From Asanoa hainanensis (GTDB lineage Bacteria > Actinomycetota > Actinomycetes > Mycobacteriales > Micromonosporaceae), in the NCBI RefSeq assembly GCF_900188485.1, contig NZ_FZPH01000001.1, positions 310,001 to 374,000 of the forward strand: a stretch of DNA of 64,000 nucleotides. Direction: 5' to 3'. The position numbers were made by a program, and so were the translations under genes. Below are positions 1 to 64,000 of the stretch, in pieces; the stretch's first letter is position 1, and every line of letters starts with the position of its first letter. The notes below the pieces were generated by a model. The model was not told the DNA's origin, made no database searches, and was given only the letters and a program-made list of their open reading frames with translations.

Positions 1-542
1 AGCGGGTGTCGCTCGGCGCGCACGACTCCGGCACCGAGTTCACCTCGTCGCGGGCGCTCGCGCTCGGGCCCGTGGACGCCGACGGGCGCAACCTCAGCCA
101 GGCCGAGTCGGCCGCGGCCCTGCGCGCCGGCGAGATCGACGCGATGTTCTCGCTGACCGGGGTGCCCACGCCGGCGATCACGGAGCTCGCACAGCAGCGG
201 GCGATCCGGCTGATCCCGTTGGACCGCCAGGCCGACGCGCTGGTCACCGCCTATCCCGGCCCGTACGCGCCGGCGACGATCCCGGGCACCGCGTACGCCG
301 GGGTCCCCGCCACCCGTACCGTCGCGGTCCCGAACGTCCTCCTGGCCCGCAACGACCTGTCGTCCGACCTGGTCTACGCCGTCACCGACACGATCTTCAC
401 GCAGACGATCACCGCCGCGAGCCGTGGCGACGCCGAGGCCATCCCGGAGGCGTGGCAGATCAACGTGCGCACGGGCATCTCCACCGGCACGATCCCGCTG
501 CACCCGGGCGCGGCGCAGTGGTTCCGGGACCGCAAGCGCTGA
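1..542 (+). CDS. TAXI-family TRAP transporter solute-binding protein, C-terminal part (5' end outside window)
   Basis: The gene enters from the left edge; the frame is open from base 3 and stops at 540-542, giving about 180 residues. The text RVSLG..DSGTE at the start is the conserved ligand-loop stretch of TAXI (TRAP-associated extracytoplasmic immunogenic) binding proteins, followed by the usual QAESAAALRAGEIDAMF segment. Such proteins bind small carboxylates or amino acids outside the membrane and hand them to a TRAP permease, whose genes are not visible here. The next genes (a TctD/TctE-like pair and tctCBA) also concern carboxylates, so the neighbourhood looks devoted to organic-acid uptake. 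Confidence 0.85.
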   Translation, partial: RVSLGAHDSGTEFTSSRALALGPVDADGRNLSQAESAAALRAGEIDAMFSLTGVPTPAITELAQQRAIRLIPLDRQADALVTAYPGPYAPATIPGTAYAGVPATRTVAVPNVLLARNDLSSDLVYAVTDTIFTQTITAASRGDAEAIPEAWQINVRTGISTGTIPLHPGAAQWFRDRKR

Positions 543-583
543 GGGGCCGGTGACGGACCGCGAGCGCTGACGGACCGCGAGCG

Positions 584-1978
584 CTAAGCCTCGACCAACG
601 GCAGCGCCACGACCGCCGCGAAGCCGAAACCCGAGCCGTCCGGCCGGGGCAGGCCATCGTCCAACCGCACCGAACCGCCCGCCGCACCCACCAGGTCCGC
701 GCAGATCGCCAACCCGAGACCGGTCCCGGGTACGTTCTGGTGGCGCGGCGACCGCCAGAAGCGCCCGAGTACCTTGGCCCGGTCGGCCACCTCGATGCCG
801 AGGCCGTCATCGGCGACGACGATGGTCACGACAGAACCGTCCGACGACGCGGTCACCGAGACGACCGACGCGTCCGAGAGCCGCAGCGCGTTGCTGATCA
901 GCTCGTCCAGCACGCTGCCGAGCCCACCCGGCGGCTCCAACAACCGCAGTCCAGGCGGCGCCGACACCAACAAGGCCTGCCCCGCGGACAGCGTCAGTGC
1001 CCGCCACCGGTCGACCCGCGTGGCCAGCACCGCGTCCAGGTCGACGGGAGACGCCGTACGCATGCTCTCCATCCGGGCACTGGCCTGCAGCGCGTTGAGC
1101 ATCCGCTGCATCGCCTTGAGCTCGTCGACGGCGACGTCGAACACCGGTCGGCCCGGGTCGGTCAGGTGCGGCGACAGGCTCTCCACCGCCAGCCGCAACG
1201 AGGTCAGCGGGTTGCGCAACTGGTGCGACGCGTCCGAGACGAAGGCCCGCTGGCGCTGCACGGCGTTCTCGACCGCGTCCATCATGGTGTTGAACGACTG
1301 CGCCAGCCGGCGCAGCTCGACCGGCCCGGCCTCGGAGTCGGCGCGGATCGTCAGGTCACCCTCGGAGATCCGTGCGGTCGCCGCGTCGAGCTTGCGCACG
1401 GGCCGCAGCACCCAGGCGGACACCGGCCAGGCGACCGCGGCCAACGCCACCAGCGGCAGCAACCCGAGCCCGGCCAGCCGCCCCCAGCGGAGCAGAATCC
1501 GGTCCCGGGTCGAAGACAGGTCCGAGATGGTGACGACCGCGCCGACCACCTCGCTGTCGCGGCCGACCGGCTCCGCGACCACGAGCGCCGAGTCGTCCCA
1601 CGGCGCCCACTCGCCGGACGGCTCGGACCTGGTGCCGGCCAGCGCGGCGGTGACGATCCGGTCCAGGGCCGGCTCGGAGCGGGCCGCCTCCTCGTACGCG
1701 CCGGCCGGACCGAGCAGCACCGCCCCCGAGACGTCGATGACCACGACCGGGACGCCGTACAGGTCGTGGTAGCGGGACAGCTCCTGGCGTAAGGCCTCGG
1801 TGCGCCCGGTCGTCAGCGCGGTCTCGGCGAGGGAGGCGAACCGGCCCACGTCGTTGAGACGGTCGACATACGTCTCCTGCATCTCCCGCTCGGCGACGGT
1901 GACGCCCAGCGGCACCCCGAGCGCGGCGACGAGCAGCACCGCGAGCGGCACCAGGACGACCAGCAGCCGACGATGCAC
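584..1978 (-). CDS. Sensor histidine kinase (HAMP-HisKA-HATPase), TctE-like
   Basis: A 464-residue membrane sensor starting with GTG. A first membrane segment (about 5-27) and a second (about 168-192) bracket an external sensor domain, followed by a HAMP linker (about 190-245), the phospho-acceptor H-box with His252 in DASHQLRNPLTSLR, and an HATPase domain with an N-box (DELISNAL) and G-boxes (DDGLGIE, GTGLGLAI). It autophosphorylates and passes phosphate to the response regulator encoded just upstream in the same operon (6-nt gap). The pair is divergent from tctCBA, the arrangement of TctD-TctE tricarboxylate systems, so the signal may be a carboxylate. That ligand assignment is inference. 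Confidence 0.9.
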   Translation of the reverse strand: MHRRLLVVLVPLAVLLVAALGVPLGVTVAEREMQETYVDRLNDVGRFASLAETALTTGRTEALRQELSRYHDLYGVPVVVIDVSGAVLLGPAGAYEEAARSEPALDRIVTAALAGTRSEPSGEWAPWDDSALVVAEPVGRDSEVVGAVVTISDLSSTRDRILLRWGRLAGLGLLPLVALAAVAWPVSAWVLRPVRKLDAATARISEGDLTIRADSEAGPVELRRLAQSFNTMMDAVENAVQRQRAFVSDASHQLRNPLTSLRLAVESLSPHLTDPGRPVFDVAVDELKAMQRMLNALQASARMESMRTASPVDLDAVLATRVDRWRALTLSAGQALLVSAPPGLRLLEPPGGLGSVLDELISNALRLSDASVVSVTASSDGSVVTIVVADDGLGIEVADRAKVLGRFWRSPRHQNVPGTGLGLAICADLVGAAGGSVRLDDGLPRPDGSGFGFAAVVALPLVEA

Positions 1979-1984
1979 CCCGGC

Positions 1985-2668
1985 TCAGCCGATCAGCTCC
2001 GGCGCCTCGGCGAGGAGCCGGTAGCCGACGCCGTGGATCGTGCGGATCAGCACGTCCGGGCCGAGCTTGTGGCGCAGCGCCGCGATGTGGGTGTCCAGGG
2101 TGCGGCTCGACGACTCCCAGGTGGCGCCCCAGATCAGGTCGAGGATGACGTCGCGGCTGACCACGTTGGGCGCCCGGCGGGCCAGCAGCAGGAGCAGCTC
2201 GAACTCCTTGCGGGTCAGCGTGATCGGCGTGGCGGCGACGCTGACCTCGCGGGTGCCGACACCGATCCGCATCGGACCGACGACGAGCGGCCCGTCGGGA
2301 TGGGTCGCGGCGCGGGCCGCCCGGGTGCGGCGCAGCACGGCGTCGATCCGGGCCAGCAGCTCGGGGACGCCGAACGGCTTGACGATGTAGTCGTCGGCTC
2401 CCGCGCGCAGGCCGCGTACCCGCTCATGCTCTTCGGACCTGGCCGTGACCGCGATGACGGCGGTCTCGGGTCGGTCGCGCAGGCGGCGGATCACCTCGAT
2501 GCCGTCACCGTCGGGCAACCCCAGGTCGACCAGGACCACGTCGGCGGGCTCGGCGCGGGCCGCCTCGGCCGCGGTCGCGATGCGGTGCACCTCGAAGCCC
2601 GCCTGGACCAGGACGGTCACCAGGCCCCGCGCCACGCGGTCGTCGTCCTCGATGACCGTAATCCGCAT
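1985..2668 (-). CDS. OmpR/PhoB-family response regulator, TctD-like
   Basis: A 227-residue two-domain regulator. The receiver domain (1-115) shows the acidic pocket EDDD at 7-10, the phospho-acceptor Asp48 in VLVDLGLPDGDG, and Lys in the VKPF motif. The C-terminal winged helix (about 130-220) ends with the typical RTIHGVGYRL. It lies 6 nt upstream of the sensor kinase and is divergent from tctC with 139 bp between the start codons, so it most likely controls tctCBA. That intergenic region probably holds both promoters, but I could not pick out a convincing binding repeat. Confidence 0.92.
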   Translation of the reverse strand: MRITVIEDDDRVARGLVTVLVQAGFEVHRIATAAEAARAEPADVVLVDLGLPDGDGIEVIRRLRDRPETAVIAVTARSEEHERVRGLRAGADDYIVKPFGVPELLARIDAVLRRTRAARAATHPDGPLVVGPMRIGVGTREVSVAATPITLTRKEFELLLLLARRAPNVVSRDVILDLIWGATWESSSRTLDTHIAALRHKLGPDVLIRTIHGVGYRLLAEAPELIG

Positions 2669-2807
2669 ACCGGCGGATTGTACGGCCCGACAACCATCCG
2701 GTCAGCCATCGAGTTCTTGGGATTCCTCTGACACCATGAGCCGCCGCGCCAGCCGAAACTGGTGCCGCGCATCGACGAAGTTGAACGCTCTGACGAGGAG
2801 GGCGCAT

Positions 2808-3833
2808 ATGAGACGGACAAGCCGCGCCGCCGCGGGGTTCATCGCCGCGGTCGGCGTCCTGGCGCTTGTCGCCGCCTGTTCCGACAACGGGGGCGGCTCG
2901 GGCAACGGCAGCGGGGGCAACGCTTCGAACTACCCGAACCAGAACATCACGTTCGTCGTGCCGTTCAGCGCGGGCGGACCGACCGACACCGTCACCCGGA
3001 TGATCGCCGAGCCGATGGGCAAGAAGCTCGGCGCGCAGATCGTCGTCCAGAACGTCGAGGGCGCGGGCGGCACGGTCGGCGCGGGCGAGGTCGCGCGGGC
3101 GGACCCGGACGGCTACACCGTGCTGATGCACCACATCGGCATGTCCACGGCGCCGGCGCTGTACGCGAACCTCGACTACAAGCCGCTCGAGGACTTCGAG
3201 ATGGTCGGGCTGGTCACCGAGGTGCCGATGACGGTCGTCGCGCGCAAGGACTTCGCGCCGGCGACGTTCCAGGACCTGGTGGCGTACGTGAAGGCCAACT
3301 CCGACAAGGTGACGCTGGCCAACGCCGGCATCGGCGCGGCGTCGCACCTGTGCGGCCTGCTGTTCCAGTCCGCCGCGGGCGTCAAGCTCCAGGAGGTCCC
3401 GTACCAGGGCACCGGCCCGGCGCTGACCGACCTCGTCGGCGGCCAGGTCGACTTCATGTGCGACCAGACGACCAACACCAGCGGTCAGATCACCGCGGGC
3501 AAGGTGAAGGCGTACGCGGTGACCACGCCGGAGCGGGTGAAGAGCCTGCCCGACGTGCCGACCACGGCCGAGTCCGGCATGCCCAACCTGCAGGTCAGCG
3601 TGTGGCACGGCCTCTACGTGCCGAAGGGCACGCCGCAGGAGGTCGTGCAGAAGCTGTCGGAGGCGCTCAAGGTCGCGCTGGCCGACCAGGCGGTCATCGA
3701 CCAGATGGCCAAGCTCGGCACCGCGCCCGTCCCCGCGACGGACGCGACCCCGGAGGCGCACCGCGCGCACCTGGACGAGCAGCTCAAGACCTGGGCGAAG
3801 ATCATCGCCGACGCCGGGGTCAAGGCCTCCTGA
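2808..3833 (+). CDS. tctC: Tripartite tricarboxylate transporter substrate-binding lipoprotein (TctC/Bug family)
   Basis: The start is set at ATG 2808 because GAGGAG lies 7 nt upstream and a lipoprotein signal follows immediately (charged RR start, hydrophobic core, lipobox VAAC with Cys24); the frame is open further upstream but has no signal there. The mature part shows Bug/TctC hallmarks: FVVPFSAGGPTDTVTR near residue 50, GAGGTVGAGEVARADPDGYT, and the late VPTTAESG motif. It captures a carboxylate outside the membrane for TctAB. It is the first gene of the tctCBA operon, with 2 nt to tctB. The exact substrate cannot be read from the sequence. Confidence 0.93.
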   Translation: MRRTSRAAAGFIAAVGVLALVAACSDNGGGSGNGSGGNASNYPNQNITFVVPFSAGGPTDTVTRMIAEPMGKKLGAQIVVQNVEGAGGTVGAGEVARADPDGYTVLMHHIGMSTAPALYANLDYKPLEDFEMVGLVTEVPMTVVARKDFAPATFQDLVAYVKANSDKVTLANAGIGAASHLCGLLFQSAAGVKLQEVPYQGTGPALTDLVGGQVDFMCDQTTNTSGQITAGKVKAYAVTTPERVKSLPDVPTTAESGMPNLQVSVWHGLYVPKGTPQEVVQKLSEALKVALADQAVIDQMAKLGTAPVPATDATPEAHRAHLDEQLKTWAKIIADAGVKAS

Positions 3834-3835
3834 CG

Positions 3836-4297
3836 ATGGAACGTCGAAAGTCACTGGCGGACGTGATCGCTGGGGGAATCTTCGTCCTGATCGGTGGCGC
3901 GTTCGTGGTGGGGGCGCTCAGCTACTCGCTGGGCACCCCACTGCGGATGGGCCCCGGCTACTTCCCGGTGCTGGTCGGCGGCGTCATGACCGCGCTGGGC
4001 CTGGCGATCGTCGTGAAAGGACTGGTCGCCGGCGACGTGGTCACGCTGACCGCGGTGCCCTGGCGGGCGATCGCGGCCATCGTCGTCGCCGTGGTCTTCT
4101 TCGGCTTCACCGTGCGGCGCCTCGGCTTCGTGCCGACGTCGTTCGTGACCGCCCTGCTCACGACGCTGGCCAGCTCCCGCGCACGCCCGTGGTGGGCGCT
4201 CGCCGTGGCGGCCGGCCTGACCCTTGGCGCGACGCTCATCTTCGTCGTCGGGCTCCAGCTGCGGATCCCGCTGTTCGGCCCGTGGCTCCAGTTCTGA
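3836..4297 (+). CDS. tctB: Tripartite tricarboxylate transporter small membrane subunit TctB
   Basis: A 153-residue protein with four hydrophobic segments (about 10-30, 42-62, 75-93 and 117-140), the size and topology of the TctB small subunit, and the family's G-P-G-Y-F-P motif (MGPGYFPVLVGG) at the second helix. It sits 2 nt after tctC and 20 nt before tctA. It is thought to assist assembly or stability of the TctA channel. Sequence conservation is low in this family, so the operon position contributes much to the call. Confidence 0.9.
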   Translation: MERRKSLADVIAGGIFVLIGGAFVVGALSYSLGTPLRMGPGYFPVLVGGVMTALGLAIVVKGLVAGDVVTLTAVPWRAIAAIVVAVVFFGFTVRRLGFVPTSFVTALLTTLASSRARPWWALAVAAGLTLGATLIFVVGLQLRIPLFGPWLQF

Positions 4298-4317
4298 CGC
4301 GCAACCCGGATTGAGGC

Positions 4318-5823
4318 ATGGAACTTCTCGACAACCTCGCGCTGGGCTTCTCGACCGCGTTCCTGGTCCAGAACGTCCTGTGGTGCTTCGTGGGCGTGCT
4401 GCTCGGCACGGCCGTCGGTGTGCTGCCCGGCATCGGCCCGACGGCGACGGTGGCGATGCTGCTGCCGATCACGTTCAACTTCGAGCCGGTTACGGCCCTG
4501 ATCATGCTGGCCGGGATTTATTACGGTGCGCAGTACGGCGGGTCCACGACGGCGATCCTGATCAACCTGCCGGGTGAGTCATCGGCGGCGGTCACCGCTC
4601 TGGACGGTCACGAGATGGCCCGGCAGGGGCGGGCCGGGCCCGCGTTGGCGGCGGCGGCGATCGGGTCGTTCTTCGCGGGGACCGTCGCCACGGTCATCCT
4701 GGCCGTCGCGGCGCCGCCGTTGGCTGACGTCGCGCTGAAGTTCGGGCCGGCGGAGTACTTCTCGCTCGTACTCCTCGGCCTGATCGTGTCTATTGCTCTC
4801 GCCCGGGGTTCCGCCCTGAAGGCGCTCGCGATGATCGCGCTGGGGATCCTGTTCGGGACGGTCGGGCAGGACATCTACACGGGTACGCCGCGGTTCACGT
4901 TCGACGAGCGTTCGTTGTACGGCGGGATCGACTTCGTGTCGGTCGCGGTAGGCCTTTTCGGCGTCGCGGAGATCCTGCGGAACCTGGAGAACGAGTCGAC
5001 GCGGTCGGCGGTGATCTCGAAGGTCCGCAACCTGTGGCCGACGCGGGAGGACCGGCGCCGGCTGGTCGGGCCGATCCTGCGGGGCACGGGCCTCGGATCG
5101 GCTTTGGGCGTGCTGCCCGGCGGCGGGCACGTGCTGGCGTCGTTCACGTCGTACGCGGTGGAGAAGCGGGTCTCGAAACGCCCGCAGGAGTTCGGCCGCG
5201 GCGCGATCGAGGGGGTGGCGGGCCCCGAGTCGGCGAACAACGCGGCGGCCCAGACGTCGTTCATCCCGCTGCTGACGCTGGGTCTGCCCGCCCACCCGGT
5301 GATGGCGCTGATGGTGGGCGCGTTCATCGTGCACGGCATCACCCCGGGCCCGAACGTCATCAACGACGAGCCGGCCCTGTTCTGGGGCCTGATCGCCTCA
5401 ATGTGGATCGGCAACGTCCTACTGGTCCTGCTGAACCTGCCCCTGATCGGCATGTGGGTCCAAATGCTCCGCATCCCATACGCGGTCCTGTTCCCAATGA
5501 TCATCCTGCTCGCCGCGATCGGCACGTACTCCCTGAACTTCAACTCCTGGGACGTGTACGCGATCGTCTTCTTCGGCCTACTGGGCTACATCCTGATCAA
5601 ATGCGGCTGCGAACCCGCGCCGATGTTGCTGGGCTTCGTCCTTGGGCCGCTCTTGGAAGAACACCTCCGCCGAGCCCTGATCATCTCCCGCGGCGACGCG
5701 ACGGTCTTCCTGACCCGTCCGATCTCCGCGGTCCTGCTGGTGGTGGCGGTGGCGGCCTTGGTCGTCGCAGTGCTCCCAACAATCCGCAAACGACGCGAGG
5801 AGGTCTTCACCGAGGAGGAGTAG
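4318..5823 (+). CDS. tctA: Tripartite tricarboxylate transporter large permease TctA
   Basis: A 501-residue membrane protein with about 11-12 hydrophobic segments. The glycine-rich TctA signatures are present: VLPGIGPTATVAMLLPITF near residue 40, YYGAQYGGSTTAILINLPGE near residue 65, and the second-half copy LGVLPGGGHVLASF..Y..EK near residue 265, followed by GPESANNAAAQ. It forms the ion-coupled transport channel and ends the tctCBA operon. Length and motif spacing match the family, so the gene looks intact. Confidence 0.95.
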   Translation: MELLDNLALGFSTAFLVQNVLWCFVGVLLGTAVGVLPGIGPTATVAMLLPITFNFEPVTALIMLAGIYYGAQYGGSTTAILINLPGESSAAVTALDGHEMARQGRAGPALAAAAIGSFFAGTVATVILAVAAPPLADVALKFGPAEYFSLVLLGLIVSIALARGSALKALAMIALGILFGTVGQDIYTGTPRFTFDERSLYGGIDFVSVAVGLFGVAEILRNLENESTRSAVISKVRNLWPTREDRRRLVGPILRGTGLGSALGVLPGGGHVLASFTSYAVEKRVSKRPQEFGRGAIEGVAGPESANNAAAQTSFIPLLTLGLPAHPVMALMVGAFIVHGITPGPNVINDEPALFWGLIASMWIGNVLLVLLNLPLIGMWVQMLRIPYAVLFPMIILLAAIGTYSLNFNSWDVYAIVFFGLLGYILIKCGCEPAPMLLGFVLGPLLEEHLRRALIISRGDATVFLTRPISAVLLVVAVAALVVAVLPTIRKRREEVFTEEE

Positions 5824-6102
5824 GACGCCCACTGAACTCGGGCGAGATCGCGGTCTCGAAGGGGTAGTGACCCTCAAAGACAGCGCCAAACCCAGTCGTC
5901 GAGGTCGGCAACGCGCAGCGGGCGAGGGGCATCGTCAGCATGAGCCGCAACGACAGTGGGATCGCGCCTTCGCTCGAAGCCAGGCTGGACGTGTGAAGTC
6001 GTGTCGCTCCGCGGACACAAACCCGATTTCGCGGCGGCGGCGATTGAAGACCATGGCCTTAAGCACCCGACGGTAAGGGCGCGCCCTCGTGGAGGCCCTA
6101 AA
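5824..6102. other. Stretch without a convincing gene between tctA and the Mth938-domain gene
   Basis: About 280 bp with no reading frame resembling a known family on either strand. Short open frames exist (for example 5867-6076 plus) but their translations are rich in Arg, Gln and Ser and look like noncoding GC-rich sequence. Local base composition is less extreme than in the flanking genes. It may hold the remains of a decayed gene or of the 5' end of the following gene. Confidence 0.4.
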
Positions 6103-6429
6103 GTGGGGCCGCCGCAAAACGAAGGCCTGGGCACTGTCAAGGACGCGAAGCTGTACCCCGGCGGCGGCCGGGACTGGAACGAGATGGGCACCCGCCATCG
6201 CCCGGGCATCCAAACCGCCGACGTCGAGGAACTAGTCACAGCCGGCGCTACGACAGTCGTGCTCTCCCGCGGCATGGACCAGGTCCTGGAAGTAACCCCC
6301 GAGGCATTGACCTGGCTGGAAAAACGCGGCGTGACCGTGCACGTGGCCCAAACCCGAGCCGCCGTAGCGACCTACAACGCCCTGATCGCGACCACCGCCG
6401 TCGGTGGCCTCTTCCACTCCACCTGCTGA
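6103..6429 (+). CDS. Mth938-like (DUF498) domain protein with an abnormal, possibly frameshifted 5' end
   Basis: From about base 6121 the frame reads as an Mth938-type domain: GLGTVKDAKLYPGGGRDW, GTRHRPGIQ, ADVEELVTAGA, VVLSRGMDQVLEV, and the C-terminal AGLFHSTC. Family members are about 120 residues and begin with a short strand containing WGR just before this point. Here the WGR codons occur in another frame (6104-6112, in a frame that could start at GTG 6089). GTG 6103 is the nearest in-frame start; an ATG at 5956 would add about 50 residues unlike the family. The usual W-D-W after GGR is also shortened to W-N. Function of the family is unknown. The gene may be decaying. Confidence 0.6.
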   Translation: MGPPQNEGLGTVKDAKLYPGGGRDWNEMGTRHRPGIQTADVEELVTAGATTVVLSRGMDQVLEVTPEALTWLEKRGVTVHVAQTRAAVATYNALIATTAVGGLFHSTC

Positions 6430-6436
6430 CCCACCC

Positions 6437-7018
6437 TCAACGGCGCACCTGATAGCTCAGGTGGAGCACCCGGTTGCTCTGGAGCACCACGTCCGGGTCC
6501 GCTAACAGGTGTTGTGCCTGGACCGACCCGAAGAAGCGCTTGCCGGATCCGAACACCACGGGTACGACGTCCATGCGCACCTCGTCGACCAGGCCCGCGG
6601 CGAGCGCCTGGCCGCCGACGTCGCCGGCGGCGACCTCGACGATGCGGTCGCCCGCGAGTTCCTGTGCCTTGGCCACCGCCGCCTCGACGCCGTCGACGAA
6701 GTGGAACGGCGCCTCGGGGTCCCAGCCCTCGGGTGCCGGCCGGTGCGTCACGACGACCACGTGGTCGATCCCGCTCGGCGGCTTACCGTCCCAGCCGTCC
6801 GTCAGGTCGAAGACGTGGCGGCCGGCGATCGTCACGCCGATCTGGTCCCAGTACGGCCGGGTGTAGTCGTACGACGTCTGCGACACCTTGACGTAGCCGC
6901 TCTCGTCCAACGGGACGTCACCGCTGGTCAACCAGTCGAACAACGGGCCTGGCTGGTCCTTCTCGTCCGCGATGAAGCCGTCCACGGACACCGAGCTGTA
7001 CATGACCACCTTGCCCAC
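6437..7018 (-). CDS. Dihydrofolate-reductase-like (RibD C-terminal domain) protein
   Basis: About 193 residues from GTG 7018, chosen because AAAGGAG lies 8 nt upstream and the conserved start of the domain (VVMYSSVSVDGFIA) follows. The family uses NAD(P)H in a DHFR-like fold; hallmarks are S-x-D-G near the N terminus, GRHVFDLTDGW in the middle, VEVAAGDVGGQAL as the nucleotide-binding GG stretch, and GLVDEVRMDVVPVVFGSGKRFF near the C terminus. Stand-alone members occur widely in actinobacteria and their substrate is usually unknown. It is convergent with the preceding gene (7 bp) and shares a strand with the AraC gene upstream of it. Confidence 0.88.
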   Translation of the reverse strand: MGKVVMYSSVSVDGFIADEKDQPGPLFDWLTSGDVPLDESGYVKVSQTSYDYTRPYWDQIGVTIAGRHVFDLTDGWDGKPPSGIDHVVVVTHRPAPEGWDPEAPFHFVDGVEAAVAKAQELAGDRIVEVAAGDVGGQALAAGLVDEVRMDVVPVVFGSGKRFFGSVQAQHLLADPDVVLQSNRVLHLSYQVRR

Positions 7019-7084
7019 AGCGCTCTCCTTTGGTTTGGGTTGCCCCAAGCTAGCGCGCCGATGGGGGGTCGCTCTTGTAAGAAA

Positions 7085-7930
7085 TCAATCGGCCGGCAGC
7101 GGCCAGCCCTCCAGCACGTGGCCGGGATGTTCGCGCAGGAACCGCTGCCGGACCTCGACGTACCGCGTGGGCGTGAGCCCGGTGAACGCCCGGAACTCGT
7201 GGCCGAAGTGCGCCTGGTCGAAGTAGCCGGCGCGAGCGGCGAGCTCGCCCCAGTCGATCGGTCCGGCCGGGTCGATCGTCAACATGGTCGTGGTGAAGCG
7301 GTAAGAGCGGGCCAGCCGCTTCGGAGTGACGCCCACGAGCGACTTGAACCGCTGCGCCAGATGCGTGCTGCTGACACCGGCCGCCGTACGCAGGTCGCCG
7401 ATCGCCACCGCCCCGCCCGTCGCGGCGATGACGCTGCCCGTGTGACGGACCAGCCCCAGGCCGGCGGTCTCGCCCAGCCGGCGCATCAGCTCCTGCTCGA
7501 GCAGCGTCAGCATCTCGTGCGGCCCGTCCGCGGCGGCCAACCGGTCGCGCAGCCCGGCGACGGCGGGACGGCCCCACACCTGCTCGATCGTCACGGGCCG
7601 GTCGCACAACTCGGCCGCGGGCATCGGCAGGAACGGCGCCAGCCCCCACGGCTTGACGTGCGCACCGACGGACCGGGTCGGGATCGGGTAGCCGAACTCG
7701 TACGCGCGAGTGGGCATGGTGACCACGCAGCCGTCGGCGTAGTCGGCCGACTCGAGGTCGCCGCCGGCGCGAATCCGGAACGGCGCGCCGAGGTTGACGA
7801 TGAGCAACGCCCCCGGCGCCGGCGGCAACATCAGCCGGGCGTACGGCGGCACACCCTCCAGGTAGTAGAGGTCGTCGATCAGCCGGTCCAGCGGCGGCCG
7901 CGGCACTCTGGACACGTACTCCACAGACAC
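7085..7930 (-). CDS. AraC-family transcriptional regulator
   Basis: 281 residues, GTG start. The N-terminal half (1-150) is a cupin-like effector domain of the type found in actinobacterial AraC regulators (PPAPGALLIVNLG, VGAHVKPWGLAPFL). The C-terminal half carries the double helix-turn-helix: first helix pair around IGDLRTAAGVSSTHLAQRFKS, second around WGELAARAGYFDQAHFGHEF, ending with the family's FRAFTGLTPTRYV. It lies 66 bp upstream of the DHFR-like gene on the same strand and may regulate it; that link is inference. Confidence 0.9.
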   Translation of the reverse strand: MSVEYVSRVPRPPLDRLIDDLYYLEGVPPYARLMLPPAPGALLIVNLGAPFRIRAGGDLESADYADGCVVTMPTRAYEFGYPIPTRSVGAHVKPWGLAPFLPMPAAELCDRPVTIEQVWGRPAVAGLRDRLAAADGPHEMLTLLEQELMRRLGETAGLGLVRHTGSVIAATGGAVAIGDLRTAAGVSSTHLAQRFKSLVGVTPKRLARSYRFTTTMLTIDPAGPIDWGELAARAGYFDQAHFGHEFRAFTGLTPTRYVEVRQRFLREHPGHVLEGWPLPAD

Positions 7931-7979
7931 AGCATCACGGCGACCCTGTCCCCGATCAACCCCGCCCGCAGAGGTGCTC

Positions 7980-8531
7980 TCAATGCCACCGGCTCATCCA
8001 GTCCCCCGGGTGGGTGACGCGGAAGTCGGCCAGGGCCTCGTCCGTGCGGGCCGCGATCATGATGAGGTCCTGTGATCGCCGGAGGATCACGTCGGGGCTC
8101 ACGTGCCACGGTGCGTTCCACTCCATGGCCGGCAGGATCGTGGACAGCGGCGTGAAGGCGTCGAACAGCTCCCCGTCGTAGTCCGTCAGCTTCCGGCAGT
8201 CGTGACGGTCTCCGGCCTCCACCGCCTCCCAAAGAACCAGCTCGACCAAGCTGAGAGAGAAGCGATCGGTGTACGGCTGCGGCCGGTGCGGGAAGTTGAC
8301 GTAGACCGGCGGGTCGTCGCGCCACGGTCGTAGTGGCACCGAGAAGAACGCGGTCGCCTGGTGGGTGCACCTGAAGGTCAACATCCCGTCGTCGTACGAG
8401 AGCTCCTCCAGCTCGTACAACGCGCCTTGTCGGCTCGTCAGGTCCGGGTTGTTGCCGATGAGCTGGTATGCCTGCCGGACCACCTCCGGGAGCTCGAGCG
8501 CGCCCAAACCGGCCACGATGTCGAACCCCAT
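7980..8531 (-). CDS. SUKH/SMI1-KNR4-like protein, function unknown
   Basis: 183 residues, no signal peptide. The central part (LPEVVRQAYQLIGNNPDLT, then LEELSYDDGMLTFRCTHQ, then DDPPVYVNF) follows the SUKH pattern: a conserved helix around the Y-x-L-x-G-x-x-P, a strand with DDG-x-L-x-F, and a late DPPVY. SUKH proteins often act as immunity partners of polymorphic toxins, but many actinobacterial members stand alone. No toxin gene lies next to it. The similarity is by eye and moderate. Confidence 0.55.
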   Translation of the reverse strand: MGFDIVAGLGALELPEVVRQAYQLIGNNPDLTSRQGALYELEELSYDDGMLTFRCTHQATAFFSVPLRPWRDDPPVYVNFPHRPQPYTDRFSLSLVELVLWEAVEAGDRHDCRKLTDYDGELFDAFTPLSTILPAMEWNAPWHVSPDVILRRSQDLIMIAARTDEALADFRVTHPGDWMSRWH

Positions 8532-8674
8532 GGCGCGACAGCATAGGAGTCAGTTGGCCGACACCGTGCAACTCCCGGCCGGGACAGGTCGTCACCTTGC
8601 ATATGGACAGCCGTCGTCCGGGTTTGGAGGATGGACACGGCTGGACGGTGCGCGACGACTCACGGGGGGCCATC

Positions 8675-9667
8675 ATGCGCATCCATTTCACGCGGCTCGA
8701 CCTGGCACGGACACAGCTCGCCGACGGGCCGGATCCCATGTGGGAGACGGTCAACAGCTTGCAGGCCCTGCAGGGCCGGTACGGGCAGGCCGACCTTGCA
8801 CACTGGCGGTCGGAGACCGCGCACGAGCTACGCGGCAGCGGGCTCGCCACCGCCGTCCGGCACCAGCTCTTTCCGCTGGTGCCCCACGCGGCGTACTTTC
8901 CGGATCTCGTCACGCCCCTGGAGGGCGCGCTCGGGCTCGAGGCCGGCATCGACGCCATGCTGTCGACGCCGCGCAGCCGCATCGCCGCGGAGATCGACCA
9001 GCTGAAGCCCGACCGCGCGGGGCGCGCCCAACTCGAGCGGTTCCGCGACGGCCGGGCGAGCGACCTGGCCGCCTGCGGCGACCTGATCCGCGCCTACTAC
9101 AAGGCCGCCGTCGACCGCATCCACGAGACGATCACCGCGGCCGTCGACCGGGACCTCGCCGTCCGGCGGACCGCGATCCACACCGGCGGCGTCGAGGGGA
9201 TGCTGTCGAGCTATGAGCCGCTGATGCGGTGGCGCTACCCGGTGCTGGAGCTGCCGTCGCATCCGTCGGCACGCGACGTGCATCTTCAGGGTCGCGGGCT
9301 GCGGCTGATCCCGTCGTACTTCTGCCGGACCCACCCACTCACCGTGTACGACGGGTCGCTCCCGCAGGTCGTCGTCTACCCCGTGCGGCACACCGCCGAG
9401 GCGGGCGACAATCAGGCGTTGGCCCGGCTGCTGGGTGAGACCCGCGCCGCGGTGCTGATCTCGATCCACAAGGGCTGCGGCACGGGTCAGCTCGCGGAGC
9501 GGGTGGGCATCTCGGCACCCGCGACGAGCCACCACATCGGCGTGCTGCGGGAGGCCGGGCTCGTCGCCAGCAGCCGTTCGGGCACCACGGTCCACCACAC
9601 CCGCAGCCGGCTCGGAGACGCCCTGGTGCGCCGGCACCGAAGCGGAAACGGACCTGGATCGCTCTGA
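8675..9667 (+). CDS. DUF5937-type ArsR-like winged-helix transcriptional regulator
   Basis: 330 residues. The start is set at ATG 8675, after a G-rich run 6-11 nt upstream and in front of the conserved MRIHFTRLDLARTQ; the frame is open upstream but without similarity. The N-terminal 240 residues form the effector region seen in actinobacterial ArsR-like regulators (WE..NSLQALQ, LFPLVP..AYFPDLVTP). A winged helix occupies the last 75 residues (ETRAAVLISIHKGCGTGQLAERVGISA, then HHIGVLREAGLV). Its target is not evident; the epoxide hydrolase gene follows 65 bp downstream on the same strand. Confidence 0.82.
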   Translation: MRIHFTRLDLARTQLADGPDPMWETVNSLQALQGRYGQADLAHWRSETAHELRGSGLATAVRHQLFPLVPHAAYFPDLVTPLEGALGLEAGIDAMLSTPRSRIAAEIDQLKPDRAGRAQLERFRDGRASDLAACGDLIRAYYKAAVDRIHETITAAVDRDLAVRRTAIHTGGVEGMLSSYEPLMRWRYPVLELPSHPSARDVHLQGRGLRLIPSYFCRTHPLTVYDGSLPQVVVYPVRHTAEAGDNQALARLLGETRAAVLISIHKGCGTGQLAERVGISAPATSHHIGVLREAGLVASSRSGTTVHHTRSRLGDALVRRHRSGNGPGSL

Positions 9668-9732
9668 CCAGCGTATTTCCACCAGGATGGAAACCCCTCC
9701 CCCAGGAGGCCAGGCCCGGGGAGAGTGGGCCG

Positions 9733-10863
9733 ATGGCTGACCGCATCGAGCCGTTCCGCATCGAGGTCCCGCAGGACGAGCTCGACGACCTGCACGCCCG
9801 GCTCCGGCACGCCCGCTGGCCCGACGAGACCCCGGGCGAGGGCTGGAGCCGTGGCGTGCCGCTCGCCCGCCTGCGCGCGCTGGCGGAGCACTGGCAGTCG
9901 GGCTTCGACTGGCGCGCCCAGGAGGCCCGGCTCAACGCGTACCCCCAGTTCACGACCGAGATCGACGGCCAAAGGATCCATTTCCTGCGGGTGCGCTCGC
10001 CGCGGCCGGACGCGATACCGCTGCTGATCACGCACGGCTACCCGAGCTCCGTGGCGGAGTTCCTGCACCTGATCGACCTGCTGACCGCACCGGAGCAGCC
10101 GGACGCGCAGGCGTTCCACGTGATCGCGCCGTCCCTGCCGGGCTACGCGTACTCGACACCGCTGTCCGGCCCAGGTTGGGCGATGGGTCGCGCGGCCGCC
10201 GCCTGGGTCGAGCTGATGCGCCGCCTGGGCTACGACCGCTACGGGGTGCACGGCGGCGACGTCGGCGCCGGCGTCTCGGGCACGGTCGCCGGGCTCGACG
10301 GCGACCGCGTGATCGGCGCGCACGTGGTGACCGACCCGCTGACCGCCGCGAACGTCGCGACCTTCCTGCCGGGCATGGCCGACTGCCTCGACGCCGCCGA
10401 CCCGGTCGACAAGACCATCCTGGAGCGGATGGACGCGTTCCGCCGGGAAGGCTCGGGCTACCTCGCGATCCAGAACAGCCGTCCACAGACGATCGGGTAC
10501 GGCCTGGTCGACTCGCCCCTGCTGCTGCTCGCGTGGATCGCCGAGAAGGTCCACGAGTGGACCGACCTGCCCGTCGACGACGACCTGCTGCTGACGAACG
10601 TGTCGCTCTACTGGTTCACCCGCAGCGGCATGACAACCGCGCACACGCTCTACGAGCAGGCGCACTCCATGGACTGGGGTCCCCCGGCGTCGGTGCCACA
10701 GGGCTTCGCGGTCTTCGGCACCGACGAGACCGTCCGGCGGATCATCCCGACCCCGGCCGGGACGCACTGGTCGGAGTTCCCCCGCGGCAAGCACTTCCCG
10801 GCGATGGAGGCTCCGGCGGAGCTGGCCGCGGACCTGCGGACGTTCTTCGGACCGCTCGCCTAG
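9733..10863 (+). CDS. Epoxide hydrolase (EHN-domain, alpha/beta-hydrolase)
   Basis: 376 residues, cytoplasmic. The N-terminal EHN region (1-110) starts with the typical IEPFRIEVPQDELDDLHARLRHARWP. In the alpha/beta-hydrolase core the oxyanion HGYP is at 101-104, the nucleophile Asp176 sits in GVHGGDVGAG, and the catalytic His354 in RGKHFPAMEAP. These features fit a microsomal-type epoxide hydrolase that opens epoxides to diols; the natural substrate is unknown. The gene ends at a strong convergent hairpin. Confidence 0.9.
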   Translation: MADRIEPFRIEVPQDELDDLHARLRHARWPDETPGEGWSRGVPLARLRALAEHWQSGFDWRAQEARLNAYPQFTTEIDGQRIHFLRVRSPRPDAIPLLITHGYPSSVAEFLHLIDLLTAPEQPDAQAFHVIAPSLPGYAYSTPLSGPGWAMGRAAAAWVELMRRLGYDRYGVHGGDVGAGVSGTVAGLDGDRVIGAHVVTDPLTAANVATFLPGMADCLDAADPVDKTILERMDAFRREGSGYLAIQNSRPQTIGYGLVDSPLLLLAWIAEKVHEWTDLPVDDDLLLTNVSLYWFTRSGMTTAHTLYEQAHSMDWGPPASVPQGFAVFGTDETVRRIIPTPAGTHWSEFPRGKHFPAMEAPAELAADLRTFFGPLA

Positions 10864-10869
10864 AAGACG

Positions 10870-10907
10870 CCCGCCGGCGCGGGAGAACGGGGGACCGCGC
10901 CGGCGGG
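10870..10907. terminator. Bidirectional hairpin terminator
   Basis: A perfect 13-bp stem (10870-10882 with 10895-10907, left arm CCCGCCGGCGCGG) with a 12-nt loop lies between the convergent stop codons of the epoxide hydrolase and siderophore-interacting protein genes. There is no T run, which is common for actinomycete terminators. Confidence 0.75.
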
Positions 10908-10913
10908 GCGCCT

Positions 10914-11801
10914 TCAGGACTCGGCTCGGCCGTTCTTCCAGTAGCCCATGAAGGCCACCGACTTCCGGTCCCAGCCCTGCTCCTTGACCAGGTGGCGGCG
11001 CAGGGTGGTGATGGCGGCCGACTCCCCCGCCAGCCACGCGTAGCGGTCGCCGACCGCGCCCTCCTCCGGGACCTCCCAGATGTCGCCGTCCGGGTCGAGC
11101 TCGTCGACGACCGCCCGCACGCCGGCCGGCACCGGCGTGCGGTTGCCGGCCACCACGTGCTGCACCGCCGCCACCAGGCGGGCGCCGTAGTCGTGCGCGC
11201 CGTCCCGGCACACCCACTGCACCCGCAGGCCGGTCGGCGCCGGCAGGTCCAGCGCGTCCCCGAGAGCGGGCACCTCCAGCACCACGTCACCGCGGGCGTC
11301 GGCGGGCAGGCGCGACAGGATCGCCGCCACGGCCGGCACGGCGGTCTCGTCGCCGGCGATCAGCAGCCGGGCGCCGATCGGCGGGCGGAACTCCAGGCCG
11401 CCGTGGTCGCCGGAGTGTTCGGCGTTCGGGCCGAGCAGGACCAGCTCGTCGCCGACCGTGGCCAGCAGCGCCCACTGGGAGGCCGGGCCGCCGTCGCCGT
11501 GCAGCACCATGTCCACGTCGACCTCGGCCAGGTCGGGTCGGACCGCAGCCGCCGTGTAGGTCCGGATCGGGTTCCGCCGATCGTCAGGCAGGGCCCGCCA
11601 CGAAGACCACCAGTCCTCGTGCATCGGCAGGTGCGCGAAGCCGTGCGCGGGGACCGGCAGGCACAGCTTGATCCGCTGGTCGTAACCGTTGTCGGCGAAC
11701 GATTTCAGACAGTCGCCGACGAAGGTGACCCGGATGAACGACGGGCTCAGCCGCCGCACCGCGCCGACCGTCACCGGGAAGAACCGCCACGAGGGGGTCA
11801 T
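10914..11801 (-). CDS. Siderophore-interacting FAD-binding protein (ferric-siderophore reductase, SIP/ViuB family)
   Basis: 295 residues from ATG 11801, which overlaps the permease stop by 4 bases (ATGA); the frame is open upstream but only as a shadow of the permease. The flavin-binding domain shows RTYTAAAV after an N-terminal beta-barrel, and the C-terminal siderophore-interacting domain carries LLIAGDETAVPAVAAIL and the ending GYWKNGRAE. These cytoplasmic enzymes reduce Fe(III)-siderophores to release iron. As the last gene of the uptake operon it would act on the imported complex. Confidence 0.93.
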   Translation of the reverse strand: MTPSWRFFPVTVGAVRRLSPSFIRVTFVGDCLKSFADNGYDQRIKLCLPVPAHGFAHLPMHEDWWSSWRALPDDRRNPIRTYTAAAVRPDLAEVDVDMVLHGDGGPASQWALLATVGDELVLLGPNAEHSGDHGGLEFRPPIGARLLIAGDETAVPAVAAILSRLPADARGDVVLEVPALGDALDLPAPTGLRVQWVCRDGAHDYGARLVAAVQHVVAGNRTPVPAGVRAVVDELDPDGDIWEVPEEGAVGDRYAWLAGESAAITTLRRHLVKEQGWDRKSVAFMGYWKNGRAES

Positions 11802-13894
11802 GAAGCGCCTCCAGACGCGGTACGGGACCGCCACAACAGCCAGATGAAGTACGGGGTGCCGATCAGGGCGGTGATCAGACCGGCCGGGATCTGCGCCGGC
11901 GCGATGACGGTCCGGCCGATGGTGTCGGCGGCGCTGACCATCAGGGCGCCGAGGAGGGCGGCCACCGGGAGCACCCGGGCGTGCCGGCCGCCGACCAGCG
12001 CCCGGGCGGCGTGCGGTGCGACCAGGCCGACGAAGCCGACCACGCCGACGGCCGACACGGCGGTCGAGGTCAGCAGGGCGGCGGCGACCAGGGCGATCAT
12101 CCGGGTGCGTTCCAGCCGCACCCCGAGCACCCGCGGCGTGTCCTCGTCGAGGGCGAGCAGGTCCAGGTCGCGCCGGGCGTACGCGAGCAGCGGCACCGCG
12201 ATCAGCAGCGCCACCAGCACCGGCACCACCTGGCCGGCGGTGCGGCCGTAGGTGGACCCGGACAGCCAGGTCAGCGCCTTGCCGGTGTTCCACGGGTCGG
12301 TGGCGATGATGATCATCGTGATCACCGCGAACAGCCCGGTCTGCATGCCGATCCCGACCAGGACGAGGCGATCGGAGCTGAGCCCGCCGCGCCACGACAG
12401 CCCGTAGACGATCGCGAACGCCAGCAGCGCGCCCAGGCCGGCCACGCTCGACATCACCCAGACGCCGGCGAGCGGGGCGAACGAGATCAGCGTGACCGCG
12501 CCGACGCCGGCGCCGGCGGAGATGCCGAGCAGGCCCGGCTCGGCCAGGGGGTTGCGGCAGACGGCCTGGACCACCGTGCCGGCCACGGCGAGGGCCGCAC
12601 CGGCCAGCAGCGCCGCGAACACCCGCGGATACCGCTGGTCGAGCACGAACGTGTACGCCGGCCCGGTCTTGTCGGAGAGCCAGTTGACCACGTCGCCGAG
12701 CAGCACCCAGGTGTCGCCGAAGAGCATGCCGGCCACCAGGGCGCCGAGAACCAGCAGAGCGGAGACCGCGAGCACCACGAGGAACGCGCCCCCGGTACGC
12801 AGGCGCCCGGAGGTCCCCTGTGGCGTGTTGCCGGCGTCCCGGTGGCGGCGCGCGAGCCAGATCAGCAGCGCGGCGCCGAACAGCGAGGTGACCACGCCGG
12901 TCGGCACCTCGACGCCGGCCTGCGCGCCGACGATGGCCCGCAGCAGCACGTCCGAGCCGACCACGACGAGCATGCCGACGATGCCGGACAGCGGCAGCAG
13001 CACCTTGTGCCGCAGCACGCCCGGCACGGTGCGGGCGAGCAGCCGCACGATCACCGGCGCGCACAGGCCGACGAAGCCGACCGGGCCGACCATGGTGACC
13101 GCGGCCGCCGAGAGCAGCACGGTCAGCAGCACGACGACGAGCCGGGTGCGCCGCACGTCGACGCCGAGCGAGGTGGCCGGGTCGTCGCCGAGGGCCAGGA
13201 TGTCGAGCCGGCGGGCGGCGAGCAGCAGGCCGACCACCGCCAGGGCGATGACCGGGCTGAGCCGGGTGACCGCGGTCAGGTCGCTCTGCACCAGGGAGCC
13301 GTTGCCCCACGCGTACAGGCCGATGGTGTTCTGCTCGAAGAGCAGCAGGAGCACCGTGGTCAGCGAGCCCAGCGCGAGCGCGACCGCCGTGCCGGCGAGG
13401 ATCAGCCGGGTCGGGCCGGCCCGGCCGCCGGAGGAGAGCGCGAGCACGAGGCCCGACGCGAGCAGGCCGCCGAGGAACGCGAGACCGCCCGAGGGCAGCA
13501 CGCCGAGGCTGACGCCGAACGCGGACACGGCGACCACCGCGAGGTAGGCGCCGGCGTTGACCGCGAGGGTGTCCGGCGAGGCGAGGGCGTTGCGGGCCAG
13601 CGACTGGAGGCCCGCGCCGCCCACGCCGAGGGCGATGCCGACCACGAGCGCGGCCAGCAGCCGGGGCAGCCGGGAGGCGACCAGCACCTGGGTCGTGGCC
13701 GCGTCGTCGCCGCCGAACAGCAGGCGCAACAGGTCCGTCGCGCCGACCGACGAGGTCCCCTGGGTGAGGTGGACGGCCGCGAACAGCACGGCCAGGGCGC
13801 CGGCGACGGCGAACGCCACCGCCACCCGGCCGCGCCGCGGAACGGGGAGGCCGGCGGCCGGTGGGGCCGCCGACTCCACTGTGGATACGCTCAT
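11798..13894 (-). CDS. Siderophore ABC transporter permease, two fused FecCD domains
   Basis: 698 residues from ATG 13894, which shares one base with the binding-protein stop (TGATG). The protein consists of two tandem FecCD permease units of about 340 residues each, roughly 18-20 hydrophobic segments, as in FhuB. Each unit shows VGLCAPVIVRLL / VGLVAPHAARAL, the cytoplasmic contact with the ATPase, and NPLA or NALASP motifs. A single chain thus replaces the usual heterodimer and would pair with an ATPase dimer. It is part of the iron-box-controlled operon. Confidence 0.94.
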   Translation of the reverse strand: MSVSTVESAAPPAAGLPVPRRGRVAVAFAVAGALAVLFAAVHLTQGTSSVGATDLLRLLFGGDDAATTQVLVASRLPRLLAALVVGIALGVGGAGLQSLARNALASPDTLAVNAGAYLAVVAVSAFGVSLGVLPSGGLAFLGGLLASGLVLALSSGGRAGPTRLILAGTAVALALGSLTTVLLLLFEQNTIGLYAWGNGSLVQSDLTAVTRLSPVIALAVVGLLLAARRLDILALGDDPATSLGVDVRRTRLVVVLLTVLLSAAAVTMVGPVGFVGLCAPVIVRLLARTVPGVLRHKVLLPLSGIVGMLVVVGSDVLLRAIVGAQAGVEVPTGVVTSLFGAALLIWLARRHRDAGNTPQGTSGRLRTGGAFLVVLAVSALLVLGALVAGMLFGDTWVLLGDVVNWLSDKTGPAYTFVLDQRYPRVFAALLAGAALAVAGTVVQAVCRNPLAEPGLLGISAGAGVGAVTLISFAPLAGVWVMSSVAGLGALLAFAIVYGLSWRGGLSSDRLVLVGIGMQTGLFAVITMIIIATDPWNTGKALTWLSGSTYGRTAGQVVPVLVALLIAVPLLAYARRDLDLLALDEDTPRVLGVRLERTRMIALVAAALLTSTAVSAVGVVGFVGLVAPHAARALVGGRHARVLPVAALLGALMVSAADTIGRTVIAPAQIPAGLITALIGTPYFIWLLWRSRTASGGAS

Positions 13895-14877
13895 CAGCCC
13901 TTGTACGCCGCGACGACCGCGTCGATCCACTGCGTGCAGGACTTCGGGCCGCCGAAGGTCCAGATGCCGTTGGGCAGCTTGGTCACCTTGTCGGCCTTGA
14001 CGAACGAGAGGTTGTCCCAGATCGCGTTGCCCTTGAGGCCGTCGGCGAAGACGTCGACGCCGTCCGAGGCGTTGTAGAAGAAGCGCACGTCCTTGCCGTC
14101 GAGCGCCTTGACGCCCTCGACGTCGGTCTGGCCGAGGCCCCACTGCGGGTCGCCCGCGGCGGTCCAGGCGTTCTCCAGGCCGATCGCGGTGCCCAGGTCG
14201 GAGACCAGCGCGCCCTTGCCGAACATCCGGATGGAGACGGTGCTGCCTTCCTTCCAGCCGTCGGCCATCGCGAACTGCTTGCCACCGGCGGCCGCGGCGA
14301 GCTCGGTCTTCGCCGACGCGATGCGGGCGTCGAGGTCGGACATCAGCTTCTCGCCCTCGGTCTTCTTGCCGACCGCGGTCGCGATCATCGTGACGTCCTC
14401 GCGCAGCCGGTCGAGGTTGCGCTTCGCGTCACTGCCGACGGTCACCAGCACCGGCACGTACTTCTCGAGCTGCGCCACGATCGGCGCGCCCCGCTCGGCC
14501 TCCATGACCACCAGGTCGGGCTGCAGCGCGACGACCGAGTCGACGCTGGGCTCGCCGCGGGTGCCGACGTCCTTGACCGAGGCGTCCAGCGGCGCCGAGG
14601 TGACCCAGGTGGCGTACCCCTTGTTGTCGGCGCTGCCGACCGGCATCACGCCGAGGCTGGCCAGGATCTCGGTCTCGCCCCACTCGAGGCTGACCACCCG
14701 GGTCGCCGGCTTCGGCAGAGTGATCTCCTTGCCCCGGCCGTCCTTGACGGTCACCGGTCCGGTGGCGGCGTCGGACGACGCGGCGGGCGTGGGCGCACCG
14801 GCCTCCTCCGTGGTGCCGCAGGCGCCGATCGCCAGGGCCGCGACCGCGGCGACGGCGAGCAGGGGGATTCGCTTCAT
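13894..14877 (-). CDS. Iron-siderophore ABC transporter substrate-binding lipoprotein
   Basis: 327 residues. A lipoprotein signal ends with the lipobox AIGAC (Cys20). The mature part is a class III periplasmic-binding fold: VVSLEWGETEILASLGVMPVG at the first lobe, EPSVDSVVALQPDLVV, and a long linking helix around residues 165-200. It binds the ferric siderophore outside the membrane for the fused permease. It overlaps the ATPase gene upstream by ATGA and the permease gene downstream by one base, so all four genes are translationally coupled. Confidence 0.93.
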   Translation of the reverse strand: MKRIPLLAVAAVAALAIGACGTTEEAGAPTPAASSDAATGPVTVKDGRGKEITLPKPATRVVSLEWGETEILASLGVMPVGSADNKGYATWVTSAPLDASVKDVGTRGEPSVDSVVALQPDLVVMEAERGAPIVAQLEKYVPVLVTVGSDAKRNLDRLREDVTMIATAVGKKTEGEKLMSDLDARIASAKTELAAAAGGKQFAMADGWKEGSTVSIRMFGKGALVSDLGTAIGLENAWTAAGDPQWGLGQTDVEGVKALDGKDVRFFYNASDGVDVFADGLKGNAIWDNLSFVKADKVTKLPNGIWTFGGPKSCTQWIDAVVAAYKG

Positions 14878-15698
14878 ACGGATTCTCTTTCAGGGGTACG
14901 CGACCGGCGATGGTGCCGGCCGACGGGTCGGGTGGAGAGGTGGCCGGTCTCGGGGTCGACGAGGACCTCGACCGGGATGCCGTAGGTGTCGGTCAGGGCC
15001 GCCTCGGTGAACACGTCGCGGGGCTCGCCGGCGGCGACCACGCGGCCCTGGGAGAGCAGCACGACCTGGTCGGCGACGGCCGCCGCCTGGTCGAGGTCGT
15101 GCAGCACCACGCCGACCGCGACGCCGTGCTCGTCGGCGAGGTCGCGGGTCAGGTCGAGGATCTCCACCTGGTAGCGCAGGTCGAGGAACGTGGTCGGCTC
15201 GTCGAGCAGCAGCACACCGGTGTCCTGGGCCAGGCAGGTGGCCAGCCAGACCCGCTGGCGCTCGCCGCCGGAGAGCTCGTCCACCGCGCGGTCGGCCATC
15301 GCGGTCACGCCGGTGACCTCCATCGCCCAGGCGACCGCCCGGGGACCGTCCGGGTCGTCGGCCTTCCAGCGGCCCCGGTACGGGTGGCGGCCGTAGCCGA
15401 CCACGTCGTGGACGCTGACGCCGGCCGGCACCGGTCGGCTCTGCGCGAGCAGCGTGACCTGCCGGGCGAAGTCGCGCGGGGACAGCGCCAGCGCGGACGC
15501 GTCACCGAGCAGCACGTCGCCGTTGACCGGTTTGTGCAGTCGAGCCAGCGCGCGCAGCACCGTCGACTTGCCGCTGCCGTTCGGCCCCACGAGTGCGGTG
15601 ACCTGACCTGGACGCAGCGTGATCGACGCGCCGTGCACGACCGGAGCGCCGTGGTAGGCGAGGTCGAGACCGGCGCCGCGAAGTTCCCCCTTGGACAC
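14874..15698 (-). CDS. Siderophore ABC transporter ATP-binding protein (FecE/FepC type)
   Basis: 274 residues with Walker A GPNGSGKST, Q-loop in LLAQSRPVPAG, signature ELSGGERQRVW, Walker B VLLLDEPTTFLD and the H-loop VLHDL. It energises the ferric-siderophore permease. The start is GTG 15698. No Shine-Dalgarno is visible: the iron box begins only 4 bases upstream of the start codon, so the mRNA is probably leaderless or has a very short leader, and repressor binding would directly block the promoter. First gene of the four-gene operon. Confidence 0.93.
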   Translation of the reverse strand: MSKGELRGAGLDLAYHGAPVVHGASITLRPGQVTALVGPNGSGKSTVLRALARLHKPVNGDVLLGDASALALSPRDFARQVTLLAQSRPVPAGVSVHDVVGYGRHPYRGRWKADDPDGPRAVAWAMEVTGVTAMADRAVDELSGGERQRVWLATCLAQDTGVLLLDEPTTFLDLRYQVEILDLTRDLADEHGVAVGVVLHDLDQAAAVADQVVLLSQGRVVAAGEPRDVFTEAALTDTYGIPVEVLVDPETGHLSTRPVGRHHRRSRTPERESV

Positions 15699-15702
15699 GA
15701 GG

Positions 15703-15740
15703 TTAGGTTAGCCTATCTTCTGACCAGGTCAACCTAACCT
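15703..15740. promoter_or_regulatory. DtxR/IdeR iron box with an additional inverted half-site
   Basis: TTAGGTTAGCCTATCTTCT (15703-15721) matches 15 of 19 positions of the DtxR/IdeR consensus TTAGGTTAGSCTAACCTAA, with the first 13 identical. In addition GGTTAGGTT (15701-15709) and AACCTAACC (15731-15739) form a perfect 9-bp inverted repeat spaced by 21 bp. The site abuts the GTG of the siderophore operon and lies about 100 bp from the divergent phosphatase gene. It would repress the operon under iron sufficiency. Confidence 0.9.
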
Positions 15741-15816
15741 CCGAGCGCGCACTCGCTGTGACGACACGGGCGCGATAGCGCTGACGCGCCGTGACAACAC
15801 CCGCTAACGTCATGCG

Positions 15817-16737
15817 GTGCTCTCGCTGCCACGACGCCTCGTCACCGCGCTCATGGTGCTGCTCGCGATCGTCGTGACGGCCGGCCTCGCCTTCCACCGG
15901 TCGGTGCCCAACGTCGCCGGCTTCGGCAGCGTGCTCGACACCGCCGCGCCGCTGTTGCTGCTGGCCGTGCCGGTGCTGATCCTCGGCGCGGTGGTGGCCC
16001 GCACCAAGCTGGCCGTCGTCGCGGTGCTGGTGCCACTGCTGGTCTGGGGCCTGCTGTTCGGCCGGGCCTGGTTGCCCAAGGGTGACCCCGGCGCCACCCA
16101 GCTCCGGGTGGCCAGCCAGAACGTCAACGCCGCCAACCCCGACCCGGCCGCCACCGCGGGCGCGGTGGTGGCCACCGACGCCGACGTGGTCGCGCTGGTC
16201 GAGGTGGCCGAGGGCCTGCGCGACTCGACGGCGGAGACGATGGCCGCGCACTACACGCACCACGTGCGGGTGTCCACCGTGGAGCTGTGGAGCCGCTACC
16301 CGATCGTCGACTACGCGCCCGTCGACACCGCGCTGGGCTGGGAGCGCGCCCTGCGCGCCGTCGTCGACACGCCCGAGGGCGAGGTCGCCGTGTACGCCGT
16401 GCACCTCGGCTCGGCCCGGCCCGGTGTCACCGCCACCCGCGACCGCTCCCTGCGCGCGCTGGCCGACACGGTGGCCGCCGACCCGGCCGAGCGGCTGGTG
16501 GTCGCCGGCGACCTGAACACCGCCATCACCGACCGCGTGATGGCACCGCTGCGCGACCACGTGCGCGACGCGCAGGCCGACGCCGGGCGCGGCCCGGGCG
16601 CCACCTGGCCGGCCTCGCTGCCGGTGATCCGGCCGGACCAGATCTTCTACCGCGGACTCGTGGCGACGATGTCCACAGTGGTGCATACGCCCGCGACGGA
16701 CCATCGGGCTGTGGTGGCAGGCTTCCACTTCGGCTGA
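15817..16737 (+). CDS. Membrane-anchored endonuclease/exonuclease/phosphatase-family protein
   Basis: 306 residues, GTG start. Three hydrophobic segments occupy the first 90 residues (about 10-27, 42-62 and 66-83), then an EEP domain begins with LRVASQNVNAANPDP. Catalytic-type motifs are VALVEVAE (metal-binding Glu), VYAVHLGSARPG, VVAGDLNTAI (D-x-N) and the final TDHRAVVAGF (Asp-His pair). The active domain is predicted outside the cell. EEP enzymes cleave phosphodiesters or phosphomonoesters in nucleic acids or lipids; the substrate here is unknown. It is divergent from the siderophore operon. Confidence 0.85.
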   Translation: MLSLPRRLVTALMVLLAIVVTAGLAFHRSVPNVAGFGSVLDTAAPLLLLAVPVLILGAVVARTKLAVVAVLVPLLVWGLLFGRAWLPKGDPGATQLRVASQNVNAANPDPAATAGAVVATDADVVALVEVAEGLRDSTAETMAAHYTHHVRVSTVELWSRYPIVDYAPVDTALGWERALRAVVDTPEGEVAVYAVHLGSARPGVTATRDRSLRALADTVAADPAERLVVAGDLNTAITDRVMAPLRDHVRDAQADAGRGPGATWPASLPVIRPDQIFYRGLVATMSTVVHTPATDHRAVVAGFHFG

Positions 16738-16854
16738 TCCACCATCCACGATGGATTCTAGATCCACTGTGGCTAGTCCGATTTGTCGATAGCTGCAAAT
16801 GGCGAACGCGAAGTTTCAAGCTCGTTAAGGACGGGTAGCTTCGGCGCCGTGGAA

Positions 16855-17901
16855 ATGAAAGCGCTTTCAAAGCCGAAGACGGCGACGATCTACGAAGTGG
16901 CCCGGCACGCCGGCGTGTCGATCGCCACCGTCTCGCGCGCCCTGCGGGACTCGGATCTCGTCACCGAGTCGACCCGCGCCCGGGTCCGCGCCGCGGTCGA
17001 AGCGCTCAGCTACACCCCCAACCAGCTCGGCCGGTCGCTGGCCGAAGGGCGGCACGCCGCCAACGGGATCGTCTTCCCCGACCTGACCGGCCCCTACTAC
17101 GCCGAGGTCGTGCTCGGCTACGAGGAGGCCGCCTCCGAGCTCGGGCGCAGCGTGCTGATCCTGGCCACGCACGGCCGGCGCGACGCGGAGGCCGCGGTGC
17201 TCGACCTGGCGGGCCGGGTCGACGGCCTGGCCGTCATGGGCAACACCGTCGGCGACGACACCGTGCGGTCGATCGCCGCCACCGGCGTCCCGCTGGTGCT
17301 GCTGGCCCGCCCGCCGGTCGACGGCGTCGACACGATCCGCACCCGCAACGAGCGCACGGCCGCCGAGCTCGCCGCCCACCTGCTGGCACACGGGCACCGG
17401 CGGATCGTCTTCGTCGGCGACCCCGAGGCCGCGCCCGACATGGCCGGCCGGTACGCAGGCCTCGCGAAGACCATGCGCGCGCACGGCCTGCCCCGGCCGG
17501 ACTGCCGGCCGTGCTCCTACGACGTCGAGGCCGGCGAACGGATCGGCGCCGAGCTGATGGCCGACCCGCCGGACGCCGTGGTCTGCGCCAACGACGAGGT
17601 CGCCCTCGGTGTGCACCTGGCCGCCGAGGCCGCCGGCCGCTCCGTGCCCCACGACCTGGCCGTGACCGGATGGGACGACGTGCTCGCCGCCCGGTTCGCC
17701 GGCCTCACCACCGTCTCGCAACCGATGCGGGAGCTGGGCGCCACCGCGGCGCGCTGGCTCGACGGGCGCATCGCCGAACGTACAGCGGGCCCGGAACGCG
17801 CCACACCCCGGCGCCGGGTCCTTCCCACGCAGCTCGTCGTGCGACGCAGCTGCGGGTCACACCCCGTGGAAACACCGAATCCCCTCGGAGGTACGGCATG
17901 A
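16855..17901 (+). CDS. LacI-family transcriptional regulator of the sugar operon
   Basis: 348 residues from ATG 16855; a GTG two codons earlier (16849) is equally possible and no Shine-Dalgarno is seen, so translation may be leaderless. The N-terminal DNA-binding domain is canonical (TIYEVARHAGVSIATVSRALRD, hinge YTPNQLGRSLA). The C-terminal periplasmic-binding fold shows NGIVFPDLTGPYY and AVTGWDDVLAARFAGLTTVSQP. It is the first gene of a tightly packed operon and overlaps the binding-protein gene by ATGA. The effector is presumably the transported oligosaccharide. Confidence 0.93.
   Translation: MKALSKPKTATIYEVARHAGVSIATVSRALRDSDLVTESTRARVRAAVEALSYTPNQLGRSLAEGRHAANGIVFPDLTGPYYAEVVLGYEEAASELGRSVLILATHGRRDAEAAVLDLAGRVDGLAVMGNTVGDDTVRSIAATGVPLVLLARPPVDGVDTIRTRNERTAAELAAHLLAHGHRRIVFVGDPEAAPDMAGRYAGLAKTMRAHGLPRPDCRPCSYDVEAGERIGAELMADPPDAVVCANDEVALGVHLAAEAAGRSVPHDLAVTGWDDVLAARFAGLTTVSQPMRELGATAARWLDGRIAERTAGPERATPRRRVLPTQLVVRRSCGSHPVETPNPLGGTA
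16856..16869. promoter_or_regulatory. Perfect LacI-type operator overlapping the lacI start codon
   Basis: TGAAAGCGCTTTCA is a perfect 14-bp palindrome of the CG-centred type bound by LacI-family regulators. It begins at the second base of the ATG of the LacI gene, so it covers codons 1-5. Binding would block initiation or early elongation of the whole sugar operon, fitting autoregulation. Confidence 0.8.
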
Positions 17902-19163
17902 GAAGGAGCAGGTTCGCGGCCGTGGCGGCGGTCGCGTTGGCTGCCTCGATGGCGCTGACCGGTTGCGGTCGCGACTCGGGCGGCGGGCAGGACGAGGCCA
18001 AGTCCGTCGCCGACGGCAAGGCCAGTGGCGAGATCACCGTCTGGGCGATGGGCACCGAGGGCGAGAAGCTCGGCGAGTTCGCCAAGGCGTTCACGACCGA
18101 GAACCCGGACGCGAAGGTGACCGTCACCGCGGTGCCGTGGGACGCGGCGCACCAGAAGATCGCCAGCGCGATCGCGGCGAAGCAGACACCGGACGTGTCG
18201 ATGATCGGCACGACCTGGCAGGGCGAGTTCGCCAAGACCAGCGCGCTCGACCCGACCCCGCCGGATCTGATCAAGAAGGACGACTTCTTCCCCGGCGCCT
18301 GGGACACCACGGTCGTCGACGACACCTCGTACGGCGTGCCGTGGTACGTCGAGACCCGCGGCATCTACTACCGCAAGGACCTGGCCGCGGCGGCCGGCTT
18401 CCCGGACGGCCCCAAGACCTGGGACGACCTCAAGGCCATGGCCACCAAGATGAAGGCGGCCGGCGTCCGCGAGGGCTTCCACCTGCAGGGCGCGAAGACC
18501 GGCACCTGGCAGTCGATCATGCCGTTCGGCTGGTCCAACGGCGCCGAGGTGAGCAACGGCGACAACTTCTCCTTCGACACCCCGGAGATGACCGAGGCGC
18601 TCGAGTACTACCAGTCCTTCTTCAAGGAGGGCCTGTCCAACGCGGACCTGCCCGAGGGCGCGCTGGAGCCGGACTTCGTCAGCGGCAAGATCGGCGCGTT
18701 CATCTCCGGCCCGTGGCACATCGGGATCCTGGAGGAGAAGGGCGGCGCGGCCTTCAGCGACAAGTTCGGGATCGCGCAGATGCCGATGAAGAAGTCGGCC
18801 ACCTCGTTCATCGGCGGCAGCAACCTGGCGGTGTTCAAGGACGCCAAGAACCGGGACGCGGGCTGGAAGTTCGTGCAGTGGCTGAGCAAGCCCGAGGTGC
18901 AGGTCAAGTGGTACCAGACGGTGAAGGACCTGCCGTCGGTGCAGTCCGCGTGGGACGACAGCACGCTGTCCGGCGACCCGTACCTGGCGGTGTTCGGCAA
19001 GCAGCTCGAGGACGCCAAGGCGCCGCCGGCCATCTCCACCTGGGAGCAGGTCGCGGCCGCGTTCGACCTCGAGGTCGAGAAGCTGTGCAAGAACCAGGCT
19101 GACGCGGCCACGACGGCCAAGGCGATCCAGCAGAAGGCCTCCGCCATCGGAACCGGGGCCTGA
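17898..19163 (+). CDS. CUT1-type sugar ABC transporter substrate-binding lipoprotein
   Basis: 421 residues from ATG 17898, preceded by CGGAGG 7 nt upstream; a longer open frame exists but lacks a signal peptide. Lipobox LTGC places the lipid on Cys23. The mature part is a family-1 extracellular solute-binding protein: EITVWAMGTEGEKL, the Y-G-V-P-W-Y-V-ETRGIYYRKD motif near residue 145, and GKIGAFISGPWHIGI. It should bind an oligosaccharide. It overlaps lacI by 4 bases and is followed after 1 nt by the first permease. Confidence 0.93.
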   Translation: MRRSRFAAVAAVALAASMALTGCGRDSGGGQDEAKSVADGKASGEITVWAMGTEGEKLGEFAKAFTTENPDAKVTVTAVPWDAAHQKIASAIAAKQTPDVSMIGTTWQGEFAKTSALDPTPPDLIKKDDFFPGAWDTTVVDDTSYGVPWYVETRGIYYRKDLAAAAGFPDGPKTWDDLKAMATKMKAAGVREGFHLQGAKTGTWQSIMPFGWSNGAEVSNGDNFSFDTPEMTEALEYYQSFFKEGLSNADLPEGALEPDFVSGKIGAFISGPWHIGILEEKGGAAFSDKFGIAQMPMKKSATSFIGGSNLAVFKDAKNRDAGWKFVQWLSKPEVQVKWYQTVKDLPSVQSAWDDSTLSGDPYLAVFGKQLEDAKAPPAISTWEQVAAAFDLEVEKLCKNQADAATTAKAIQQKASAIGTGA

Positions 19164-19164
19164 G

Positions 19165-20124
19165 ATGACCAGCGCCCCCGCGGCGACGGCGCCGGCAGGG
19201 TCGGTCGGGACCACTCCCGACCGGCCGACCGGGTCGATCCGGCGGCGCCAGCGCCTGCGGCGGGCGCTGACCGGCTGGGCCTTCTCCGCGCCGTACACCG
19301 TGCTGTTCCTGGTCTTCATGGCCGTGCCGGTGGTCGTCTCGCTGGTCATGAGCTTCACCGACCTGCGCTCGACCGACCTGCGCAACCCGTTCGCGGTCAA
19401 CTTCGTGGGCCTCGACAACTACACGCGGCTGTTCTCCGACGACCTGTTCCTGCGGTCCTCGGTCAACACGCTGGTGTTCGTGGTGATCGGCGTGCCGCTG
19501 ACCATCGTGCTCGCGCTGGCCGCCGCGACGGCGCTCAACTCGGGCCTGCTGCGCTTCCGGGCGCTGTTCCGGGTCGGCTTCTACCTGCCGGTGGTGACCA
19601 GCATCGTGGCCGTCGCGGTGGTCTGGCGGTTCCTGCTCGACCCCGAGGTCGGCCTGGTCAACAACCTGCTGCGGGTGGTCGGCATCGACGGTCCGGCCTG
19701 GCTGTTCGACACCAAGCTGGCGCTGCCCTCGCTGATCCTGATGGCCGCCTGGCGCAACTTCGGCTTCCTCATGGTGATCTTCCTGGCCGGCCTGCAGGCC
19801 ATCCCGGGCGACCTCTACGAGGCGGCGACCCTCGACGGCGCGACCCGGTGGCAGCAGTTCCGCAACGTCACGCTGCCCCTGCTGCGCCCGACCCTGCTGT
19901 TCGGTGGCGTGGTCACCGGCATCGGCTATCTCCAGTTCTTCGAGGAGCCGTTCGTGATGACGCAGGGCGGCCCGCTCTCGTCGACGCTGTCGGTGTCGTA
20001 CCACATCTACAACCAGTTCGGCTTCGGCAACTACGGCTACGCGGCCGCGGCGTCGTACGTGCTCTTCGTGGCGATCGTCGCGCTGTCGGTCATCCAGTTC
20101 CGCTTCCTGGGAGACCGCAAATGA
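19165..20124 (+). CDS. Sugar ABC transporter permease (MalF type)
   Basis: 319 residues with six hydrophobic segments after a 40-residue cytoplasmic N terminus. The EAA-type ATPase-contact loop reads YEAATLDGATRWQQFRNVTLPLLRPT near residue 220. It pairs with the downstream MalG-type subunit to form the channel. No ATPase gene is present; a shared MsiK-type ATPase encoded elsewhere is usual for CUT1 systems in actinomycetes. Confidence 0.93.
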   Translation: MTSAPAATAPAGSVGTTPDRPTGSIRRRQRLRRALTGWAFSAPYTVLFLVFMAVPVVVSLVMSFTDLRSTDLRNPFAVNFVGLDNYTRLFSDDLFLRSSVNTLVFVVIGVPLTIVLALAAATALNSGLLRFRALFRVGFYLPVVTSIVAVAVVWRFLLDPEVGLVNNLLRVVGIDGPAWLFDTKLALPSLILMAAWRNFGFLMVIFLAGLQAIPGDLYEAATLDGATRWQQFRNVTLPLLRPTLLFGGVVTGIGYLQFFEEPFVMTQGGPLSSTLSVSYHIYNQFGFGNYGYAAAASYVLFVAIVALSVIQFRFLGDRK

Positions 20125-20960
20125 GCGCCCAGGTGCGGCAGCGGGACCGGGTCGCCAAGGCGGTGCTCTACGCGATCCTGACCGTCGGGCTGGTCGTGGT
20201 CGTCGGACCGTTCGTGTGGATGGCGCTCTCGTCGCTCAAGCCCGAGGGCGAGATCCGCTCCGTGCCGCCGACCTGGCTGCCGGAGCACTGGACGCTGGAC
20301 AACTTCCGCGACCTGTTCTCCCGGCTCGACTTCCCGCTGTTCTTCTTCAACTCGGCCTTCGTCGCCGTCGCGGTGACGCTGGGCAACCTGCTGTTCTGCT
20401 CGCTGGTCGGCTACGCGCTGGCCAAGCTGCGCTACCCCGGCAAGAAGGTGCTGTTCCTGGCCGTGCTCGGCATGCTGATGGTGCCCGGCATGGTGACCTT
20501 CGTGCCGCAGTTCGTGCTGGTCAGCAACATGGGCCTGACCAACTCGTACGCCGGCCTGATCCTGCCGTTCCTGGTCGGCCCGTTCGGCGTGTTCCTGATG
20601 CGCCAGTTCCTCCAGTCGATCCCCGACGACCTGATCGAGGCCGCCCGGGTCGACGGCGCCGGCGAGTTCCGGATCTTCTTCCGGGTCGTGCTGCCGCTGT
20701 GCCGGCCGGCGCTCGCCACGCTCGGGATCCTCACGTTCCTCGCGTCCTGGAACAACTTCCTCTGGCCCCTCGTGGTCGCCAGCACGGAGGACAAGTACAC
20801 GCTGCCGGTCGCCCTGGCGCTCTACAGCATCGGGCAGAACCGCACCGACTTCGGCCTGCTGCTGGCCGGCGCCGTGGTGGTCGTCGTGCCGGTGCTCATC
20901 GTGTTCCTGCTCCTCCAGCGGCACTTCATGCGCGGTATCGCGACCACCGGACTCAAGTAA
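20121..20960 (+). CDS. Sugar ABC transporter permease (MalG type)
   Basis: 279 residues from ATG 20121, overlapping the previous gene by ATGA. Six hydrophobic segments and the EAA loop IEAARVDGAGEFRIFFRVVLPLCRPA near residue 175 identify a BPD-type inner-membrane subunit. The usual MalG features are present (VWMALSSLKPEGEI at the N terminus; SWNNFLWPLVVA near residue 215). It forms the translocation pathway with the preceding permease. Confidence 0.93.
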   Translation: MSAQVRQRDRVAKAVLYAILTVGLVVVVGPFVWMALSSLKPEGEIRSVPPTWLPEHWTLDNFRDLFSRLDFPLFFFNSAFVAVAVTLGNLLFCSLVGYALAKLRYPGKKVLFLAVLGMLMVPGMVTFVPQFVLVSNMGLTNSYAGLILPFLVGPFGVFLMRQFLQSIPDDLIEAARVDGAGEFRIFFRVVLPLCRPALATLGILTFLASWNNFLWPLVVASTEDKYTLPVALALYSIGQNRTDFGLLLAGAVVVVVPVLIVFLLLQRHFMRGIATTGLK

Positions 20961-20968
20961 GGAGACTC

Positions 20969-22507
20969 ATGCGACGCATCCTCGCCCCGATCGTCGCGCT
21001 GGCGCTGGTGTTGGTGAGCGGCTCAGCCGCTATTGCCGCACCTGACGCTCGCGGCGCTGACCGCACGCTGACCGCCTATGCGAAGGACACCTGGCGGTCG
21101 TTGGTCGCCATGACCGACCCCCGCACCGGGCTGGTCGCCGACAACATCAACGGTGACCTGAAGACGCCGTCGGCCTATACCTCGCCGACCAACATCGGCG
21201 GTTACATGTGGTCGGCGGTGGTGGCCCGCGAGCTGGGCTTCATCTCGCGCAAGGAAGCCCGGGACCGGATCTCGAAGACGTTGGACACCCTCGCTCGGCT
21301 CGACCACCACGAGCCGTCGGGCATGTACTACAACTGGTACGACCCCAAGGACGGCTCCGTCGTGCGGGTGTGGCCCGAGGACGGCAACACGGTCTACCCG
21401 TTCATGTCCAGCGTGGACAACGGCTGGCTCGCGGCGTCGCTACGCGTGGCCAAGGGTGCGGTGCCGGAGCTTCGCGGCAAGGCGGACTCGATTTTGTCCA
21501 AGATGGACTTCGGGTTCTACTACAACCCGGCCGCCACGACGCCGTTCGGTGCGAGCGGGCTGATCGCGGGTGGCTGCTGGGACGAGGCGCCGCCCGGTTG
21601 TTCACAGCAGCGGGACGGTGTCTGGTTCACCTGCAACCACTACGACATCACGGTGACCGAGCCGCGGATCGCCACGTACCTCGGCATCGGCGCGGGCCAG
21701 ATCCCGGCCGAGGCGTACTACAACACCATGCGCACGCTGCCGGCCACCTGCGACTGGAACTGGCACGAGATGCAGCCGGTCGGCTTCAACACCACCTACC
21801 AGGGCGTGCCCGTGTACGAGGGCGCGTACGAGTATCGCGGCATCCGGTTCGTGCCGAGCTGGGGCGGCGACATGTTCGAGGCGCTGATGCCGGACCTGTT
21901 CGTCCCCGAGGAGCGCTGGGCGCCGAACAGCTGGGGCCGCAACCACCGCGCGACGGTGGCCGGCCAGATCGAGCACGGCATGAACGACGCCGGGTACGGC
22001 TACTGGGGCTTCTCCCCCGCCAGCGACCCGAGCGGCGGCTACGCGGTCTGGGGCGTGGACGCGATGGGCATGGACACCGACGGCTATCCGTCGGACGTGG
22101 AGAAGTCGAAGTACGACGCCGGCTTCGGTGACTGCCGCCCGGCCGGTCCGGCGCCCGACTACGGCGACGGCGTGGTGACACCGCACGCGGCGTTCCTGGC
22201 CCTGCCGTACGCCAAGGGTCCGGTGGTCTCGAACCTGGCTGGTCTCAAGCGCAACTTCGACGCGTACGGTCCGGGCGGGTTCTACGACGCGATCGCGGTC
22301 GGCAGTGGGAAGGTCGCCAAGCGCTACCTGTCGCTGGACCAGGCGATGATCATGGGTGCGCTCGGCAACGAGCTGTCCAACGACCTGATCCGGCGCTCGT
22401 TCGTCGACAAGCGGTTCGAGCAGCGGATCCGGCCGCTGATCGGGCAGGAGACGTTCAACATCCCGGCCGACCAGGCCCTGCCGCAGCTGCGTGGTGCGGG
22501 CGCATGA
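20969..22507 (+). CDS. Secreted glycoside hydrolase of the Glycoamylase/GH144 type (candidate endo-beta-1,2-glucanase)
   Basis: 512 residues from ATG 20969 with GGAG 5 nt upstream. A Sec signal peptide covers about residues 1-25 (charged RR, hydrophobic core, AIAAP). The mature protein matches the PF10091-type (alpha/alpha)6 enzyme: T-D-P-x-T-G-L-V-x-D near residue 45, TSPTNIGGYMWS, SGMYYNWYD, FMSSVDNGWLAASL, then SWGGDMFEALMPDLFVPE and YGYWGFSPASDPSGGY. Known GH144 members are endo-beta-1,2-glucanases, so a beta-1,2-glucan is a reasonable but unproven substrate. It follows the ABC transporter genes after 8 nt. Confidence 0.8.
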   Translation: MRRILAPIVALALVLVSGSAAIAAPDARGADRTLTAYAKDTWRSLVAMTDPRTGLVADNINGDLKTPSAYTSPTNIGGYMWSAVVARELGFISRKEARDRISKTLDTLARLDHHEPSGMYYNWYDPKDGSVVRVWPEDGNTVYPFMSSVDNGWLAASLRVAKGAVPELRGKADSILSKMDFGFYYNPAATTPFGASGLIAGGCWDEAPPGCSQQRDGVWFTCNHYDITVTEPRIATYLGIGAGQIPAEAYYNTMRTLPATCDWNWHEMQPVGFNTTYQGVPVYEGAYEYRGIRFVPSWGGDMFEALMPDLFVPEERWAPNSWGRNHRATVAGQIEHGMNDAGYGYWGFSPASDPSGGYAVWGVDAMGMDTDGYPSDVEKSKYDAGFGDCRPAGPAPDYGDGVVTPHAAFLALPYAKGPVVSNLAGLKRNFDAYGPGGFYDAIAVGSGKVAKRYLSLDQAMIMGALGNELSNDLIRRSFVDKRFEQRIRPLIGQETFNIPADQALPQLRGAGA

Positions 22508-24348
22508 CGGTCGGCGACATCGCCGCGCAGGCGCGGGCACAGTGGGTCGCGATGATGGGCAGCGGCGGGGCGCAGGATCGCGCTCCCGGCGAGCCCGACG
22601 CGGCCGACCTGCCCGCGCCGGCGGGGCTCACCGCGGTCACCGGCCGCGGCCAGGTCACCTTGAGCTGGGAACCGGTCGAGGGCGCCATCGGGTACGCCGT
22701 GCATCGCGCCTCCGCGTCCACGGGTCCGTTCACGGTCGTGGACCACGGCGGCGGTGACGTCCTCGCCGTGCCGCACGGGCCGTATGCGGACACGACCGTG
22801 GAGCCGGAGCGCGAGTACTGGTATGCGGTGGCGCCGCTGGCCACCGTGACCGCGATGGGTCCTTTGTGCACGCCGGTGCGGGGTGCGGCGCTCGGGCCGG
22901 ACTCGGAGGTCGCGCCGTTGGCGCTGCGGGTCGAGGCCTCCTCCGACGCCGGCCCGCTGGAACGGCCGTGGCGGTTCATGGTCGGCTCCGAGCACCTGTC
23001 CCATCTGCTGTCCACCGACCGCACCGGCGGCCGGGAGATCGGGGCCGAGCTGCGCGACGCGCTGGCCCGGGTGCACTCCGAGCTCGGCGTGGAGACGGTG
23101 CGGGCGCACGGCATCCTGGACGACGACCTCGGCGTCTACCGCGAGGTCGATGGTGCGCCGGTGTACGACTTCTCCGGGATCGACCAGGTCTACGACACCG
23201 TGCTGGCGTTGGGGATGCGGCCGATCGTCGAGCTGGGCTTCATGCCCCGGGACCTGGCGAGCGACCCGGCGCGCACGGTCTTCACGTACCGCGGGATCAT
23301 TTCGCCGCCGAAGGACTGGGACCGCTGGGCGGACCTGGTCGCTTCCCTGGTGCGGCACCTCGTCGACCGCTACGGCCTCGACGAGGTGCGCGACAACTGG
23401 GCGTTCGAGGTGTGGAACGAGGCCAACCTGTCGGTGTTCTGGTCGGGCACGCCGGCCGAGTACTGGCGGCTCTACGAGCTGGCCGCCCGCGCGGTCAAGT
23501 CCGTCGACCCGGGCCTGCGGGTCGGCGGGCCGGCGACGGCCGCGGTCGGTTGGGTCGACCGGCAGCTCGAGGTCGACGCGCCGGTAGACTTCGTGTCCAC
23601 GCACATCTACGGCAGCCCGCCGCTGGACCTGCGGGCCATCACCGCGGACCGGCCGCTGTGGTGGACCGAGTGGGGCGTCACCGCGACCCACGGCAACGAG
23701 ATCAACGACACGGTCTTCGCGGCCACGTTCCTGCTGCGCGGCATGCGCTCGGCGGCGGGCCGGATCGAGTCGCTGGCGCCGTGGGTGGCCTCGGACCACT
23801 TCGAGGAGCTGGGCCGCCCGCCCCGCTTCCTGCACGGTGGTTTCGGGCTGCTGACCGTCGGCAACCTGGCCAAACCGAAGTTCTGGGCGCTGTGGCTGGC
23901 CCAACGCCTCGGCGACACTGCGGTCCCGGCTCGGCTGTCGGGCGACGGTGCCGACAGCCTGGTCGAGACCTGGACCGCCCGCGACGCTTCCGGCGGGGTG
24001 GGCGCCCTGGTCTGGAACGGCACGCTGGACCACGCGAAGCGCGACGGCGACAAGGCCCTGGACCGCGCGGTGACGATCCGCTTCGAGGGCCTGACCGGCA
24101 CCCGCTACGAGCTGCGCCAGTGGCGGATCGACGCCGACCACGGCAACGTGGCGGCCCGCTGGCAGTCGATGGACGGCGGCGACTGGCCGTCCGACGAGCA
24201 ATGGGCCGCACTGGCCGCGGAGGACACACTGCCAGAGACGGTGTCCATCGTGGAGGCCGAGGGCGGCGTGGTCGAGCTGACGGTGGACCTACCGAACCCG
24301 TCGATCGCCTTCGTAGAACTAACACCCGAAGGAAGGGACCCTTCTTAA
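22504..24348 (+). CDS. GH39-family glycosidase with N-terminal fibronectin-III domain, no signal peptide
   Basis: 614 residues, overlapping the glucanase gene by ATGA. A fibronectin type III domain (about 36-125, LPAPAGLTAVTGRGQVTLSW) precedes a (beta/alpha)8 domain of the GH39 type. The acid/base Glu306 lies in EVWNEAN and the probable nucleophile Glu389 in WWTEWG. GH39 contains beta-xylosidases, beta-glucosidases and iduronidases. There is no export signal, so it probably cleaves imported oligosaccharides in the cytoplasm; an FnIII domain in such an enzyme is unusual. The last residues and stop codon lie in a short repeat (24332-24350). Confidence 0.85.
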   Translation: MTVGDIAAQARAQWVAMMGSGGAQDRAPGEPDAADLPAPAGLTAVTGRGQVTLSWEPVEGAIGYAVHRASASTGPFTVVDHGGGDVLAVPHGPYADTTVEPEREYWYAVAPLATVTAMGPLCTPVRGAALGPDSEVAPLALRVEASSDAGPLERPWRFMVGSEHLSHLLSTDRTGGREIGAELRDALARVHSELGVETVRAHGILDDDLGVYREVDGAPVYDFSGIDQVYDTVLALGMRPIVELGFMPRDLASDPARTVFTYRGIISPPKDWDRWADLVASLVRHLVDRYGLDEVRDNWAFEVWNEANLSVFWSGTPAEYWRLYELAARAVKSVDPGLRVGGPATAAVGWVDRQLEVDAPVDFVSTHIYGSPPLDLRAITADRPLWWTEWGVTATHGNEINDTVFAATFLLRGMRSAAGRIESLAPWVASDHFEELGRPPRFLHGGFGLLTVGNLAKPKFWALWLAQRLGDTAVPARLSGDGADSLVETWTARDASGGVGALVWNGTLDHAKRDGDKALDRAVTIRFEGLTGTRYELRQWRIDADHGNVAARWQSMDGGDWPSDEQWAALAAEDTLPETVSIVEAEGGVVELTVDLPNPSIAFVELTPEGRDPS

Positions 24349-24382
24349 CGTTTTCCGGATATGAAGGGACCCCTTGTTAACG
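24332..24382. repeat. Two copies of a short palindromic repeat at the operon end
   Basis: GAAGGGACCCTTCTTAACG (24332-24350) and GAAGGGACCCCTTGTTAACG (24363-24382) differ at few positions. Each has a palindromic AAGGG-AC-CCTT core followed by TTAACG. The first copy encodes the C-terminal residues and stop codon of the GH39 gene. Similar short palindromic intergenic repeats are common in Micromonosporaceae as I recall, but I could not check copy number. Confidence 0.6.
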
Positions 24383-24387
24383 CTCCA

Positions 24388-24415
24388 GGGCGCGGGCTCG
24401 GTCGAGCCCGCGCCC
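24388..24415. terminator. Strong hairpin terminator after the sugar operon
   Basis: A perfect 12-bp stem (GGGCGCGGGCTC at 24388-24399 with its complement at 24404-24415) and a GGTC tetraloop, 40 bp after the GH39 stop codon. No T run follows. It also faces the end of the minus-strand remnant at 24423-24558. Confidence 0.75.
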
Positions 24416-24422
24416 TCAGCGT

Positions 24423-24558
24423 GGACGCGGCCTGCGGCCGCGTTGACGGCGGAGACCAGGTGCAGGTAGGTCGTGCCCGCGACCCGCGCCAGAACGATGT
24501 CGCCGACCTCGACCTTCGCCGCTCCCATCGCCGCACAGCATCCCCCGCCTGCCGACAC
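24423..24558 (-). pseudogene. Remnant of a small S24/S26-peptidase-like protein gene
   Basis: On the minus strand the codons for KVEVGDIVLARVAGTTYLHL and SAVNAAAGRV look like the central piece of small S24/S26-type peptidase-fold proteins (VGDIV...V..T.YLHLV.A). Downstream the frame runs into the terminator hairpin and the palindromic repeats instead of the expected C-terminal part, so the gene seems truncated by the repeat/terminator region. It could also be a short intact gene of unknown function; similarity was judged by eye. Confidence 0.35.
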
Positions 24559-24571
24559 CGCGCGAGCGGGT

Positions 24572-26056
24572 TTAGGCCTGCGGGACGATGGTCAGCGGGG
24601 ACGATCCGACGACCGTGCCGGCGCGGTCCAAGGCGTCGACCACCACGAAGACCGCCGTCGGCGGGAGTGCGACCGTCGTTTCGAAGCCGGTGCGGGTGGC
24701 CGTGGTAATGCTGGTCAGACGGTCCGGTTGAAGGCCCGCGCGGGCCTGCCAGCGGGTCACCGCGGTGGCGCCGTTCCAGCTCACGTGCGCCGCGCCGTGG
24801 ACCGCGGTCACCGCCGGCCGGTCGGTGGGCGTGCCGGTCCAGTCGAACTTGTACGCCCGGTACGAGCCGTTGTCCGCCGGCAGGCTGCCGCGGGCGACCA
24901 AGGTGCCGTCGGCGGCGTACTCGGTGAAAGCGGGTTGCTGTCCCCAGCCGACCAACGAGCCCCGGCCCGGCAGCTCCTGCACCGAACCCTGGCTCGGGGC
25001 GAGCAGCGCGTCCGGGTGTTGGAGGGCGCGGACCAGCCGGGCCGTGCGGGCGGTCTCGTCGACGTCGAGGACCAGGCCGCGGGAGGCGTTCGAGCGGTTG
25101 GTGATGCCGGCCTCGTTGTCGAACAGGCCCAGGGTGCCGTCGGACCGGCGGCGGGCGTCGTGCTGCCACGCGAAGGCCGCGTCCGGGCCCATCCGGATGT
25201 CACTCCGCTTGCCGCCGAGCCGCCACCGGACGGCGCCCGAGCGACGGTCGATCTTGTAGATCGTCCAGGTGTGCCGGGCCGAGACGAGCAGCGTGCCGTC
25301 CCGGTCCACCTCGACCGAGTTGGCGTGCAGGTAGTCGTACGGGACGCGGCCCGTGGGCGTCGCGTAGGACTCGTCCAGGCTGACGTGGTCCCGCGCCCGC
25401 CACTGGAAGACGATCGCCCCCGTGGCGACGTCGACCTCGTAGAGCACCCCGTCGACCAGCGCCCCGTCGGCCGGGCCGCCGTGGGCGGACAGGTCGGCGG
25501 CGACCGGCTCGTACGCGAAGAAGATCGCGGTGCCCTCGGGGGTGAGGATCAGGTCGTGCTGGTCGGCGGGCACCGGCCCGGGGGCGCGCAGGCGCCGAAG
25601 CTCCCGGTACGACCGGTCGACGATCACGAACTCCCCCGCGCCGATCCCGTACCGGGGGTCGATCGTGCCCTCCCACCAGGTGATCACCGGTTGGCCGGCG
25701 AGGCGTTGGACCCGCGCGTCGATCGCGATCACGCCGGGCCCGCTGACCTGGTGGAACCAGACCGGCTGGCCGGTGCCGTCGACCAGCAGCGGGCCGCGCC
25801 CGCCGACCCCGGCCGCAGGGGTGAGGAAGACCAGGCCGGGCGCGGTCGGGCCGGTCGCGGTCACCTCGACGACCGGCACGGCCAGGTCGGGGCGGCTCAC
25901 GAACTGGCGCAGGGGTGCGGGCTCGGCCGGCGGGTCGGCGGGCGTGCCGACGCCGGACCGGCCGACCGCGAAGCCGCCAGCACCGACCGCCGCCAGCCCG
26001 GCGCCGCCCGCGAGGAGCCGGCGTCGGGTCAGCCGCGGGCGGGCGTTGTCGCTCAT
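24572..26056 (-). CDS. Tat-exported arylsulfotransferase-like (ASST family) protein
   Basis: 494 residues. The N terminus is a Tat signal (LTRRRLLAGGAGLAAVGAGG). The rest is a beta-propeller of the arylsulfotransferase type: PGLVFLTPAAGV, WWEGTID..YGIGAGEFVIVDRSY, DQHDLILTPEGTAIFFAYEP, DYLHANSVEVDRDGTLLVSAR, and FAWQHDARRR..GTLGLFDNEAG. The conserved His of each blade motif (QHDL, LHAN, QHDA) is kept. Bacterial ASSTs transfer sulfate between phenols, but most actinobacterial members are uncharacterised. The gene stands alone between the sugar operon and yqeY. Confidence 0.85.
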   Translation of the reverse strand: MSDNARPRLTRRRLLAGGAGLAAVGAGGFAVGRSGVGTPADPPAEPAPLRQFVSRPDLAVPVVEVTATGPTAPGLVFLTPAAGVGGRGPLLVDGTGQPVWFHQVSGPGVIAIDARVQRLAGQPVITWWEGTIDPRYGIGAGEFVIVDRSYRELRRLRAPGPVPADQHDLILTPEGTAIFFAYEPVAADLSAHGGPADGALVDGVLYEVDVATGAIVFQWRARDHVSLDESYATPTGRVPYDYLHANSVEVDRDGTLLVSARHTWTIYKIDRRSGAVRWRLGGKRSDIRMGPDAAFAWQHDARRRSDGTLGLFDNEAGITNRSNASRGLVLDVDETARTARLVRALQHPDALLAPSQGSVQELPGRGSLVGWGQQPAFTEYAADGTLVARGSLPADNGSYRAYKFDWTGTPTDRPAVTAVHGAAHVSWNGATAVTRWQARAGLQPDRLTSITTATRTGFETTVALPPTAVFVVVDALDRAGTVVGSSPLTIVPQA

Positions 26057-26163
26057 CGGGAATCAGCCTGCCGGGAAAGGCTGACCGAAACGTGGGCGGA
26101 AGCTGGCCGTTCGCTGAAGAGCGCGTCTGGCACACCGCGCCGCCGTGGCTTAGCGTTACCGCC

Positions 26164-26532
26164 GTGCCCACCACCGAACCGTCCGCGCTGCGCGAGCGGC
26201 TCCGCCGTACCCTCCGTGACGCCCTGCGGGCCCGAGACGCGGTAGCGGCGGGCGCGCTGCGGGCGGCGATCTCCGCGATCGACAACGCGGAGGCGGTGCC
26301 GGCCGAGTCGGCACGGGCGTCACTGAAGCCGCTCGGTGTGGTGGGCGTGGGCGCTGCCGAGGCCACCCGCCGCCACCTGGACGACGACGAGATCCTGCGG
26401 ATCGTCCGGGCCGAGGTGGCCGACCGGATGGCCGCCGCGGCCCAGTACGAGCGCCTCGGCCAGGTCGACGCCGCGGGCCGGATGCGGTCCGGTGCGGAAC
26501 TGCTGGCGGCGATCGCGGCGGACGCGAGTTGA
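26164..26532 (+). CDS. GatB/YqeY domain protein
   Basis: 122 residues from GTG 26164. The frame is open upstream but similarity begins here (LRERLRRTLRDALRARDAVAAGALRAAISAIDNAEAV). All-helical protein resembling the tRNA-binding tail of GatB; the usual D-x-x-x-x-x-R-x-E-V-A-E/D-R motif appears as ILRIVRAEVADRMAAAAQYE. Its cellular role is unclear, with binding to tRNA or amidotransferase components proposed for the family. No obvious link to its neighbours. Confidence 0.85.
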   Translation: MPTTEPSALRERLRRTLRDALRARDAVAAGALRAAISAIDNAEAVPAESARASLKPLGVVGVGAAEATRRHLDDDEILRIVRAEVADRMAAAAQYERLGQVDAAGRMRSGAELLAAIAADAS

Positions 26533-26560
26533 TCGAGCGGGGACCACGGTAGGGAGCGCG

Positions 26561-27202
26561 GTGGAACCGGACGCGCTCGCCGCGCCCAGCCTGGTCGACC
26601 TCACTGTCGCCCGGCTGAGCCGGGAGATCCTCAGCGGGCGGCCCGGGCCGGGCGAGAAGCTGGTCGAGGAGCAGATCACCCGGCGATACGGGATCAGCCG
26701 TGCGCCGTTGCGGGAGGCGCTGCGGCTGCTGGCCCAGCGCGGGCTGGTCGAGCACGTGCCACGCCGGGGCGTGCGGGTGGCGACGCTGTCCGAGCGCGAC
26801 GTCCGTGAGCTCTACGACCTGCGGGACGTGCTGGAGCGGCACGTCGTGCGCACCGCGCTGCCGGCCACTCCGGGCGGGCTCGCCGACCTGCGCGAGGCGC
26901 TGCGCGCGATGGCGGAGGCCGCGACCGCCGGTGACCGGCTGTCGGTCGCCGAGGCACACCGGGCGTTCCACGTCGCGGTCGTCGCGCTGGGCGGCAACCG
27001 GCAACTGACCGCGGCGTACGCGGCGACGCTGGAGAAAATCCAGCTCTACATGGCGGTCAACCTGCGGCGGGAGGCCGAGACCGCGCACGCGCCCGACGGG
27101 GTCGATCGGCACGCCCGCCTGCTCGACGCGGTGGCCGGCGGCGACCCGGCGGAGGTGCTCGCGGTCCTCGACGGCCACGGCGCCCGGTCCTACCTCGGGT
27201 AG
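26561..27202 (+). CDS. GntR-family (FadR/FCD subfamily) regulator of the oligo-urea operon
   Basis: 213 residues from GTG 26561 with AGGGAG 4 nt upstream. The N-terminal winged helix reads EILSGRPGPGEKLVEEQITRR, then SRAPLREALRLLAQRGLVEHVPRRGVRV. The C-terminal FCD effector domain (about 85-205) shows RDVLERHVVR and the metal-binding His residues in FHVAVVALGGN and DRHARLLDAV. It lies just upstream of the AtzF/BiuH genes on the same strand and a GntR-type operator sits between them, so it probably senses a pathway intermediate and represses the operon. Confidence 0.9.
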   Translation: MEPDALAAPSLVDLTVARLSREILSGRPGPGEKLVEEQITRRYGISRAPLREALRLLAQRGLVEHVPRRGVRVATLSERDVRELYDLRDVLERHVVRTALPATPGGLADLREALRAMAEAATAGDRLSVAEAHRAFHVAVVALGGNRQLTAAYAATLEKIQLYMAVNLRREAETAHAPDGVDRHARLLDAVAGGDPAEVLAVLDGHGARSYLG

Positions 27203-27250
27203 CCGCCGAAACATCGCTGTTACGGCACGGCGAAGTACCTGAAAATCATT

Positions 27251-27267
27251 CTGTCGACAATAGACAG
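27251..27267. promoter_or_regulatory. Predicted GntR/FCD operator upstream of the oligo-urea genes
   Basis: CTGTCGACAATAGACAG contains the palindrome TGTCGACA, the core of the FCD-type pattern T-x-GT-xxx-AC-x-A, and outer arms CTGTC/GACAG. It ends one base before the amidase ATG, in the only sizeable gap (66 bp) between the GntR gene and the catabolic genes. Confidence 0.6.
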
Positions 27268-27268
27268 C

Positions 27269-28588
27269 ATGCCTCGGCGGCCCGTCCCCGATCTCCGCGT
27301 CACCGCGCTGCGCGCCGCGTACGACAGCGGCGGGCTGCGGCCGGCGGACGTCGTCGACGAGGTGCTCGGCCGGATCGCCGACGACCACAGTTGGATCACC
27401 CTGGTGCCGGCCGACGACTTCCGCGCACGGGCGGCCGAGCTCGAAGCCAAGAGCGACCGGCCAAAGCTCTACGGTGTCCCGTTCGCGGTCAAGGACAACA
27501 TCGACGTGGCCGGGCTGCCGACCACCGCCGGCTGTCCGGACTTCGCCTACCGGCCCGACCGGACGGCCGAGGTGGTCACCCGGCTGCTCGACGCCGGTGC
27601 GATGCTGGTCGGCAAGACCAACCTGGACCAGTTCGCGACCGGCCTGACCGGGACCCGATCCCCGTACGGTGCCTGCTCGAGCGTCTTCGGCGGCGGCCTG
27701 GTCTCGGGCGGGTCGAGCTCCGGGTCGGCCCTCGCGGTGGCGACCCGCACGGTCTCGTTCGCGCTGGGCACGGACACGGCGGGCTCCGGCCGGGTGCCGG
27801 CCGCGCTCAACGGGATCGTCGGCCTCAAGCCGACGCGGGGGCTGCTCAGCGCGGCCGGCGTCGTGCCGGCGTGCCGGTCGCTCGACTGCGTCTCCGTCTT
27901 CGCGGGCGACGTCGCCGGTGCCGCCGCCGTGTTCGAGGTGGCGCTCGCGCGGTCGCTCACCGACCCGTGGAGCAGGTCGGTGGCGCTGCCCCGCCGCGCG
28001 CCCGGGACGCTGCGGCTGGGTGTGCCGGCCGCGCCGCTCGACGACGCCGACCCGGGACAGGCCGAGGCGTTCGCCCGCGGCCGCCAGCGGGCGACCGCGC
28101 TGGCCGCGCGGACGCGGCCGGTCGACGTGCGCCCGTTCCTCGCCGCCGGTGACCTGCTCTACGAGGGTCCCTGGGTCGCGGAGCGGCTGACCGCGGTCGG
28201 CGACTTCCTGGATGCCAAGCCCGACAGCGTGCTGCCGGTCACCCGCACCGTGCTGGAGACCGGGCGGAGGCACTCGGCCGTCGACGCGTTCCGCGCGCAG
28301 CACCGGCTGCGGGAGCTCGCCGCCGTCGTGGAGCAGGGCTGGCGCGAGATCGACCTGCTCGTCCTGCCGACCGTCGGCACCACCGTCACGCACGCCGAGG
28401 TCGCCGCCGACCCGATCGGGCGCAACGCCGCGCTCGGCCGCTACACCCATTTCGCCAACCTGCTGGACCTCGCGGTCGTGGCGGTGCCCAACGGGTTCAC
28501 CCCCGACGGCCGCCCGGCCAGCCTGTCGCTGATCGGCCCGGCCGGCAGTGACGTCACCCTGCTGCGGTTCGCCGCCGCGCTCGCCTGA
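27269..28588 (+). CDS. atzF: Allophanate hydrolase, amidase domain only (AtzF-like)
   Basis: 439 residues of the amidase-signature family with a Ser-Ser-Lys triad: Lys75 in FAVKDNIDVAG, a Ser of GGSSSGSA (149-151), and nucleophile Ser173 in GTDTAGSGRVPA. The stretches KTNLDQFATGLTGTRSPYG and VVPACRSLDCVSVFA are characteristic of allophanate hydrolases rather than general amidases. Allophanate would be cut to N-carboxycarbamate and ammonia. Known AtzF/DUR1,2-type enzymes are about 600 residues with an extra C-terminal domain; that domain is absent here and the gene ends cleanly. No clear ribosome binding site; the predicted operator abuts the start. Confidence 0.87.
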   Translation: MPRRPVPDLRVTALRAAYDSGGLRPADVVDEVLGRIADDHSWITLVPADDFRARAAELEAKSDRPKLYGVPFAVKDNIDVAGLPTTAGCPDFAYRPDRTAEVVTRLLDAGAMLVGKTNLDQFATGLTGTRSPYGACSSVFGGGLVSGGSSSGSALAVATRTVSFALGTDTAGSGRVPAALNGIVGLKPTRGLLSAAGVVPACRSLDCVSVFAGDVAGAAAVFEVALARSLTDPWSRSVALPRRAPGTLRLGVPAAPLDDADPGQAEAFARGRQRATALAARTRPVDVRPFLAAGDLLYEGPWVAERLTAVGDFLDAKPDSVLPVTRTVLETGRRHSAVDAFRAQHRLRELAAVVEQGWREIDLLVLPTVGTTVTHAEVAADPIGRNAALGRYTHFANLLDLAVVAVPNGFTPDGRPASLSLIGPAGSDVTLLRFAAALA

Positions 28589-28604
28589 TCCACCGGGAGG
28601 ACCC

Positions 28605-29294
28605 ATGGCACGCATCGGGCCGGTCAAGGCCGAGCCCTACCCCTGGCCGTACGACGGTGACGTGCCCGTCGACCGCACGGCCCTGCTCTGCATCGACTGG
28701 CAGACCGACTTCTGCGGGCCGGGCGGCTACGTCGACAGCATGGGCTACGACATCTCGCTCACCCGCGCCGGGCTGCCGGCCACCGCCGCGCTGCTCGCCC
28801 ACGTGCGCGCGCTCGGCATGCTCGTGGTGCACACCCGGGAGGGGCACGACCCCGCCCTGACCGACCTGCCCGCCAACAAACGCTGGCGGTCGCGGCAGAT
28901 CGGCGCCGAGATCGGTGCCGCTGGGCCGTGCGGCCGGATCCTCGTGCGCGGCGAGCCCGGTTGGGAGATCGTGCCCGAGGTCGCGCCGGTCGCCGGCGAG
29001 GTCGTGGTCGACAAGCCTGGCAAGGGCGCGTTCTATGCCACCAACCTCGACCTCGTCCTGCGTACGCACGGCATCACGCATTTGATCCTGACCGGCATCA
29101 CCACCGACGTGTGCGTGCACACCACCATGCGCGAGGCCAACGACCGTGGTTACGAGTGCCTGATCCTGTCGGACTGCACGGGCGCCACCGACGCCGGCAA
29201 CCACGCCGCGGCGCTGCACATGGTCACCATGCAGGGCGGCGTGTTCGGGTGCGTGGCCGCCAGCACCGACGTCATCGCCGCGACCATCCACTAA
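28605..29294 (+). CDS. biuH: Biuret hydrolase (isochorismatase-like cysteine hydrolase)
   Basis: 229 residues from ATG 28605 with GGGAGG 6 nt upstream. The protein follows the BiuH pattern closely: an N-terminal PYPWPYDG, CGPGGYVDSMGYD, HTREGHDP..TDLPANKRWRS, PGKGAFYAT, TGITTDVCV, REANDRGYECL and MQGGVFG. The Asp-Lys-Cys triad is Asp31, Lys137 and Cys170, the same spacing as in characterised BiuH as I recall it. It converts biuret to allophanate and ammonia, feeding the AtzF-like enzyme encoded 16 nt upstream. Cytoplasmic. Confidence 0.9.
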   Translation: MARIGPVKAEPYPWPYDGDVPVDRTALLCIDWQTDFCGPGGYVDSMGYDISLTRAGLPATAALLAHVRALGMLVVHTREGHDPALTDLPANKRWRSRQIGAEIGAAGPCGRILVRGEPGWEIVPEVAPVAGEVVVDKPGKGAFYATNLDLVLRTHGITHLILTGITTDVCVHTTMREANDRGYECLILSDCTGATDAGNHAAALHMVTMQGGVFGCVAASTDVIAATIH

Positions 29295-29304
29295 GGACGT
29301 CGAC

Positions 29305-29985
29305 ATGGCCACAGTCCCCGCGCGCCCTGCGCCGTTCCCCTTCGACCCCGACACGACGGCGCTGCTCGTCATCGACATGCAGCGCGACTTCCTCGAACCC
29401 GGTGGCTTCGGCGAGACGCTCGGCAACGACGTCGGCCAGCTCCGCCGGGTGATCGCCCCCACCGCCGCGCTGCTGGCCGGGTGCCGCGCGGCCGGGCTGC
29501 GGATCATCCACACCCGGGAGGGCCACCTGCCCGACCTGTCCGACTGCCCGCCGGCAAAGCTCCTGCGCGGCGCGCCCGACCTGCGGATCGGTGATCCCGG
29601 GCCGAACGGCCGGATCCTGGTGCGCGGCGAGTACGGGCACGACATCGTCGACGAGCTCGCTCCCCTGCCCGGCGAGCCGGTCGTCGACAAGCCCGGCAAG
29701 GGCGCCTTCTACGCGACGGAGCTCGCCGAGCTGTTGACCGGCGTACGCAGCCTCGTCGTCGCCGGCGTCACCACCGAGGTCTGCGTGCACACGACCGTGC
29801 GCGAGGCCAACGACCGCGGCTTCGAATGCCTGGTGCTGGCCGACTGCGTCGGCTCGTACTTCCCTGACTTCCAGCGCGTCGGCCTGGAGATGATCGCCGC
29901 GCAGGGCGGCATCTTCGGCTGGGTCGCCACCTCCACCGAGTTCCTCGCCGCACTCCCCGCCCGGCACCTCGAGGAGATCTCATGA
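29305..29985 (+). CDS. Triuret-hydrolase-like isochorismatase-family cysteine hydrolase
   Basis: 226 residues, 10 nt after biuH and clearly its paralogue. Triad residues are Asp24 (VIDMQRDF), Lys129 (VVDKPGKGAFYAT) and Cys160 (VTTEVCVHTT). It differs from BiuH in the substrate-facing stretches: EPGGFGETLGNDV, SDCPPAKLLRGAPD and SYFPDFQRVGLEMI replace the BiuH counterparts. These fit the triuret hydrolase (TrtA) branch as I remember it, whose product is carboxybiuret, which decays to biuret. Another small ureido or amide substrate is possible. The stop overlaps the permease start by ATGA. Confidence 0.72.
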   Translation: MATVPARPAPFPFDPDTTALLVIDMQRDFLEPGGFGETLGNDVGQLRRVIAPTAALLAGCRAAGLRIIHTREGHLPDLSDCPPAKLLRGAPDLRIGDPGPNGRILVRGEYGHDIVDELAPLPGEPVVDKPGKGAFYATELAELLTGVRSLVVAGVTTEVCVHTTVREANDRGFECLVLADCVGSYFPDFQRVGLEMIAAQGGIFGWVATSTEFLAALPARHLEEIS

Positions 29986-31553
29986 GCCAACCGACGGCCC
30001 TCCGGATCCCGTGGTGGGTCCGGGGCGACACCAACGCGTTCTTCGGCTTCGGCGTCAACGTGCTGGTCAACGTCCTCACGCTGACCGGCCTCTGCCTCGG
30101 CGTCGTGCACCTGGCCTCCGGCGTCGTCTTCGGCACGATCCTGCCCGCGCTGGGCATCGCGCTGGTATTCGGCAACGTCTACTACACGTACCTCGCGCGC
30201 CGGCTGGCCCGGCGGGAGAACCGCACCGACGTGACCGCGCTGCCGTACGGGCCGAGCGTGCCGCACATGTTCATCGTGATCTTCGTGATCATGCTGCCGA
30301 TCTACCTGCGTACCCAGGACCCGGTGCGGGCCTGGCAGGCCGGGCTGGCGTGGGCGTTCATCATCGGCGTCATCGTGCTGATCGGCGCGTTCGTCGGCCC
30401 GTACATCCGGAAATGGACGCCCCGGGCGGCCCTGCTCGGCACCCTGGCCGGCATCTCGGTCACCTTCATCTCGATGAACCCCGCGGCACAGATGTGGGCG
30501 GCGGCCTGGATCGCGCTGCCCGTGCTGGCCCTGCTGCTGGTCGGCCTGCTCACCGACGTGAAGCTGCCCGGCAACATCCCGATCGGCCTGGCCGCCCTGC
30601 TGCTCGGCACGGCGATCGGCTGGATCGGCGGCTTCATGTCGGTGCCGGACGTCTCGGCGGCGGCCCGCGACATCGCGATCGCGGTGCCGGACCTGCGTCT
30701 CGGGCTGCTGCTCGACGGGCTCGGCGACATGGCGCCGCTGCTGGCGACCGCGATCCCGCTGGGCGTCTACAACTTCACGGAGGCGATGACCAACGTGGAG
30801 TCGGCGGCCACGGCGGGCGACAACTACAACCTGCGCAGCGTGCTGCTGGCCGACGGGTTCGGCGCCATCGTCGGTTCGGCGCTCGGCTCGCCGTTCCCGC
30901 CGGCCGTCTACGTCGGGCACCCGGGCTGGAAGGCGGCCGGCGGCCGCACCGGCTACTCGATGGCCACCGGCGTGGTGATCGCGCTGCTCTGCTTCTTCGG
31001 GCTGTTCGGGTTGCTGGGCGCCGTCTTCCCGACACCGGCGATCGTGCCCATCCTGCTCTACATCGGACTGCTGATCGGCGCGCAGGCCTTCCAGGCCTCG
31101 CCCAGGGCGCACGCCCCGGCGGTGGTCGCGGCGCTCGTGCCGAACATCGCGGCCTGGGCGACCGGGCAGATGGACAACGCGCTCGCCGCGGCGGGGACGA
31201 CCGCGCTCCAGGTGGGCGACGCGGCGCTGCAGGGCGCCGGCGTCTTCTACCACGGGCTGATGGTGCTCGGTCAGGGCGCGATCTTGGCCGGTCTCGTGCT
31301 CGGCGCGATCGTGGCCTTCATTATCGACAAGCGGTTCCTGCACGCGGCGGCGTTCGCGCTCGCCGGGTCGCTGCTGTCGTTCGTGGGCCTGATCCACGGC
31401 GAGAAGGTCGAGTGGAACGCGAACGGCCAGGTGGCGCTGGGCTACCTGTTCGTGGCCGGGGTCTGCGCCCTGGTCGCCCTCGGCCGCCGCCCGGAACCCG
31501 TCGTCGTGGCGGAGCCGGCGGAAGCACCGGAACCGGTCGCGGCGAAGGTCTGA
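29982..31553 (+). CDS. NCS2/AzgA-type permease, probable biuret/oligo-urea or purine-like importer
   Basis: 523 residues with about 12-14 hydrophobic segments. Features of the nucleobase:cation symporter-2 fold include FGFGVNVLVNVLTLTG at the first helix, RRENRTDVTALPYGPSVPHMF, IPLGVYNFTEAMTNVESA..AGDNYN near residue 265, and a SALGSPFPPAVYVGHPGWK stretch in the place of the NCS2 motif. Translationally coupled to the upstream hydrolase and followed by the AtzH-like gene, so it probably imports the operon's substrate. The precise substrate is inference. Confidence 0.82.
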   Translation: MSQPTALRIPWWVRGDTNAFFGFGVNVLVNVLTLTGLCLGVVHLASGVVFGTILPALGIALVFGNVYYTYLARRLARRENRTDVTALPYGPSVPHMFIVIFVIMLPIYLRTQDPVRAWQAGLAWAFIIGVIVLIGAFVGPYIRKWTPRAALLGTLAGISVTFISMNPAAQMWAAAWIALPVLALLLVGLLTDVKLPGNIPIGLAALLLGTAIGWIGGFMSVPDVSAAARDIAIAVPDLRLGLLLDGLGDMAPLLATAIPLGVYNFTEAMTNVESAATAGDNYNLRSVLLADGFGAIVGSALGSPFPPAVYVGHPGWKAAGGRTGYSMATGVVIALLCFFGLFGLLGAVFPTPAIVPILLYIGLLIGAQAFQASPRAHAPAVVAALVPNIAAWATGQMDNALAAAGTTALQVGDAALQGAGVFYHGLMVLGQGAILAGLVLGAIVAFIIDKRFLHAAAFALAGSLLSFVGLIHGEKVEWNANGQVALGYLFVAGVCALVALGRRPEPVVVAEPAEAPEPVAAKV

Positions 31554-31559
31554 CCCGGC

Positions 31560-31961
31560 ATGGAGATCGACCGTCCCGACATCGTGGCGGAGGTCGCCGT
31601 CGCCTTCGCCGCCTACGAGGCCGCCCTGGTCGGCGCCGACCCGGACGCCGTCGTGGACTTCTTCTGGGACTCCGCCGCCGTCGTCCGCTTCGGCGTCGCC
31701 GACCACCAGGTCGGCGCCGCCGAACAGCGGACGTGGCGGCGGGCCCAGCCCCCACTGCCACCCGGCCGCACCCTGCACGACACGCGGATCACCGCCTTCG
31801 GCCCGGACACGGCCGTGGTGACAACGTTCTTCGGCTACCCGGGCGACCCGGCGGTCGGGCGACAGACCCAGACGTGGGTACGGCTGCCGGAAGGCTGGCG
31901 GATCGTCTCGGCGCACGTGTCGATGGAGGCCACCCGTCTGGTCAGCCCGCGTCTGCTCTAG
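31560..31961 (+). CDS. AtzH-like (DUF3225) protein, candidate 1,3-dicarboxyurea amidohydrolase
   Basis: 133 residues of the small cone-shaped NTF2-like fold. DUF3225/AtzH features are visible: an N-terminal EVAVAFAAYEAALV helix, LFWDS-type strand VVDFFWDSAAVVRFGV, ITAFGPDTAVVTTFFGYPG, and GRQTQTWVRLPEGWRIVSAHVS at the C terminus. In the cyanuric acid pathway AtzH converts 1,3-dicarboxyurea to allophanate, avoiding a dead end. Its place directly behind the permease supports a role in carboxylated urea breakdown. The 3' end overlaps the convergent NmrA-like gene by 4 bases. Confidence 0.8.
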   Translation: MEIDRPDIVAEVAVAFAAYEAALVGADPDAVVDFFWDSAAVVRFGVADHQVGAAEQRTWRRAQPPLPPGRTLHDTRITAFGPDTAVVTTFFGYPGDPAVGRQTQTWVRLPEGWRIVSAHVSMEATRLVSPRLL

Positions 31962-32797
31962 GACCAGGCGCCGGTCGCGGCGGTGTCGCGGGCGTAGTCG
32001 GCGAAGTCGCGTGGTTCCCGGCCCAGGGCTGCCCGGACGCCGTCCGTGGTGTGCACGTTACGGCCGTCGAGCACCTCGCCGAACAGGTAGGTGATCAGCG
32101 CGACCTCGTCGTCCGCCAGGCCGTAGCCGCGTAGCTCCTCGGCGTAGGCCGGCACCGGGACGGGAACGAAGGTGACCTCGCGGCCGCCGGCCTTCGAGAT
32201 CTCCGCGGCGGCCTCGGCGAAAGTCAGCGCCCGCGGCCCGGTCACCTCGTAGACGCGACCCGACGGCGCCGAGCCCGTCAGCGCGGCCACCGCCACGTCG
32301 GCGATGTCGTCGCAGTCGACGAACGGCTCGGGCACGTCGCCGGCCGGCAGCACCAGGGTGCCGGAGCGCACGCCGTCGGCCATGAACGCCTCGCTGAAGT
32401 TCTGCATGAACCAGCTAGCCCGCACCACGGTCCACGCGCTCCCGGTGCCGGCAACCGCCGCCGCGAACGCCTCCTCGCTGGCCTGCGCCTCCTCCTCGCC
32501 GCGCCCGGAGAGCAGCACGAGGTGCTCGACACCGGCCGCCGCCGCGACCCGGGCCAGGGCGGCGAGCACCGCCGGGCTGCCGGGCACGGCGAGGTCCGGG
32601 TAGTAGGTGACGTACGCGGCCCGCACGCCTTCGAACGCGGGCGCCCAGGTCGCAGGGTCGCCCCAGTCGAACCGCGGCGTGCCGGTGCGCGAGCCGATCC
32701 GCACCGGGACGGCCCGCGCGGTGAGCCGGTCGGCGACCCGCCGCCCGGTCTTACCGGTGCCGCCGATGACGAGAATGGTCTGGTCGTTGGTTGTCAT
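31958..32797 (-). CDS. NAD(P)-binding NmrA-family protein
   Basis: 279 residues with a Rossmann start TILVIGGTGKTGRRVADRL (dinucleotide-binding GGTGKTG) and atypical short-chain-dehydrogenase layout: VRAAYVTYYPDLAVPG, VEHLVLLSGRGEEEA and WTVVRASWFMQNFSEAF. The catalytic YxxxK of classical SDRs is absent, as usual for NmrA/quinone-oxidoreductase-2-type members, which act as redox sensors or reductases. It is transcribed against the oligo-urea operon and appears unrelated to it. Confidence 0.87.
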   Translation of the reverse strand: MTTNDQTILVIGGTGKTGRRVADRLTARAVPVRIGSRTGTPRFDWGDPATWAPAFEGVRAAYVTYYPDLAVPGSPAVLAALARVAAAAGVEHLVLLSGRGEEEAQASEEAFAAAVAGTGSAWTVVRASWFMQNFSEAFMADGVRSGTLVLPAGDVPEPFVDCDDIADVAVAALTGSAPSGRVYEVTGPRALTFAEAAAEISKAGGREVTFVPVPVPAYAEELRGYGLADDEVALITYLFGEVLDGRNVHTTDGVRAALGREPRDFADYARDTAATGAWS

Positions 32798-32865
32798 GCC
32801 TCGAGTACAGCCGGGATCGGCGTGTGCCTGAATGGCTCAAGCGCTCGCGGGCATAAGCGGGCGTC

Positions 32866-33411
32866 TCAGTGCGCCACGTAACCCAGCTCCACGACCCGCC
32901 GGGCCGACTCCGCGTAGGCGGCCGGGTCCGTCGGGGCGAACGTGGCCAGGCCGTCGACGTAGCGGTTGAACATGCAGAACGCGGCCGCGATCAGCACGGT
33001 GTCGTGGATCTCGACGTCGGTGGCGCCCGCCGCCCGGGCCGCGTCGACGAGCACCTCGGTCACCGCCTTGCCGTCGGCGCGCACCGCGGCCGCGATCGCC
33101 AGCAGGGCGCGCAGCTTCGCCGAGATCGGCGCCGTCTCCGGGTGGGCGCGCACCTGCTCGACGAGGATCATGCCGGGCTCGAGCTGCGCCGCCGCGAACG
33201 CAGCGTGCGAGTCACGGCAGAACGCGCAGTCGTTGAGCGCGGACACGTGCGAGGCGATGAGCTCCCGCTCGCCACGCGAGAGCGAGTTGGGCGCCACCAG
33301 CAGCGCCTCGGCGAGGGCCGACAGCGGCCCGCCCGTCTCCGGCCGGTAGCGCATCAGCCCCACGATGCCGGGCGACTCGTGCTCGTCGAACCCCAGGTCG
33401 ATATGTGCCAT
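32866..33411 (-). CDS. Carboxymuconolactone decarboxylase/AhpD-like peroxidase-related protein
   Basis: 181 residues from ATG 33411, chosen because the family usually begins at this point (MAHIDLGFDEHESPGIVGL); a GTG at 33429 with GGAG close by is an alternative. The AhpD redox motif is C-x-x-C-x-x-x-H in LNDCAFCRDSHAAFA, preceded by LSRGERELIASHVSALN. Members are thiol peroxidase-like proteins with AhpD fold. It is divergent from anmK with 85 bp between starts. Confidence 0.88.
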   Translation of the reverse strand: MAHIDLGFDEHESPGIVGLMRYRPETGGPLSALAEALLVAPNSLSRGERELIASHVSALNDCAFCRDSHAAFAAAQLEPGMILVEQVRAHPETAPISAKLRALLAIAAAVRADGKAVTEVLVDAARAAGATDVEIHDTVLIAAAFCMFNRYVDGLATFAPTDPAAYAESARRVVELGYVAH

Positions 33412-33496
33412 GAGCGCGAAGCCTGCCACGCTCCGGCGCGGCCGTCAGCCCCGTGACCGATTGACGGGCACCACCGCCGGGGAACAGGGTGGGGCG

Positions 33497-34630
33497 ATGC
33501 GCGTACTCGGCCTGAGCTCCGGCACCTCGCACGACGGCATCGACGCGGCACTGGTGTCCTTCACCCGGACACCCGACGGCGACGAGCTGCGGGCGCGGTT
33601 GCTGCACCACGCCACCACGCCGTACGAGCCGAAGCTGCGCTCCGCGATCCGCAAGGCGCTGCCGCCCGGGAAGGTCGGGCTCGGCGCCGTCTGCGCGCTC
33701 GACACCCGGCTCGGTCAGGCGTTCGCCGGCGCCGCGACCGCCGTGCTGGACGCGGCCGGCCCGGCCGACCTGGTCTGCTCGCACGGGCAGACCATCTTCC
33801 ACGCCGCCACCGACGGGACGCTCCAGCTCGGCCAGCCCGCCTGGATCGCGGAGCGCACCGGGCTGCCGGTCGTCGCCGACGTGCGGGTGCGCGACGTCGC
33901 GGCCGGCGGGCAGGGCGCGCCGTTCGTGCCCGTGCTCGACCTGATGCTGCTCGCCGGGCGCGAGGGCCGGTGGGGCGCGGTCAACCTCGGCGGGATCGCC
34001 AACCTCACCGTGGCGGTGCCGGGCGAGGTGACGGCGTACGACACCGGGCCCGGCAACGCCCTGATCGACGCCGCCGCCCTCGCGGTGACCGGTGAGCCCT
34101 ACGACCGTGGCGGTGCGCTGGCCGCCACCGGCACCGTGCGGTCCGAGCTGCTGGACCGGCTGCTGGTCGAGCCCTACTACGCACGGACGCCGCCGAAGTC
34201 GACGGGCAAGGAGCTGTTCTCGGCGGCCTACCTGGACGGTGCGGGCGGCTACCCGCCGGCCGACCTGCTGGCCACGCTGACCGAGCTGACGGCGGCCACG
34301 GTCGCCGCCGAGCTGCGCCGGCACCGGCTCGACCACGTGCTGCTCTCCGGCGGTGGCGTGCACAACCGCACGCTGCTCGACCGGCTCGCCGCCCGCGCGC
34401 CCAAAACCACCGTGCACCGCTCCGAGGAGCTCGGGCTGCCGGCCGACGCGAAGGAGGCCGTGCTGTTCGCCCTCGTCGGCTGGCTGACCTGGCACGGTCT
34501 CCCCGGTGCGGTGCCGTCCGCGACGGGTGCGCGCGGGCCGCGGGTGGCCGGATCGATCACGCCCGGCGCGCAGCCGTTGCAGCTTCCGCACCCGATGGAG
34601 AACATGCCGAAACGGCTGGAAATGCAGTGA
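33497..34630 (+). CDS. anmK: Anhydro-N-acetylmuramic acid kinase
   Basis: 377 residues from ATG 33497. AnmK signatures: VLGLSSGTSHDGIDAALV at the N terminus (phosphate loop), CSHGQTIFH, LQLGQPAWIAERTGLPVVADVRVRDVAAGGQGAP, NLGGIANLT, DTGPGNALIDA, STGKELFS and LLSGGGVHNRTL. The enzyme hydrolyses and phosphorylates 1,6-anhydroMurNAc to MurNAc-6-phosphate in cell-wall recycling. It is a monocistronic gene here and ends at a strong hairpin. Length matches the family. Confidence 0.95.
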   Translation: MRVLGLSSGTSHDGIDAALVSFTRTPDGDELRARLLHHATTPYEPKLRSAIRKALPPGKVGLGAVCALDTRLGQAFAGAATAVLDAAGPADLVCSHGQTIFHAATDGTLQLGQPAWIAERTGLPVVADVRVRDVAAGGQGAPFVPVLDLMLLAGREGRWGAVNLGGIANLTVAVPGEVTAYDTGPGNALIDAAALAVTGEPYDRGGALAATGTVRSELLDRLLVEPYYARTPPKSTGKELFSAAYLDGAGGYPPADLLATLTELTAATVAAELRRHRLDHVLLSGGGVHNRTLLDRLAARAPKTTVHRSEELGLPADAKEAVLFALVGWLTWHGLPGAVPSATGARGPRVAGSITPGAQPLQLPHPMENMPKRLEMQ

Positions 34631-34658
34631 CCGGGTACGGGCCGAAGCCCGTACCCGG
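34631..34658. terminator. Bidirectional hairpin terminator after anmK
   Basis: A perfect 12-bp stem (CCGGGTACGGGC at 34631-34642 with 34647-34658) closed by a CGAA tetraloop. It begins directly at the anmK stop and sits 14 bp from the convergent 1323-residue gene, so it can serve both. Confidence 0.85.
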
Positions 34659-34672
34659 TCAGCTGAAAGAGA

Positions 34673-37600
34673 TCAGTAGGTGCGCACGCGCACGTTGCGG
34701 ATCTCGATCAGGTCGTTGGTGCCGTGGTTCTGCAGACCGATGAAGCCACTGACGAACTGCCGCAGGTCGGTCGGGGGGTCACCCGCCCGCGACGAGTTCT
34801 TGCCCGGCGTGTTGTCGAACTCGTTGATCACCACGCCGTTGCGGATCATCGTGTAGTGCTGGCCGACCACGCGGATCTCGTAGTCGTTCCAGACACCCTT
34901 GGGGGTGGGCCCGGCCTGCGACAGGTTGTTCGGGTCGAAGTTGTAGACCGAGCCGGTCTTCTGCACCTCGCCCGTCTCGCCGTCGTAGATCTGGATCTCG
35001 TGGCCGCAGAAGATCGCGACCCAGGCCTGGGACGACCGCGCCGAACCGACCGTGCCACAGGTGCCCGGCGGGCGTTGCTCCAGCGGGGTACGCGGGTCCG
35101 GGAATCGGACGAACACGCCACCGTTGGCCCGTACGTTGTCGGGTGAGACGTCCTTGAACTGGATCTTGATCGAGTAGTCCGCGAACTCCTGGTCCGCGTA
35201 CCACAGCATGCCCAGGCCGCCGCTGCTGCGGATCGAGCCGTCCGGCCGCAGGCCGAACGAGCCACCGGGTGCCTGCCGCCAGCCGGCCAGCGAGTACGCC
35301 GTGCCGTTGAACAGCGTCTGGTAGCCGTTGGTGGCACCGATCGGCGACTGGGTGCCGGTCCGCCGCAGCGTGTTGGCCTCCTGGTTGTCGACGACGTGGG
35401 CCGCCGTGAGCTCCGCGATCACCGTTTCCAGGTGGTCGGCGAAGGAACCACGGTTGGGCCAGGTCGTCTCGTCGTCGATCAGGTCGTTGATCGTGCAGCC
35501 GCCGCCGACCTGCCGGTTGGCGACACCGCTGTCGGTCTCCAGGAAGTAGACCGTCGGACGGGCGTCGGCCGCGACACACCCGGCGGTGACCGGGATGCTC
35601 GACTCGACGACCTCACCGTCGGCGTACGTCACCTTGAGCTTGGCGGTGAAGGTGCCGTAGCGCTTGTAGGTGTGCTTCGGGTGCGGCGCCGTGGAGCCCT
35701 TGGTGCCGTCACCGAAGTCCCAGTCCCAGGCGACGCCACCGACCCTGTTGCTGGAGAAGTCGATGGTGCGCGGCGTGCTCGGGGTCGCCGAGATCGCCGT
35801 GGCCAGACCCGGGTTCGGGGTCGCCTGGCCACCGGTGTAGGTGATCCGGATCAGCTTCTGGTTGCTGTGCAGGCTGAAGAAGCCGCCGGCGTAGTCGAGC
35901 ATGTAGAGCGCGCCGTCCGGGCCGAACTTGGCGTCCATCCAGGACTGGAGCTGGGTCTGCCCGTTGGTGCCGCCCGGGATGATCCGCCGCAGGTCCTCGG
36001 CGAAGGCCGGTGCGCCGGCCTGTGCCGCCGTGTCCGGGTTGACCGTGACGGCCACGCGGTTGTTGGCGTTGGACTGGTCACCGATGAACCACTTGTTGTC
36101 CCAGTACGCCGGCCAGGCCACGCCGCTGTTCACGTCGACGTTCGCGAGGTGGTAGGTCGGACCGTCCATGATGGCCTGACCGCCGCCGCTGAGGTACGGC
36201 TGGGTGTAGGTGGTCTCGGACTGCACGTAGGTCGGCAGGCCGCTGCCGTCGGTCCGCTTCGGGAAGACCGGTCCACCGCCCTGGGGCGAGTACCAGATCA
36301 TGTTGTTGCGGATCGGCGGGAGGTTGACCAGACCGGTGTTGCGGGGCGACTCGTTCTTCGGGTTGTCGCAGTCGTACCACCCGGTGAGCTGGGTCGCGTC
36401 GGTCGTGCTGCGGTCACGGTACGGCTGCCGGTTGCCCATGCAGTACGGCCAGCCGTGGTTGCCGGCCTGGGTGATGACGGTCGCCGTCTCGTACTTGGCC
36501 GGGCCGAGCTCCGGGCTGGGAGCGCCGGCGTCCGGGCCGACCCACGCGGCGGTGAGCCAGTCGTTGACCGGGTCCCAGGCGATCCGGGCGATGTTGCGCA
36601 CGCCCATCACGTAGATCTCCGGACGGGCCTTCCCGCCACCGCCCTCGAGGCCGGTGAACAGGTTGCCGTCGGGGATGGTGTACGTACCGTCGGCCTCCGG
36701 GTGGATCCGGATGATCTTGCCGTTGAGGTCGTTGGTGTTACCTGCGGTGCGGCGCGCGTCCTGGAAGGAGGTGCCCGCGAACTCCTGCGTCCAGTTGTTG
36801 CCGGAGTAGCCGTCGGAGCCACCGGACGAGTTGCTGTCACCGGAGCCGATGAACAGGTTGCCCGACTCGTCGAAGGTCATGCCGCCACCGGCGTGGCAGC
36901 AGCTGTGGATCTGGGTGTCCCAGTGCAGCAGGTCCTTGCGGGTGCCCTGGTCGATGGTCTGCGCGGCCTTGTCGTAGGTGAACCGCGAGACCGTCCGCTG
37001 GCCGATCCGCTTCTCGCGGTCGATCGACTCGTGCGGCATCCAGTAGACGTAGACCCAGCCGTTCTCGGCGAACTTCGGGTCGAGCGTGATGCCGACCAGA
37101 CCCTCTTCGTTCTTGACGAGCTCGCTGCCGCTGCCCCGGTTGCCCATCACCTTGAGCGTGGTGAGGAGCTTGACCGCCTTGGTACGCGGGTCCCAGGAGT
37201 GGATCGTGCCGCAGCCGAGGCCGACGTTGGGGTTGTTCCAGTCGACGATCGGGCCCGACGGGCAGGCCGCCTTGCCGATGTAGAACACGGTGCCGTCCGG
37301 CGCGATGGTCAGGCCGTGCGGCTCACCGATCTGGTCGAGCTGGCCGGGCTGGTTCGCCGCGGTCAGCCGCTCGACCTTGTAGTTCGCCGCGATGGTCGCC
37401 TGGCAGTCACCGCGCACGAGGCCGGTGGTCCACTTGATCGCGCCGAGCAGGTGGCCGAGGAACCTGGTGTCGGTGGTGTAGCTGGCGTCGGTGCGGCCCA
37501 TCCCGGTGTAGAAGGAGCGGCCGCCGTCGTAGTCGCGGCACCAGGAGATCGGGTGGAACGCGCCGTTGCCGGACAGGCCGGCGTTGTACGTGTTCTCCTG

Positions 37601-38644
37601 CACCTGGGCGATGGTGTGCACGGTCCCGGTCGGGTTCGGGTCCCAGTTGATCCACTGGTCCGAGCGGGTCCAGGTCAGCGGCAGGCCGTCGTTGGCCGGG
37701 TGCTGGCGGTCGGTCAGGCTGACCGTCGCCTGTTGCACGTTGGCTTCCGGCGGCGGGCCTGCGTCCGGGCCGATCAGGAACAGCTCGGCGAGCTGGATGA
37801 TCGGCTCACCGCTGTTGGCCGAGACGTCCAGCCGGTAGTACTGGTAGGCGGTGGTGTTCGTGAACGTGTACTGCTTGGTCAGGAACCGCTGGTCGAACGT
37901 CTGACCGGTGCGGGTGTCCAGGTCGGTCCAGGCCTGGCCGTCGTTGGAGCCCTGCAGCTTCCAGTCCCGCGGGTCGCGGCCCTGGAAGTCGTTGGCCGAG
38001 GTGAGCGCGTACCGGTTGATCACCGTCGGGGCGGCGAGCTTGCCCTGCGCCCAGCCGGTGCGGGCGAAGGTCAGCCACTTGGTGCCGGTGCGGCCGTCAA
38101 AGAGCTGGGCCACACCCTCGTTCGGGGTGTTCTGGGCACTGGCCGCCGACTCGACGACCTTCTCGGCGTTCGGCAGGCTCGGCGCCGGCCGGCTGCCGAC
38201 CAGCCCGGTGAACCACTCCGAGGCCGGCTGCGCGCGGACCGCGTCGTGGACGCCGACGAAGCCGCCGCCACCCTTGACGTACGCCTGGAAGGCCGCCTCC
38301 TGCGCGTCGTCGAGCGTGACGCCGTTGGCGGACAGGAAGACGACGCCGCGGTACTTGGCGAGGTTGTCCTTGTTGAAGTCGGCCGGGTTGCTGGACACCC
38401 GGACGGTGAAGCCGTTCTCGTTGCCGAGCTTGCGCACGGCGGCGACCGCCTTGGTGACCGGGTCGTCCTGCTGCTCGACCGGGCCGTGGAAGACGAGCAC
38501 GTTGACCGCGTTGGCGCCCCAGGTCGGTGCCGCTGCCGCGGCGGCCGGTGGGGATCCCGGTCCCGTCATGATGCCGAGCGTGAGCACGGCCGCCGAGGCC
38601 AGCGCTATCGCGCGGCGCAATCTCGGCCGCTGTCGATGGGCCAT
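34673..38644 (-). CDS. Large secreted ThuA / F5-8C / glucose-sorbosone dehydrogenase / PKD / DUF1080 protein
   Basis: 1323 residues from ATG 38644 (GAAGGAG 6 nt upstream); signal peptide about 1-38. A ThuA domain (about 45-385, VNVLVFHGPVEQQDD) is interrupted by an F5/8 type C domain (about 140-265, GRTGTKWLTF..GWAQGKL). A glucose/sorbosone dehydrogenase-type propeller follows (about 390-900; CCHAGGGMTFDESGNLFIGSGD), then a PKD domain (WDWDFGDGTKGSTAPHPKHTY), a 65-residue linker domain and a DUF1080 concanavalin-like domain. DUF1080 proteins are 3-keto-glycoside hydrolases in known cases. The protein may oxidise and cleave extracellular saccharides. The start lies 38 bp after the multicopper oxidase stop. 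Confidence 0.9.
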   Translation of the reverse strand: MAHRQRPRLRRAIALASAAVLTLGIMTGPGSPPAAAAAAPTWGANAVNVLVFHGPVEQQDDPVTKAVAAVRKLGNENGFTVRVSSNPADFNKDNLAKYRGVVFLSANGVTLDDAQEAAFQAYVKGGGGFVGVHDAVRAQPASEWFTGLVGSRPAPSLPNAEKVVESAASAQNTPNEGVAQLFDGRTGTKWLTFARTGWAQGKLAAPTVINRYALTSANDFQGRDPRDWKLQGSNDGQAWTDLDTRTGQTFDQRFLTKQYTFTNTTAYQYYRLDVSANSGEPIIQLAELFLIGPDAGPPPEANVQQATVSLTDRQHPANDGLPLTWTRSDQWINWDPNPTGTVHTIAQVQENTYNAGLSGNGAFHPISWCRDYDGGRSFYTGMGRTDASYTTDTRFLGHLLGAIKWTTGLVRGDCQATIAANYKVERLTAANQPGQLDQIGEPHGLTIAPDGTVFYIGKAACPSGPIVDWNNPNVGLGCGTIHSWDPRTKAVKLLTTLKVMGNRGSGSELVKNEEGLVGITLDPKFAENGWVYVYWMPHESIDREKRIGQRTVSRFTYDKAAQTIDQGTRKDLLHWDTQIHSCCHAGGGMTFDESGNLFIGSGDSNSSGGSDGYSGNNWTQEFAGTSFQDARRTAGNTNDLNGKIIRIHPEADGTYTIPDGNLFTGLEGGGGKARPEIYVMGVRNIARIAWDPVNDWLTAAWVGPDAGAPSPELGPAKYETATVITQAGNHGWPYCMGNRQPYRDRSTTDATQLTGWYDCDNPKNESPRNTGLVNLPPIRNNMIWYSPQGGGPVFPKRTDGSGLPTYVQSETTYTQPYLSGGGQAIMDGPTYHLANVDVNSGVAWPAYWDNKWFIGDQSNANNRVAVTVNPDTAAQAGAPAFAEDLRRIIPGGTNGQTQLQSWMDAKFGPDGALYMLDYAGGFFSLHSNQKLIRITYTGGQATPNPGLATAISATPSTPRTIDFSSNRVGGVAWDWDFGDGTKGSTAPHPKHTYKRYGTFTAKLKVTYADGEVVESSIPVTAGCVAADARPTVYFLETDSGVANRQVGGGCTINDLIDDETTWPNRGSFADHLETVIAELTAAHVVDNQEANTLRRTGTQSPIGATNGYQTLFNGTAYSLAGWRQAPGGSFGLRPDGSIRSSGGLGMLWYADQEFADYSIKIQFKDVSPDNVRANGGVFVRFPDPRTPLEQRPPGTCGTVGSARSSQAWVAIFCGHEIQIYDGETGEVQKTGSVYNFDPNNLSQAGPTPKGVWNDYEIRVVGQHYTMIRNGVVINEFDNTPGKNSSRAGDPPTDLRQFVSGFIGLQNHGTNDLIEIRNVRVRTY

Positions 38645-38682
38645 TCCTGCTCCTTCGTGAGGCTCCCGGAATCCTGTGGTCA

Positions 38683-39876
38683 TCACGTCCCGCTCCCCTG
38701 GTGACCGGCGTGCGCGGCCGGGGCACCCGCCGCCGACACCGGCGCGTGGTCGGCGCTGTGCGGTGCGAGGGTGCCGTCGGGGTTGAGGACGTGCAGCATC
38801 GTGGCCATGCCCTGGTCGGAGTGGAACTGCATGTGGCAGTGCAGCATCCAGTTGCCCGCGCCGACCGAGTCACCGGCGACGACCTGCACCCCGAACGAGT
38901 CGCCGGGGCCGAGCGTCTTGTTGTCGATGACCGGCACCGAGTCGACCAGCGCCTTGTTGGTGCCGTCGAGCATCCCGGTGCGGGTGTCCGCCCAGGAGTG
39001 CCCGTGCAGGTGGAAGGTGTGCATGTCGTTGCCCATGCCGACCACCAGGAACTCGACCCGCTCGCCCTTCTTCGCGATCAGGCAGGTCGGGCCGGGCACC
39101 GGGTTGACCGGGTCACAGGTGTCGGTCGCGGCACCCCGGCGCAGGTTGATCGACTGCAGGTCGCCGAAGACGGTCACGTACGTCCGGTCGGGGCGCACGT
39201 CGCCCTGCCGCCGCACCACCAGCCCACCGAAGAGGCCCGAGCTCAGCCCCCGCGTGCCGTGGGAGGTGCCGACCATGTGGTCGTGGTACCACCAGTAGCC
39301 GGCCGTGCCCTGCGCTCCCGTGCTGGGGTTGCGGGGCTTGGCGAACCAGATGTACGTGCGCTGGCCGCCCGGCGGCACCCACGAGTCCGTGTGGATGGTG
39401 CCGTCGGAGGTCGGCGTGTACTTGACGCCGTGGGTGTGCAGCGAGACGCCGAGCGGCAGGTTGGGGTCCTGCCGCAGCGCCGCGAGCGTCGCCTCGGGCA
39501 CCTGGTTGTGCAACGTGATCGCGAGGCACTCCCCCTCGATCATCTCGATCAGCGGTCCCGGGTACGAGGCCGTCTCCGGGGTCAGGCCGTAGCCCAGCCG
39601 GATCTGGGTGCCCTCCTTGGGCAGCTCGACCGCGTACAGCTGGATCCGCCGGTCGGGTTGGATGCAGCCGTCGGGGCGGTCCCCCGGCGCGAGGGCCGCC
39701 AGGGCGGCCTTCTCGGCGGAGATCGCTGCCGGTGCCGCCGCGGGTGCCCCCGGCCCGGCGGCCTGTTGGCCGCCGAACCGGAGGACCCCAGCACCGACCA
39801 GCGTCACGGCGAGGATCGCGATGGCCCACATGCGCGGACCACCGACGTGCCCGAAGCGCGTGGTTTCGTTGTCCAC
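38683..39876 (-). CDS. Membrane-anchored two-domain multicopper oxidase
   Basis: 397 residues with an uncleaved-looking N-terminal anchor (about 17-37) followed by a low-complexity Ala/Pro linker. All four copper motifs of small multicopper oxidases are present: SLHTHGV, YWWYHDHMVG, HTFHLHGHSW and HCHMQFHSDQGM. The last two build the type 1 and trinuclear centres. The two-domain size fits small laccases or nitrite-reductase-like enzymes. The final 25 residues are rich in Ala and His. It sits between two DUF1080 proteins in one operon (15 and 38 bp gaps), suggesting it removes electrons from their oxidation reactions; that is inference. Confidence 0.9.
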   Translation of the reverse strand: MDNETTRFGHVGGPRMWAIAILAVTLVGAGVLRFGGQQAAGPGAPAAAPAAISAEKAALAALAPGDRPDGCIQPDRRIQLYAVELPKEGTQIRLGYGLTPETASYPGPLIEMIEGECLAITLHNQVPEATLAALRQDPNLPLGVSLHTHGVKYTPTSDGTIHTDSWVPPGGQRTYIWFAKPRNPSTGAQGTAGYWWYHDHMVGTSHGTRGLSSGLFGGLVVRRQGDVRPDRTYVTVFGDLQSINLRRGAATDTCDPVNPVPGPTCLIAKKGERVEFLVVGMGNDMHTFHLHGHSWADTRTGMLDGTNKALVDSVPVIDNKTLGPGDSFGVQVVAGDSVGAGNWMLHCHMQFHSDQGMATMLHVLNPDGTLAPHSADHAPVSAAGAPAAHAGHQGSGT

Positions 39877-39891
39877 TGGTCTGTCCTTTGC

Positions 39892-42800
39892 TTACGGGGT
39901 CAGCGGAGCGATCCGGATGTTGCGGAAGCTGACCGTGTCCGCGGCGCTGTGGTTCTGGAGGCCGATGTAGCCCTCCGCGTTCTGGCGCCCGTCGGTGCCC
40001 GGGTCGTCGGCGCGCGGCGGGTTGAACAGCTGGCCAGGACCGTTGGTGAACTGGTTGATCAGCTTGCCGTTGCGGAAGATCGAGTAGTGCTGGCCGACGA
40101 CCCGGATCTCGTAGTCGTTCCAGGTGCCCTTGGCCGTCACTCCCGCGTCGGCCAGGTTGACCTGGTCGAACCCGTACACCGAGCCGCTCTTGTACTGGTC
40201 GCCCGTGGGGCTGTCGAAGATCTGCAGCTCGTGCCCGTACTTGATGGCCACCCACTCCGGCCGCGGCTCCTGCGGGTGCTGGTGCACCTGCGGGAAGCGC
40301 ACGAAGACGCCGCTGTTGGCCCGGCCGGTGCCCGGAGCGTCGTCCCGCCACTGGAGCTTGATCGAGAAGTCGCCGTACGTGCGGACCGGGAACCAGAGCA
40401 TGCCCAGGCCGTCGACCGGCTTGCTGGTGATCGAGCCGTCGGCGTTGCGGCGGAAGCCACCGGCGCCGACCTGCTCCCAGAGCTTGAACGAGGCGGCCTT
40501 GGTGTCCAGCAGCGGCGCGTAGCCCTGCACCGCCTCGGACTTGCCCACATTGGACTCACGGGCCTCGCGGACGAGACCGTTGCGGTCCCGCAGCGGGATC
40601 AGCGAGCGCTGGTGCCAGCGGTCGGCGAGCGCCGTGACGTGGTCGACGAACTCCGCGGTGCTGGCCCACGGGGACTCGTCGAGCACCAGGTCGTTGATGC
40701 TGCAGCCACCCTCGACGACGCGGTTCGCGACGCCCGAGTTGTGGGTGCCCATCCAGACCGTGGTGCGGTTGTCGGCGACCCGGCAGCTCGGCGGCGGCGG
40801 ACCGCTCTCCACCACGACGAACGTGGCGGACGCCGTGCTGGACACGTTGCCGGCCCGGTCGGTGGCCCGGTAGGTGAAGGTGTGCGTGCCCGGGGTGTTG
40901 ATGGTGACCGGCCCGGTGTAGACCAGGTAGCCACCACCGTTGACCGCGTACTCCGTGCGCAGCACACCACTGCCGGCGTCGCTCGACGTGAGGGTCACCG
41001 TCGCGCTGCCGACGTACGCCCAGCCACTGTTCATCTGGCCGGTGATGGCGGCGTTGACGGTCGGCGGCGTGGTGTCGGCGGTCGCCGAGACGACCCGGAA
41101 CTGCACGCTGCCCGGCGTCGACGTGTTGCCGGCCCGGTCGGTCGCCCGGTAGCTGACCGTGTGGCTGCCCGGCTGGTTGACGCTGACCGGCGCGGTGTAG
41201 GCCGCGTACGGTGCGCCGTCCAGCGAGTACTCCACGGTGGCCACGCCCGAGTCCGTGTCGCTCGCGGTCACGGTGACGGTCGCCGCACCCACGTACGCGC
41301 CGGTGTTGTCCCGGTTGCCGGCCACGGTCGCGTTCGCCGTGGGCGCGGTCTGGTCCGGGTTCGGCGCGTCGACGACGGCGAACTGCACGCTGCCCGGCGT
41401 CGAGGTGTTGCCGGCCTCGTCGGTGGCCCGGAACGTGACGGTGTGCGCACCGGTCGCGGTGACGGTGACCGGTGCCGTGTACGGCGCGTAGGCGCCGCCG
41501 TCGACCGCGTACTCCACGGTGTCCACACCGGACTCCGTGTCGGTGGCGGTGACGGTGACCGTGGCGCTGCCCACGTACGCACCCTGCTCGTTCTGGTCTC
41601 CGGCGACCGCGGCGGTCACGGTCGGCGCGGTGGTGTCCCCGCCGGACGCGTCGGCGACGGTGAACTCCACCGTCTCCGGTGCCGAGGTGTTGCCGGCCTC
41701 GTCGGTGGCGCGGGCGCTCAGCGTGTGCGCACCCGGCTGGGTCACGGCGACCGGCGCGGTGTAGGCCGCGTAAGGAGCACCGTCGAGTGAGTACTCGACC
41801 GTGGCCACGCCGGAGCCCGCGTCGGTGGCGGCGACGGTGACCGTCGCGGTGCCGACGTACGCCCCGTCGCCGTTCTGCTCGCCCGCGACCGTGGCGGTCA
41901 CCTCGGGCGCGGTGTTGTCCGGGTCCGGCGCGTCGACGACCGCGAAGGCGACCGACTGCGCGCTGGACGTGTTGCCGGCCTCGTCCGTCGCCCGGAACTG
42001 CAGCGTGTGCTGCCCGACGGTGTTGACGGTGACCGGCGCGGTGTAGGCGGCGAAGGCGCCGCCGTCCAGCGAGTACTCGACCGAGGCGACCCCGGACTCG
42101 GTGTCGGTGGCGGTCACCGTAACGGTGGCGGAGCCGACGTACGCGCCGTTCTCGTCCTGGTCACCGTCGACCGCCGCGGTCACCGTGGGTGCCGTGGTGT
42201 CCGGGTCGGACGGTGCGACGACGGTGAACTGGCTGGTCCCGATGGCCGAGGTGTTGCCGGCCACGTCGGTCGCCCGGTAGCGCACCGTGTGCGCGCCGGG
42301 GCTGTTGACCGTGACCGGCGCGGAGTAGGTGCCGAACGGGCCGCTGTCGAGCGCGTACTCGACGCGGGCCACGCCGGAGCCGGCGTCGGTCGCGTCGACC
42401 GTGACGGTCGCCGCGCCGATGTAGTTGCCGTCGCCGTCGCGGTCGCCGGCGACCTGCGCGCTCACCTCGGGCGCCGTGGTGTCTCCGCCGTTGCCGGTGA
42501 CCACCAGCAGGCCGGTCATCTGGCCGTGGCCGGGAATCGCGCAGAAGTAGCGGTAGGTGCCCGGGGTCAGGTTCACCTCGACGGTGTGCCGGCCGCCGCT
42601 GCCGTCGGACGGGTCCGCCATGATGTTGACGTTGACGTCGCTGTTGTAGCGCGGGTCACCGGTGTCGAAGGTCAGCGTGTGCTGCATCCCGGTGGTGTTG
42701 CCGGTCGCCGCGCTGTTCTCGAAGACGATGGTGGTCGGTCCGGCGGTCGCGGTGGTGGGCACCGAGGCGTACGCCTGGAAGCTGTCCGCTGCCGTCCAGG

Positions 42801-42981
42801 TGAGCACCTGGGCCTGTAGCTGGGGCGCGGCGGCCGAGGCCGGGCTGGTCCCCGAGATGACCCCAGCCAGCACGACGCTGGCCAGCATGGTGGTTACGGC
42901 CGCGAACGCGGCGGACGGCCGGGTGAACCGGCCTTGTCCGAGTCTCGTGAGCAGGCGCCTTCGCCTGGAAACAATGGGCAT
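39892..42981 (-). CDS. Secreted cupredoxin / six Ig-like repeats / DUF1080 protein
   Basis: 1029 residues from ATG 42981 (GGAAGG 10 nt upstream; ATG 42990 and 43020 are alternatives). A signal peptide (to about residue 52) precedes a cupredoxin with type 1 copper ligands: His in GMQHTLTF, and Cys, His and Met in YFCAIPGHGQMTG. Then come six OmpL47-like Ig repeats of 94 residues (each T-x-P-x-V...GAYVGSATVTV...VEYSLDGG...RATDEAGNTS), the same 65-residue linker domain as the neighbouring gene (SGVANR.VEGGCSINDL), and a C-terminal DUF1080 domain. Type 1 copper suggests electron transfer to the multicopper oxidase. First gene of the operon. Confidence 0.9.
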   Translation of the reverse strand: MPIVSRRRRLLTRLGQGRFTRPSAAFAAVTTMLASVVLAGVISGTSPASAAAPQLQAQVLTWTAADSFQAYASVPTTATAGPTTIVFENSAATGNTTGMQHTLTFDTGDPRYNSDVNVNIMADPSDGSGGRHTVEVNLTPGTYRYFCAIPGHGQMTGLLVVTGNGGDTTAPEVSAQVAGDRDGDGNYIGAATVTVDATDAGSGVARVEYALDSGPFGTYSAPVTVNSPGAHTVRYRATDVAGNTSAIGTSQFTVVAPSDPDTTAPTVTAAVDGDQDENGAYVGSATVTVTATDTESGVASVEYSLDGGAFAAYTAPVTVNTVGQHTLQFRATDEAGNTSSAQSVAFAVVDAPDPDNTAPEVTATVAGEQNGDGAYVGTATVTVAATDAGSGVATVEYSLDGAPYAAYTAPVAVTQPGAHTLSARATDEAGNTSAPETVEFTVADASGGDTTAPTVTAAVAGDQNEQGAYVGSATVTVTATDTESGVDTVEYAVDGGAYAPYTAPVTVTATGAHTVTFRATDEAGNTSTPGSVQFAVVDAPNPDQTAPTANATVAGNRDNTGAYVGAATVTVTASDTDSGVATVEYSLDGAPYAAYTAPVSVNQPGSHTVSYRATDRAGNTSTPGSVQFRVVSATADTTPPTVNAAITGQMNSGWAYVGSATVTLTSSDAGSGVLRTEYAVNGGGYLVYTGPVTINTPGTHTFTYRATDRAGNVSSTASATFVVVESGPPPPSCRVADNRTTVWMGTHNSGVANRVVEGGCSINDLVLDESPWASTAEFVDHVTALADRWHQRSLIPLRDRNGLVREARESNVGKSEAVQGYAPLLDTKAASFKLWEQVGAGGFRRNADGSITSKPVDGLGMLWFPVRTYGDFSIKLQWRDDAPGTGRANSGVFVRFPQVHQHPQEPRPEWVAIKYGHELQIFDSPTGDQYKSGSVYGFDQVNLADAGVTAKGTWNDYEIRVVGQHYSIFRNGKLINQFTNGPGQLFNPPRADDPGTDGRQNAEGYIGLQNHSAADTVSFRNIRIAPLTP
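40800..42480 (-). repeat. Six tandem 279-282 bp coding repeats
   Basis: The Ig-like repeats are visible at DNA level. The word GTTGCCGGCC recurs at 40846, 41125, 41407, 41689, 41971 and 42253, giving a period of 279 bp once and 282 bp four times. Surrounding bases are strongly conserved between the copies in the middle, indicating recent duplication or homogenisation. Confidence 0.9.
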
Positions 42982-43307
42982 GTCCGGCATACCTTCCGCA
43001 AGTCGACCGACGGATGACATGGCAAGGCAGACCTCGCCCGCCCGCTGTCGCGGGTCGGCGATGCCTGGTGGTCGGGGACGTGGGCGTGTGAACGACGCAC
43101 GAGGTGCACAGCTCGTGACGCCGTTTACATTGATGAAACCTTCTGGTGTGCGACCGACCCTAATCGCTGATCATCAACATGTAAACATCTTTCGATGATG
43201 TTGAGCAGACTTTTATCTTCGTGAGCAAAAGTACGGACGATCCTGATCGTTTTGATCTGTTGGTCCACCACGGACAGCGGCGGAGGGCCCTTGTGGACGG
43301 CCGTCGG
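42982..43307. promoter_or_regulatory. Intergenic region with probable promoter of the copper/DUF1080 operon
   Basis: 326 bp without a gene and with a distinctly AT-richer core (about 43120-43240). It contains an inverted pair GTTTACA (43123-43129) and TGTAAAC (43180-43186), and a second inverted repeat AACATC (43184-43189) with GATGTT (43197-43202). These could be operator sites for a sugar-type repressor. I cannot assign -10/-35 elements with confidence. The plus-strand half also lies past the stop of the LysE gene. Confidence 0.4.
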
Positions 43308-43934
43308 TCAGGCGCTTTCGGCCGCGAGGCGGGCGCCGAAGGCGGTCAGGGCGGCGCCCGTGGCGGCGTCCAGGGCGCGGCGGACCCGGCGGCGGCTCAG
43401 CACCCGGTGCACCCGGTGCAGCCCGGCGACGACCAGCAGCGAGTAGAGCAGCCCGAGGGCGGCGTGGGTCAGGGCGAACACCACCAGCACCGCGACCGGG
43501 GTGCCCGGGCCGAGGAACTGCGGCAACACCGCCAGGTAGAAGACCAGCACCTTCGGGTTGGTGATGTTGGACAGGAAGCCCTGCCGCCAGCCGGTCCACG
43601 CGGTGCCGGTGACGCCCGGGCCGCCTTCGATGGCCGCGTAGTCGCCGCGGACGGCCGAGCGGAACGACTGCGCGGCCAGGTAGAGCAGGTAGCCGATGCC
43701 GGCCCACTTGACGGCCTGGAACACCGGCTCGACCCGCACCACGATCGCGCCGAGGCCGGCCACCGCGAGCAGGCCCTGCACCACATTGGACGACGTGATG
43801 CCGGCGGCGGTCCACTGACCCTGGCGGCGGCCGCCGACCAGCGTGCTGCGCACCGTCACCGCGAAGTCCGCGCCGGGGATCGCGATGAGCACGATCGCGA
43901 AGACCACGAAGGACCCGTACGCGCTCCAGCTCAT
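43308..43934 (-). CDS. LysE-family exporter
   Basis: 208 residues with six hydrophobic segments. LysE/RhtB signatures: IPGADFAVTVRSTLVGGRRQG at the first loop, GYLLYLAAQSFRSA, and FLSNITNPKVLVFYLAVLPQF in the middle. Family members export amino acids or related small metabolites. Its substrate cannot be predicted. It is the last gene before the long intergenic region, separated by 9 bp from the DUF4232 gene. Confidence 0.92.
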   Translation of the reverse strand: MSWSAYGSFVVFAIVLIAIPGADFAVTVRSTLVGGRRQGQWTAAGITSSNVVQGLLAVAGLGAIVVRVEPVFQAVKWAGIGYLLYLAAQSFRSAVRGDYAAIEGGPGVTGTAWTGWRQGFLSNITNPKVLVFYLAVLPQFLGPGTPVAVLVVFALTHAALGLLYSLLVVAGLHRVHRVLSRRRVRRALDAATGAALTAFGARLAAESA

Positions 43935-43943
43935 GATCCGACC

Positions 43944-44489
43944 TTACCCAGCGTCGGTCCAGGCGTTCACGGCCAGCCGGCCGGTGGTGCCGAGGTCGAG
44001 GCCGCCGTCGGGGGTGAGCAGCTGTTCCTTCGCGCCTTTCGTCGGCGCGACCGACAGGTAGGTGGCGATGACGGGGTCACCCGCGGTCACGGTATTACGC
44101 CACAGCACGCGGGCGCGTGCCGTGCCGCCAGGTGGGACCGTCACGGCGCGGGCTGGGGCGTCCCAGGAGTCTTTCGCGCTCACCGGCTCCGAGCCGTTGC
44201 CGACCGTCACGTCGACCGCGGCGCGCTGGTCGTCGAGCACCCGCACGACCGGGAAGCCGTGGAGGGTGTACGGGCGGGTGCCGCAGTTCTCCAGCACGAT
44301 GCCCATCGCCCGCAGGCCGGAGGCGGCGTCGACCGGGCCGGCGGTGAGCCTGACGCCGTCGACGCAGGCGGCCGTGGTGGCGGTGGGCGGCGGCGTGGGC
44401 GGAAGGGGCGGCGGCCCCGGCGCGTCGCACGCCGCGAGCAGGGCGCCCGCGGACAGCAGCGCGCCGAGGCGCCGGGAGACGGTCGTCAT
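43944..44489 (-). CDS. DUF4232-type lipoprotein
   Basis: 181 residues from ATG 44489, overlapping the MBL gene stop by ATGA. Lipoprotein signal with lipobox LLAAC (Cys21), then a Pro-rich linker and a beta-sandwich domain: LRAMGIVLENCGTRPYTLHGFPVVRVLD, VTVPPGGTARARVLW. This is the pattern of actinobacterial DUF4232 proteins, of unknown function at the cell surface. Two Cys (in AACVDG and LENCG) could form a disulfide. Confidence 0.82.
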   Translation of the reverse strand: MTTVSRRLGALLSAGALLAACDAPGPPPLPPTPPPTATTAACVDGVRLTAGPVDAASGLRAMGIVLENCGTRPYTLHGFPVVRVLDDQRAAVDVTVGNGSEPVSAKDSWDAPARAVTVPPGGTARARVLWRNTVTAGDPVIATYLSVAPTKGAKEQLLTPDGGLDLGTTGRLAVNAWTDAG

Positions 44490-45439
44490 GCGAAGGTGTA
44501 CGGCTTCAGGTAGTCGGGCAGGACGATCCGGGTGCGCGGTGCGACCCGCCGGATCGAGGTGATCATCGCATCCAGCCGCTCGCGGTCGGCCGGGGCCACC
44601 GGCGGCGGGTTCTCCAGTGGCTTCTCGAAGTTGTCCCAGTGCACGGGCACCACGACCGGCGGCTTGCCGAGCGCCTCCAGCAGGCGGGGCACGTACTCGT
44701 GGGTGGTGGTCGCCGAGGCCATGGCCACCATCGCGATGTCCGGCCGCATCCCGTCGACGTTGCGGGCGACGAAGTCGCTGGCGCCCATGAAGAACACCGC
44801 CGGGCCGTCGCGGACGCTCAGCAGGTAGGCCAGGGTGTCGCCCTCCGGCAGGTCGCCGACCGTGGCCGGCTTGGGCGGTGGGCTCAGCCGCACGCCGGGG
44901 ATGCCGACCGAGTAGCTGGCGTTGCGGCTGTGCAGCGATCCGGCCACCTCGACGGTGTAGTCGCCGAAGTCGAGCACCTCGCCGCCCTTGACCGGGCCGA
45001 GCTGGCCCACGGGGATGCCGGACGCCAGGCCGAGCTGGTAGGTGGTCATGGTCCCGAGCACCCGGGCCTTGGTGCGGATGGCGATGTGGGGCACGTCGTT
45101 GAAGTGGTCCCAGTGCGAGTGGGTCACGAGGATCGTCTCGGGGCGGCCGACGTTGGCGTCGACGGTCGCCGTGGCCACCGTCAGCGGCGTCGACAGCACC
45201 AGGCCGGTGTCGAACAGGCCGGTCCAGTAGCGGCTGAGGTACGGGTCGACCAGGACGGTCCGGGCACCGATGTCGATCCGCCAGCCGGCGGTGCCGAACC
45301 AGCGGAAGGTCGCGGCGCCCGGGCGCCAATCGCGCGGGGCTTTGGCCTGGGCGGGGGTCGCGAGACCGGCCGCCCCCGTGGCGGCCAGTCCGGTGACAGC
45401 CGCAGTGCGCAACAGGCCTCGACGGTTGAGTTGTGTCAT
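44486..45439 (-). CDS. Tat-exported MBL-fold metallo-hydrolase (UlaG/NAPE-PLD-like)
   Basis: 317 residues from ATG 45439, chosen because a Tat signal follows at once (NRRGLLRTAAVTGLAATGAAG); an upstream in-frame ATG at 45490 would bury it. The metal-binding motif is THSHWDHFND, with earlier IDIGARTVLVDPYLSRY and later His in PVHWDNFEKPL. The layout (short first motif, W-D-H) is of the L-ascorbate-lactonase/NAPE-PLD-like branch. Substrate unknown. It is followed by the DUF4232 gene, translationally coupled. Confidence 0.87.
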   Translation of the reverse strand: MTQLNRRGLLRTAAVTGLAATGAAGLATPAQAKAPRDWRPGAATFRWFGTAGWRIDIGARTVLVDPYLSRYWTGLFDTGLVLSTPLTVATATVDANVGRPETILVTHSHWDHFNDVPHIAIRTKARVLGTMTTYQLGLASGIPVGQLGPVKGGEVLDFGDYTVEVAGSLHSRNASYSVGIPGVRLSPPPKPATVGDLPEGDTLAYLLSVRDGPAVFFMGASDFVARNVDGMRPDIAMVAMASATTTHEYVPRLLEALGKPPVVVPVHWDNFEKPLENPPPVAPADRERLDAMITSIRRVAPRTRIVLPDYLKPYTFA

Positions 45440-45497
45440 GGGTTGAGACCCAAGCACCGGCGATCGCTTGGCGTCCAAGATCAAGATCATAAACAGC

Positions 45498-45518
45498 CGA
45501 TATGGATACGCGTATCGG
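45498..45518. promoter_or_regulatory. Nested palindrome upstream of the MBL-hydrolase gene, possible operator
   Basis: GATACGCGTATC (45505-45516) is a perfect 12-bp palindrome, and CCGATA (45498-45503) with TATCGG (45513-45518) forms a second, overlapping inverted repeat. It lies 66 bp upstream of the MBL gene start in a 122-bp gap. A TetR-like repressor could bind, but none is encoded nearby. Confidence 0.35.
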
Positions 45519-45561
45519 TGCTGGTCAGGGCGGTTCCTCGGGCGCCGTCGTGGTGGGAAAC

Positions 45562-46473
45562 TCAGCTCGCCCGCAGCGCTTCGACGGCTGTGCGGGCCGC
45601 CTCTCCCATCGCGAGGTCGACGTCGATCCGGCGGAAGTCGAGCTGGTGGGCGCGGGCGAAGATGGCCAGGGCGTAGCGGCCGCCGTCCGGGTATTCGACG
45701 ACTCCCGCCTCCATGTGCAGGCCGGGCAGCGTGCCGGTCTTGGCGGAGACGCGGACGCCGTTCGGGAAGCCCGAGGCGATCCGGGTGAAGAAGATCTGGC
45801 GGGCCATCAGCCCGCGGACCATGGCCGTCGCGGCGGGTGGTCCGGCCTCGTCGCGCCAGATCAGCTCGAGGAGCCGGGTGACCTCGCGGGGCGTGCTGGA
45901 GGTGGTCTGGTCCGGGTCGAAGACCCGCATGGCGCGTACCCGGTCGGGGTCCAGGGTTGGGAAGATCTTCACGAACTCCTCGTCGCCGGCCGCGCCGACG
46001 TCTTCGTACATCGACTCCAGCAGTTCGCGTGGTCCGCCCGTGATCCGGGTCGAGGTCAGGCCGAGCTCGGCCGCGAGCAGCGGGAGCACGTCCGGGCCGA
46101 CCCGGCGCAGGAGCAGGTCAGCCGCGGTGTTGTCGGTGAACGACATGGCGAAGTAGGCGAGGTCGCGCAGCGACAGCTCAGCGTCGTCGGCGCAGCCCGC
46201 GGTGCCCCAGCCGCCGAGCCGGTCCGCCGCCCGCACGAGCACCCGCTCGGTCGGGTCGAGCTGGCCGGCCGCCGCCTGCCGCGCGAACTCCAGGACCAGC
46301 AGCACCTTGAAGATCGAGGCGAGCACCACCCGCTCGTCGGCGCGCACCGACAGCTGGGTGCCGCGGTCGATGTCGACGGCATGCAGCTGCGCGTCCACCC
46401 CGACGGCGGCGAAGATTCCGGCGATCCGATCCAGGTCCGACACGGGGACCGACGGTACCGCGCCGCGACTCAT
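45562..46473 (-). CDS. Class A beta-lactamase-like serine hydrolase without signal peptide
   Basis: 303 residues from ATG 46473 (ATG 46485 is an alternative). Penicillin-recognising motifs are present: S-x-x-K in ASIFKV (Ser53, Lys56), a T-D-N in SFTDNTAADLLLRR at the place of S-D-N, and K-T-G in SAKTGTLPG. The domain is complete, but there is no export signal, odd for a beta-lactamase; it may be cytoplasmic or act on another substrate. It is divergent from a LysR gene with 24 bp between starts, the classic AmpR/AmpC-like arrangement. Confidence 0.85.
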   Translation of the reverse strand: MSRGAVPSVPVSDLDRIAGIFAAVGVDAQLHAVDIDRGTQLSVRADERVVLASIFKVLLVLEFARQAAAGQLDPTERVLVRAADRLGGWGTAGCADDAELSLRDLAYFAMSFTDNTAADLLLRRVGPDVLPLLAAELGLTSTRITGGPRELLESMYEDVGAAGDEEFVKIFPTLDPDRVRAMRVFDPDQTTSSTPREVTRLLELIWRDEAGPPAATAMVRGLMARQIFFTRIASGFPNGVRVSAKTGTLPGLHMEAGVVEYPDGGRYALAIFARAHQLDFRRIDVDLAMGEAARTAVEALRAS

Positions 46474-46497
46474 ATCCGAACGCATATCCTCGGCCGG

Positions 46498-47442
46498 GTG
46501 GACCTAGCCCGGCACCTGCGGCAGTTCCTCGTCGTCGCCGAGGAGCTGCACTTCGGCCGGGCCGCGGACCGGCTGGGCATCGCGCAGCCGCCGCTGAGCC
46601 AGGCGATCCAGCGGCTGGAGCGCGAGCTCGGCGTCGAGCTGTTCGACCGCTCCCGGCGCCAGGTCGCGCTGACCGTGGCGGGCCGGCTGCTGTGCGCGGA
46701 GGCGCCTTCGCTGCTGTCCGCCGAGGAGCGGATCCGGCTGCTCATGCGCAAGGTCGGCGACGGCGAGCTCGGCACGCTGCGGGCCGGCGTACCGCCGGAG
46801 ACACCGGCGGTGACGCTGCAGGCGCTGCTGGCCGGAATGGCGTCGCGGGCGCCCGGGCTCGAGGTCGACCTGCACGAGCTGACCAGCGCAGAGCAGCTCC
46901 GGATGCTGACCGAGGCCCGGCTCGACGTGGGCCTGGTGCACCACCCCGTCGACGGTTTTGCCGCCGGACCGGTGGTAGCGGTCCGACTCGGGGTAGTGCT
47001 CCCCCGCACGGCGTCGCTGGCCCGGCTGCGGGAGGTTTCCCTGGCCGACCTGGCCGGTCACGACCTGGCGATCTTCCCGCGAGCCACGGCACCGGGCTGG
47101 TACGACGAGATCCTGGACGCCTGCCGCGACCACGGCTTCCGCCCGACCCGGGTGCGGCACGCCCACAACCCGGACTTCCTGCTGGGCCTGGTACTGGGCC
47201 GCCAGTGCGTGGCGTTCGAACCGGAGACCACCGCCCGACGCGAGCCCCGCGTCGCCTGGCGCCCACTCGCCGGCTCGGTGCTGGAACGCCGCACCTCGGC
47301 GGTCTGGCCGGACCGCTCACCCCACCCGGCGGCACCGACCTTCGGCGCGGTGGCCGCAGCGATCCTCGCGGGCCCGAACCTGGTCCGGCAGCCGACCGCA
47401 GGCCCCGACCGGGTGCAACCGTGGTCAGTCGTCTACCCCTAA
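46498..47442 (+). CDS. LysR-family regulator divergent from the beta-lactamase-like gene
   Basis: 314 residues from GTG 46498; the longer open frame upstream is antisense to the beta-lactamase-like gene. The helix-turn-helix is typical (HLRQFLVVAEELHFGRAADRLGIAQPPLSQAIQRLERELGVELF at residues 4-49, split here only for the label), then a two-lobed effector domain. With only 24 bp between the divergent starts and no ribosome binding site, both mRNAs are probably leaderless and the regulator likely binds the repeated CATATCC motif (46471-46477 and 46483-46489) in that gap. Confidence 0.9.
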   Translation: MDLARHLRQFLVVAEELHFGRAADRLGIAQPPLSQAIQRLERELGVELFDRSRRQVALTVAGRLLCAEAPSLLSAEERIRLLMRKVGDGELGTLRAGVPPETPAVTLQALLAGMASRAPGLEVDLHELTSAEQLRMLTEARLDVGLVHHPVDGFAAGPVVAVRLGVVLPRTASLARLREVSLADLAGHDLAIFPRATAPGWYDEILDACRDHGFRPTRVRHAHNPDFLLGLVLGRQCVAFEPETTARREPRVAWRPLAGSVLERRTSAVWPDRSPHPAAPTFGAVAAAILAGPNLVRQPTAGPDRVQPWSVVYP

Positions 47443-47443
47443 C

Positions 47444-47488
47444 TCACCTTGTTTCCGCGACAAGCCGGGCAGCCACGCCGGCCTGGCC
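47444..47488 (-). pseudogene. Degenerate duplicate of a LysE C-terminal end
   Basis: On the minus strand this short piece reads GQAGVAARLVAETR and a stop, closely resembling the end of the LysE gene just upstream (FAGLAARLVADSR and stop, at 47506). Nothing else of a LysE gene is seen on either side, so it looks like a leftover of a tandem duplication or of a recombined second copy. Confidence 0.45.
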
Positions 47489-47505
47489 GGTCGGCGACAC
47501 CCGAC

Positions 47506-48135
47506 TCACCTGCTGTCGGCGACGAGGCGGGCGGCCAGGCCCGCGAACACGGTGGCGGAGGCCCGTTCCATCCACCGCCTGATGCCGGGGCGGGCCGTGA
47601 TCTTCTCGGACAGGGTTCCCGAGAGCAGGCCGGCGGTGCCGTCGACGGCGAGGCCGACCACGATGAAGACCAGGCCGAGCACGAGGAGCTGGGCGGTCAC
47701 CGGCCACGTGCCCGGGCCGGTGCCGACGAACTGCGGCACGAACGCGAGGTAGAACAGGATGACCTTCGGGTTGGCCAGGTTGGTCAGGGTCGCCATCAGG
47801 TAGGTGCGGCGCAGCGACCGGCGCTGCACTGCTTGCTGCTCCAGCTCCATGCGGCTGCTCCGCCAGGTCGCCACCGCCAGGTAGAGCAGGAACGCCGCAC
47901 CGGCGATCCGCACCGCGGTCAGGGCCTGCGGGGCGGCGCTGATCAGCGCGCCGAGCCCGAACGCGGCGGCCACGGTGTGCGCGGCCAGCCCGGTCGACAT
48001 GCCGAGCGCGGCGAGCACCCCGGCCCGCCGGCCACCGGCGGCGCCGTTGGCGACCACGAACAGCAGGTCCGGACCGGGCGCGAGCGACAGCAACGTGCAG
48101 GCGGCGACGAACGCGAGCACGAGATGGATATCCAC
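47506..48135 (-). CDS. LysE/RhtB-family exporter
   Basis: 209 residues, GTG start, six hydrophobic segments. Signatures: LLSLAPGPDLLFVVANGAAGGRRAG, GAAFLLYLAVATWRS, and YLMATLTNLANPKVILFYLAFVPQF. Exports an amino acid or related compound. The start codon shares one base with the stop of the CHAT gene (TAGTG), so it is probably cotranscribed with it. A second LysE gene lies at 43308-43934, and a fragment of a third tail lies just downstream. Confidence 0.92.
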   Translation of the reverse strand: MDIHLVLAFVAACTLLSLAPGPDLLFVVANGAAGGRRAGVLAALGMSTGLAAHTVAAAFGLGALISAAPQALTAVRIAGAAFLLYLAVATWRSSRMELEQQAVQRRSLRRTYLMATLTNLANPKVILFYLAFVPQFVGTGPGTWPVTAQLLVLGLVFIVVGLAVDGTAGLLSGTLSEKITARPGIRRWMERASATVFAGLAARLVADSR

Positions 48136-50732
48136 TATGGACCCCCTGGGAACGGTGCGATGAAGCCGTGTCCGAAACAGTTGAACCCGGCGGCCGCCGC
48201 CCGCACGTGCGGGTCGGCGTCGCGCAGCGCGTGCTGGGTCGCGGCGAGCGCCACGGCCGGCGGCGCACCGGCCGCCAGGCGCTCGTGGTAGCCGACCATC
48301 ACCGGCTCGGTGGCCAGGTCCGGGATCGGCAACACCGGTGCCACCAGCTGCGCGGTCCCCCGAGCGGCCAGCGTAGCGCTGAGCCCGAGCAGTTCGTCAC
48401 CCGCGTAGACGGCGGCCCGGCCACTGTCGCAAGCGGCCAAACTGACGGTGTGCGGAGTGCTCTCCAACCGTTCCAGGTCGTGCACCAGCAACGGCCCGTC
48501 GGCGAGCAGCAGGTCGGAGAAGAGCGGGTTGCCGGTCGACAGCCGCCCATGCGCGGCCAGGTGCAGCACAGCGACCTTCCCCATCACCGCGAGCACCTGG
48601 TCGACGGGCGCGTCGAGCAACGGCACGACGCCGTGAATCGCGGCGACCCGCCGCGCCTCCTCCCGCGCCCCGGGCAGCCTCGGCCCCGCGACCACCGCCA
48701 CCTCCGCACCAGCGGGACCCCGGCCTGCCGCGTACCAGAGGGTTGCTGATGGGGAGACCGCGATCGGGCGGCCCGCGCAGGACGGGAGGATCGACCACGG
48801 CACGCTGTGCAGCGCGCCCGTCGGAGAGATCACCAGGGGGCCGTCCGGCAGCCCGCTCAGTAGGGCGGCGTCGAGTCGGGACGCGGCGCCCGAGAGTAGG
48901 GCCTCGGCGGCCGCGCGGCGGGCGTCGCCCGGGCGGGCCAGCCGGTGCAGGGCGAACGGCAGGCGGCGGACCAGGTCGGCCAGCGGCGGCAGCGGGCCGA
49001 GTGGGCGCGCGGTGAGGCGGCCGCCGGTCAGGGTCAGGCGGTGCAGGATGCCGTCGGACTCGACGAACTCGACCAGGACGCGGTCACCCAGCGCCGCGGC
49101 CAACGGGGCGACCGCGACCGGCGTCCACAGTGGGGTGTCGCCGGCCGCGCGGTGGGTGCGGACATGGTCGCGGATCCGGCGTTCCAAAGCGACCTGGCGC
49201 GGCACCAGCCGGGCGGTCTCCGCCGCGCCCGCGTCGGCGAGCTCGAACGCGACGCCCCGGAGCTGCGCCAGCAGGTCGGCGAGCAGCGGGTCGGCGGGCG
49301 GCCGCGCCGGCCGGTGGACCAGTCGGGTCGCCCGGCCTCGCTCGGCCCACTCCAGCAGCCGATGCGGACGCCCGTCGCGCAGCGCGAGCCGGACTCCCAG
49401 CGCGGTCAGTTCGCGGCGGTGGGCGGCCGAGTGCACCCGCAGGTCGGCGGCGCCGAGCGAGGCGCTGTGCTCGTCGAGGATGCGCAGCCCGGCGCGGATC
49501 GCGGCGACGGCCCCGGCGGGCTCGGTGTGCTGGCGGCGCAACGCCTCCGCGTACCAGCCGCGGGCCCGGATCGCCGCCGGCACCCGGCGGTGGGCCCACC
49601 GGGCGGCGGCGGCCAGGTGGGTGTCGGCTACCCGGGGTCGCAGCGCGGCCGCGACCAGGTGTGCCTCGACCGTCGCGGCCGGCCAGCCGGCGTCCGTCAG
49701 GGTGGCTACCAGGTCGTCGGCGCCGCGGGCCGGGCGGGCGCCACCCGCCCGCAGGCCCGCCTGGAGGAGGGTGAGCCGGGCCAGGGCGGCCCACTCCACC
49801 CGGTGCTGGGCGGCGAACTCCCGGGTCGCCCGGCGGGCGTTGTCCGCCGCCGCGCGCCAGTCGCCGGCCGCCGCTGCGGCCTGGGCCAGCAGCAGCCGGG
49901 CCTCCGGCACCTTCAGCCGGTGTCCCTCGCGGCGCATCATGGTCGCGGCCCGCTCAGCCGCCTGCCGCGCCTCGGTCGCCAGCCCGGCGGCGAGCAGCAG
50001 CACGCCACGGTCGTACACGGCCAACGCGACGTGGCCCCCGTTGGCGGCGATCACGGCCTCGGCCCGGTCGATGTGGGCCAGCGCGGCCGGCACGTCACCG
50101 CGCAGGGCCTCGGCGACGCCGAGGTTCTCGACGATGATGCCGACGGCGAGCGGGCGGCCGAGCCGGGCCGAGATCGCCTCGGCGGCGCGCAGGTCGGCCA
50201 CGGCGGCGGCGAACGCGTACCGGTGGGTGTGCAGCACTCCCCGGTTCGTCAGCAGGCGCGACACCGCGATCTCGTCGCCGGCCGCGCGCAGCCCGGGGAG
50301 CGCCGCCTGGAAGTCGGCGAGGGCCTCGTCGTGCCGGCCGATCTCGGTCAGGATCACCGCCCGTTGGGCCCGCGCCCGGTCGGCGGCGACGCCGTCCAGG
50401 GCGCCCAGGGCGGCCTCGACCTCGGCCAGCGCCTGGCGCGGGCGGCCGCGCATCACCAGCGCGTACGCCAGCTTGCCCCGGGCCTCGCCCGTCACCGTGG
50501 TCAGCCCGGCCCGCCGGCCGTGCGTGATCGCCGAGCGCAGGTGGCGGATGGCGTCGTCCATCTCGCCGGTCTGGAGCAGCGCGTGGCCCCACGCCCGCTG
50601 GGTGATCGCGGCGGCGGCCGCGTCGCCGGAGCGGCGTGCGGCGACCAGCGCCCGCGCGGCCAGCGGCGGCACCCTGCCTGGGTGGGTGTCGGCGAGCAGC
50701 GCGACCGCGTCCGCCTCGGCCCGCGCGTCCAC
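48135..50732 (-). CDS. TPR-CHAT protein (caspase-like protease)
   Basis: 865 residues, GTG start, no signal peptide. The first 430 residues or so are tetratricopeptide-type helical repeats rich in Ala and Arg (ALLQTGEMDDAIRHLRSAI and similar). The C-terminal third (about 580-865) is a CHAT domain: RVLVEFVESDGILHRL, GPLVISPTGALHSVPWSIL, then the catalytic dyad His728 in LHLAAHGRL and Cys768 in VSLAACDSG. CHAT proteases cut specific partner proteins after activation of the repeat region. It is divergent from the S8 protease/sigma factor operon (123 bp between starts) and probably works with it. Confidence 0.92.
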   Translation of the reverse strand: MDARAEADAVALLADTHPGRVPPLAARALVAARRSGDAAAAAITQRAWGHALLQTGEMDDAIRHLRSAITHGRRAGLTTVTGEARGKLAYALVMRGRPRQALAEVEAALGALDGVAADRARAQRAVILTEIGRHDEALADFQAALPGLRAAGDEIAVSRLLTNRGVLHTHRYAFAAAVADLRAAEAISARLGRPLAVGIIVENLGVAEALRGDVPAALAHIDRAEAVIAANGGHVALAVYDRGVLLLAAGLATEARQAAERAATMMRREGHRLKVPEARLLLAQAAAAAGDWRAAADNARRATREFAAQHRVEWAALARLTLLQAGLRAGGARPARGADDLVATLTDAGWPAATVEAHLVAAALRPRVADTHLAAAARWAHRRVPAAIRARGWYAEALRRQHTEPAGAVAAIRAGLRILDEHSASLGAADLRVHSAAHRRELTALGVRLALRDGRPHRLLEWAERGRATRLVHRPARPPADPLLADLLAQLRGVAFELADAGAAETARLVPRQVALERRIRDHVRTHRAAGDTPLWTPVAVAPLAAALGDRVLVEFVESDGILHRLTLTGGRLTARPLGPLPPLADLVRRLPFALHRLARPGDARRAAAEALLSGAASRLDAALLSGLPDGPLVISPTGALHSVPWSILPSCAGRPIAVSPSATLWYAAGRGPAGAEVAVVAGPRLPGAREEARRVAAIHGVVPLLDAPVDQVLAVMGKVAVLHLAAHGRLSTGNPLFSDLLLADGPLLVHDLERLESTPHTVSLAACDSGRAAVYAGDELLGLSATLAARGTAQLVAPVLPIPDLATEPVMVGYHERLAAGAPPAVALAATQHALRDADPHVRAAAAGFNCFGHGFIAPFPGGP

Positions 50733-50855
50733 GCCCTCATCCTCGCGGGGGACGGCGTCCGTACTCCAGAAAAATTAGCCGAGGGTGTATCAACCGCGAC
50801 CGATAGTGTGTCCGTGGGTCGACCGCGTCGTCCGTCCGTTCCGCTGGAGGAACCC

Positions 50856-52028
50856 GTGACCGCCTTCCTAGAGCCCTCCGACGACTACACCGCCGGCGAC
50901 CTCGTCGTCGACCATCCCCATCGTGAGCTGGTCAAGAAGCGCATCAGGGACCTCGGGCTCGACGTCACCGAGGTCGCGGACAGCGAGGCGCTCGGCCTGA
51001 GCCGCCTGCACCTCGAGGGCGTCCCGGCCTTCGGCGCGAGCAAGGGCCTCCCCGCCGACGACGTCGCCGCCATCGAGCTGGTGATCGACGAGTTGCGGCA
51101 GGCTTTCGCCGCCGATTTCGGCGGGTGGGTGCCCGAGATGGCGCCCGACCCGACGATGACCGGCATCGTGGGCTACCCGCACACCAAGCCGATGGCCTTC
51201 ACCACCGACCTCATGCCGGCCCCGGCCAGCCAGGCACCCATCGCCGACAGCACGGTCGGCGCGGGCGTGCGGGTGGCGGTGCTCGACACCGGGCTGGTCG
51301 ACCACCCCGCGCTCAAGGGCCACGCGACCGAGGCACCCGGTGGAGCGGATGCCGCCAACGACCCGGTGGAGGCCTGGGCCGGCCACGCCACCTTCGTCGC
51401 GGGGCTGATCGCCCAGCGCGCACCCGGCTGCGAGATCGTGGTGCACAAGGTGCTCAACGCCCACGGCCGCGCCACCAACTGGGAAACCGCCGTGGCGCTG
51501 GCCAAGCTGGCCGACGACCCCGAGGGTTACGCCGTCGTCAACCTGTCGCTGGGCTGCCGGCTCGGCGGTCCGAACGGGCCGCTGGCGTTGCGCCGCGCGG
51601 TCGCGCGACACGGCCGGCACACGCTGCTGGTCGCCGCCGCGGGCAACCACGGCGGCAGCGACAAGCCGACGGTGCCGGCCTGGCCGGCGGCCTTCCCCGG
51701 CGTGATCGCGGTCGGCGCCACCAACCTCGCCGGTGACCTCGCCCAGATCACCCCGGAGCTGCCGTGGGTCGACTGTGTCGCGCACGGCTCCGGTGTCACG
51801 TCCACCTACCTGACCGACGTCACCCTCACGATCGACGACAAGGTTCTCGACTTCACCGGGTACGCGACCTGGAGCGGCACCTCCTTCGCGGCGGCGAACG
51901 TCAGCGGCGCGGTCGCGGCGGCGCTGCGCCCCGGCGAGCGGCCCGCCGACACGCTCGCACGACTGCTCGGCGATCCCGCCTCCGACGTCAGGCCGTTCCC
52001 GCTGTCGGCGGCGGGTCATGCGGGATGA
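50856..52028 (+). CDS. S8 family serine protease, apparently cytoplasmic
   Basis: 390 residues from GTG 50856 with CTGGAGG 5 nt upstream. The subtilase catalytic residues are all present: Asp144 in VAVLDTGLVDHP, His177 in GHATFVAGLI, Asn264 in AAAGNHG and Ser343 in SGTSFAAANVSG. There is no signal peptide; the 130-residue N-terminal region starts with acidic residues and may be a regulatory prodomain. It overlaps the sigma factor gene by 11 bases. An unsecreted subtilase next to CHAT and an ECF factor suggests proteolytic control inside the cell. Confidence 0.9.
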   Translation: MTAFLEPSDDYTAGDLVVDHPHRELVKKRIRDLGLDVTEVADSEALGLSRLHLEGVPAFGASKGLPADDVAAIELVIDELRQAFAADFGGWVPEMAPDPTMTGIVGYPHTKPMAFTTDLMPAPASQAPIADSTVGAGVRVAVLDTGLVDHPALKGHATEAPGGADAANDPVEAWAGHATFVAGLIAQRAPGCEIVVHKVLNAHGRATNWETAVALAKLADDPEGYAVVNLSLGCRLGGPNGPLALRRAVARHGRHTLLVAAAGNHGGSDKPTVPAWPAAFPGVIAVGATNLAGDLAQITPELPWVDCVAHGSGVTSTYLTDVTLTIDDKVLDFTGYATWSGTSFAAANVSGAVAAALRPGERPADTLARLLGDPASDVRPFPLSAAGHAG

Positions 52029-52587
52029 CCCGTCGGTCGTCGACCTGGTCGTGCGGGCCCGGCACGGTGACGCGCGGGCCTGGGACGCGCTGGTCGACCG
52101 CTACGCACCGCTGGTGTGGGCGATCTGCCGGCGCTTCGGGCTCGGCGGCGCCGACGCGGAGGACGTCGCCGCGAGCGTGTGGCTGCGGCTGGTCGAGCGC
52201 CTCGACACGATCCGCGAGCCGGCGGCCCTGCCCGGCTGGCTCGCGACGACGGTCCGCCGGGAGTGCCTGACGGCGCTGCGGGGGCGCCGGCACCAGGTGC
52301 CGGTCGGCGACGAGTCCAACCTGGACAGCGTCGACGACCCGGCGTTCGAGGAGCTGCTGCTGGCCCAGGAGCGGCACATCGCGCTGCGGGCCGCGTTCGA
52401 GAACCTGCCCGAGCACTGCCGGCACCTGCTGACGTTGCTCTTCGACGACCCGCCGGCCCCGTACGCCCAGATCAGCAGCAGCACCGGCACCCCGATCGGC
52501 GCGATCGGGCCGACCCGCCGGCGCTGCCTCGACCGGCTGCGGCGCGACCCCGCCCTGGCCGCGGTCGCGGGGGTGGAACAATCATGA
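52018..52587 (+). CDS. ECF-type RNA polymerase sigma factor
   Basis: 189 residues from ATG 52018, starting inside the protease gene. Region 2 reads LVVRARHGDARAWDALVDRYAPLVWAICRRFGLGGADAEDVAASVWLRL (residues 10-58; shown in pieces in the family as D-A-E-D-V-x-Q) and region 4 is the helix-turn-helix near residues 125-170 (ENLPEHCRHLLTLLF, YAQISSSTGTPIGAIGPTRRRCLDRL). No anti-sigma factor with a membrane segment or zinc motif is adjacent; the next small gene could fill a related role. Probably regulates its own operon. Confidence 0.9.
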   Translation: MRDDPSVVDLVVRARHGDARAWDALVDRYAPLVWAICRRFGLGGADAEDVAASVWLRLVERLDTIREPAALPGWLATTVRRECLTALRGRRHQVPVGDESNLDSVDDPAFEELLLAQERHIALRAAFENLPEHCRHLLTLLFDDPPAPYAQISSSTGTPIGAIGPTRRRCLDRLRRDPALAAVAGVEQS

Positions 52588-53012
52588 CGGATGCCGAGAT
52601 CGTTGCCGCGCTGGCCGAAGCGCGGAAGGCCGCTGCCGAGGTGCCCGAGCGGATCCGGGAGATCGGCCGGGCCGCGTACGCCTGGCGGACCGTCGACGCG
52701 GAGCTCGCCGCCCTGTCCGCCGACACCGACACCCCGGTCGGCACCCGGGCCGAGCCGGCCGCGGTGCGGGCGCTGACCTTCGCCGCCCGCGACCTGACCA
52801 TCGAGGTCGAGCTCACCGACGACGCCCTGCACGGTCAGGTGGTGCCGCCCCGGCCCGGCGAGATCGAGCTGCGCGACCGCTCGGGGGTGGTCGCGGTCGC
52901 GCAGGTCGACGAGCTGGGCTGGTTCGTCCTCGGCCCGATCCCCCGCGGCATGTTCCGGCTGCACCTGCGCGCCGGCGACGCCGTGGTGGTCACCGAGTGG
53001 ATCACGATCTAA
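52584..53012 (+). CDS. Small protein of unknown function, partner of the ECF/S8 operon
   Basis: 142 residues from ATG 52584, overlapping the sigma gene by ATGA. The first 60 residues are helical (MTDAEIVAALAEARKAAAEVPERIREIG...AWRTVDAELAAL). The rest (about 70-142) is predicted all-beta: RALTFAARDLTIEVELTD, GEIELRDRSGVVAVAQVDELGWFVLGPIPRGMFRLHL, resembling a carboxypeptidase-regulatory-like or similar beta-sandwich domain. No membrane segment. I do not recognise a named family. Conserved linkage with ECF and S8 genes would suggest a regulatory or substrate role. Confidence 0.75.
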   Translation: MTDAEIVAALAEARKAAAEVPERIREIGRAAYAWRTVDAELAALSADTDTPVGTRAEPAAVRALTFAARDLTIEVELTDDALHGQVVPPRPGEIELRDRSGVVAVAQVDELGWFVLGPIPRGMFRLHLRAGDAVVVTEWITI

Positions 53013-54358
53013 GCGATGTCGCGGCAGAGCACGTCGTCGATCGTCTCCCGACGGACGACCACCCGGGCCGCACCGTCCCGCACGGCGATCAGCGGCGGGC
53101 GACCGACCAGGTTGTAGTTGGACGCCAGCGGCAGGTGGTAGGCGCCGGCGCCGGGAGCGGCCAACAGGTCGCCCGGGCGCAGGTCGGCCGGGAGCGGCAC
53201 CGCGCGGGCGAGCACGTCGCCGGCCTCGTCATGACGGCCGACGATCGTGCTCGACACCGTGGGACCGGTGCCGGCCCGGCCGAGCAGGACGGCCGTATAG
53301 CGGGCGCCGTAGAGGGCGGGCCGGGGGTTGTCGCTCAGCCCTCCGTCGATGGCGAGCAGCTGGCAGCCCCCCGGCTCGCGGCGAACCGCCACGACCCGGT
53401 ACAGGGCCACCCCGGCGCGGGCGACGACCGCCCGACCCGGCGTCACCACCAGCTCCGGTTCCGGCACACCCTGGCGTTCGCAGGCCAGACCCAGGACCGC
53501 CCGGGCCCGGCCTGCGAACGCGGCGACGGCGAAGGGGGTTTCGCCGTCGACGGCGGGCGCCGCGTGGCCCCCACCGATGTTGATCTCCCGGACCACGATT
53601 CCCTTGGTACGGGTGAGATGTCCCGCCACGCTGACGAGGCGCTGGATCGCCCGCTCGTAGCCGCCGAACCGGCTGATCTGCGAGCCGACGTAACAGTCCA
53701 GGCCGTACAACTCCAGCTTGGGTTGGGCGACGATCCGCTTGACCAGGTCGTCGAACGCCTCGCTCGGCGCGGAGACCCCGAACCGGTCGGCGTCGCTGGC
53801 CGCGGGAATGCCGGCGACCCCGTCGAACAGGTCGTCGTGGGCCGGCAGCACCCGGATCAGCACCTTCTGCTTGCTGGTCGCGAGCGCGGCGAGCCGGGTC
53901 ACCTCCGACGCCGACTCGATGACCACCCGGCCGACGCCGTAGTCCAGGGCCGCCTGCAGGTCGGCCGGCGTCTTGGCGTCGCCGTGCAACACGATCCGCT
54001 CGGCCGGGAAACCGACCGCGGCGGCGACCGAGAGCTGACCCTCGGAGTAGACGGAGAGCCCCAGCCCCTCCTCCATCACCCAGCGGAGCACGGCCCGGCT
54101 GGTCAGCGCCTTGGCCGCGTACACGACATGCTCCTTGCCGAAGGCCGCCCCGTACTCCCGGCAGTGGTCCCGGACCTCTCCCTCGTCGATGACGTACGCC
54201 GGTGTGCCGTACTGCTCCGCCAGCGTGGCGAGATCGACGCCACCGATGCTGATCGCGCCGTGCCCGGTGTGCCGGGTCGACGACGGCCAGATCTCAGTGC
54301 ACAGCCGCTGCGGTGGCAGCGACGTGCGCAGTGACGGGATGAGATCCGAGAGGCTCAT
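53009..54358 (-). CDS. lysA: Diaminopimelate decarboxylase-type PLP enzyme
   Basis: 449 residues from ATG 54358, with AAGGAG 7 nt upstream; the open frame extends 56 codons further without similarity. Type III PLP fold: VYAAKALTSRAVLRWV with the PLP lysine (YAAKA), EGLGLSVYSEGQL, RIVLHGDAKT, INIGGGHA (phosphate loop), VTPGRAVVARAG, and CSDNPRP-type AIDGGLSDNPRPALYGARY near residue 345. Catalyses the last step of lysine synthesis, meso-DAP to lysine. The DAP-recognition stretches are not all identical to housekeeping LysA, so a related amino acid decarboxylase is possible. Confidence 0.85.
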   Translation of the reverse strand: MSLSDLIPSLRTSLPPQRLCTEIWPSSTRHTGHGAISIGGVDLATLAEQYGTPAYVIDEGEVRDHCREYGAAFGKEHVVYAAKALTSRAVLRWVMEEGLGLSVYSEGQLSVAAAVGFPAERIVLHGDAKTPADLQAALDYGVGRVVIESASEVTRLAALATSKQKVLIRVLPAHDDLFDGVAGIPAASDADRFGVSAPSEAFDDLVKRIVAQPKLELYGLDCYVGSQISRFGGYERAIQRLVSVAGHLTRTKGIVVREINIGGGHAAPAVDGETPFAVAAFAGRARAVLGLACERQGVPEPELVVTPGRAVVARAGVALYRVVAVRREPGGCQLLAIDGGLSDNPRPALYGARYTAVLLGRAGTGPTVSSTIVGRHDEAGDVLARAVPLPADLRPGDLLAAPGAGAYHLPLASNYNLVGRPPLIAVRDGAARVVVRRETIDDVLCRDIA

Positions 54359-54626
54359 GCCAGCTCCTTGTTTTGTGCGGGCCGAACGGCCGCAGCACGA
54401 GGTGGGTCGAGGTGCGTCCGGCCCCGGCGTGATGCCGGAGCCCACGGACCAGGCCGTCGAGGGCCGCCATGTCCCGGCACCGCACCCGGACGACGGCATC
54501 ACTGTCGGCGGCGACCCACCAGGCATCGACCACCTCCGGCCGATTCGCCAGGTAGGCCTCCAGGCAGGGCGCGTCCTGGGTGTGGTTGAGCCACACCAGA
54601 ACCACCGCTTCGACCTCTCCGCTCAT
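54294..54626 (-). CDS. Stand-alone Lrp/AsnC ligand-binding (RAM) domain protein
   Basis: 110 residues, ATG 54626. Residues 1-80 are a RAM/ACT-like fold without the Lrp helix-turn-helix: EAVVLVWLNHTQDAPCLEAYLANRPEVVDAWWVAADSD (5-42), then VRVRCRDMAALDGLVRGLRHH and a last strand THLVLRPF. Such single-domain proteins bind amino acids and may modulate enzymes or regulators. Its 3' end overlaps lysA by 65 bp in another frame, and the residues after LRPF look like out-of-frame lysA, so the tail may be non-functional. It is probably translated before lysA from one mRNA, so amino-acid sensing of the decarboxylase is plausible. Confidence 0.7.
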   Translation of the reverse strand: MSGEVEAVVLVWLNHTQDAPCLEAYLANRPEVVDAWWVAADSDAVVRVRCRDMAALDGLVRGLRHHAGAGRTSTHLVLRPFGPHKTRSWHEPLGSHPVTAHVAATAAAVH

Positions 54627-54711
54627 GCCATCGATCGTGCGGCGCGCGGGAGGCGGGTGAAAAGGACCTTGACGCGCTCGCTACGCGCTCGGCCCCGCTC
54701 CTGACTCGTCC

Positions 54712-54739
54712 TTGACGCGATCTTCGCAATCGCTATGCT
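54712..54739 (+). promoter_or_regulatory. Sigma-A-like promoter of the SAM methyltransferase gene
   Basis: TTGACG at 54712-54717 and TATGCT at 54734-54739 with 16-bp spacing, close to the consensus TTGACA-17-TATAAT. Start of transcription is expected near 54746, leaving a leader of about 33 nt with GGAG before the ATG at 54779. Confidence 0.65.
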
Positions 54740-54778
54740 CCGGTGCTGAAACCGTCGATTTTTCCTGGAGTCAGGCCG

Positions 54779-55552
54779 ATGACCGACGAGGACCAGGTAT
54801 CCACGCTCGACACGAGCGCGCCGCACAGCGCCCGGGTCTGGAACTACTGGCTGGGCGGCAAGGACAACTTCGCCGTCGACCGGGAGGCGGGCGACCGGGT
54901 CCGCGCGGTCTTCCCCGCGATCGTCGACAACGCCCGGGCGCAGCGCGCGTTCCTGGGCCGGGCCGTGCGCCACCTGACGGCCGAGCGGGGCATCCGCCAG
55001 TTCATCGACCTGGGTACGGGGCTGCCGACGGCGGACAACACCCACGAGATCGCGCAGGCGGTGGCGCCCGATTCCCGGGTGGTCTACGTCGACAACGATC
55101 CGCTGGTGCTGGTGCACGCCCGCGCGCTGCTGACCAGCAGCCCGGAAGGTGTCACGGACTACATCGAGGCCGACGTCCGCGACCCCGACACCATCCTGCG
55201 CGAAGCGGGCAAGGTGATCGACTTCGGGCAACCGGTGGCGGTCATCATGCTCGGCATCCTGGGCAACATCCCGTCGTACGAGGACGCGCTGGCGGTCGTC
55301 GCCGCGTTCGTCGAGGCGGTGCCGCCGGGCAGCTACATCGTGATCAACGACGGCACGGACGCGAGCGACGAGATCACCGAAGGAGCGAAGGTCTCCCACG
55401 GATACGTCCTGCGCAAGCCGGCCGAGCTCGCCCGGTATTTCGAAGGCCTGGAGCTCGAAGAGCCAGGCCTGGTGGCCACGACCCGCTGGCGCGCCGACCC
55501 CGGCGACACGGCCGAACTCGACGGCATGGGCGGCGTCGCCCGCAAGCCGTAG
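54779..55552 (+). CDS. SAM-dependent methyltransferase (Methyltransf_19/DUF574 family)
   Basis: 257 residues from ATG 54779, GGAG 8 nt upstream. Family hallmarks: SARVWNYWLGGKDNFAVDREAGD at the N terminus, FIDLGTGLPTADNTHEIAQ as the SAM-binding loop, VVYVDNDPLVLVHARALL, YIEADVRDP, and LGILGNIPS. These enzymes are numerous in actinomycetes, particularly Streptomyces and Micromonosporaceae, and their substrates are mostly unknown. It has its own promoter and faces the downstream two-component system. Confidence 0.93.
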   Translation: MTDEDQVSTLDTSAPHSARVWNYWLGGKDNFAVDREAGDRVRAVFPAIVDNARAQRAFLGRAVRHLTAERGIRQFIDLGTGLPTADNTHEIAQAVAPDSRVVYVDNDPLVLVHARALLTSSPEGVTDYIEADVRDPDTILREAGKVIDFGQPVAVIMLGILGNIPSYEDALAVVAAFVEAVPPGSYIVINDGTDASDEITEGAKVSHGYVLRKPAELARYFEGLELEEPGLVATTRWRADPGDTAELDGMGGVARKP

Positions 55553-55568
55553 CCGTAGTCGCCAGCCG

Positions 55569-56234
55569 CTAGTCGCGGGTCGCGCCCGGCACGACCAGGC
55601 CGGTCTCGTACGCGGCGACCACCGCCTGGGTGCGGTCGCGCAACCCAAGTTTCGTCAGCATGCGGCTGACGTGGGTCTTGACCGTCTCCTCCGTCACCAC
55701 CAGGCGGGCGGCGATCTCCGGGTTGGACAGTCCCTCGGCGACCAGGCGCAGCACCTGGGTCTCGCGCGGCGTCAACGCCGACAGCGCCACCGGGGCCGGT
55801 GCCGACGGGCGGTGCTGGCGGGCGAACTCGCCGATCAGGCGGCGGGTCACCGTCGGGGCCAGGAGGGCCTCGCCCGCCGCGATCACGCGTACCGCGTCGA
55901 ACAGGGTCTCCGCCCGGACGTCCTTGAGCAGGAAGCCGCTCGCTCCCGCGCGGATCGCGTCGTAGACGTACTCGTCGAGGTCGAAGGTCGTCAGGATCAG
56001 CACCCGGGGGTGGGCCGCCGTCGCCGTCAGCAGGCGGGTCGCCTCGATGCCGTCCATGCCGGGCATCCGCACGTCCATCAGGACGACGTCCGGCGAGCGC
56101 GCGGCGCAGACCTCGACCGCCGCGGCGCCGTCGGCCGCCGTGCCCACCACCGAGATGTCCGGTTGGGTGGCCAGCAGGCCGGCGAAGCCGCCGCGGACCA
56201 CCTCGTGGTCGTCGGCCACCACCACGCGGATCAT
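55569..56234 (-). CDS. NarL/LuxR-family response regulator
   Basis: 221 residues. Receiver domain with Asp54 in [10 protein letters not shown] and Lys in FLLKDVRAE; LuxR-type helix-turn-helix at the C terminus ([48 protein letters not shown], residues about 152-199, quoted only by its ends LTPRE and KLGLRDR in families). Overlaps the kinase gene by ATGA. It probably controls the divergent ABC-2 transporter genes at 57452-60614. Confidence 0.93.
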
Positions 56235-57340
56235 CGGTCCTCCTCGGTCGGGACGGGCAGGGTGGCCTCGACGACGAAGCCGCCGGCGGGGCCGGAGACG
56301 CCGGTGCGGAGCCGGCCGCCGACCGCTGCCGCGCGCTCGCGCATGCCGCTAAGGCCATGGCCTCCGTTAGACGCGGGCCCGGGTCCTGGGCCGTTGTCGC
56401 GGATCCGCAGCACCAGACCGTCGGCGCGGTAGCTGATCTCGACATCGACCGCGGCGCCGGGTGCGTGGCGGCGGGCGTTGGTCAGGGCCTCCTGGACGAT
56501 CCGGTACGCGGCGAGCTCCACCCCCGGGTCCAACGGCACCGGCGGGCCGCGCAGGATCAGCCGGGTGCCGGAACCGGACGCGTCGCGGGCCTCGTCGAGC
56601 AACGCCGCCAACTCGCGCAGGCCCGGCTGGGGCTGGCGTTCCGGCTCGGCCGGGGCGTCCGAGCGCAGCACGCCCAGCAACCGCCGCATCTCCGTCAACG
56701 CCGCGCGAGCCGTGCCACCGATCGCCGCGAACCGCTCCGCGCCCGCCGGCGGCAGCCCCGGTGTGGTCAGCCGCGCGTTCTCCGCCTGCACGGAGATCAT
56801 CGAGATGTGGTGTGCGACCACGTCGTGCAGCTCCCGGGCGATCCGGGCCCGCTCGCCGCGCGCGGTGTGCTCGACCAGCGTCCCGGCGAACGCGTCCTGG
56901 GCCGCCAGGTGCGCCGCGTCGGCCCGGCTCACCCGGCGGGCCACCCCGGCCAGCGCGAACCCCGGCACCAGCGCGGCCAGCACGACACCGACCGGGGTGA
57001 AGAAGGCCAGCACCAGGTACGGGAGGCCGAGCGGGACCGCCACGGCCAGCGCGCCCCGGCGGCCGACGCGGTAAGCCGCGGCGAGCTGGGCCAGGAGACC
57101 GGCCACGGTGAAGAGCCCGAACCCGGCCAGGGCCACCACCGACGCCGCGGTGACCACCAGCGCGGCGGTCGTGTCCCGGCGCAGGGCGAGCGGCGCCGTC
57201 GACGCCACCGCCAACGCGGCCAACAGCACCAGGAACGCGCCGGCGACGTCGCGGGACGCCACGAACCGCACCAACGCCTCGGCCGCGGCGGCCACCGCCA
57301 GCGCGGCGACGGCCGCCGGACAGGTCCCGGGCCGATTCAC
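56231..57340 (-). CDS. Sensor histidine kinase (DesK/LiaS type, HisKA_3)
   Basis: 369 residues. Four to five hydrophobic segments in the first 135 residues without an extracellular domain of note, so it likely senses the membrane itself. Phospho-acceptor His172 in [15 protein letters not shown], then an HATPase domain ([20 protein letters not shown]-box [18 protein letters not shown]). Partner of the response regulator downstream. It is divergent from the ABC transporter genes (111 bp), the usual layout of such systems for antibiotic or envelope stress. Confidence 0.93.
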
Positions 57341-57451
57341 GGTGCCATTCTCGCCTCACCCGCCGCCGGGGTCGTCCCTCGTGTCAGGGATGTCGAAGAT
57401 GGCTCCCGCGCGGGACGACCCGGGCCGCCGCGGTTCGTAGCGTGACGTGTC

Positions 57452-58375
57452 ATGGAAGCCACCATCGAGGTCAACGGCCTGCGCAAGGCGTACGGGTCGA
57501 CCGTCGCGCTGGACGGGATGACGTTCACCGTCACCCCGGGGCGGGTCACCGCGTTCGTCGGGCCCAACGGGGCCGGCAAGTCCACCACCATGCGCGTCGT
57601 GCTCGGTCTCGACCGGGTCGACGCGGGCACCGCCCTGGTCGGCGGCCGGCCGTACCGGAGCCTGCGCACGCCGCTGCGGCACGTCGGCGCGCTGCTGGAC
57701 GCGTCCGCCCTCCACCCGGCCCGCAGCGGCCGCGACCACCTGCTGTGGCAGGCGCACTCGCAGGGGCTGCCGGGCCAGCGGGTCGACGAGGTGCTCACGC
57801 TGACCGGGCTCGCCGACGTCGGCCGGCGCCGGGCCGGTGGCTACTCGCTCGGCATGCGCCAGCGCCTCGGCGTGGCCGGTGCCCTGCTCGGCGACCCGCC
57901 GGTGCTGATGCTCGACGAGCCGTTCAACGGGCTCGACCCCGAGGGGATCCGGTGGATGCGGGGCTTCCTGCGCGCGCTGGCCGCCGAGGGCCGGGCCGTG
58001 CTGGTCTCCAGCCACCTGATGAGCGAGCTCCAGGACACCGCCGGGCACCTGGTGGTCGTCGGCCGGGGCAAGGTCGTCGCCGACACGAGCGTCGCCGACC
58101 TGATCGCCGCCGCGTCGAGCGACCGGGTCACCTTGCGGACCACGGCCCGGACCGAGGCGATGACGGCGCTGGCCCGGGTGGGCGCCACGGTCGCCGTGAC
58201 CGAGCGCGACACCCTGACCGTCGACGGGCTGCCGGCCGACCGCGTGGTGACCGTGCTCAGCGAGGCCGGCGTCCCGTTCTCGGAGATCGCCGCGCATCGG
58301 GCGACGCTCGAGGAGGCGTACATGGAGCTGACCCGGGACGCGGTCGAGTTCCGGGCGACGGAGGTGGCCCGATGA
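57452..58375 (+). CDS. ABC-2 type transporter ATP-binding protein
   Basis: 307 residues with Walker A GPNGAGKSTT, Q-loop, signature YSLGMRQRLGVAGALL, Walker B LMLDEPFNGLDPEG and VSSHLMSE. The extra C-terminal 85 residues are typical of DrrA/BcrA-type exporters for drugs or lipids. Overlaps the first permease by ATGA. Confidence 0.94.
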   Translation: MEATIEVNGLRKAYGSTVALDGMTFTVTPGRVTAFVGPNGAGKSTTMRVVLGLDRVDAGTALVGGRPYRSLRTPLRHVGALLDASALHPARSGRDHLLWQAHSQGLPGQRVDEVLTLTGLADVGRRRAGGYSLGMRQRLGVAGALLGDPPVLMLDEPFNGLDPEGIRWMRGFLRALAAEGRAVLVSSHLMSELQDTAGHLVVVGRGKVVADTSVADLIAAASSDRVTLRTTARTEAMTALARVGATVAVTERDTLTVDGLPADRVVTVLSEAGVPFSEIAAHRATLEEAYMELTRDAVEFRATEVAR

Positions 58376-59841
58376 TCGGGTTGGTCCGGGCCGAGCTGAC
58401 CAAGTTCCGCTCCGTACGCGGCTGGCTCGTCGGTTGCGGCATCGCCGTCGTGCTGATGGTGCTCCTCGCCGTCGTGGCGGCCGCCGGCACCGACGCCCGC
58501 GTCGGCGGTCCGGGCGCACGGGCCGAACTGCCGCGCGCGTCGGACGGGACCCCGGTGCTCGACGGCTTCACGTTCCTCCAGCAGCCCCTCGCGGGCGACG
58601 GGACGCTCACGGTGCGGGTGGCCTCGCTGACCGGCGTCGCGCTGCGGCCACCGACGCCCGACGAGCCGGTGCCCACCGAGCGGGAGGAGGCGACGCCCGA
58701 ACCGTGGGCGAAGGCCGGCCTCATCATCAAGGACGGCACCACGCCGGGCTCGCCGTACGCGGCGGTGATGGTGACCGGATCCCATGGCGTACGCCTGCAG
58801 CACGACTTCATCCACGACCTCGCCGGGCCGGCCGACGCGCGCTGGCTGCGGCTGGTCCGCCGCGGCGGGACGGTCACCGCGTACGCGTCGACGGACGGCG
58901 CCGCCTGGACGACGGTCGGCAGCGCGCCGCTGGCCACCGGTGAGATGAGCGCCGGGATCTTCGTCGCCACCCCACCGCACCAGGAGTACGAGCAGTTCGT
59001 CGGCGGCACCAGCGTGGTCGGCGGCGGGGCGATCGCGACGGGCACGTTCGACAACCTGACCGGCCCGGGCGGCGACTGGACCATGGTCGACGTCGGCGCC
59101 GACGACTCGCCGAACCGCCCGGAGGGCACCTCCACCCGCACCGGCGACACGTTCGTCCTGCGCGGCGGCGGCGACATCGCGCCGGTCGACGGCGGCACCG
59201 GTCCGAAGCTGGAACAGACGCTCAGCGGCGGGTTCCTGGCGCTGACCGTGCTGGCCGTGCTCGGCGTCCTGTTCGTCACCACCGAGTACCGGCGCGGGAT
59301 GGTCCGCACCACCTTCGCCGCGACGCCGTCCCGGGTCCGGGTGCTGGCCGCGAAGTCGGTCGTGCTCGGCGGGGTCACGTTCGCCGTCGGCCTGGTCGCG
59401 GCCACTGCCGCACTGCTGGTCGGCACCGCGATCCGGGGCGACAACGCCTATCCGGCCGACGCGCTGACCCAGGTGCGGATCGTGGTCGGCACCGCGGCGC
59501 TGATCGCCGTGGCGACGGTGCTCGCGCTGGCGATCGGTACGATCCTGCGGCGCGGTGCGGGCGCGGTGGCGGCGGTCGTCGTGCTGATCACGCTGCCGTA
59601 CATCCTCTCGGCGGCGGCCGTGCTCCCCGCCGCGACCGCCGACTGGGTCCTGCGGATCACGCCGGCGGCGGCGTTCGCGGTCCAGCAGACCGTGCCCGAG
59701 TGGCCGCAGGTCGACCAGGCGTACACGCCGGCCTTCGGCTTCTTCCCCCTCCCGGCCTGGGGCGGCTTCGCGGTGCTCTGCGCCTGGACCGCGCTGGCCC
59801 TGGCGATCGCCGCCGCCCTGTTGCGCCGGAGGGACGCATGA
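58372..59841 (+). CDS. ABC-2 permease with large extracellular DUF1349-like (lectin-type) insertion
   Basis: 489 residues. A first membrane segment (about 20-40) is followed by about 245 residues outside the membrane and then five more segments (from about 285). The external part holds a concanavalin-like domain: LQQPLAGDGTLTVRVASL, WAKAGLIIKDGTTPGSPYAAV, WLRLVRRGGTVTAYAS and TDGAAWTTVGSAPL, the DUF1349 pattern. This suggests a permease that also binds a sugar-like ligand outside the cell. The membrane part matches the second permease (TTEYRRGMVRTTFAATPSRVRVLAAKS here; GDEYRTGMIRTTLAATPSRAILLGAKS there). Overlaps both neighbouring genes by ATGA. Confidence 0.88.
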   Translation: MIGLVRAELTKFRSVRGWLVGCGIAVVLMVLLAVVAAAGTDARVGGPGARAELPRASDGTPVLDGFTFLQQPLAGDGTLTVRVASLTGVALRPPTPDEPVPTEREEATPEPWAKAGLIIKDGTTPGSPYAAVMVTGSHGVRLQHDFIHDLAGPADARWLRLVRRGGTVTAYASTDGAAWTTVGSAPLATGEMSAGIFVATPPHQEYEQFVGGTSVVGGGAIATGTFDNLTGPGGDWTMVDVGADDSPNRPEGTSTRTGDTFVLRGGGDIAPVDGGTGPKLEQTLSGGFLALTVLAVLGVLFVTTEYRRGMVRTTFAATPSRVRVLAAKSVVLGGVTFAVGLVAATAALLVGTAIRGDNAYPADALTQVRIVVGTAALIAVATVLALAIGTILRRGAGAVAAVVVLITLPYILSAAAVLPAATADWVLRITPAAAFAVQQTVPEWPQVDQAYTPAFGFFPLPAWGGFAVLCAWTALALAIAAALLRRRDA

Positions 59842-60614
59842 GATCGGCGTTGTACGCGGAGTGGACGAAGCTGCGTACGACCGCCGGGCCGTTCTGGCTC
59901 GTGGTCCTGGCGGCGGTGCTCACGACGGCGCTGAGCGCTGTGGCGGCCCGTGCGGTGAGCTGCGCCGCGACGGGTTGCGGGGTGGACGCGCCGCTGGTCG
60001 CCCTGACCGGGGTGCAGCTCGGTCAGGCGGTCGTGGCGGTGCTCGCGGTGATGGTGGTCGGCGACGAATACCGGACCGGGATGATCCGCACGACGCTGGC
60101 CGCGACGCCGTCCCGGGCGATCCTGCTGGGTGCCAAGAGCCTGGTGGTCGCCGGTGCGACGCTGGCGGCGGCGGTGCCGGGCGTGCTCGGCGCGTGGCTG
60201 GCCGGCCGACTGATCATGCCGGGTCGGGGCTTCACGGCGGAGCACGGGTACGCGCCGCTGTCGCTGACCGACGGCGGGACGCTGCGGGCGTTCGCGGGCT
60301 CGGCGCTCTACCTCACGCTGGTCGCCCTGCTCAGCCTGGGCATCGCGGCGGCGGTGCGCGACGCCCCGACGGGGGTCGGCGTCGTGCTCGGCGTGCTCTA
60401 CATGGCACCGATCCTGGTCGCGGTGGTCTCCGACCCGGACTGGGTGCGCCGGCTGCGGCAGATCATGCCGAGCGACGCGGGCACGGCCATCCTGCACACG
60501 GTCGACCTGCCGTCCCTGCCGATCGGCCCGTGGCCGGGGCTCGGGGTGCTGGCCCTGTGGTCGGCCGGCGCGCTGCTGCTCGGCGGCCTGCTACTGCGCC
60601 TTCGCGACGCCTAA
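59838..60614 (+). CDS. ABC-2 permease, second subunit
   Basis: 258 residues with six hydrophobic segments. It starts with the typical MRSALYAEWTKLRTT and carries DEYRTGMIRTTLAATPSR, the cytoplasmic coupling loop shared with the first permease. Without the external domain. The stop codon (60612-60614) lies in the left inverted end of the MITE-like element; the coding end may have been changed by the insertion. Confidence 0.92.
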   Translation: MRSALYAEWTKLRTTAGPFWLVVLAAVLTTALSAVAARAVSCAATGCGVDAPLVALTGVQLGQAVVAVLAVMVVGDEYRTGMIRTTLAATPSRAILLGAKSLVVAGATLAAAVPGVLGAWLAGRLIMPGRGFTAEHGYAPLSLTDGGTLRAFAGSALYLTLVALLSLGIAAAVRDAPTGVGVVLGVLYMAPILVAVVSDPDWVRRLRQIMPSDAGTAILHTVDLPSLPIGPWPGLGVLALWSAGALLLGGLLLRLRDA

Positions 60615-60778
60615 GGCGTGTTTCATAACTGGGGTCGAGGCGAGGCGGAGTCCAGGGGTCGTCTGGGTGTGCGGCGGCTTTGCCCGGATACCGGTGTTGT
60701 ATCCGGGTGAAGGCGCCGTGCGGCCAGGCGGCGCCTGGGCCCGCCGCAGCCCGGCCCCAGTTATGAAACACGCCTTAG
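60611..60778. mobile_element. MITE-like element with perfect 24-bp terminal inverted repeats
   Basis: The 24 bases at 60611-60634 (starting CTAAGGCGTGTTTCATAACT) are the exact reverse complement of 60755-60778. Total length is 168 bp and no transposase fits inside. Internal hairpin CCCGGATA/TATCCGGG at 60683-60707. If the outer TA pairs are duplicated target bases, the actual ends would be AGGCGTGTTT, a pattern seen in TA-targeting IS families. The stop codons of the flanking convergent genes fall inside or at the ends. Confidence 0.7.
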
Positions 60779-61240
60779 CCGGCGAACGCGGTAGAGGACG
60801 CTCACGGCGAGCGCGAGCAGCGCGGCGCCGGCCGCCGCCAGCGGGAGGTGGTCGGTCGGCGCCCCCGTCCTGGCCAGCGCCGCCGGGTCGCCGGGGCCGA
60901 CCTGGACGCCGTGCAGCGGCGTCGTCGTCTCGGCGGCGCCGTCGTCGTCGGTGCCGGCGGCGTTGAGCGTCCAGGCGCCCGGGCGCAGGCCCGTCAGCTC
61001 GCACGACCAGCTCCCGCCAGGGCCGACGGGCGCGGCGCAGGACGCGACGTCGAGCGCCGGGCCGCTGCCGGTCGCGCCGGTGACCACGACGGTCGTGCCG
61101 GGTCGGGCGTCACCGCCGGACACGGTGAGGGCGACGCCGTCGGCGTTCGTGGTGGTGATCTCGACGGCGCTCGCCGCGGTGCCGGTCAACGCGAGGACGA
61201 TCGCCGCGGAACCCAACCCGATCGCCGTACGCAACAGCAT
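60761..61240 (-). CDS. Secreted, sortase-anchored (LAxTG) small surface protein
   Basis: 159 residues from ATG 61240. Signal peptide about 1-27 (TGTAASAVE). A single Ig-like domain (EITTTNADGVALTVSGG..RPGTTVVVTGATG..SWSCELTGLRPGAWTLNA) with one Cys pair (ASCA and SCEL). The C terminus has LARTG, a class E sortase-type motif L-A-x-T-G, followed by a hydrophobic segment and RVRRLRR. So it is covalently attached to the wall, probably. The last five codons and the stop are from the MITE-like element. Confidence 0.75.
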   Translation of the reverse strand: MLLRTAIGLGSAAIVLALTGTAASAVEITTTNADGVALTVSGGDARPGTTVVVTGATGSGPALDVASCAAPVGPGGSWSCELTGLRPGAWTLNAAGTDDDGAAETTTPLHGVQVGPGDPAALARTGAPTDHLPLAAAGAALLALAVSVLYRVRRLRRVS

Positions 61241-61284
61241 CACGCAATGGACGATAGGCAGGAAATGGTACGAATCGTCGCGGA

Positions 61285-62316
61285 TCAGCGAATCTGGGCC
61301 AGCCCGATCTGCTGGTCGGCGACGACCGGGCCGAGTGCCTGCCAGTCGGCGGTGTCGAGGACCCGGGTGCGCTCGGCGAGGCGGCCGAGCGCGGCGAGGG
61401 CGGCATCGCCCGGTTCGCCGCCGCTGTAGCCGACGAAGGCCACCAACCCCGGCGCCGGCTCCCACGCGAGGGTCGCGCTGCCGCCCGCGACGCCCAACAT
61501 CACGGCCGGCTGCCCGTCGACCGTCCCGCCGTCGCGGGTGGCCTCGGCGTAGAGCTGGTCCTCGAACCAGCCACCGCTGGTCACTCCGGTGTAGACCAAG
61601 GGGCCCAGGGCGGCCAGCTCGCCGACGTCCGCGCCGCCGTAGCGGAGCTCGTGCAGCGACGGCGCCCGGTACGGACCGCGGGCCACCACCGTGAACCCCG
61701 CGGGCGGGTCGACGGTCGGCCGGCCGTCGACGACGTGGGTGAGCGCGGCGAGCTTGACCAGGTCGGATTCGGTCAGGTCGCCCCGGACGCGGGCGTTCTT
61801 GCCGGCGATCGGCCACGTGACGACGCCGCTGGCCGCGCGGGCCCGCGCGGTGCCGACCAGGACGGCGCGGCCCGACCGCAGCGGGTCGGCCGGGAAGGTC
61901 ACCACCGCTCCCCCGCGGCCGAGCGAGCCACCGGGCCCGCGCACGACCACCGTCCACGGCCCGTCGACGGCCGTGCGGTCACAGCGGTCGAGGGCGCCGC
62001 CAGCGGTCGCGGCCTGGTCGATCCGCAGCCCCGCCACGGGTGCGGGAAGCGCCGGGCGCTGCCCCCAGCCGACCGGGAGGCAAGGTGGGCCGGGATGCTC
62101 GGGCGCACTGGGCGACGGCGGGGCCGAGGTGACGACGGGGCTCGGGCTCGGGCGGGACGCCACCGGTGGCGTCCCGGGCTCGTCGCCGAGGGCAAGGACG
62201 GCGATCGCGCCCAGGGCGACGGCGACCAGGCCGGCCCCGACGATGACGACCCGGCGGGTGGGCCGCCGGGGCCGGTCGTCAGAACCGAAGCTGATGACGT
62301 CGGGCACGGCGTCCAT
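61285..62316 (-). CDS. Membrane-anchored protein of unknown function
   Basis: 343 residues. A short cytoplasmic N terminus with Arg-rich stretch (RPRRPTRR), one membrane segment (about 23-43) and a Pro/Ser-rich linker (to about 75) precede an external domain of about 265 residues. It contains Cys at 79 and near 112, possibly a disulfide, and no recognised motif. Internal stretches such as GPWTVVVRGPGGSLG and AAVTWPIAG-like segments look like beta-sheet. A similar architecture (anchor, linker, unknown domain) is common in actinomycetes. Confidence 0.7.
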   Translation of the reverse strand: MDAVPDVISFGSDDRPRRPTRRVVIVGAGLVAVALGAIAVLALGDEPGTPPVASRPSPSPVVTSAPPSPSAPEHPGPPCLPVGWGQRPALPAPVAGLRIDQAATAGGALDRCDRTAVDGPWTVVVRGPGGSLGRGGAVVTFPADPLRSGRAVLVGTARARAASGVVTWPIAGKNARVRGDLTESDLVKLAALTHVVDGRPTVDPPAGFTVVARGPYRAPSLHELRYGGADVGELAALGPLVYTGVTSGGWFEDQLYAEATRDGGTVDGQPAVMLGVAGGSATLAWEPAPGLVAFVGYSGGEPGDAALAALGRLAERTRVLDTADWQALGPVVADQQIGLAQIR

Positions 62317-62333
62317 TGTCGGCGCGCACGCCG

Positions 62334-62984
62334 TCAGTGCAACGCGGACCGGGTGGTGGGCGCGAGCCGCAGCAGCTCGACCGGCCCCGCCAGGCCGGAC
62401 GTGTCGAGCCCGGCCACCCGCTCGGCGAACGCGTCGACGTCGTCACCAGGATCGAGCCGGGCGAACCACACGAACACGTCCTCCCCTTCCCGGACCGGCA
62501 GCGCGGGGAAGGTGTTGGTCTCGTGGATCGTCTGGCTGGTGCCGAGCAGGGTGGCCCCGAGCCCCGGCCGAACGACGCGGTCGAAGTGTGCGGCGTAGTC
62601 GGTGCTGGCCAGTGGGCACAGCCCCGCCACGACGACCCGCCCCGGCGGGACCGGGGTGTCGCGGGGCTCGTACCCGCTGAAGGGCTCGATCGCCCGCATC
62701 AGCAACACGTTGTCGGAGTCGAGCATCGTCGCGTTGGCGGCGTCGCGGTGCTCCTTCCAGACGGGTCCGGAGTAGAACCCGGTCAGCGCCGCCTGCCGCA
62801 CGGCCATCGACGGGAACTCGCGCACCCAGACGAACCGGTCGGGCCGGTCGAGGTCGCGGAACTGGCCGACCACCCGCATGCCCTCGGCCTCCTGCGACTC
62901 CACGAAGTTCGCGTCGAACAGCGTGACGAGGGTGTCCCGCTCACCGGGCACGAGGGTGTACTGCCGAAGCTCTACGATGGTCAC
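62334..62984 (-). CDS. NIPSNAP-family protein
   Basis: 216 residues. Two ferredoxin-like (dimeric alpha-beta barrel) units: IVELRQYTLVPGERDTLVTLFDANF starts the first, and the second lies near residues 110-205 (VVVAGLCPLASTDYAAHF, VFVWFARLDPGDDVDAF). The opening ELRQYTL-P-G-x-R-D is characteristic of bacterial NIPSNAP proteins. Function unknown. It is separated by 19 bp from the membrane protein upstream on the same strand. Confidence 0.85.
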   Translation of the reverse strand: MTIVELRQYTLVPGERDTLVTLFDANFVESQEAEGMRVVGQFRDLDRPDRFVWVREFPSMAVRQAALTGFYSGPVWKEHRDAANATMLDSDNVLLMRAIEPFSGYEPRDTPVPPGRVVVAGLCPLASTDYAAHFDRVVRPGLGATLLGTSQTIHETNTFPALPVREGEDVFVWFARLDPGDDVDAFAERVAGLDTSGLAGPVELLRLAPTTRSALH

Positions 62985-63003
62985 GCCACCGATCCTGCCA
63001 TGA

Positions 63004-63942
63004 TCATCCGATCGACCGCTGCCCGCAGGCGGCGCAGCGGGTGCGTCGGCGGCGGCCCGACAGCCACACGCTCGCCGGGACCGCGGCGGCCGCGACCACC
63101 GTCGACACGACCGCGGTCAGGACCGCGCCCGAGAACTCCGGCCAGCGTTGCTGGCCGGGCTCGGCCAGCCGGGTCAGGGCCAACAACAGGATCGGACCGA
63201 GCAACACCTGGGCCGGCAACCAGCCCCGGGCGTCGCCGCGGGAGGTGAACACGGCACCGGAAACGGCGATGACCAGCGCGAGGCCCACCGCGGCGAAGGC
63301 CAGCACGTCCAACAGGTTGTAGTAGAAGAAGTCCCCACGGATCAGCACGGCGGCCCCGGTCGCGGCGACCGCGACCACGATCGGCTCGTAACTCACCCGC
63401 CGGGCCGGCAGGAACAGCGCGAACAGGCCGAGCGCGACCTGCGGAACGAGCACGAACAACGGCGGCCGGGCGTACGACGTCAGCCAGGAGACCGGGATCG
63501 TGGCGACGGTGACCAGGAGGGCGACCAGCACGACCGGGCGGCTCCACCCGGCCAGCGCCGCGACCGCCGCCAGCAGCCAGGCGATCCACGCCACCGCGCC
63601 GAGGGTGGCGAACGGGCCGACCGACGTCCAGAACACGCCCATCGGAATGGTGACCGTCTCCGCGGCGACGAGCCACACGGCGGCCAGCGCCGTCGCGGTC
63701 GACAGCGCCAGGATCGCGGCGAACGGCAGCGCGTCGGCCAGGCCGTGGGCATGGCGAGCCCGCAGGTGTTGGCGGAGGCCGCCGCGGGCCAGGTCGGCGA
63801 CATCGGCTGGGCGGGGCCGGCGCTGCCCCGGTTCGGCCAGGTCGAGATAGGTGTCGACGAGCTCGTCGCCGCGCTCGGCGCGGTAGTCGGCCGGGTAGAA
63901 GCGCAGCAGCGACCGGTAGCGGTCGGCCAGTGAGCGCGTCAT
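63004..63942 (-). CDS. Membrane protein of the PadR-associated type
   Basis: 312 residues. A soluble N terminus with LADRYRSLLRFYPADYRAERGDELVDTYLDLAE (3-35), typical of actinobacterial permease-like proteins that follow PadR regulators, then about eight hydrophobic segments. The C terminus has a small Cys pair (RTRCAACGQRS). Overlaps the stop codon of the upstream gene by ATGA, so both are translated together. Confidence 0.8.
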   Translation of the reverse strand: MTRSLADRYRSLLRFYPADYRAERGDELVDTYLDLAEPGQRRPRPADVADLARGGLRQHLRARHAHGLADALPFAAILALSTATALAAVWLVAAETVTIPMGVFWTSVGPFATLGAVAWIAWLLAAVAALAGWSRPVVLVALLVTVATIPVSWLTSYARPPLFVLVPQVALGLFALFLPARRVSYEPIVVAVAATGAAVLIRGDFFYYNLLDVLAFAAVGLALVIAVSGAVFTSRGDARGWLPAQVLLGPILLLALTRLAEPGQQRWPEFSGAVLTAVVSTVVAAAAVPASVWLSGRRRRTRCAACGQRSIG

Positions 63943-64000
63943 GCGACGGCCGGTCGCTGGGTCGCGCGGGCGGACAGCCGCGCCTGGGCGGCGCGCACCG
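63939..64000 (-). CDS. 3' end of a gene, probably a PadR-family regulator (rest outside window)
   Basis: The last 19 codons (VRAAQARLSARATQRPAVA and a stop) are open to the right edge and overlap the membrane protein start by ATGA. Too short for recognition by itself. The PadR guess rests only on the following gene, whose family is usually preceded by one. Confidence 0.45.
   Translation of the reverse strand, partial: VRAAQARLSARATQRPAVA

Follow-up and report, generated by a model that had tools for sequence, protein, structure and literature searches.

A small protein, putatively a reduced anti-sigma factor, in a conserved CHAT protease, subtilase and ECF sigma factor locus of actinobacteria

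Introduction

What are two different proteases doing next to a sigma factor, and what is the role of the small protein encoded behind it? The question is raised by a locus of Asanoa hainanensis, located within a 64,000 nucleotide stretch of contig NZ_FZPH01000001.1 (hereafter the window), where a TPR-CHAT protease gene is divergent from an overlapping operon encoding an S8 subtilase, an ECF sigma factor and a 142-aa protein. The initial annotation of this locus had proposed a proteolytic cascade with the small protein as its likeliest new regulator or target, a reading that the present analysis supports in part.

Results and Discussion

Organisation of the locus

Four genes and one promoter-like element make up the locus (window coordinates):

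48135..50732, minus strand: TPR-CHAT protease, 865 aa, catalytic residues His728 and Cys768 (Pfam CHAT, TPR_12)
50787..50815, plus strand: promoter-like element GTATCA-N17-GTCCGT, 5′ of the S8 gene, putative target of the operon's sigma factor (shared among loci)
50856..52028, plus strand: S8 subtilase, 390 aa, without signal peptide, catalytic residues Asp144, His177 and Ser343 (Pfam Peptidase_S8)
52018..52587, plus strand: ECF sigma factor, 189 aa (NCBIfam sigma70-ECF, Pfam Sigma70_r2)
52584..53012, plus strand: small protein, 142 aa, putative reduced anti-sigma factor with a C-terminal beta domain (family alignments, AlphaFold2, profile match to long forms)

Open reading frames and profile matches place all four genes where they had first been annotated. 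The S8 gene starts with a GTG at 50856, preceded by GGAGGA; the sigma gene does begin inside it, with an overlap of 11 nt, and the start of the small gene forms an ATGA overlap with the sigma stop. The sigma factor is recognised by NCBIfam sigma70-ECF (4e-20 over residues 21-176) and Pfam Sigma70_r2 (1.4e-15), with Sigma70_r4 reaching 0.039 only, and its solved relatives are ECF sigma factors.

The catalytic residues assigned to the two proteases were correct. In the window CHAT protein, Pfam CHAT matches residues 617-840 (6.7e-28) and TPR_12 is found at 7.4e-11; the dyad is invariant in the family alignment (His728 in 105/105, Cys768 in 107/107). In the window subtilase, Peptidase_S8 covers residues 135-357 (1.1e-28), about 130 residues precede the catalytic domain, and the triad is likewise invariant (Asp144 113/113, His177 114/114, Ser343 118/118). 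Among solved structures, the S8 family profile is closest to 7y6m, an intracellular serine protease (1.1e-37). As annotated, no signal peptide is apparent in the window protein, nor any membrane segment, the best 19-residue hydropathy in its first 60 residues being 0.49. None of 95 family members exceeded 1.9 in a scan that may miss far N-termini, because it began 15 residues before the profile match.

Conservation of the four-gene set

The association of the CHAT gene with the S8-sigma operon is kept in related genomes. All four families were found in 58 of the 65 named loci with long flanks, and in 65 of 72 non-redundant loci seeded with the small gene and flanked on either side by 6.5 kb or more (a count that omits L079-L106, whose flanks are 1.5 kb). 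We conclude that the linkage is far beyond chance, and that the four-gene set is present in many actinobacteria. The sigma gene lies immediately 5′ of the small gene, on the same strand, in 73/81 loci, and at 60 bp or less in 69 of the 72 non-redundant ones; it is on the opposite strand or absent in about 8/81. Among 201 units, 15 have a small gene without sigma inside 1.5 kb, two more sigma-less loci (L062 and L069) being excluded from this tally. A natural fusion of sigma and small protein into one chain was found once among 207 loci examined (L076), and one Asanoa locus has kept the promoter, sigma and small genes while CHAT and S8 are missing. On the protease side, the S8 gene adjoins CHAT in all of the 20 CHAT-seeded loci (the best-scoring ones beyond those already collected, not a random sample); four of these, all uncut, contain the CHAT-S8 pair only, without sigma and small genes, and so does L256. 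By gene content, CHAT-S8 and sigma-small thus come apart as two sub-modules. Orphan copies of the small gene were seen at L062/L159 and L069. A single plasmid record, from Nonomuraea gerenzanensis and without annotation, was encountered.

A protease pair that can stand alone in this way, and that adjoins so regularly, would fit a scheme where CHAT activates an S8 zymogen to launch broad proteolysis, ending in dormancy or cell death, the sigma factor and small protein only setting the level of the system. CHAT proteases do occur in bacterial conflict systems; related caspase systems are covered in the portion of PMC8195603 considered here. We nevertheless find this scheme unlikely: the neighbours of the pair in the inspected loci, judged by sequence start only, included no effector, phage or defence gene, and the scheme leaves unexplained the L076 fusion and the anti-sigma-like domain described below. 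With PADLOC, only general subtilase models match S8, and no defence system fits the locus.

The small protein and its long-form homologues

Library searches with the small protein gave, at best, a Pfam match with E 0.017 to a DNA polymerase domain, under its cut-off, no NCBIfam match at E≤1, and a PADLOC best E of 0.1. Structure prediction and alignments divide it into three parts:

52584..52715, plus strand: residues 1-44, helices 3-18 and 22-44 (AlphaFold2, conservation, hhalign)
52716..52763, plus strand: residues 45-60, linker, very low-confidence prediction (pLDDT <50 at 47-58)
52764..53009, plus strand: residues 61-142, beta-sandwich, carboxypeptidase-regulatory-like (AlphaFold2, PF13620)

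The beta domain has a pLDDT >90 across most of residues 70-140. The carboxypeptidase regulatory-like domain of this family is non-enzymatic; PF13620 is matched by 13 of 33 short-form members at E≤0.1 (best 2.9e-6). These members comprise the window protein and 32 of the 41 small homologues; the alignment omits the over-extended, fused or redundant L042, L043, L045, L050, L059, L066, L070, L076 and the second L065. Helix 22-44, of low pLDDT (about 46-66), contains a conserved motif of AAFAWRTVDAELA type; in the profile alignment it falls on the final anti-sigma helix of the long forms. In the linker, an Arg is present at position 55 or 56 in 189/196 small homologues (Arg55 in the window, codon 52746-52748). 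Cleavage after Arg55 is retained as no more than a prediction, Craspase orthologues using different, non-conserved sites (between L and D, M and K, or A and S, in the part of PMC11106740 consulted).

The long forms are homologues with a longer N-terminus, belonging to two distant families. Their 15 loci have a similar neighbourhood: sigma is upstream in 15/15, CHAT present in 14/15 and S8 in 10/15. In an alignment of 14 of these (the truncated L306 was omitted), the N-terminus matched the NCBIfam 'anti-sigma factor' model NF052375 in 11/14 members at E≤1 (best 5.3e-5), 'putative anti-sigmaE protein' in 2, zf-HC2 in 2 and RskA_N in 1, all under curated cut-offs (15.8 bits for the displayed member, the NF052375 cut-off being 100 bits). 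Their beta domain matched PF13620 in 13/14 at E≤0.5, under the cut-off for the displayed member. These matches, weak and repeated, point to an anti-sigma-like N-terminal domain placed ahead of the common beta domain in distant small homologues, which is what is new here.

Among the short forms, anti-sigma models matched none of the 33 members, and an anti-sigma HMM built from the long forms recovered only two further proteins, at weak domain E-values of 0.22 and 0.42. Aligned as profiles, short and long forms gave an hhalign probability of 97.5 (E 6.9e-12) over a stretch that begins at the PP..VR helix and runs through the end of the beta domain, which may account for most of the score. Helix 4 of class I anti-sigma factors contacts sigma2 (PMC7406223, as far as consulted). 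The window protein appears to keep this last, sigma2-binding helix, then a linker of low confidence in which an Arg is almost constant, and finally the beta domain. While the long forms weakly match anti-sigma models at their N-terminus, the short form aligns to the last-helix region only, and differs from that class in several respects: the AlphaFold2 model of the window protein, with helices 3-18 and 22-44 only, shows one helix in place of the three-helix bundle, zinc motif and membrane segment are missing, and a carboxypeptidase-regulatory-like domain is present at the C-terminus.

With no anti-sigma factor recognised in the locus, the initial annotation had picked out the small protein as the likeliest new regulator or target. 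The anti-sigma-like N-terminus of the long forms supports the role of regulator, as do the natural sigma-small fusion and the maintenance of sigma-small without CHAT and S8. We conclude that the small protein is probably an unrecognised brake on sigma.

Comparison with the ECF54 group

This neighbourhood is already published as sigma group ECF54, matched here by gene context: CHAT and subtilase genes stand beside sigma, as in our 58/65 and 65/72 loci. ECF54 is described with carboxypeptidase, subtilase and CHAT genes, without anti-sigma factor, and with the proteases acting on sigma (PMC8999054, section 3.3). The small protein is probably what the review calls a 'carboxypeptidase', by way of the Pfam carboxypeptidase regulatory-like match of its beta domain; the difference is that we read it as a derived anti-sigma factor without peptidase domain, whereas the review has none. 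In the literature searched, most subscription papers being outside it, the small protein was not found named as an anti-sigma factor, and ECF54 as a sigma group appeared in PMC8999054 only.

According to that published section, it is degradation of sigma itself by the proteases that holds the system off, and both proteases are indeed conserved and, from their sequences, apparently active. However, this view leaves the most constant neighbour of sigma (73/81) without a role, sigma-small is retained even with neither CHAT nor S8 in cis, and the long forms carry an anti-sigma-like N-terminus; we regard it as rather improbable.

Does the small protein contact sigma? Structure prediction, suggested at the outset as a check, lent this no support: the small protein alone gave its confident beta domain, but a read-through chain joining sigma and small protein in Sphaerisporangium perillae (L112, 364 aa; 31 alignment rows, 7 covering sigma) reached a pTM of 0.43, with no confident interface. 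Coevolution was measured by mean-field DCA on the sigma-small, sigma-S8 and small-S8 pairs of 127 complete four-gene units (Meff 84). The top z was 7.6 for sigma-small, versus at most 3.5 in permuted pairings, yet sigma-S8 (10.2) and small-S8 (8.7) scored higher, meaning that the signal reflects shared inheritance and is silent on contact. A small protein acting as a positive partner of sigma (chaperone, stabiliser or co-activator) or as an effector released by cleavage would suit the linkage and the fusion, as would any close partner, the more so as L076 would place inhibitor and sigma in one chain and some small genes have no sigma nearby, but the resemblance of the long-form N-terminus to anti-sigma factors makes this quite unlikely.

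A proposed protease-controlled sigma switch

From the linkage, the intact catalytic sites, the domain make-up of the small protein, the fusion, the sub-modules and the promoter-like element, we infer how sigma binding, cleavage, protease order, signal and regulon might fit together. The N-terminal helices of the small protein would hold the ECF sigma factor, its C-terminal beta domain being the docking or sensing part, like Csx30-C for Csx29. The TPR part of CHAT would sense a signal, and CHAT may activate S8 by cutting its N-terminal region. The probable role of the small protein as a brake suggests that the proteases work by cleaving it: CHAT and/or S8 would do so, the likeliest place being the linker that joins helix and beta domain, and sigma would be freed to transcribe its own operon, S8-sigma-small, from the GTATCA-type promoter. 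We give an even chance to this model as a whole, that of a cytoplasmic sigma switch controlled by proteases, with the small protein as a derived anti-sigma factor cut by CHAT and/or S8.

The closest known arrangement is Craspase/CASP, of type III-E CRISPR (Csx29, Csx30 and CASP-sigma), in which sigma is inhibited by Csx30, itself a cleavage substrate of Csx29 (PMC10028731, in the part consulted). There too a TPR-CHAT protease, an ECF sigma factor and a two-part regulator are brought together, and the window CHAT is, like Csx29, a TPR-CHAT protein with a His-Cys dyad; Csx29 (7y9x, E 0.00098) is the only CHAT-named entry among the best 60 of 126 PDB matches of the CHAT profile. In contrast with Craspase, no CRISPR array was found in window positions 44000-57500 and no Cas7-11 or other Cas among the eight proteins in and around the locus, and the Asanoa-type module has an S8 subtilase added. 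PDB searches at E≤10 gave no Csx30 match to the small protein, with either the short or the long profile. Tentatively, the module could be a CRISPR-free counterpart of Craspase, widespread in actinobacterial chromosomes, where a dedicated anti-sigma factor is the target of TPR-CHAT and a cytoplasmic subtilase, working in series, and an ECF sigma factor is thereby freed; the anti-sigma nature of the small protein would then have gone unrecognised because most of the anti-sigma domain is lost. On this reading, TPR-CHAT control of sigma would be a general device, and the CRISPR version a single instance of it.

If the switch model is true, ECF54, described without an anti-sigma factor, has one, and the 'carboxypeptidase' label of its context gene is explained. 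A caspase-like protease would control transcription by regulated proteolysis in many soil actinobacteria without CRISPR, and a second protease would be linked to the TPR-CHAT pathway. It would also offer a simple cytoplasmic system for signal sensing and substrate choice by TPR-CHAT proteins, in which a direct test of the proposed mechanism would need just four small proteins and a single predicted promoter.

The promoter-like element

The element ahead of S8 is shared among loci. It was found in 19/95 S8 upstream regions (shuffle mean 0.02) and 13/122 sigma upstream regions (shuffle 0.10), the motif having been defined partly on these sequences, and in none of the 96 regions upstream of CHAT. 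In the Asanoa locus without CHAT and S8, the 55-bp segment corresponding to 50769-50823 lies directly before sigma, with 91% identity. Across five Asanoa genomes, GTATCAN{15,18}BTCYGT has 3 to 6 sites per genome; there are 5 in the genome of the window, versus 3 for the reversed control, and the control gave 0 in the other four. The module's site is the only one common to all five genomes, and we therefore claim no regulon beyond autoregulation. Upstream of the small gene itself, GTATCA was seen in 15/121 cases.

Layout and conservation of the four-gene unit

The genes are arranged as follows (window positions):

48135-50732, minus strand, TPR-CHAT protease gene (CHAT), facing S8-sigma-small
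50856-52028, plus strand, S8 subtilase gene (S8), overlapping sigma by 11 nt
52018-52587, plus strand, ECF sigma factor gene (sigma), between S8 and small and overlapping both
52584-53012, plus strand, gene for the 142-aa small protein (small), overlapping sigma by 4 nt

This neighbourhood is already known as the context of the sigma group ECF54, described as being without an anti-sigma factor (PMC8999054). The closest relatives in the named collection were A. ishikariensis (small protein 96% identical), A. siamensis and A. iriomotensis. The genome itself carries six CHAT genes in total, and a second, divergent S8/sigma/small/CHAT set on contig 16 (L255, about 2000-10200), with an additional S8 gene nearby. 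Elsewhere in the window, 39892-43020 (minus strand) encodes a 1,042-aa secreted protein in which DTTAPTVTA...GVATVEYSLDG recurs many times in nearly the same form and which also has a C-terminal domain.

Of 121 related genomes, 47 had the small protein; a profile search of 396 genomes sampled from the phylum detected it in 45. A single scan of the named genomes yielded 80 loci; because conserved peptides were used for the scan, the locus sample is biased to well-conserved copies. CHAT, S8 and sigma were all present in 58 of the 65 small-protein loci with at least 6.5 kb on either side, the remaining 7 having sigma only (4), CHAT and S8 (1), CHAT and sigma (1) or none (1). Once near-duplicates were removed, 65 of 72 long-flank loci held all four families, and the other 7 held sigma and small (4), CHAT, S8 and small (1) or small alone (2). 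The linkage of the CHAT gene with the S8-sigma operon, noted in the initial annotation, is thus conserved. In one other genus (f18/g77), the layout was that of the window in 6 of 6 loci.

Two sub-modules

Among the 20 best-scoring loci found with CHAT as seed, which are not a random sample, S8 adjoined CHAT in all 20. All four genes were present in 14; one, at a contig end, had no small, and 5 had neither sigma nor small. One of these 5 (L262) is cut by a contig end, and therefore four uncut loci (L261, L276, L278, L280) carry the CHAT-S8 pair alone; small genes are present elsewhere in all three genomes concerned. The converse is seen in the Asanoa genome G003 (L039), where the LysE gene (window 48135) is followed by a 55-bp segment, a 91% match to window 50769-50823, and then directly by sigma (window 52013): precisely CHAT and S8 are absent, while promoter, sigma and small are kept. 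Elsewhere G003 has a CHAT-S8 pair without sigma and small (L256), and three Jiangella loci (L156, L165, L172) have sigma-small only. We conclude that the unit consists of two sub-modules, CHAT-S8 and sigma-small.

Four loci of a distant genus (f53/g150; L236, L238, L239, L240) had sigma and small with neither CHAT nor S8, and may use a different output or input; in the two with genes listed (L236, L238), the opposite strand carries a gene whose product is ~790 aa long. In L278 and L280, the product of the gene 3′ of CHAT is about 1,080-1,130 aa long and has a hydrophobic stretch at its N-terminus; the CHAT-S8 pair might have it as a target or partner.

In 73 of 81 loci the gene directly upstream of small, in the same orientation, was sigma; with script-chosen starts, the two were no more than 60 bp apart in 69 of 72. 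In L076, a single 310-codon frame fuses sigma to the whole small protein, the one natural fusion among 207 loci checked. Judged by sequence, sigma and small belong together. Against this pairing, 15 of 201 units had no sigma within 1.5 kb, and orphan small genes (L062/L159, L069, around 7840-8430) had no sigma, CHAT or S8 within 16 kb; that of L159 is flanked by a DegV-like gene on one side and genes of competence type on the other, as assigned from the starts of the sequences. AlphaFold2 on a sigma-small read-through chain from locus L112 (pTM 0.43) and coevolution neither supported nor refuted binding.

The two proteases

Both proteases look active, since CHAT His728 and Cys768 and S8 Asp144, His177, Asn264 and Ser343 were invariant (105 to 119 aligned sequences). 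The subtilase, noted initially as having all its catalytic residues, accordingly keeps Asp144, His177 and Ser343 without exception in the family alignment. Among solved proteins, S8 is nearest to intracellular subtilisins (7y6m). In the PDB, the best 60 of 126 matches to a CHAT profile were mostly TPR proteins and included one CHAT-named chain, Csx29 (E 0.00098, residues 727-814); the single CHAT sequence reached no CHAT-named chain there.

The small protein as a candidate anti-sigma factor

For the window-type short form, AlphaFold2 predicted helices 3-18 and 22-44, then a linker (47-58, pLDDT <50) and, starting near residue 61, a beta domain with high confidence. Helix 22-44 was predicted with low confidence, although it holds the best-conserved motif of the N-terminal part. 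An Arg stands at linker position 55 or 56 in 189 of 196 homologues. PF13620 (carboxypeptidase regulatory-like), which is not a peptidase domain, was matched by 13 of 33 short-form members; this beta-domain match is probably the source of the 'carboxypeptidase' label in the ECF54 context.

Two distant families (f32, f45) have a long form of about 190-228 aa, found at 15 loci; sigma lies upstream in the same orientation in all 15, CHAT is present in 14 and S8 in 10 (several contigs are short). Its N-terminus has the consensus EGR...EA..VE...WLR.F...PP..VR..L..RF (14 aligned). The NCBIfam anti-sigma factor model was matched by 11 of 14 long forms at E<=1 (best 5.3e-5), with one or two weak matches each to RskA_N, zf-HC2 and a putative anti-sigmaE model; among the matches displayed, none reached the curated cut-off. 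Beyond the long forms themselves, the anti-sigma profile built from them picked up only two homologues, and those weakly. Short and long profiles aligned by hhalign (probability 97.5, E 6.9e-12) from the PP..VR helix onward, a score to which the beta domain must contribute a share; PPPELRDAARAAFAWR of short form L082 corresponds to PPREVRDALIARFEAY of long form L301.

In anti-sigma factors of class I, sigma4 is bound by helices 1-3 and sigma2 by helix 4, where 12 of the 14 top predicted contacts fall (PMC7406223). As the short-long alignment starts at the PP..VR helix and helix 4 is the sigma2 binder, the short form can be read as an anti-sigma factor pared down to helix 4 and one other helix, a reading worth testing. 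In anatomy the module matches the type III-E system, whose Csx30 is both an inhibitor of an ECF sigma factor and a substrate cut by the TPR-CHAT protease Csx29 (PMC10028731). Csx30 binds sigma with its N-terminal part and the protease with its C-terminal part, as the small protein would here. In contrast to that system, no CRISPR array is present in window 44000-57500, and PDB searches with short and long profiles gave no Csx30 match to the small protein. By analogy, the small protein would bind and inhibit sigma and be cleaved in response to a signal, S8 acting perhaps as activator, second cutter or target.

A promoter-like element

A common upstream pattern, GTATCA followed after 15-18 bases by a CTCYGT-like motif, occurred in full in 19 of 95 S8 upstream regions (shuffle mean 0.02), 13 of 122 for sigma (0.10) and 0 of 96 for CHAT (0.00); GTATCA alone gave 21, 28 and 0, respectively. 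This enrichment test is only partly independent, because the pattern was defined on some of the same sequences; the exact retention of the promoter in L039 is independent evidence for the element. Within 600 bp, the full pattern was present in 35 of 116 loci and GTATCA alone in 56 of 116, so that only between a third and a half of the loci, roughly, show the element. Neither the element, nor the two sub-modules, nor the anti-sigma reading was found in the open-licence literature searched. In two Asanoa genomes (L209 and L216, site at 1501), GTATCA-N15-CTCCGT lies 65 bp 5′ of one same gene, whose ABC transporter ATPase-like product begins MD/EAAGRTVLVRPDHDLFTRGNQV...; a sigma factor of this kind might have this gene as a second target.
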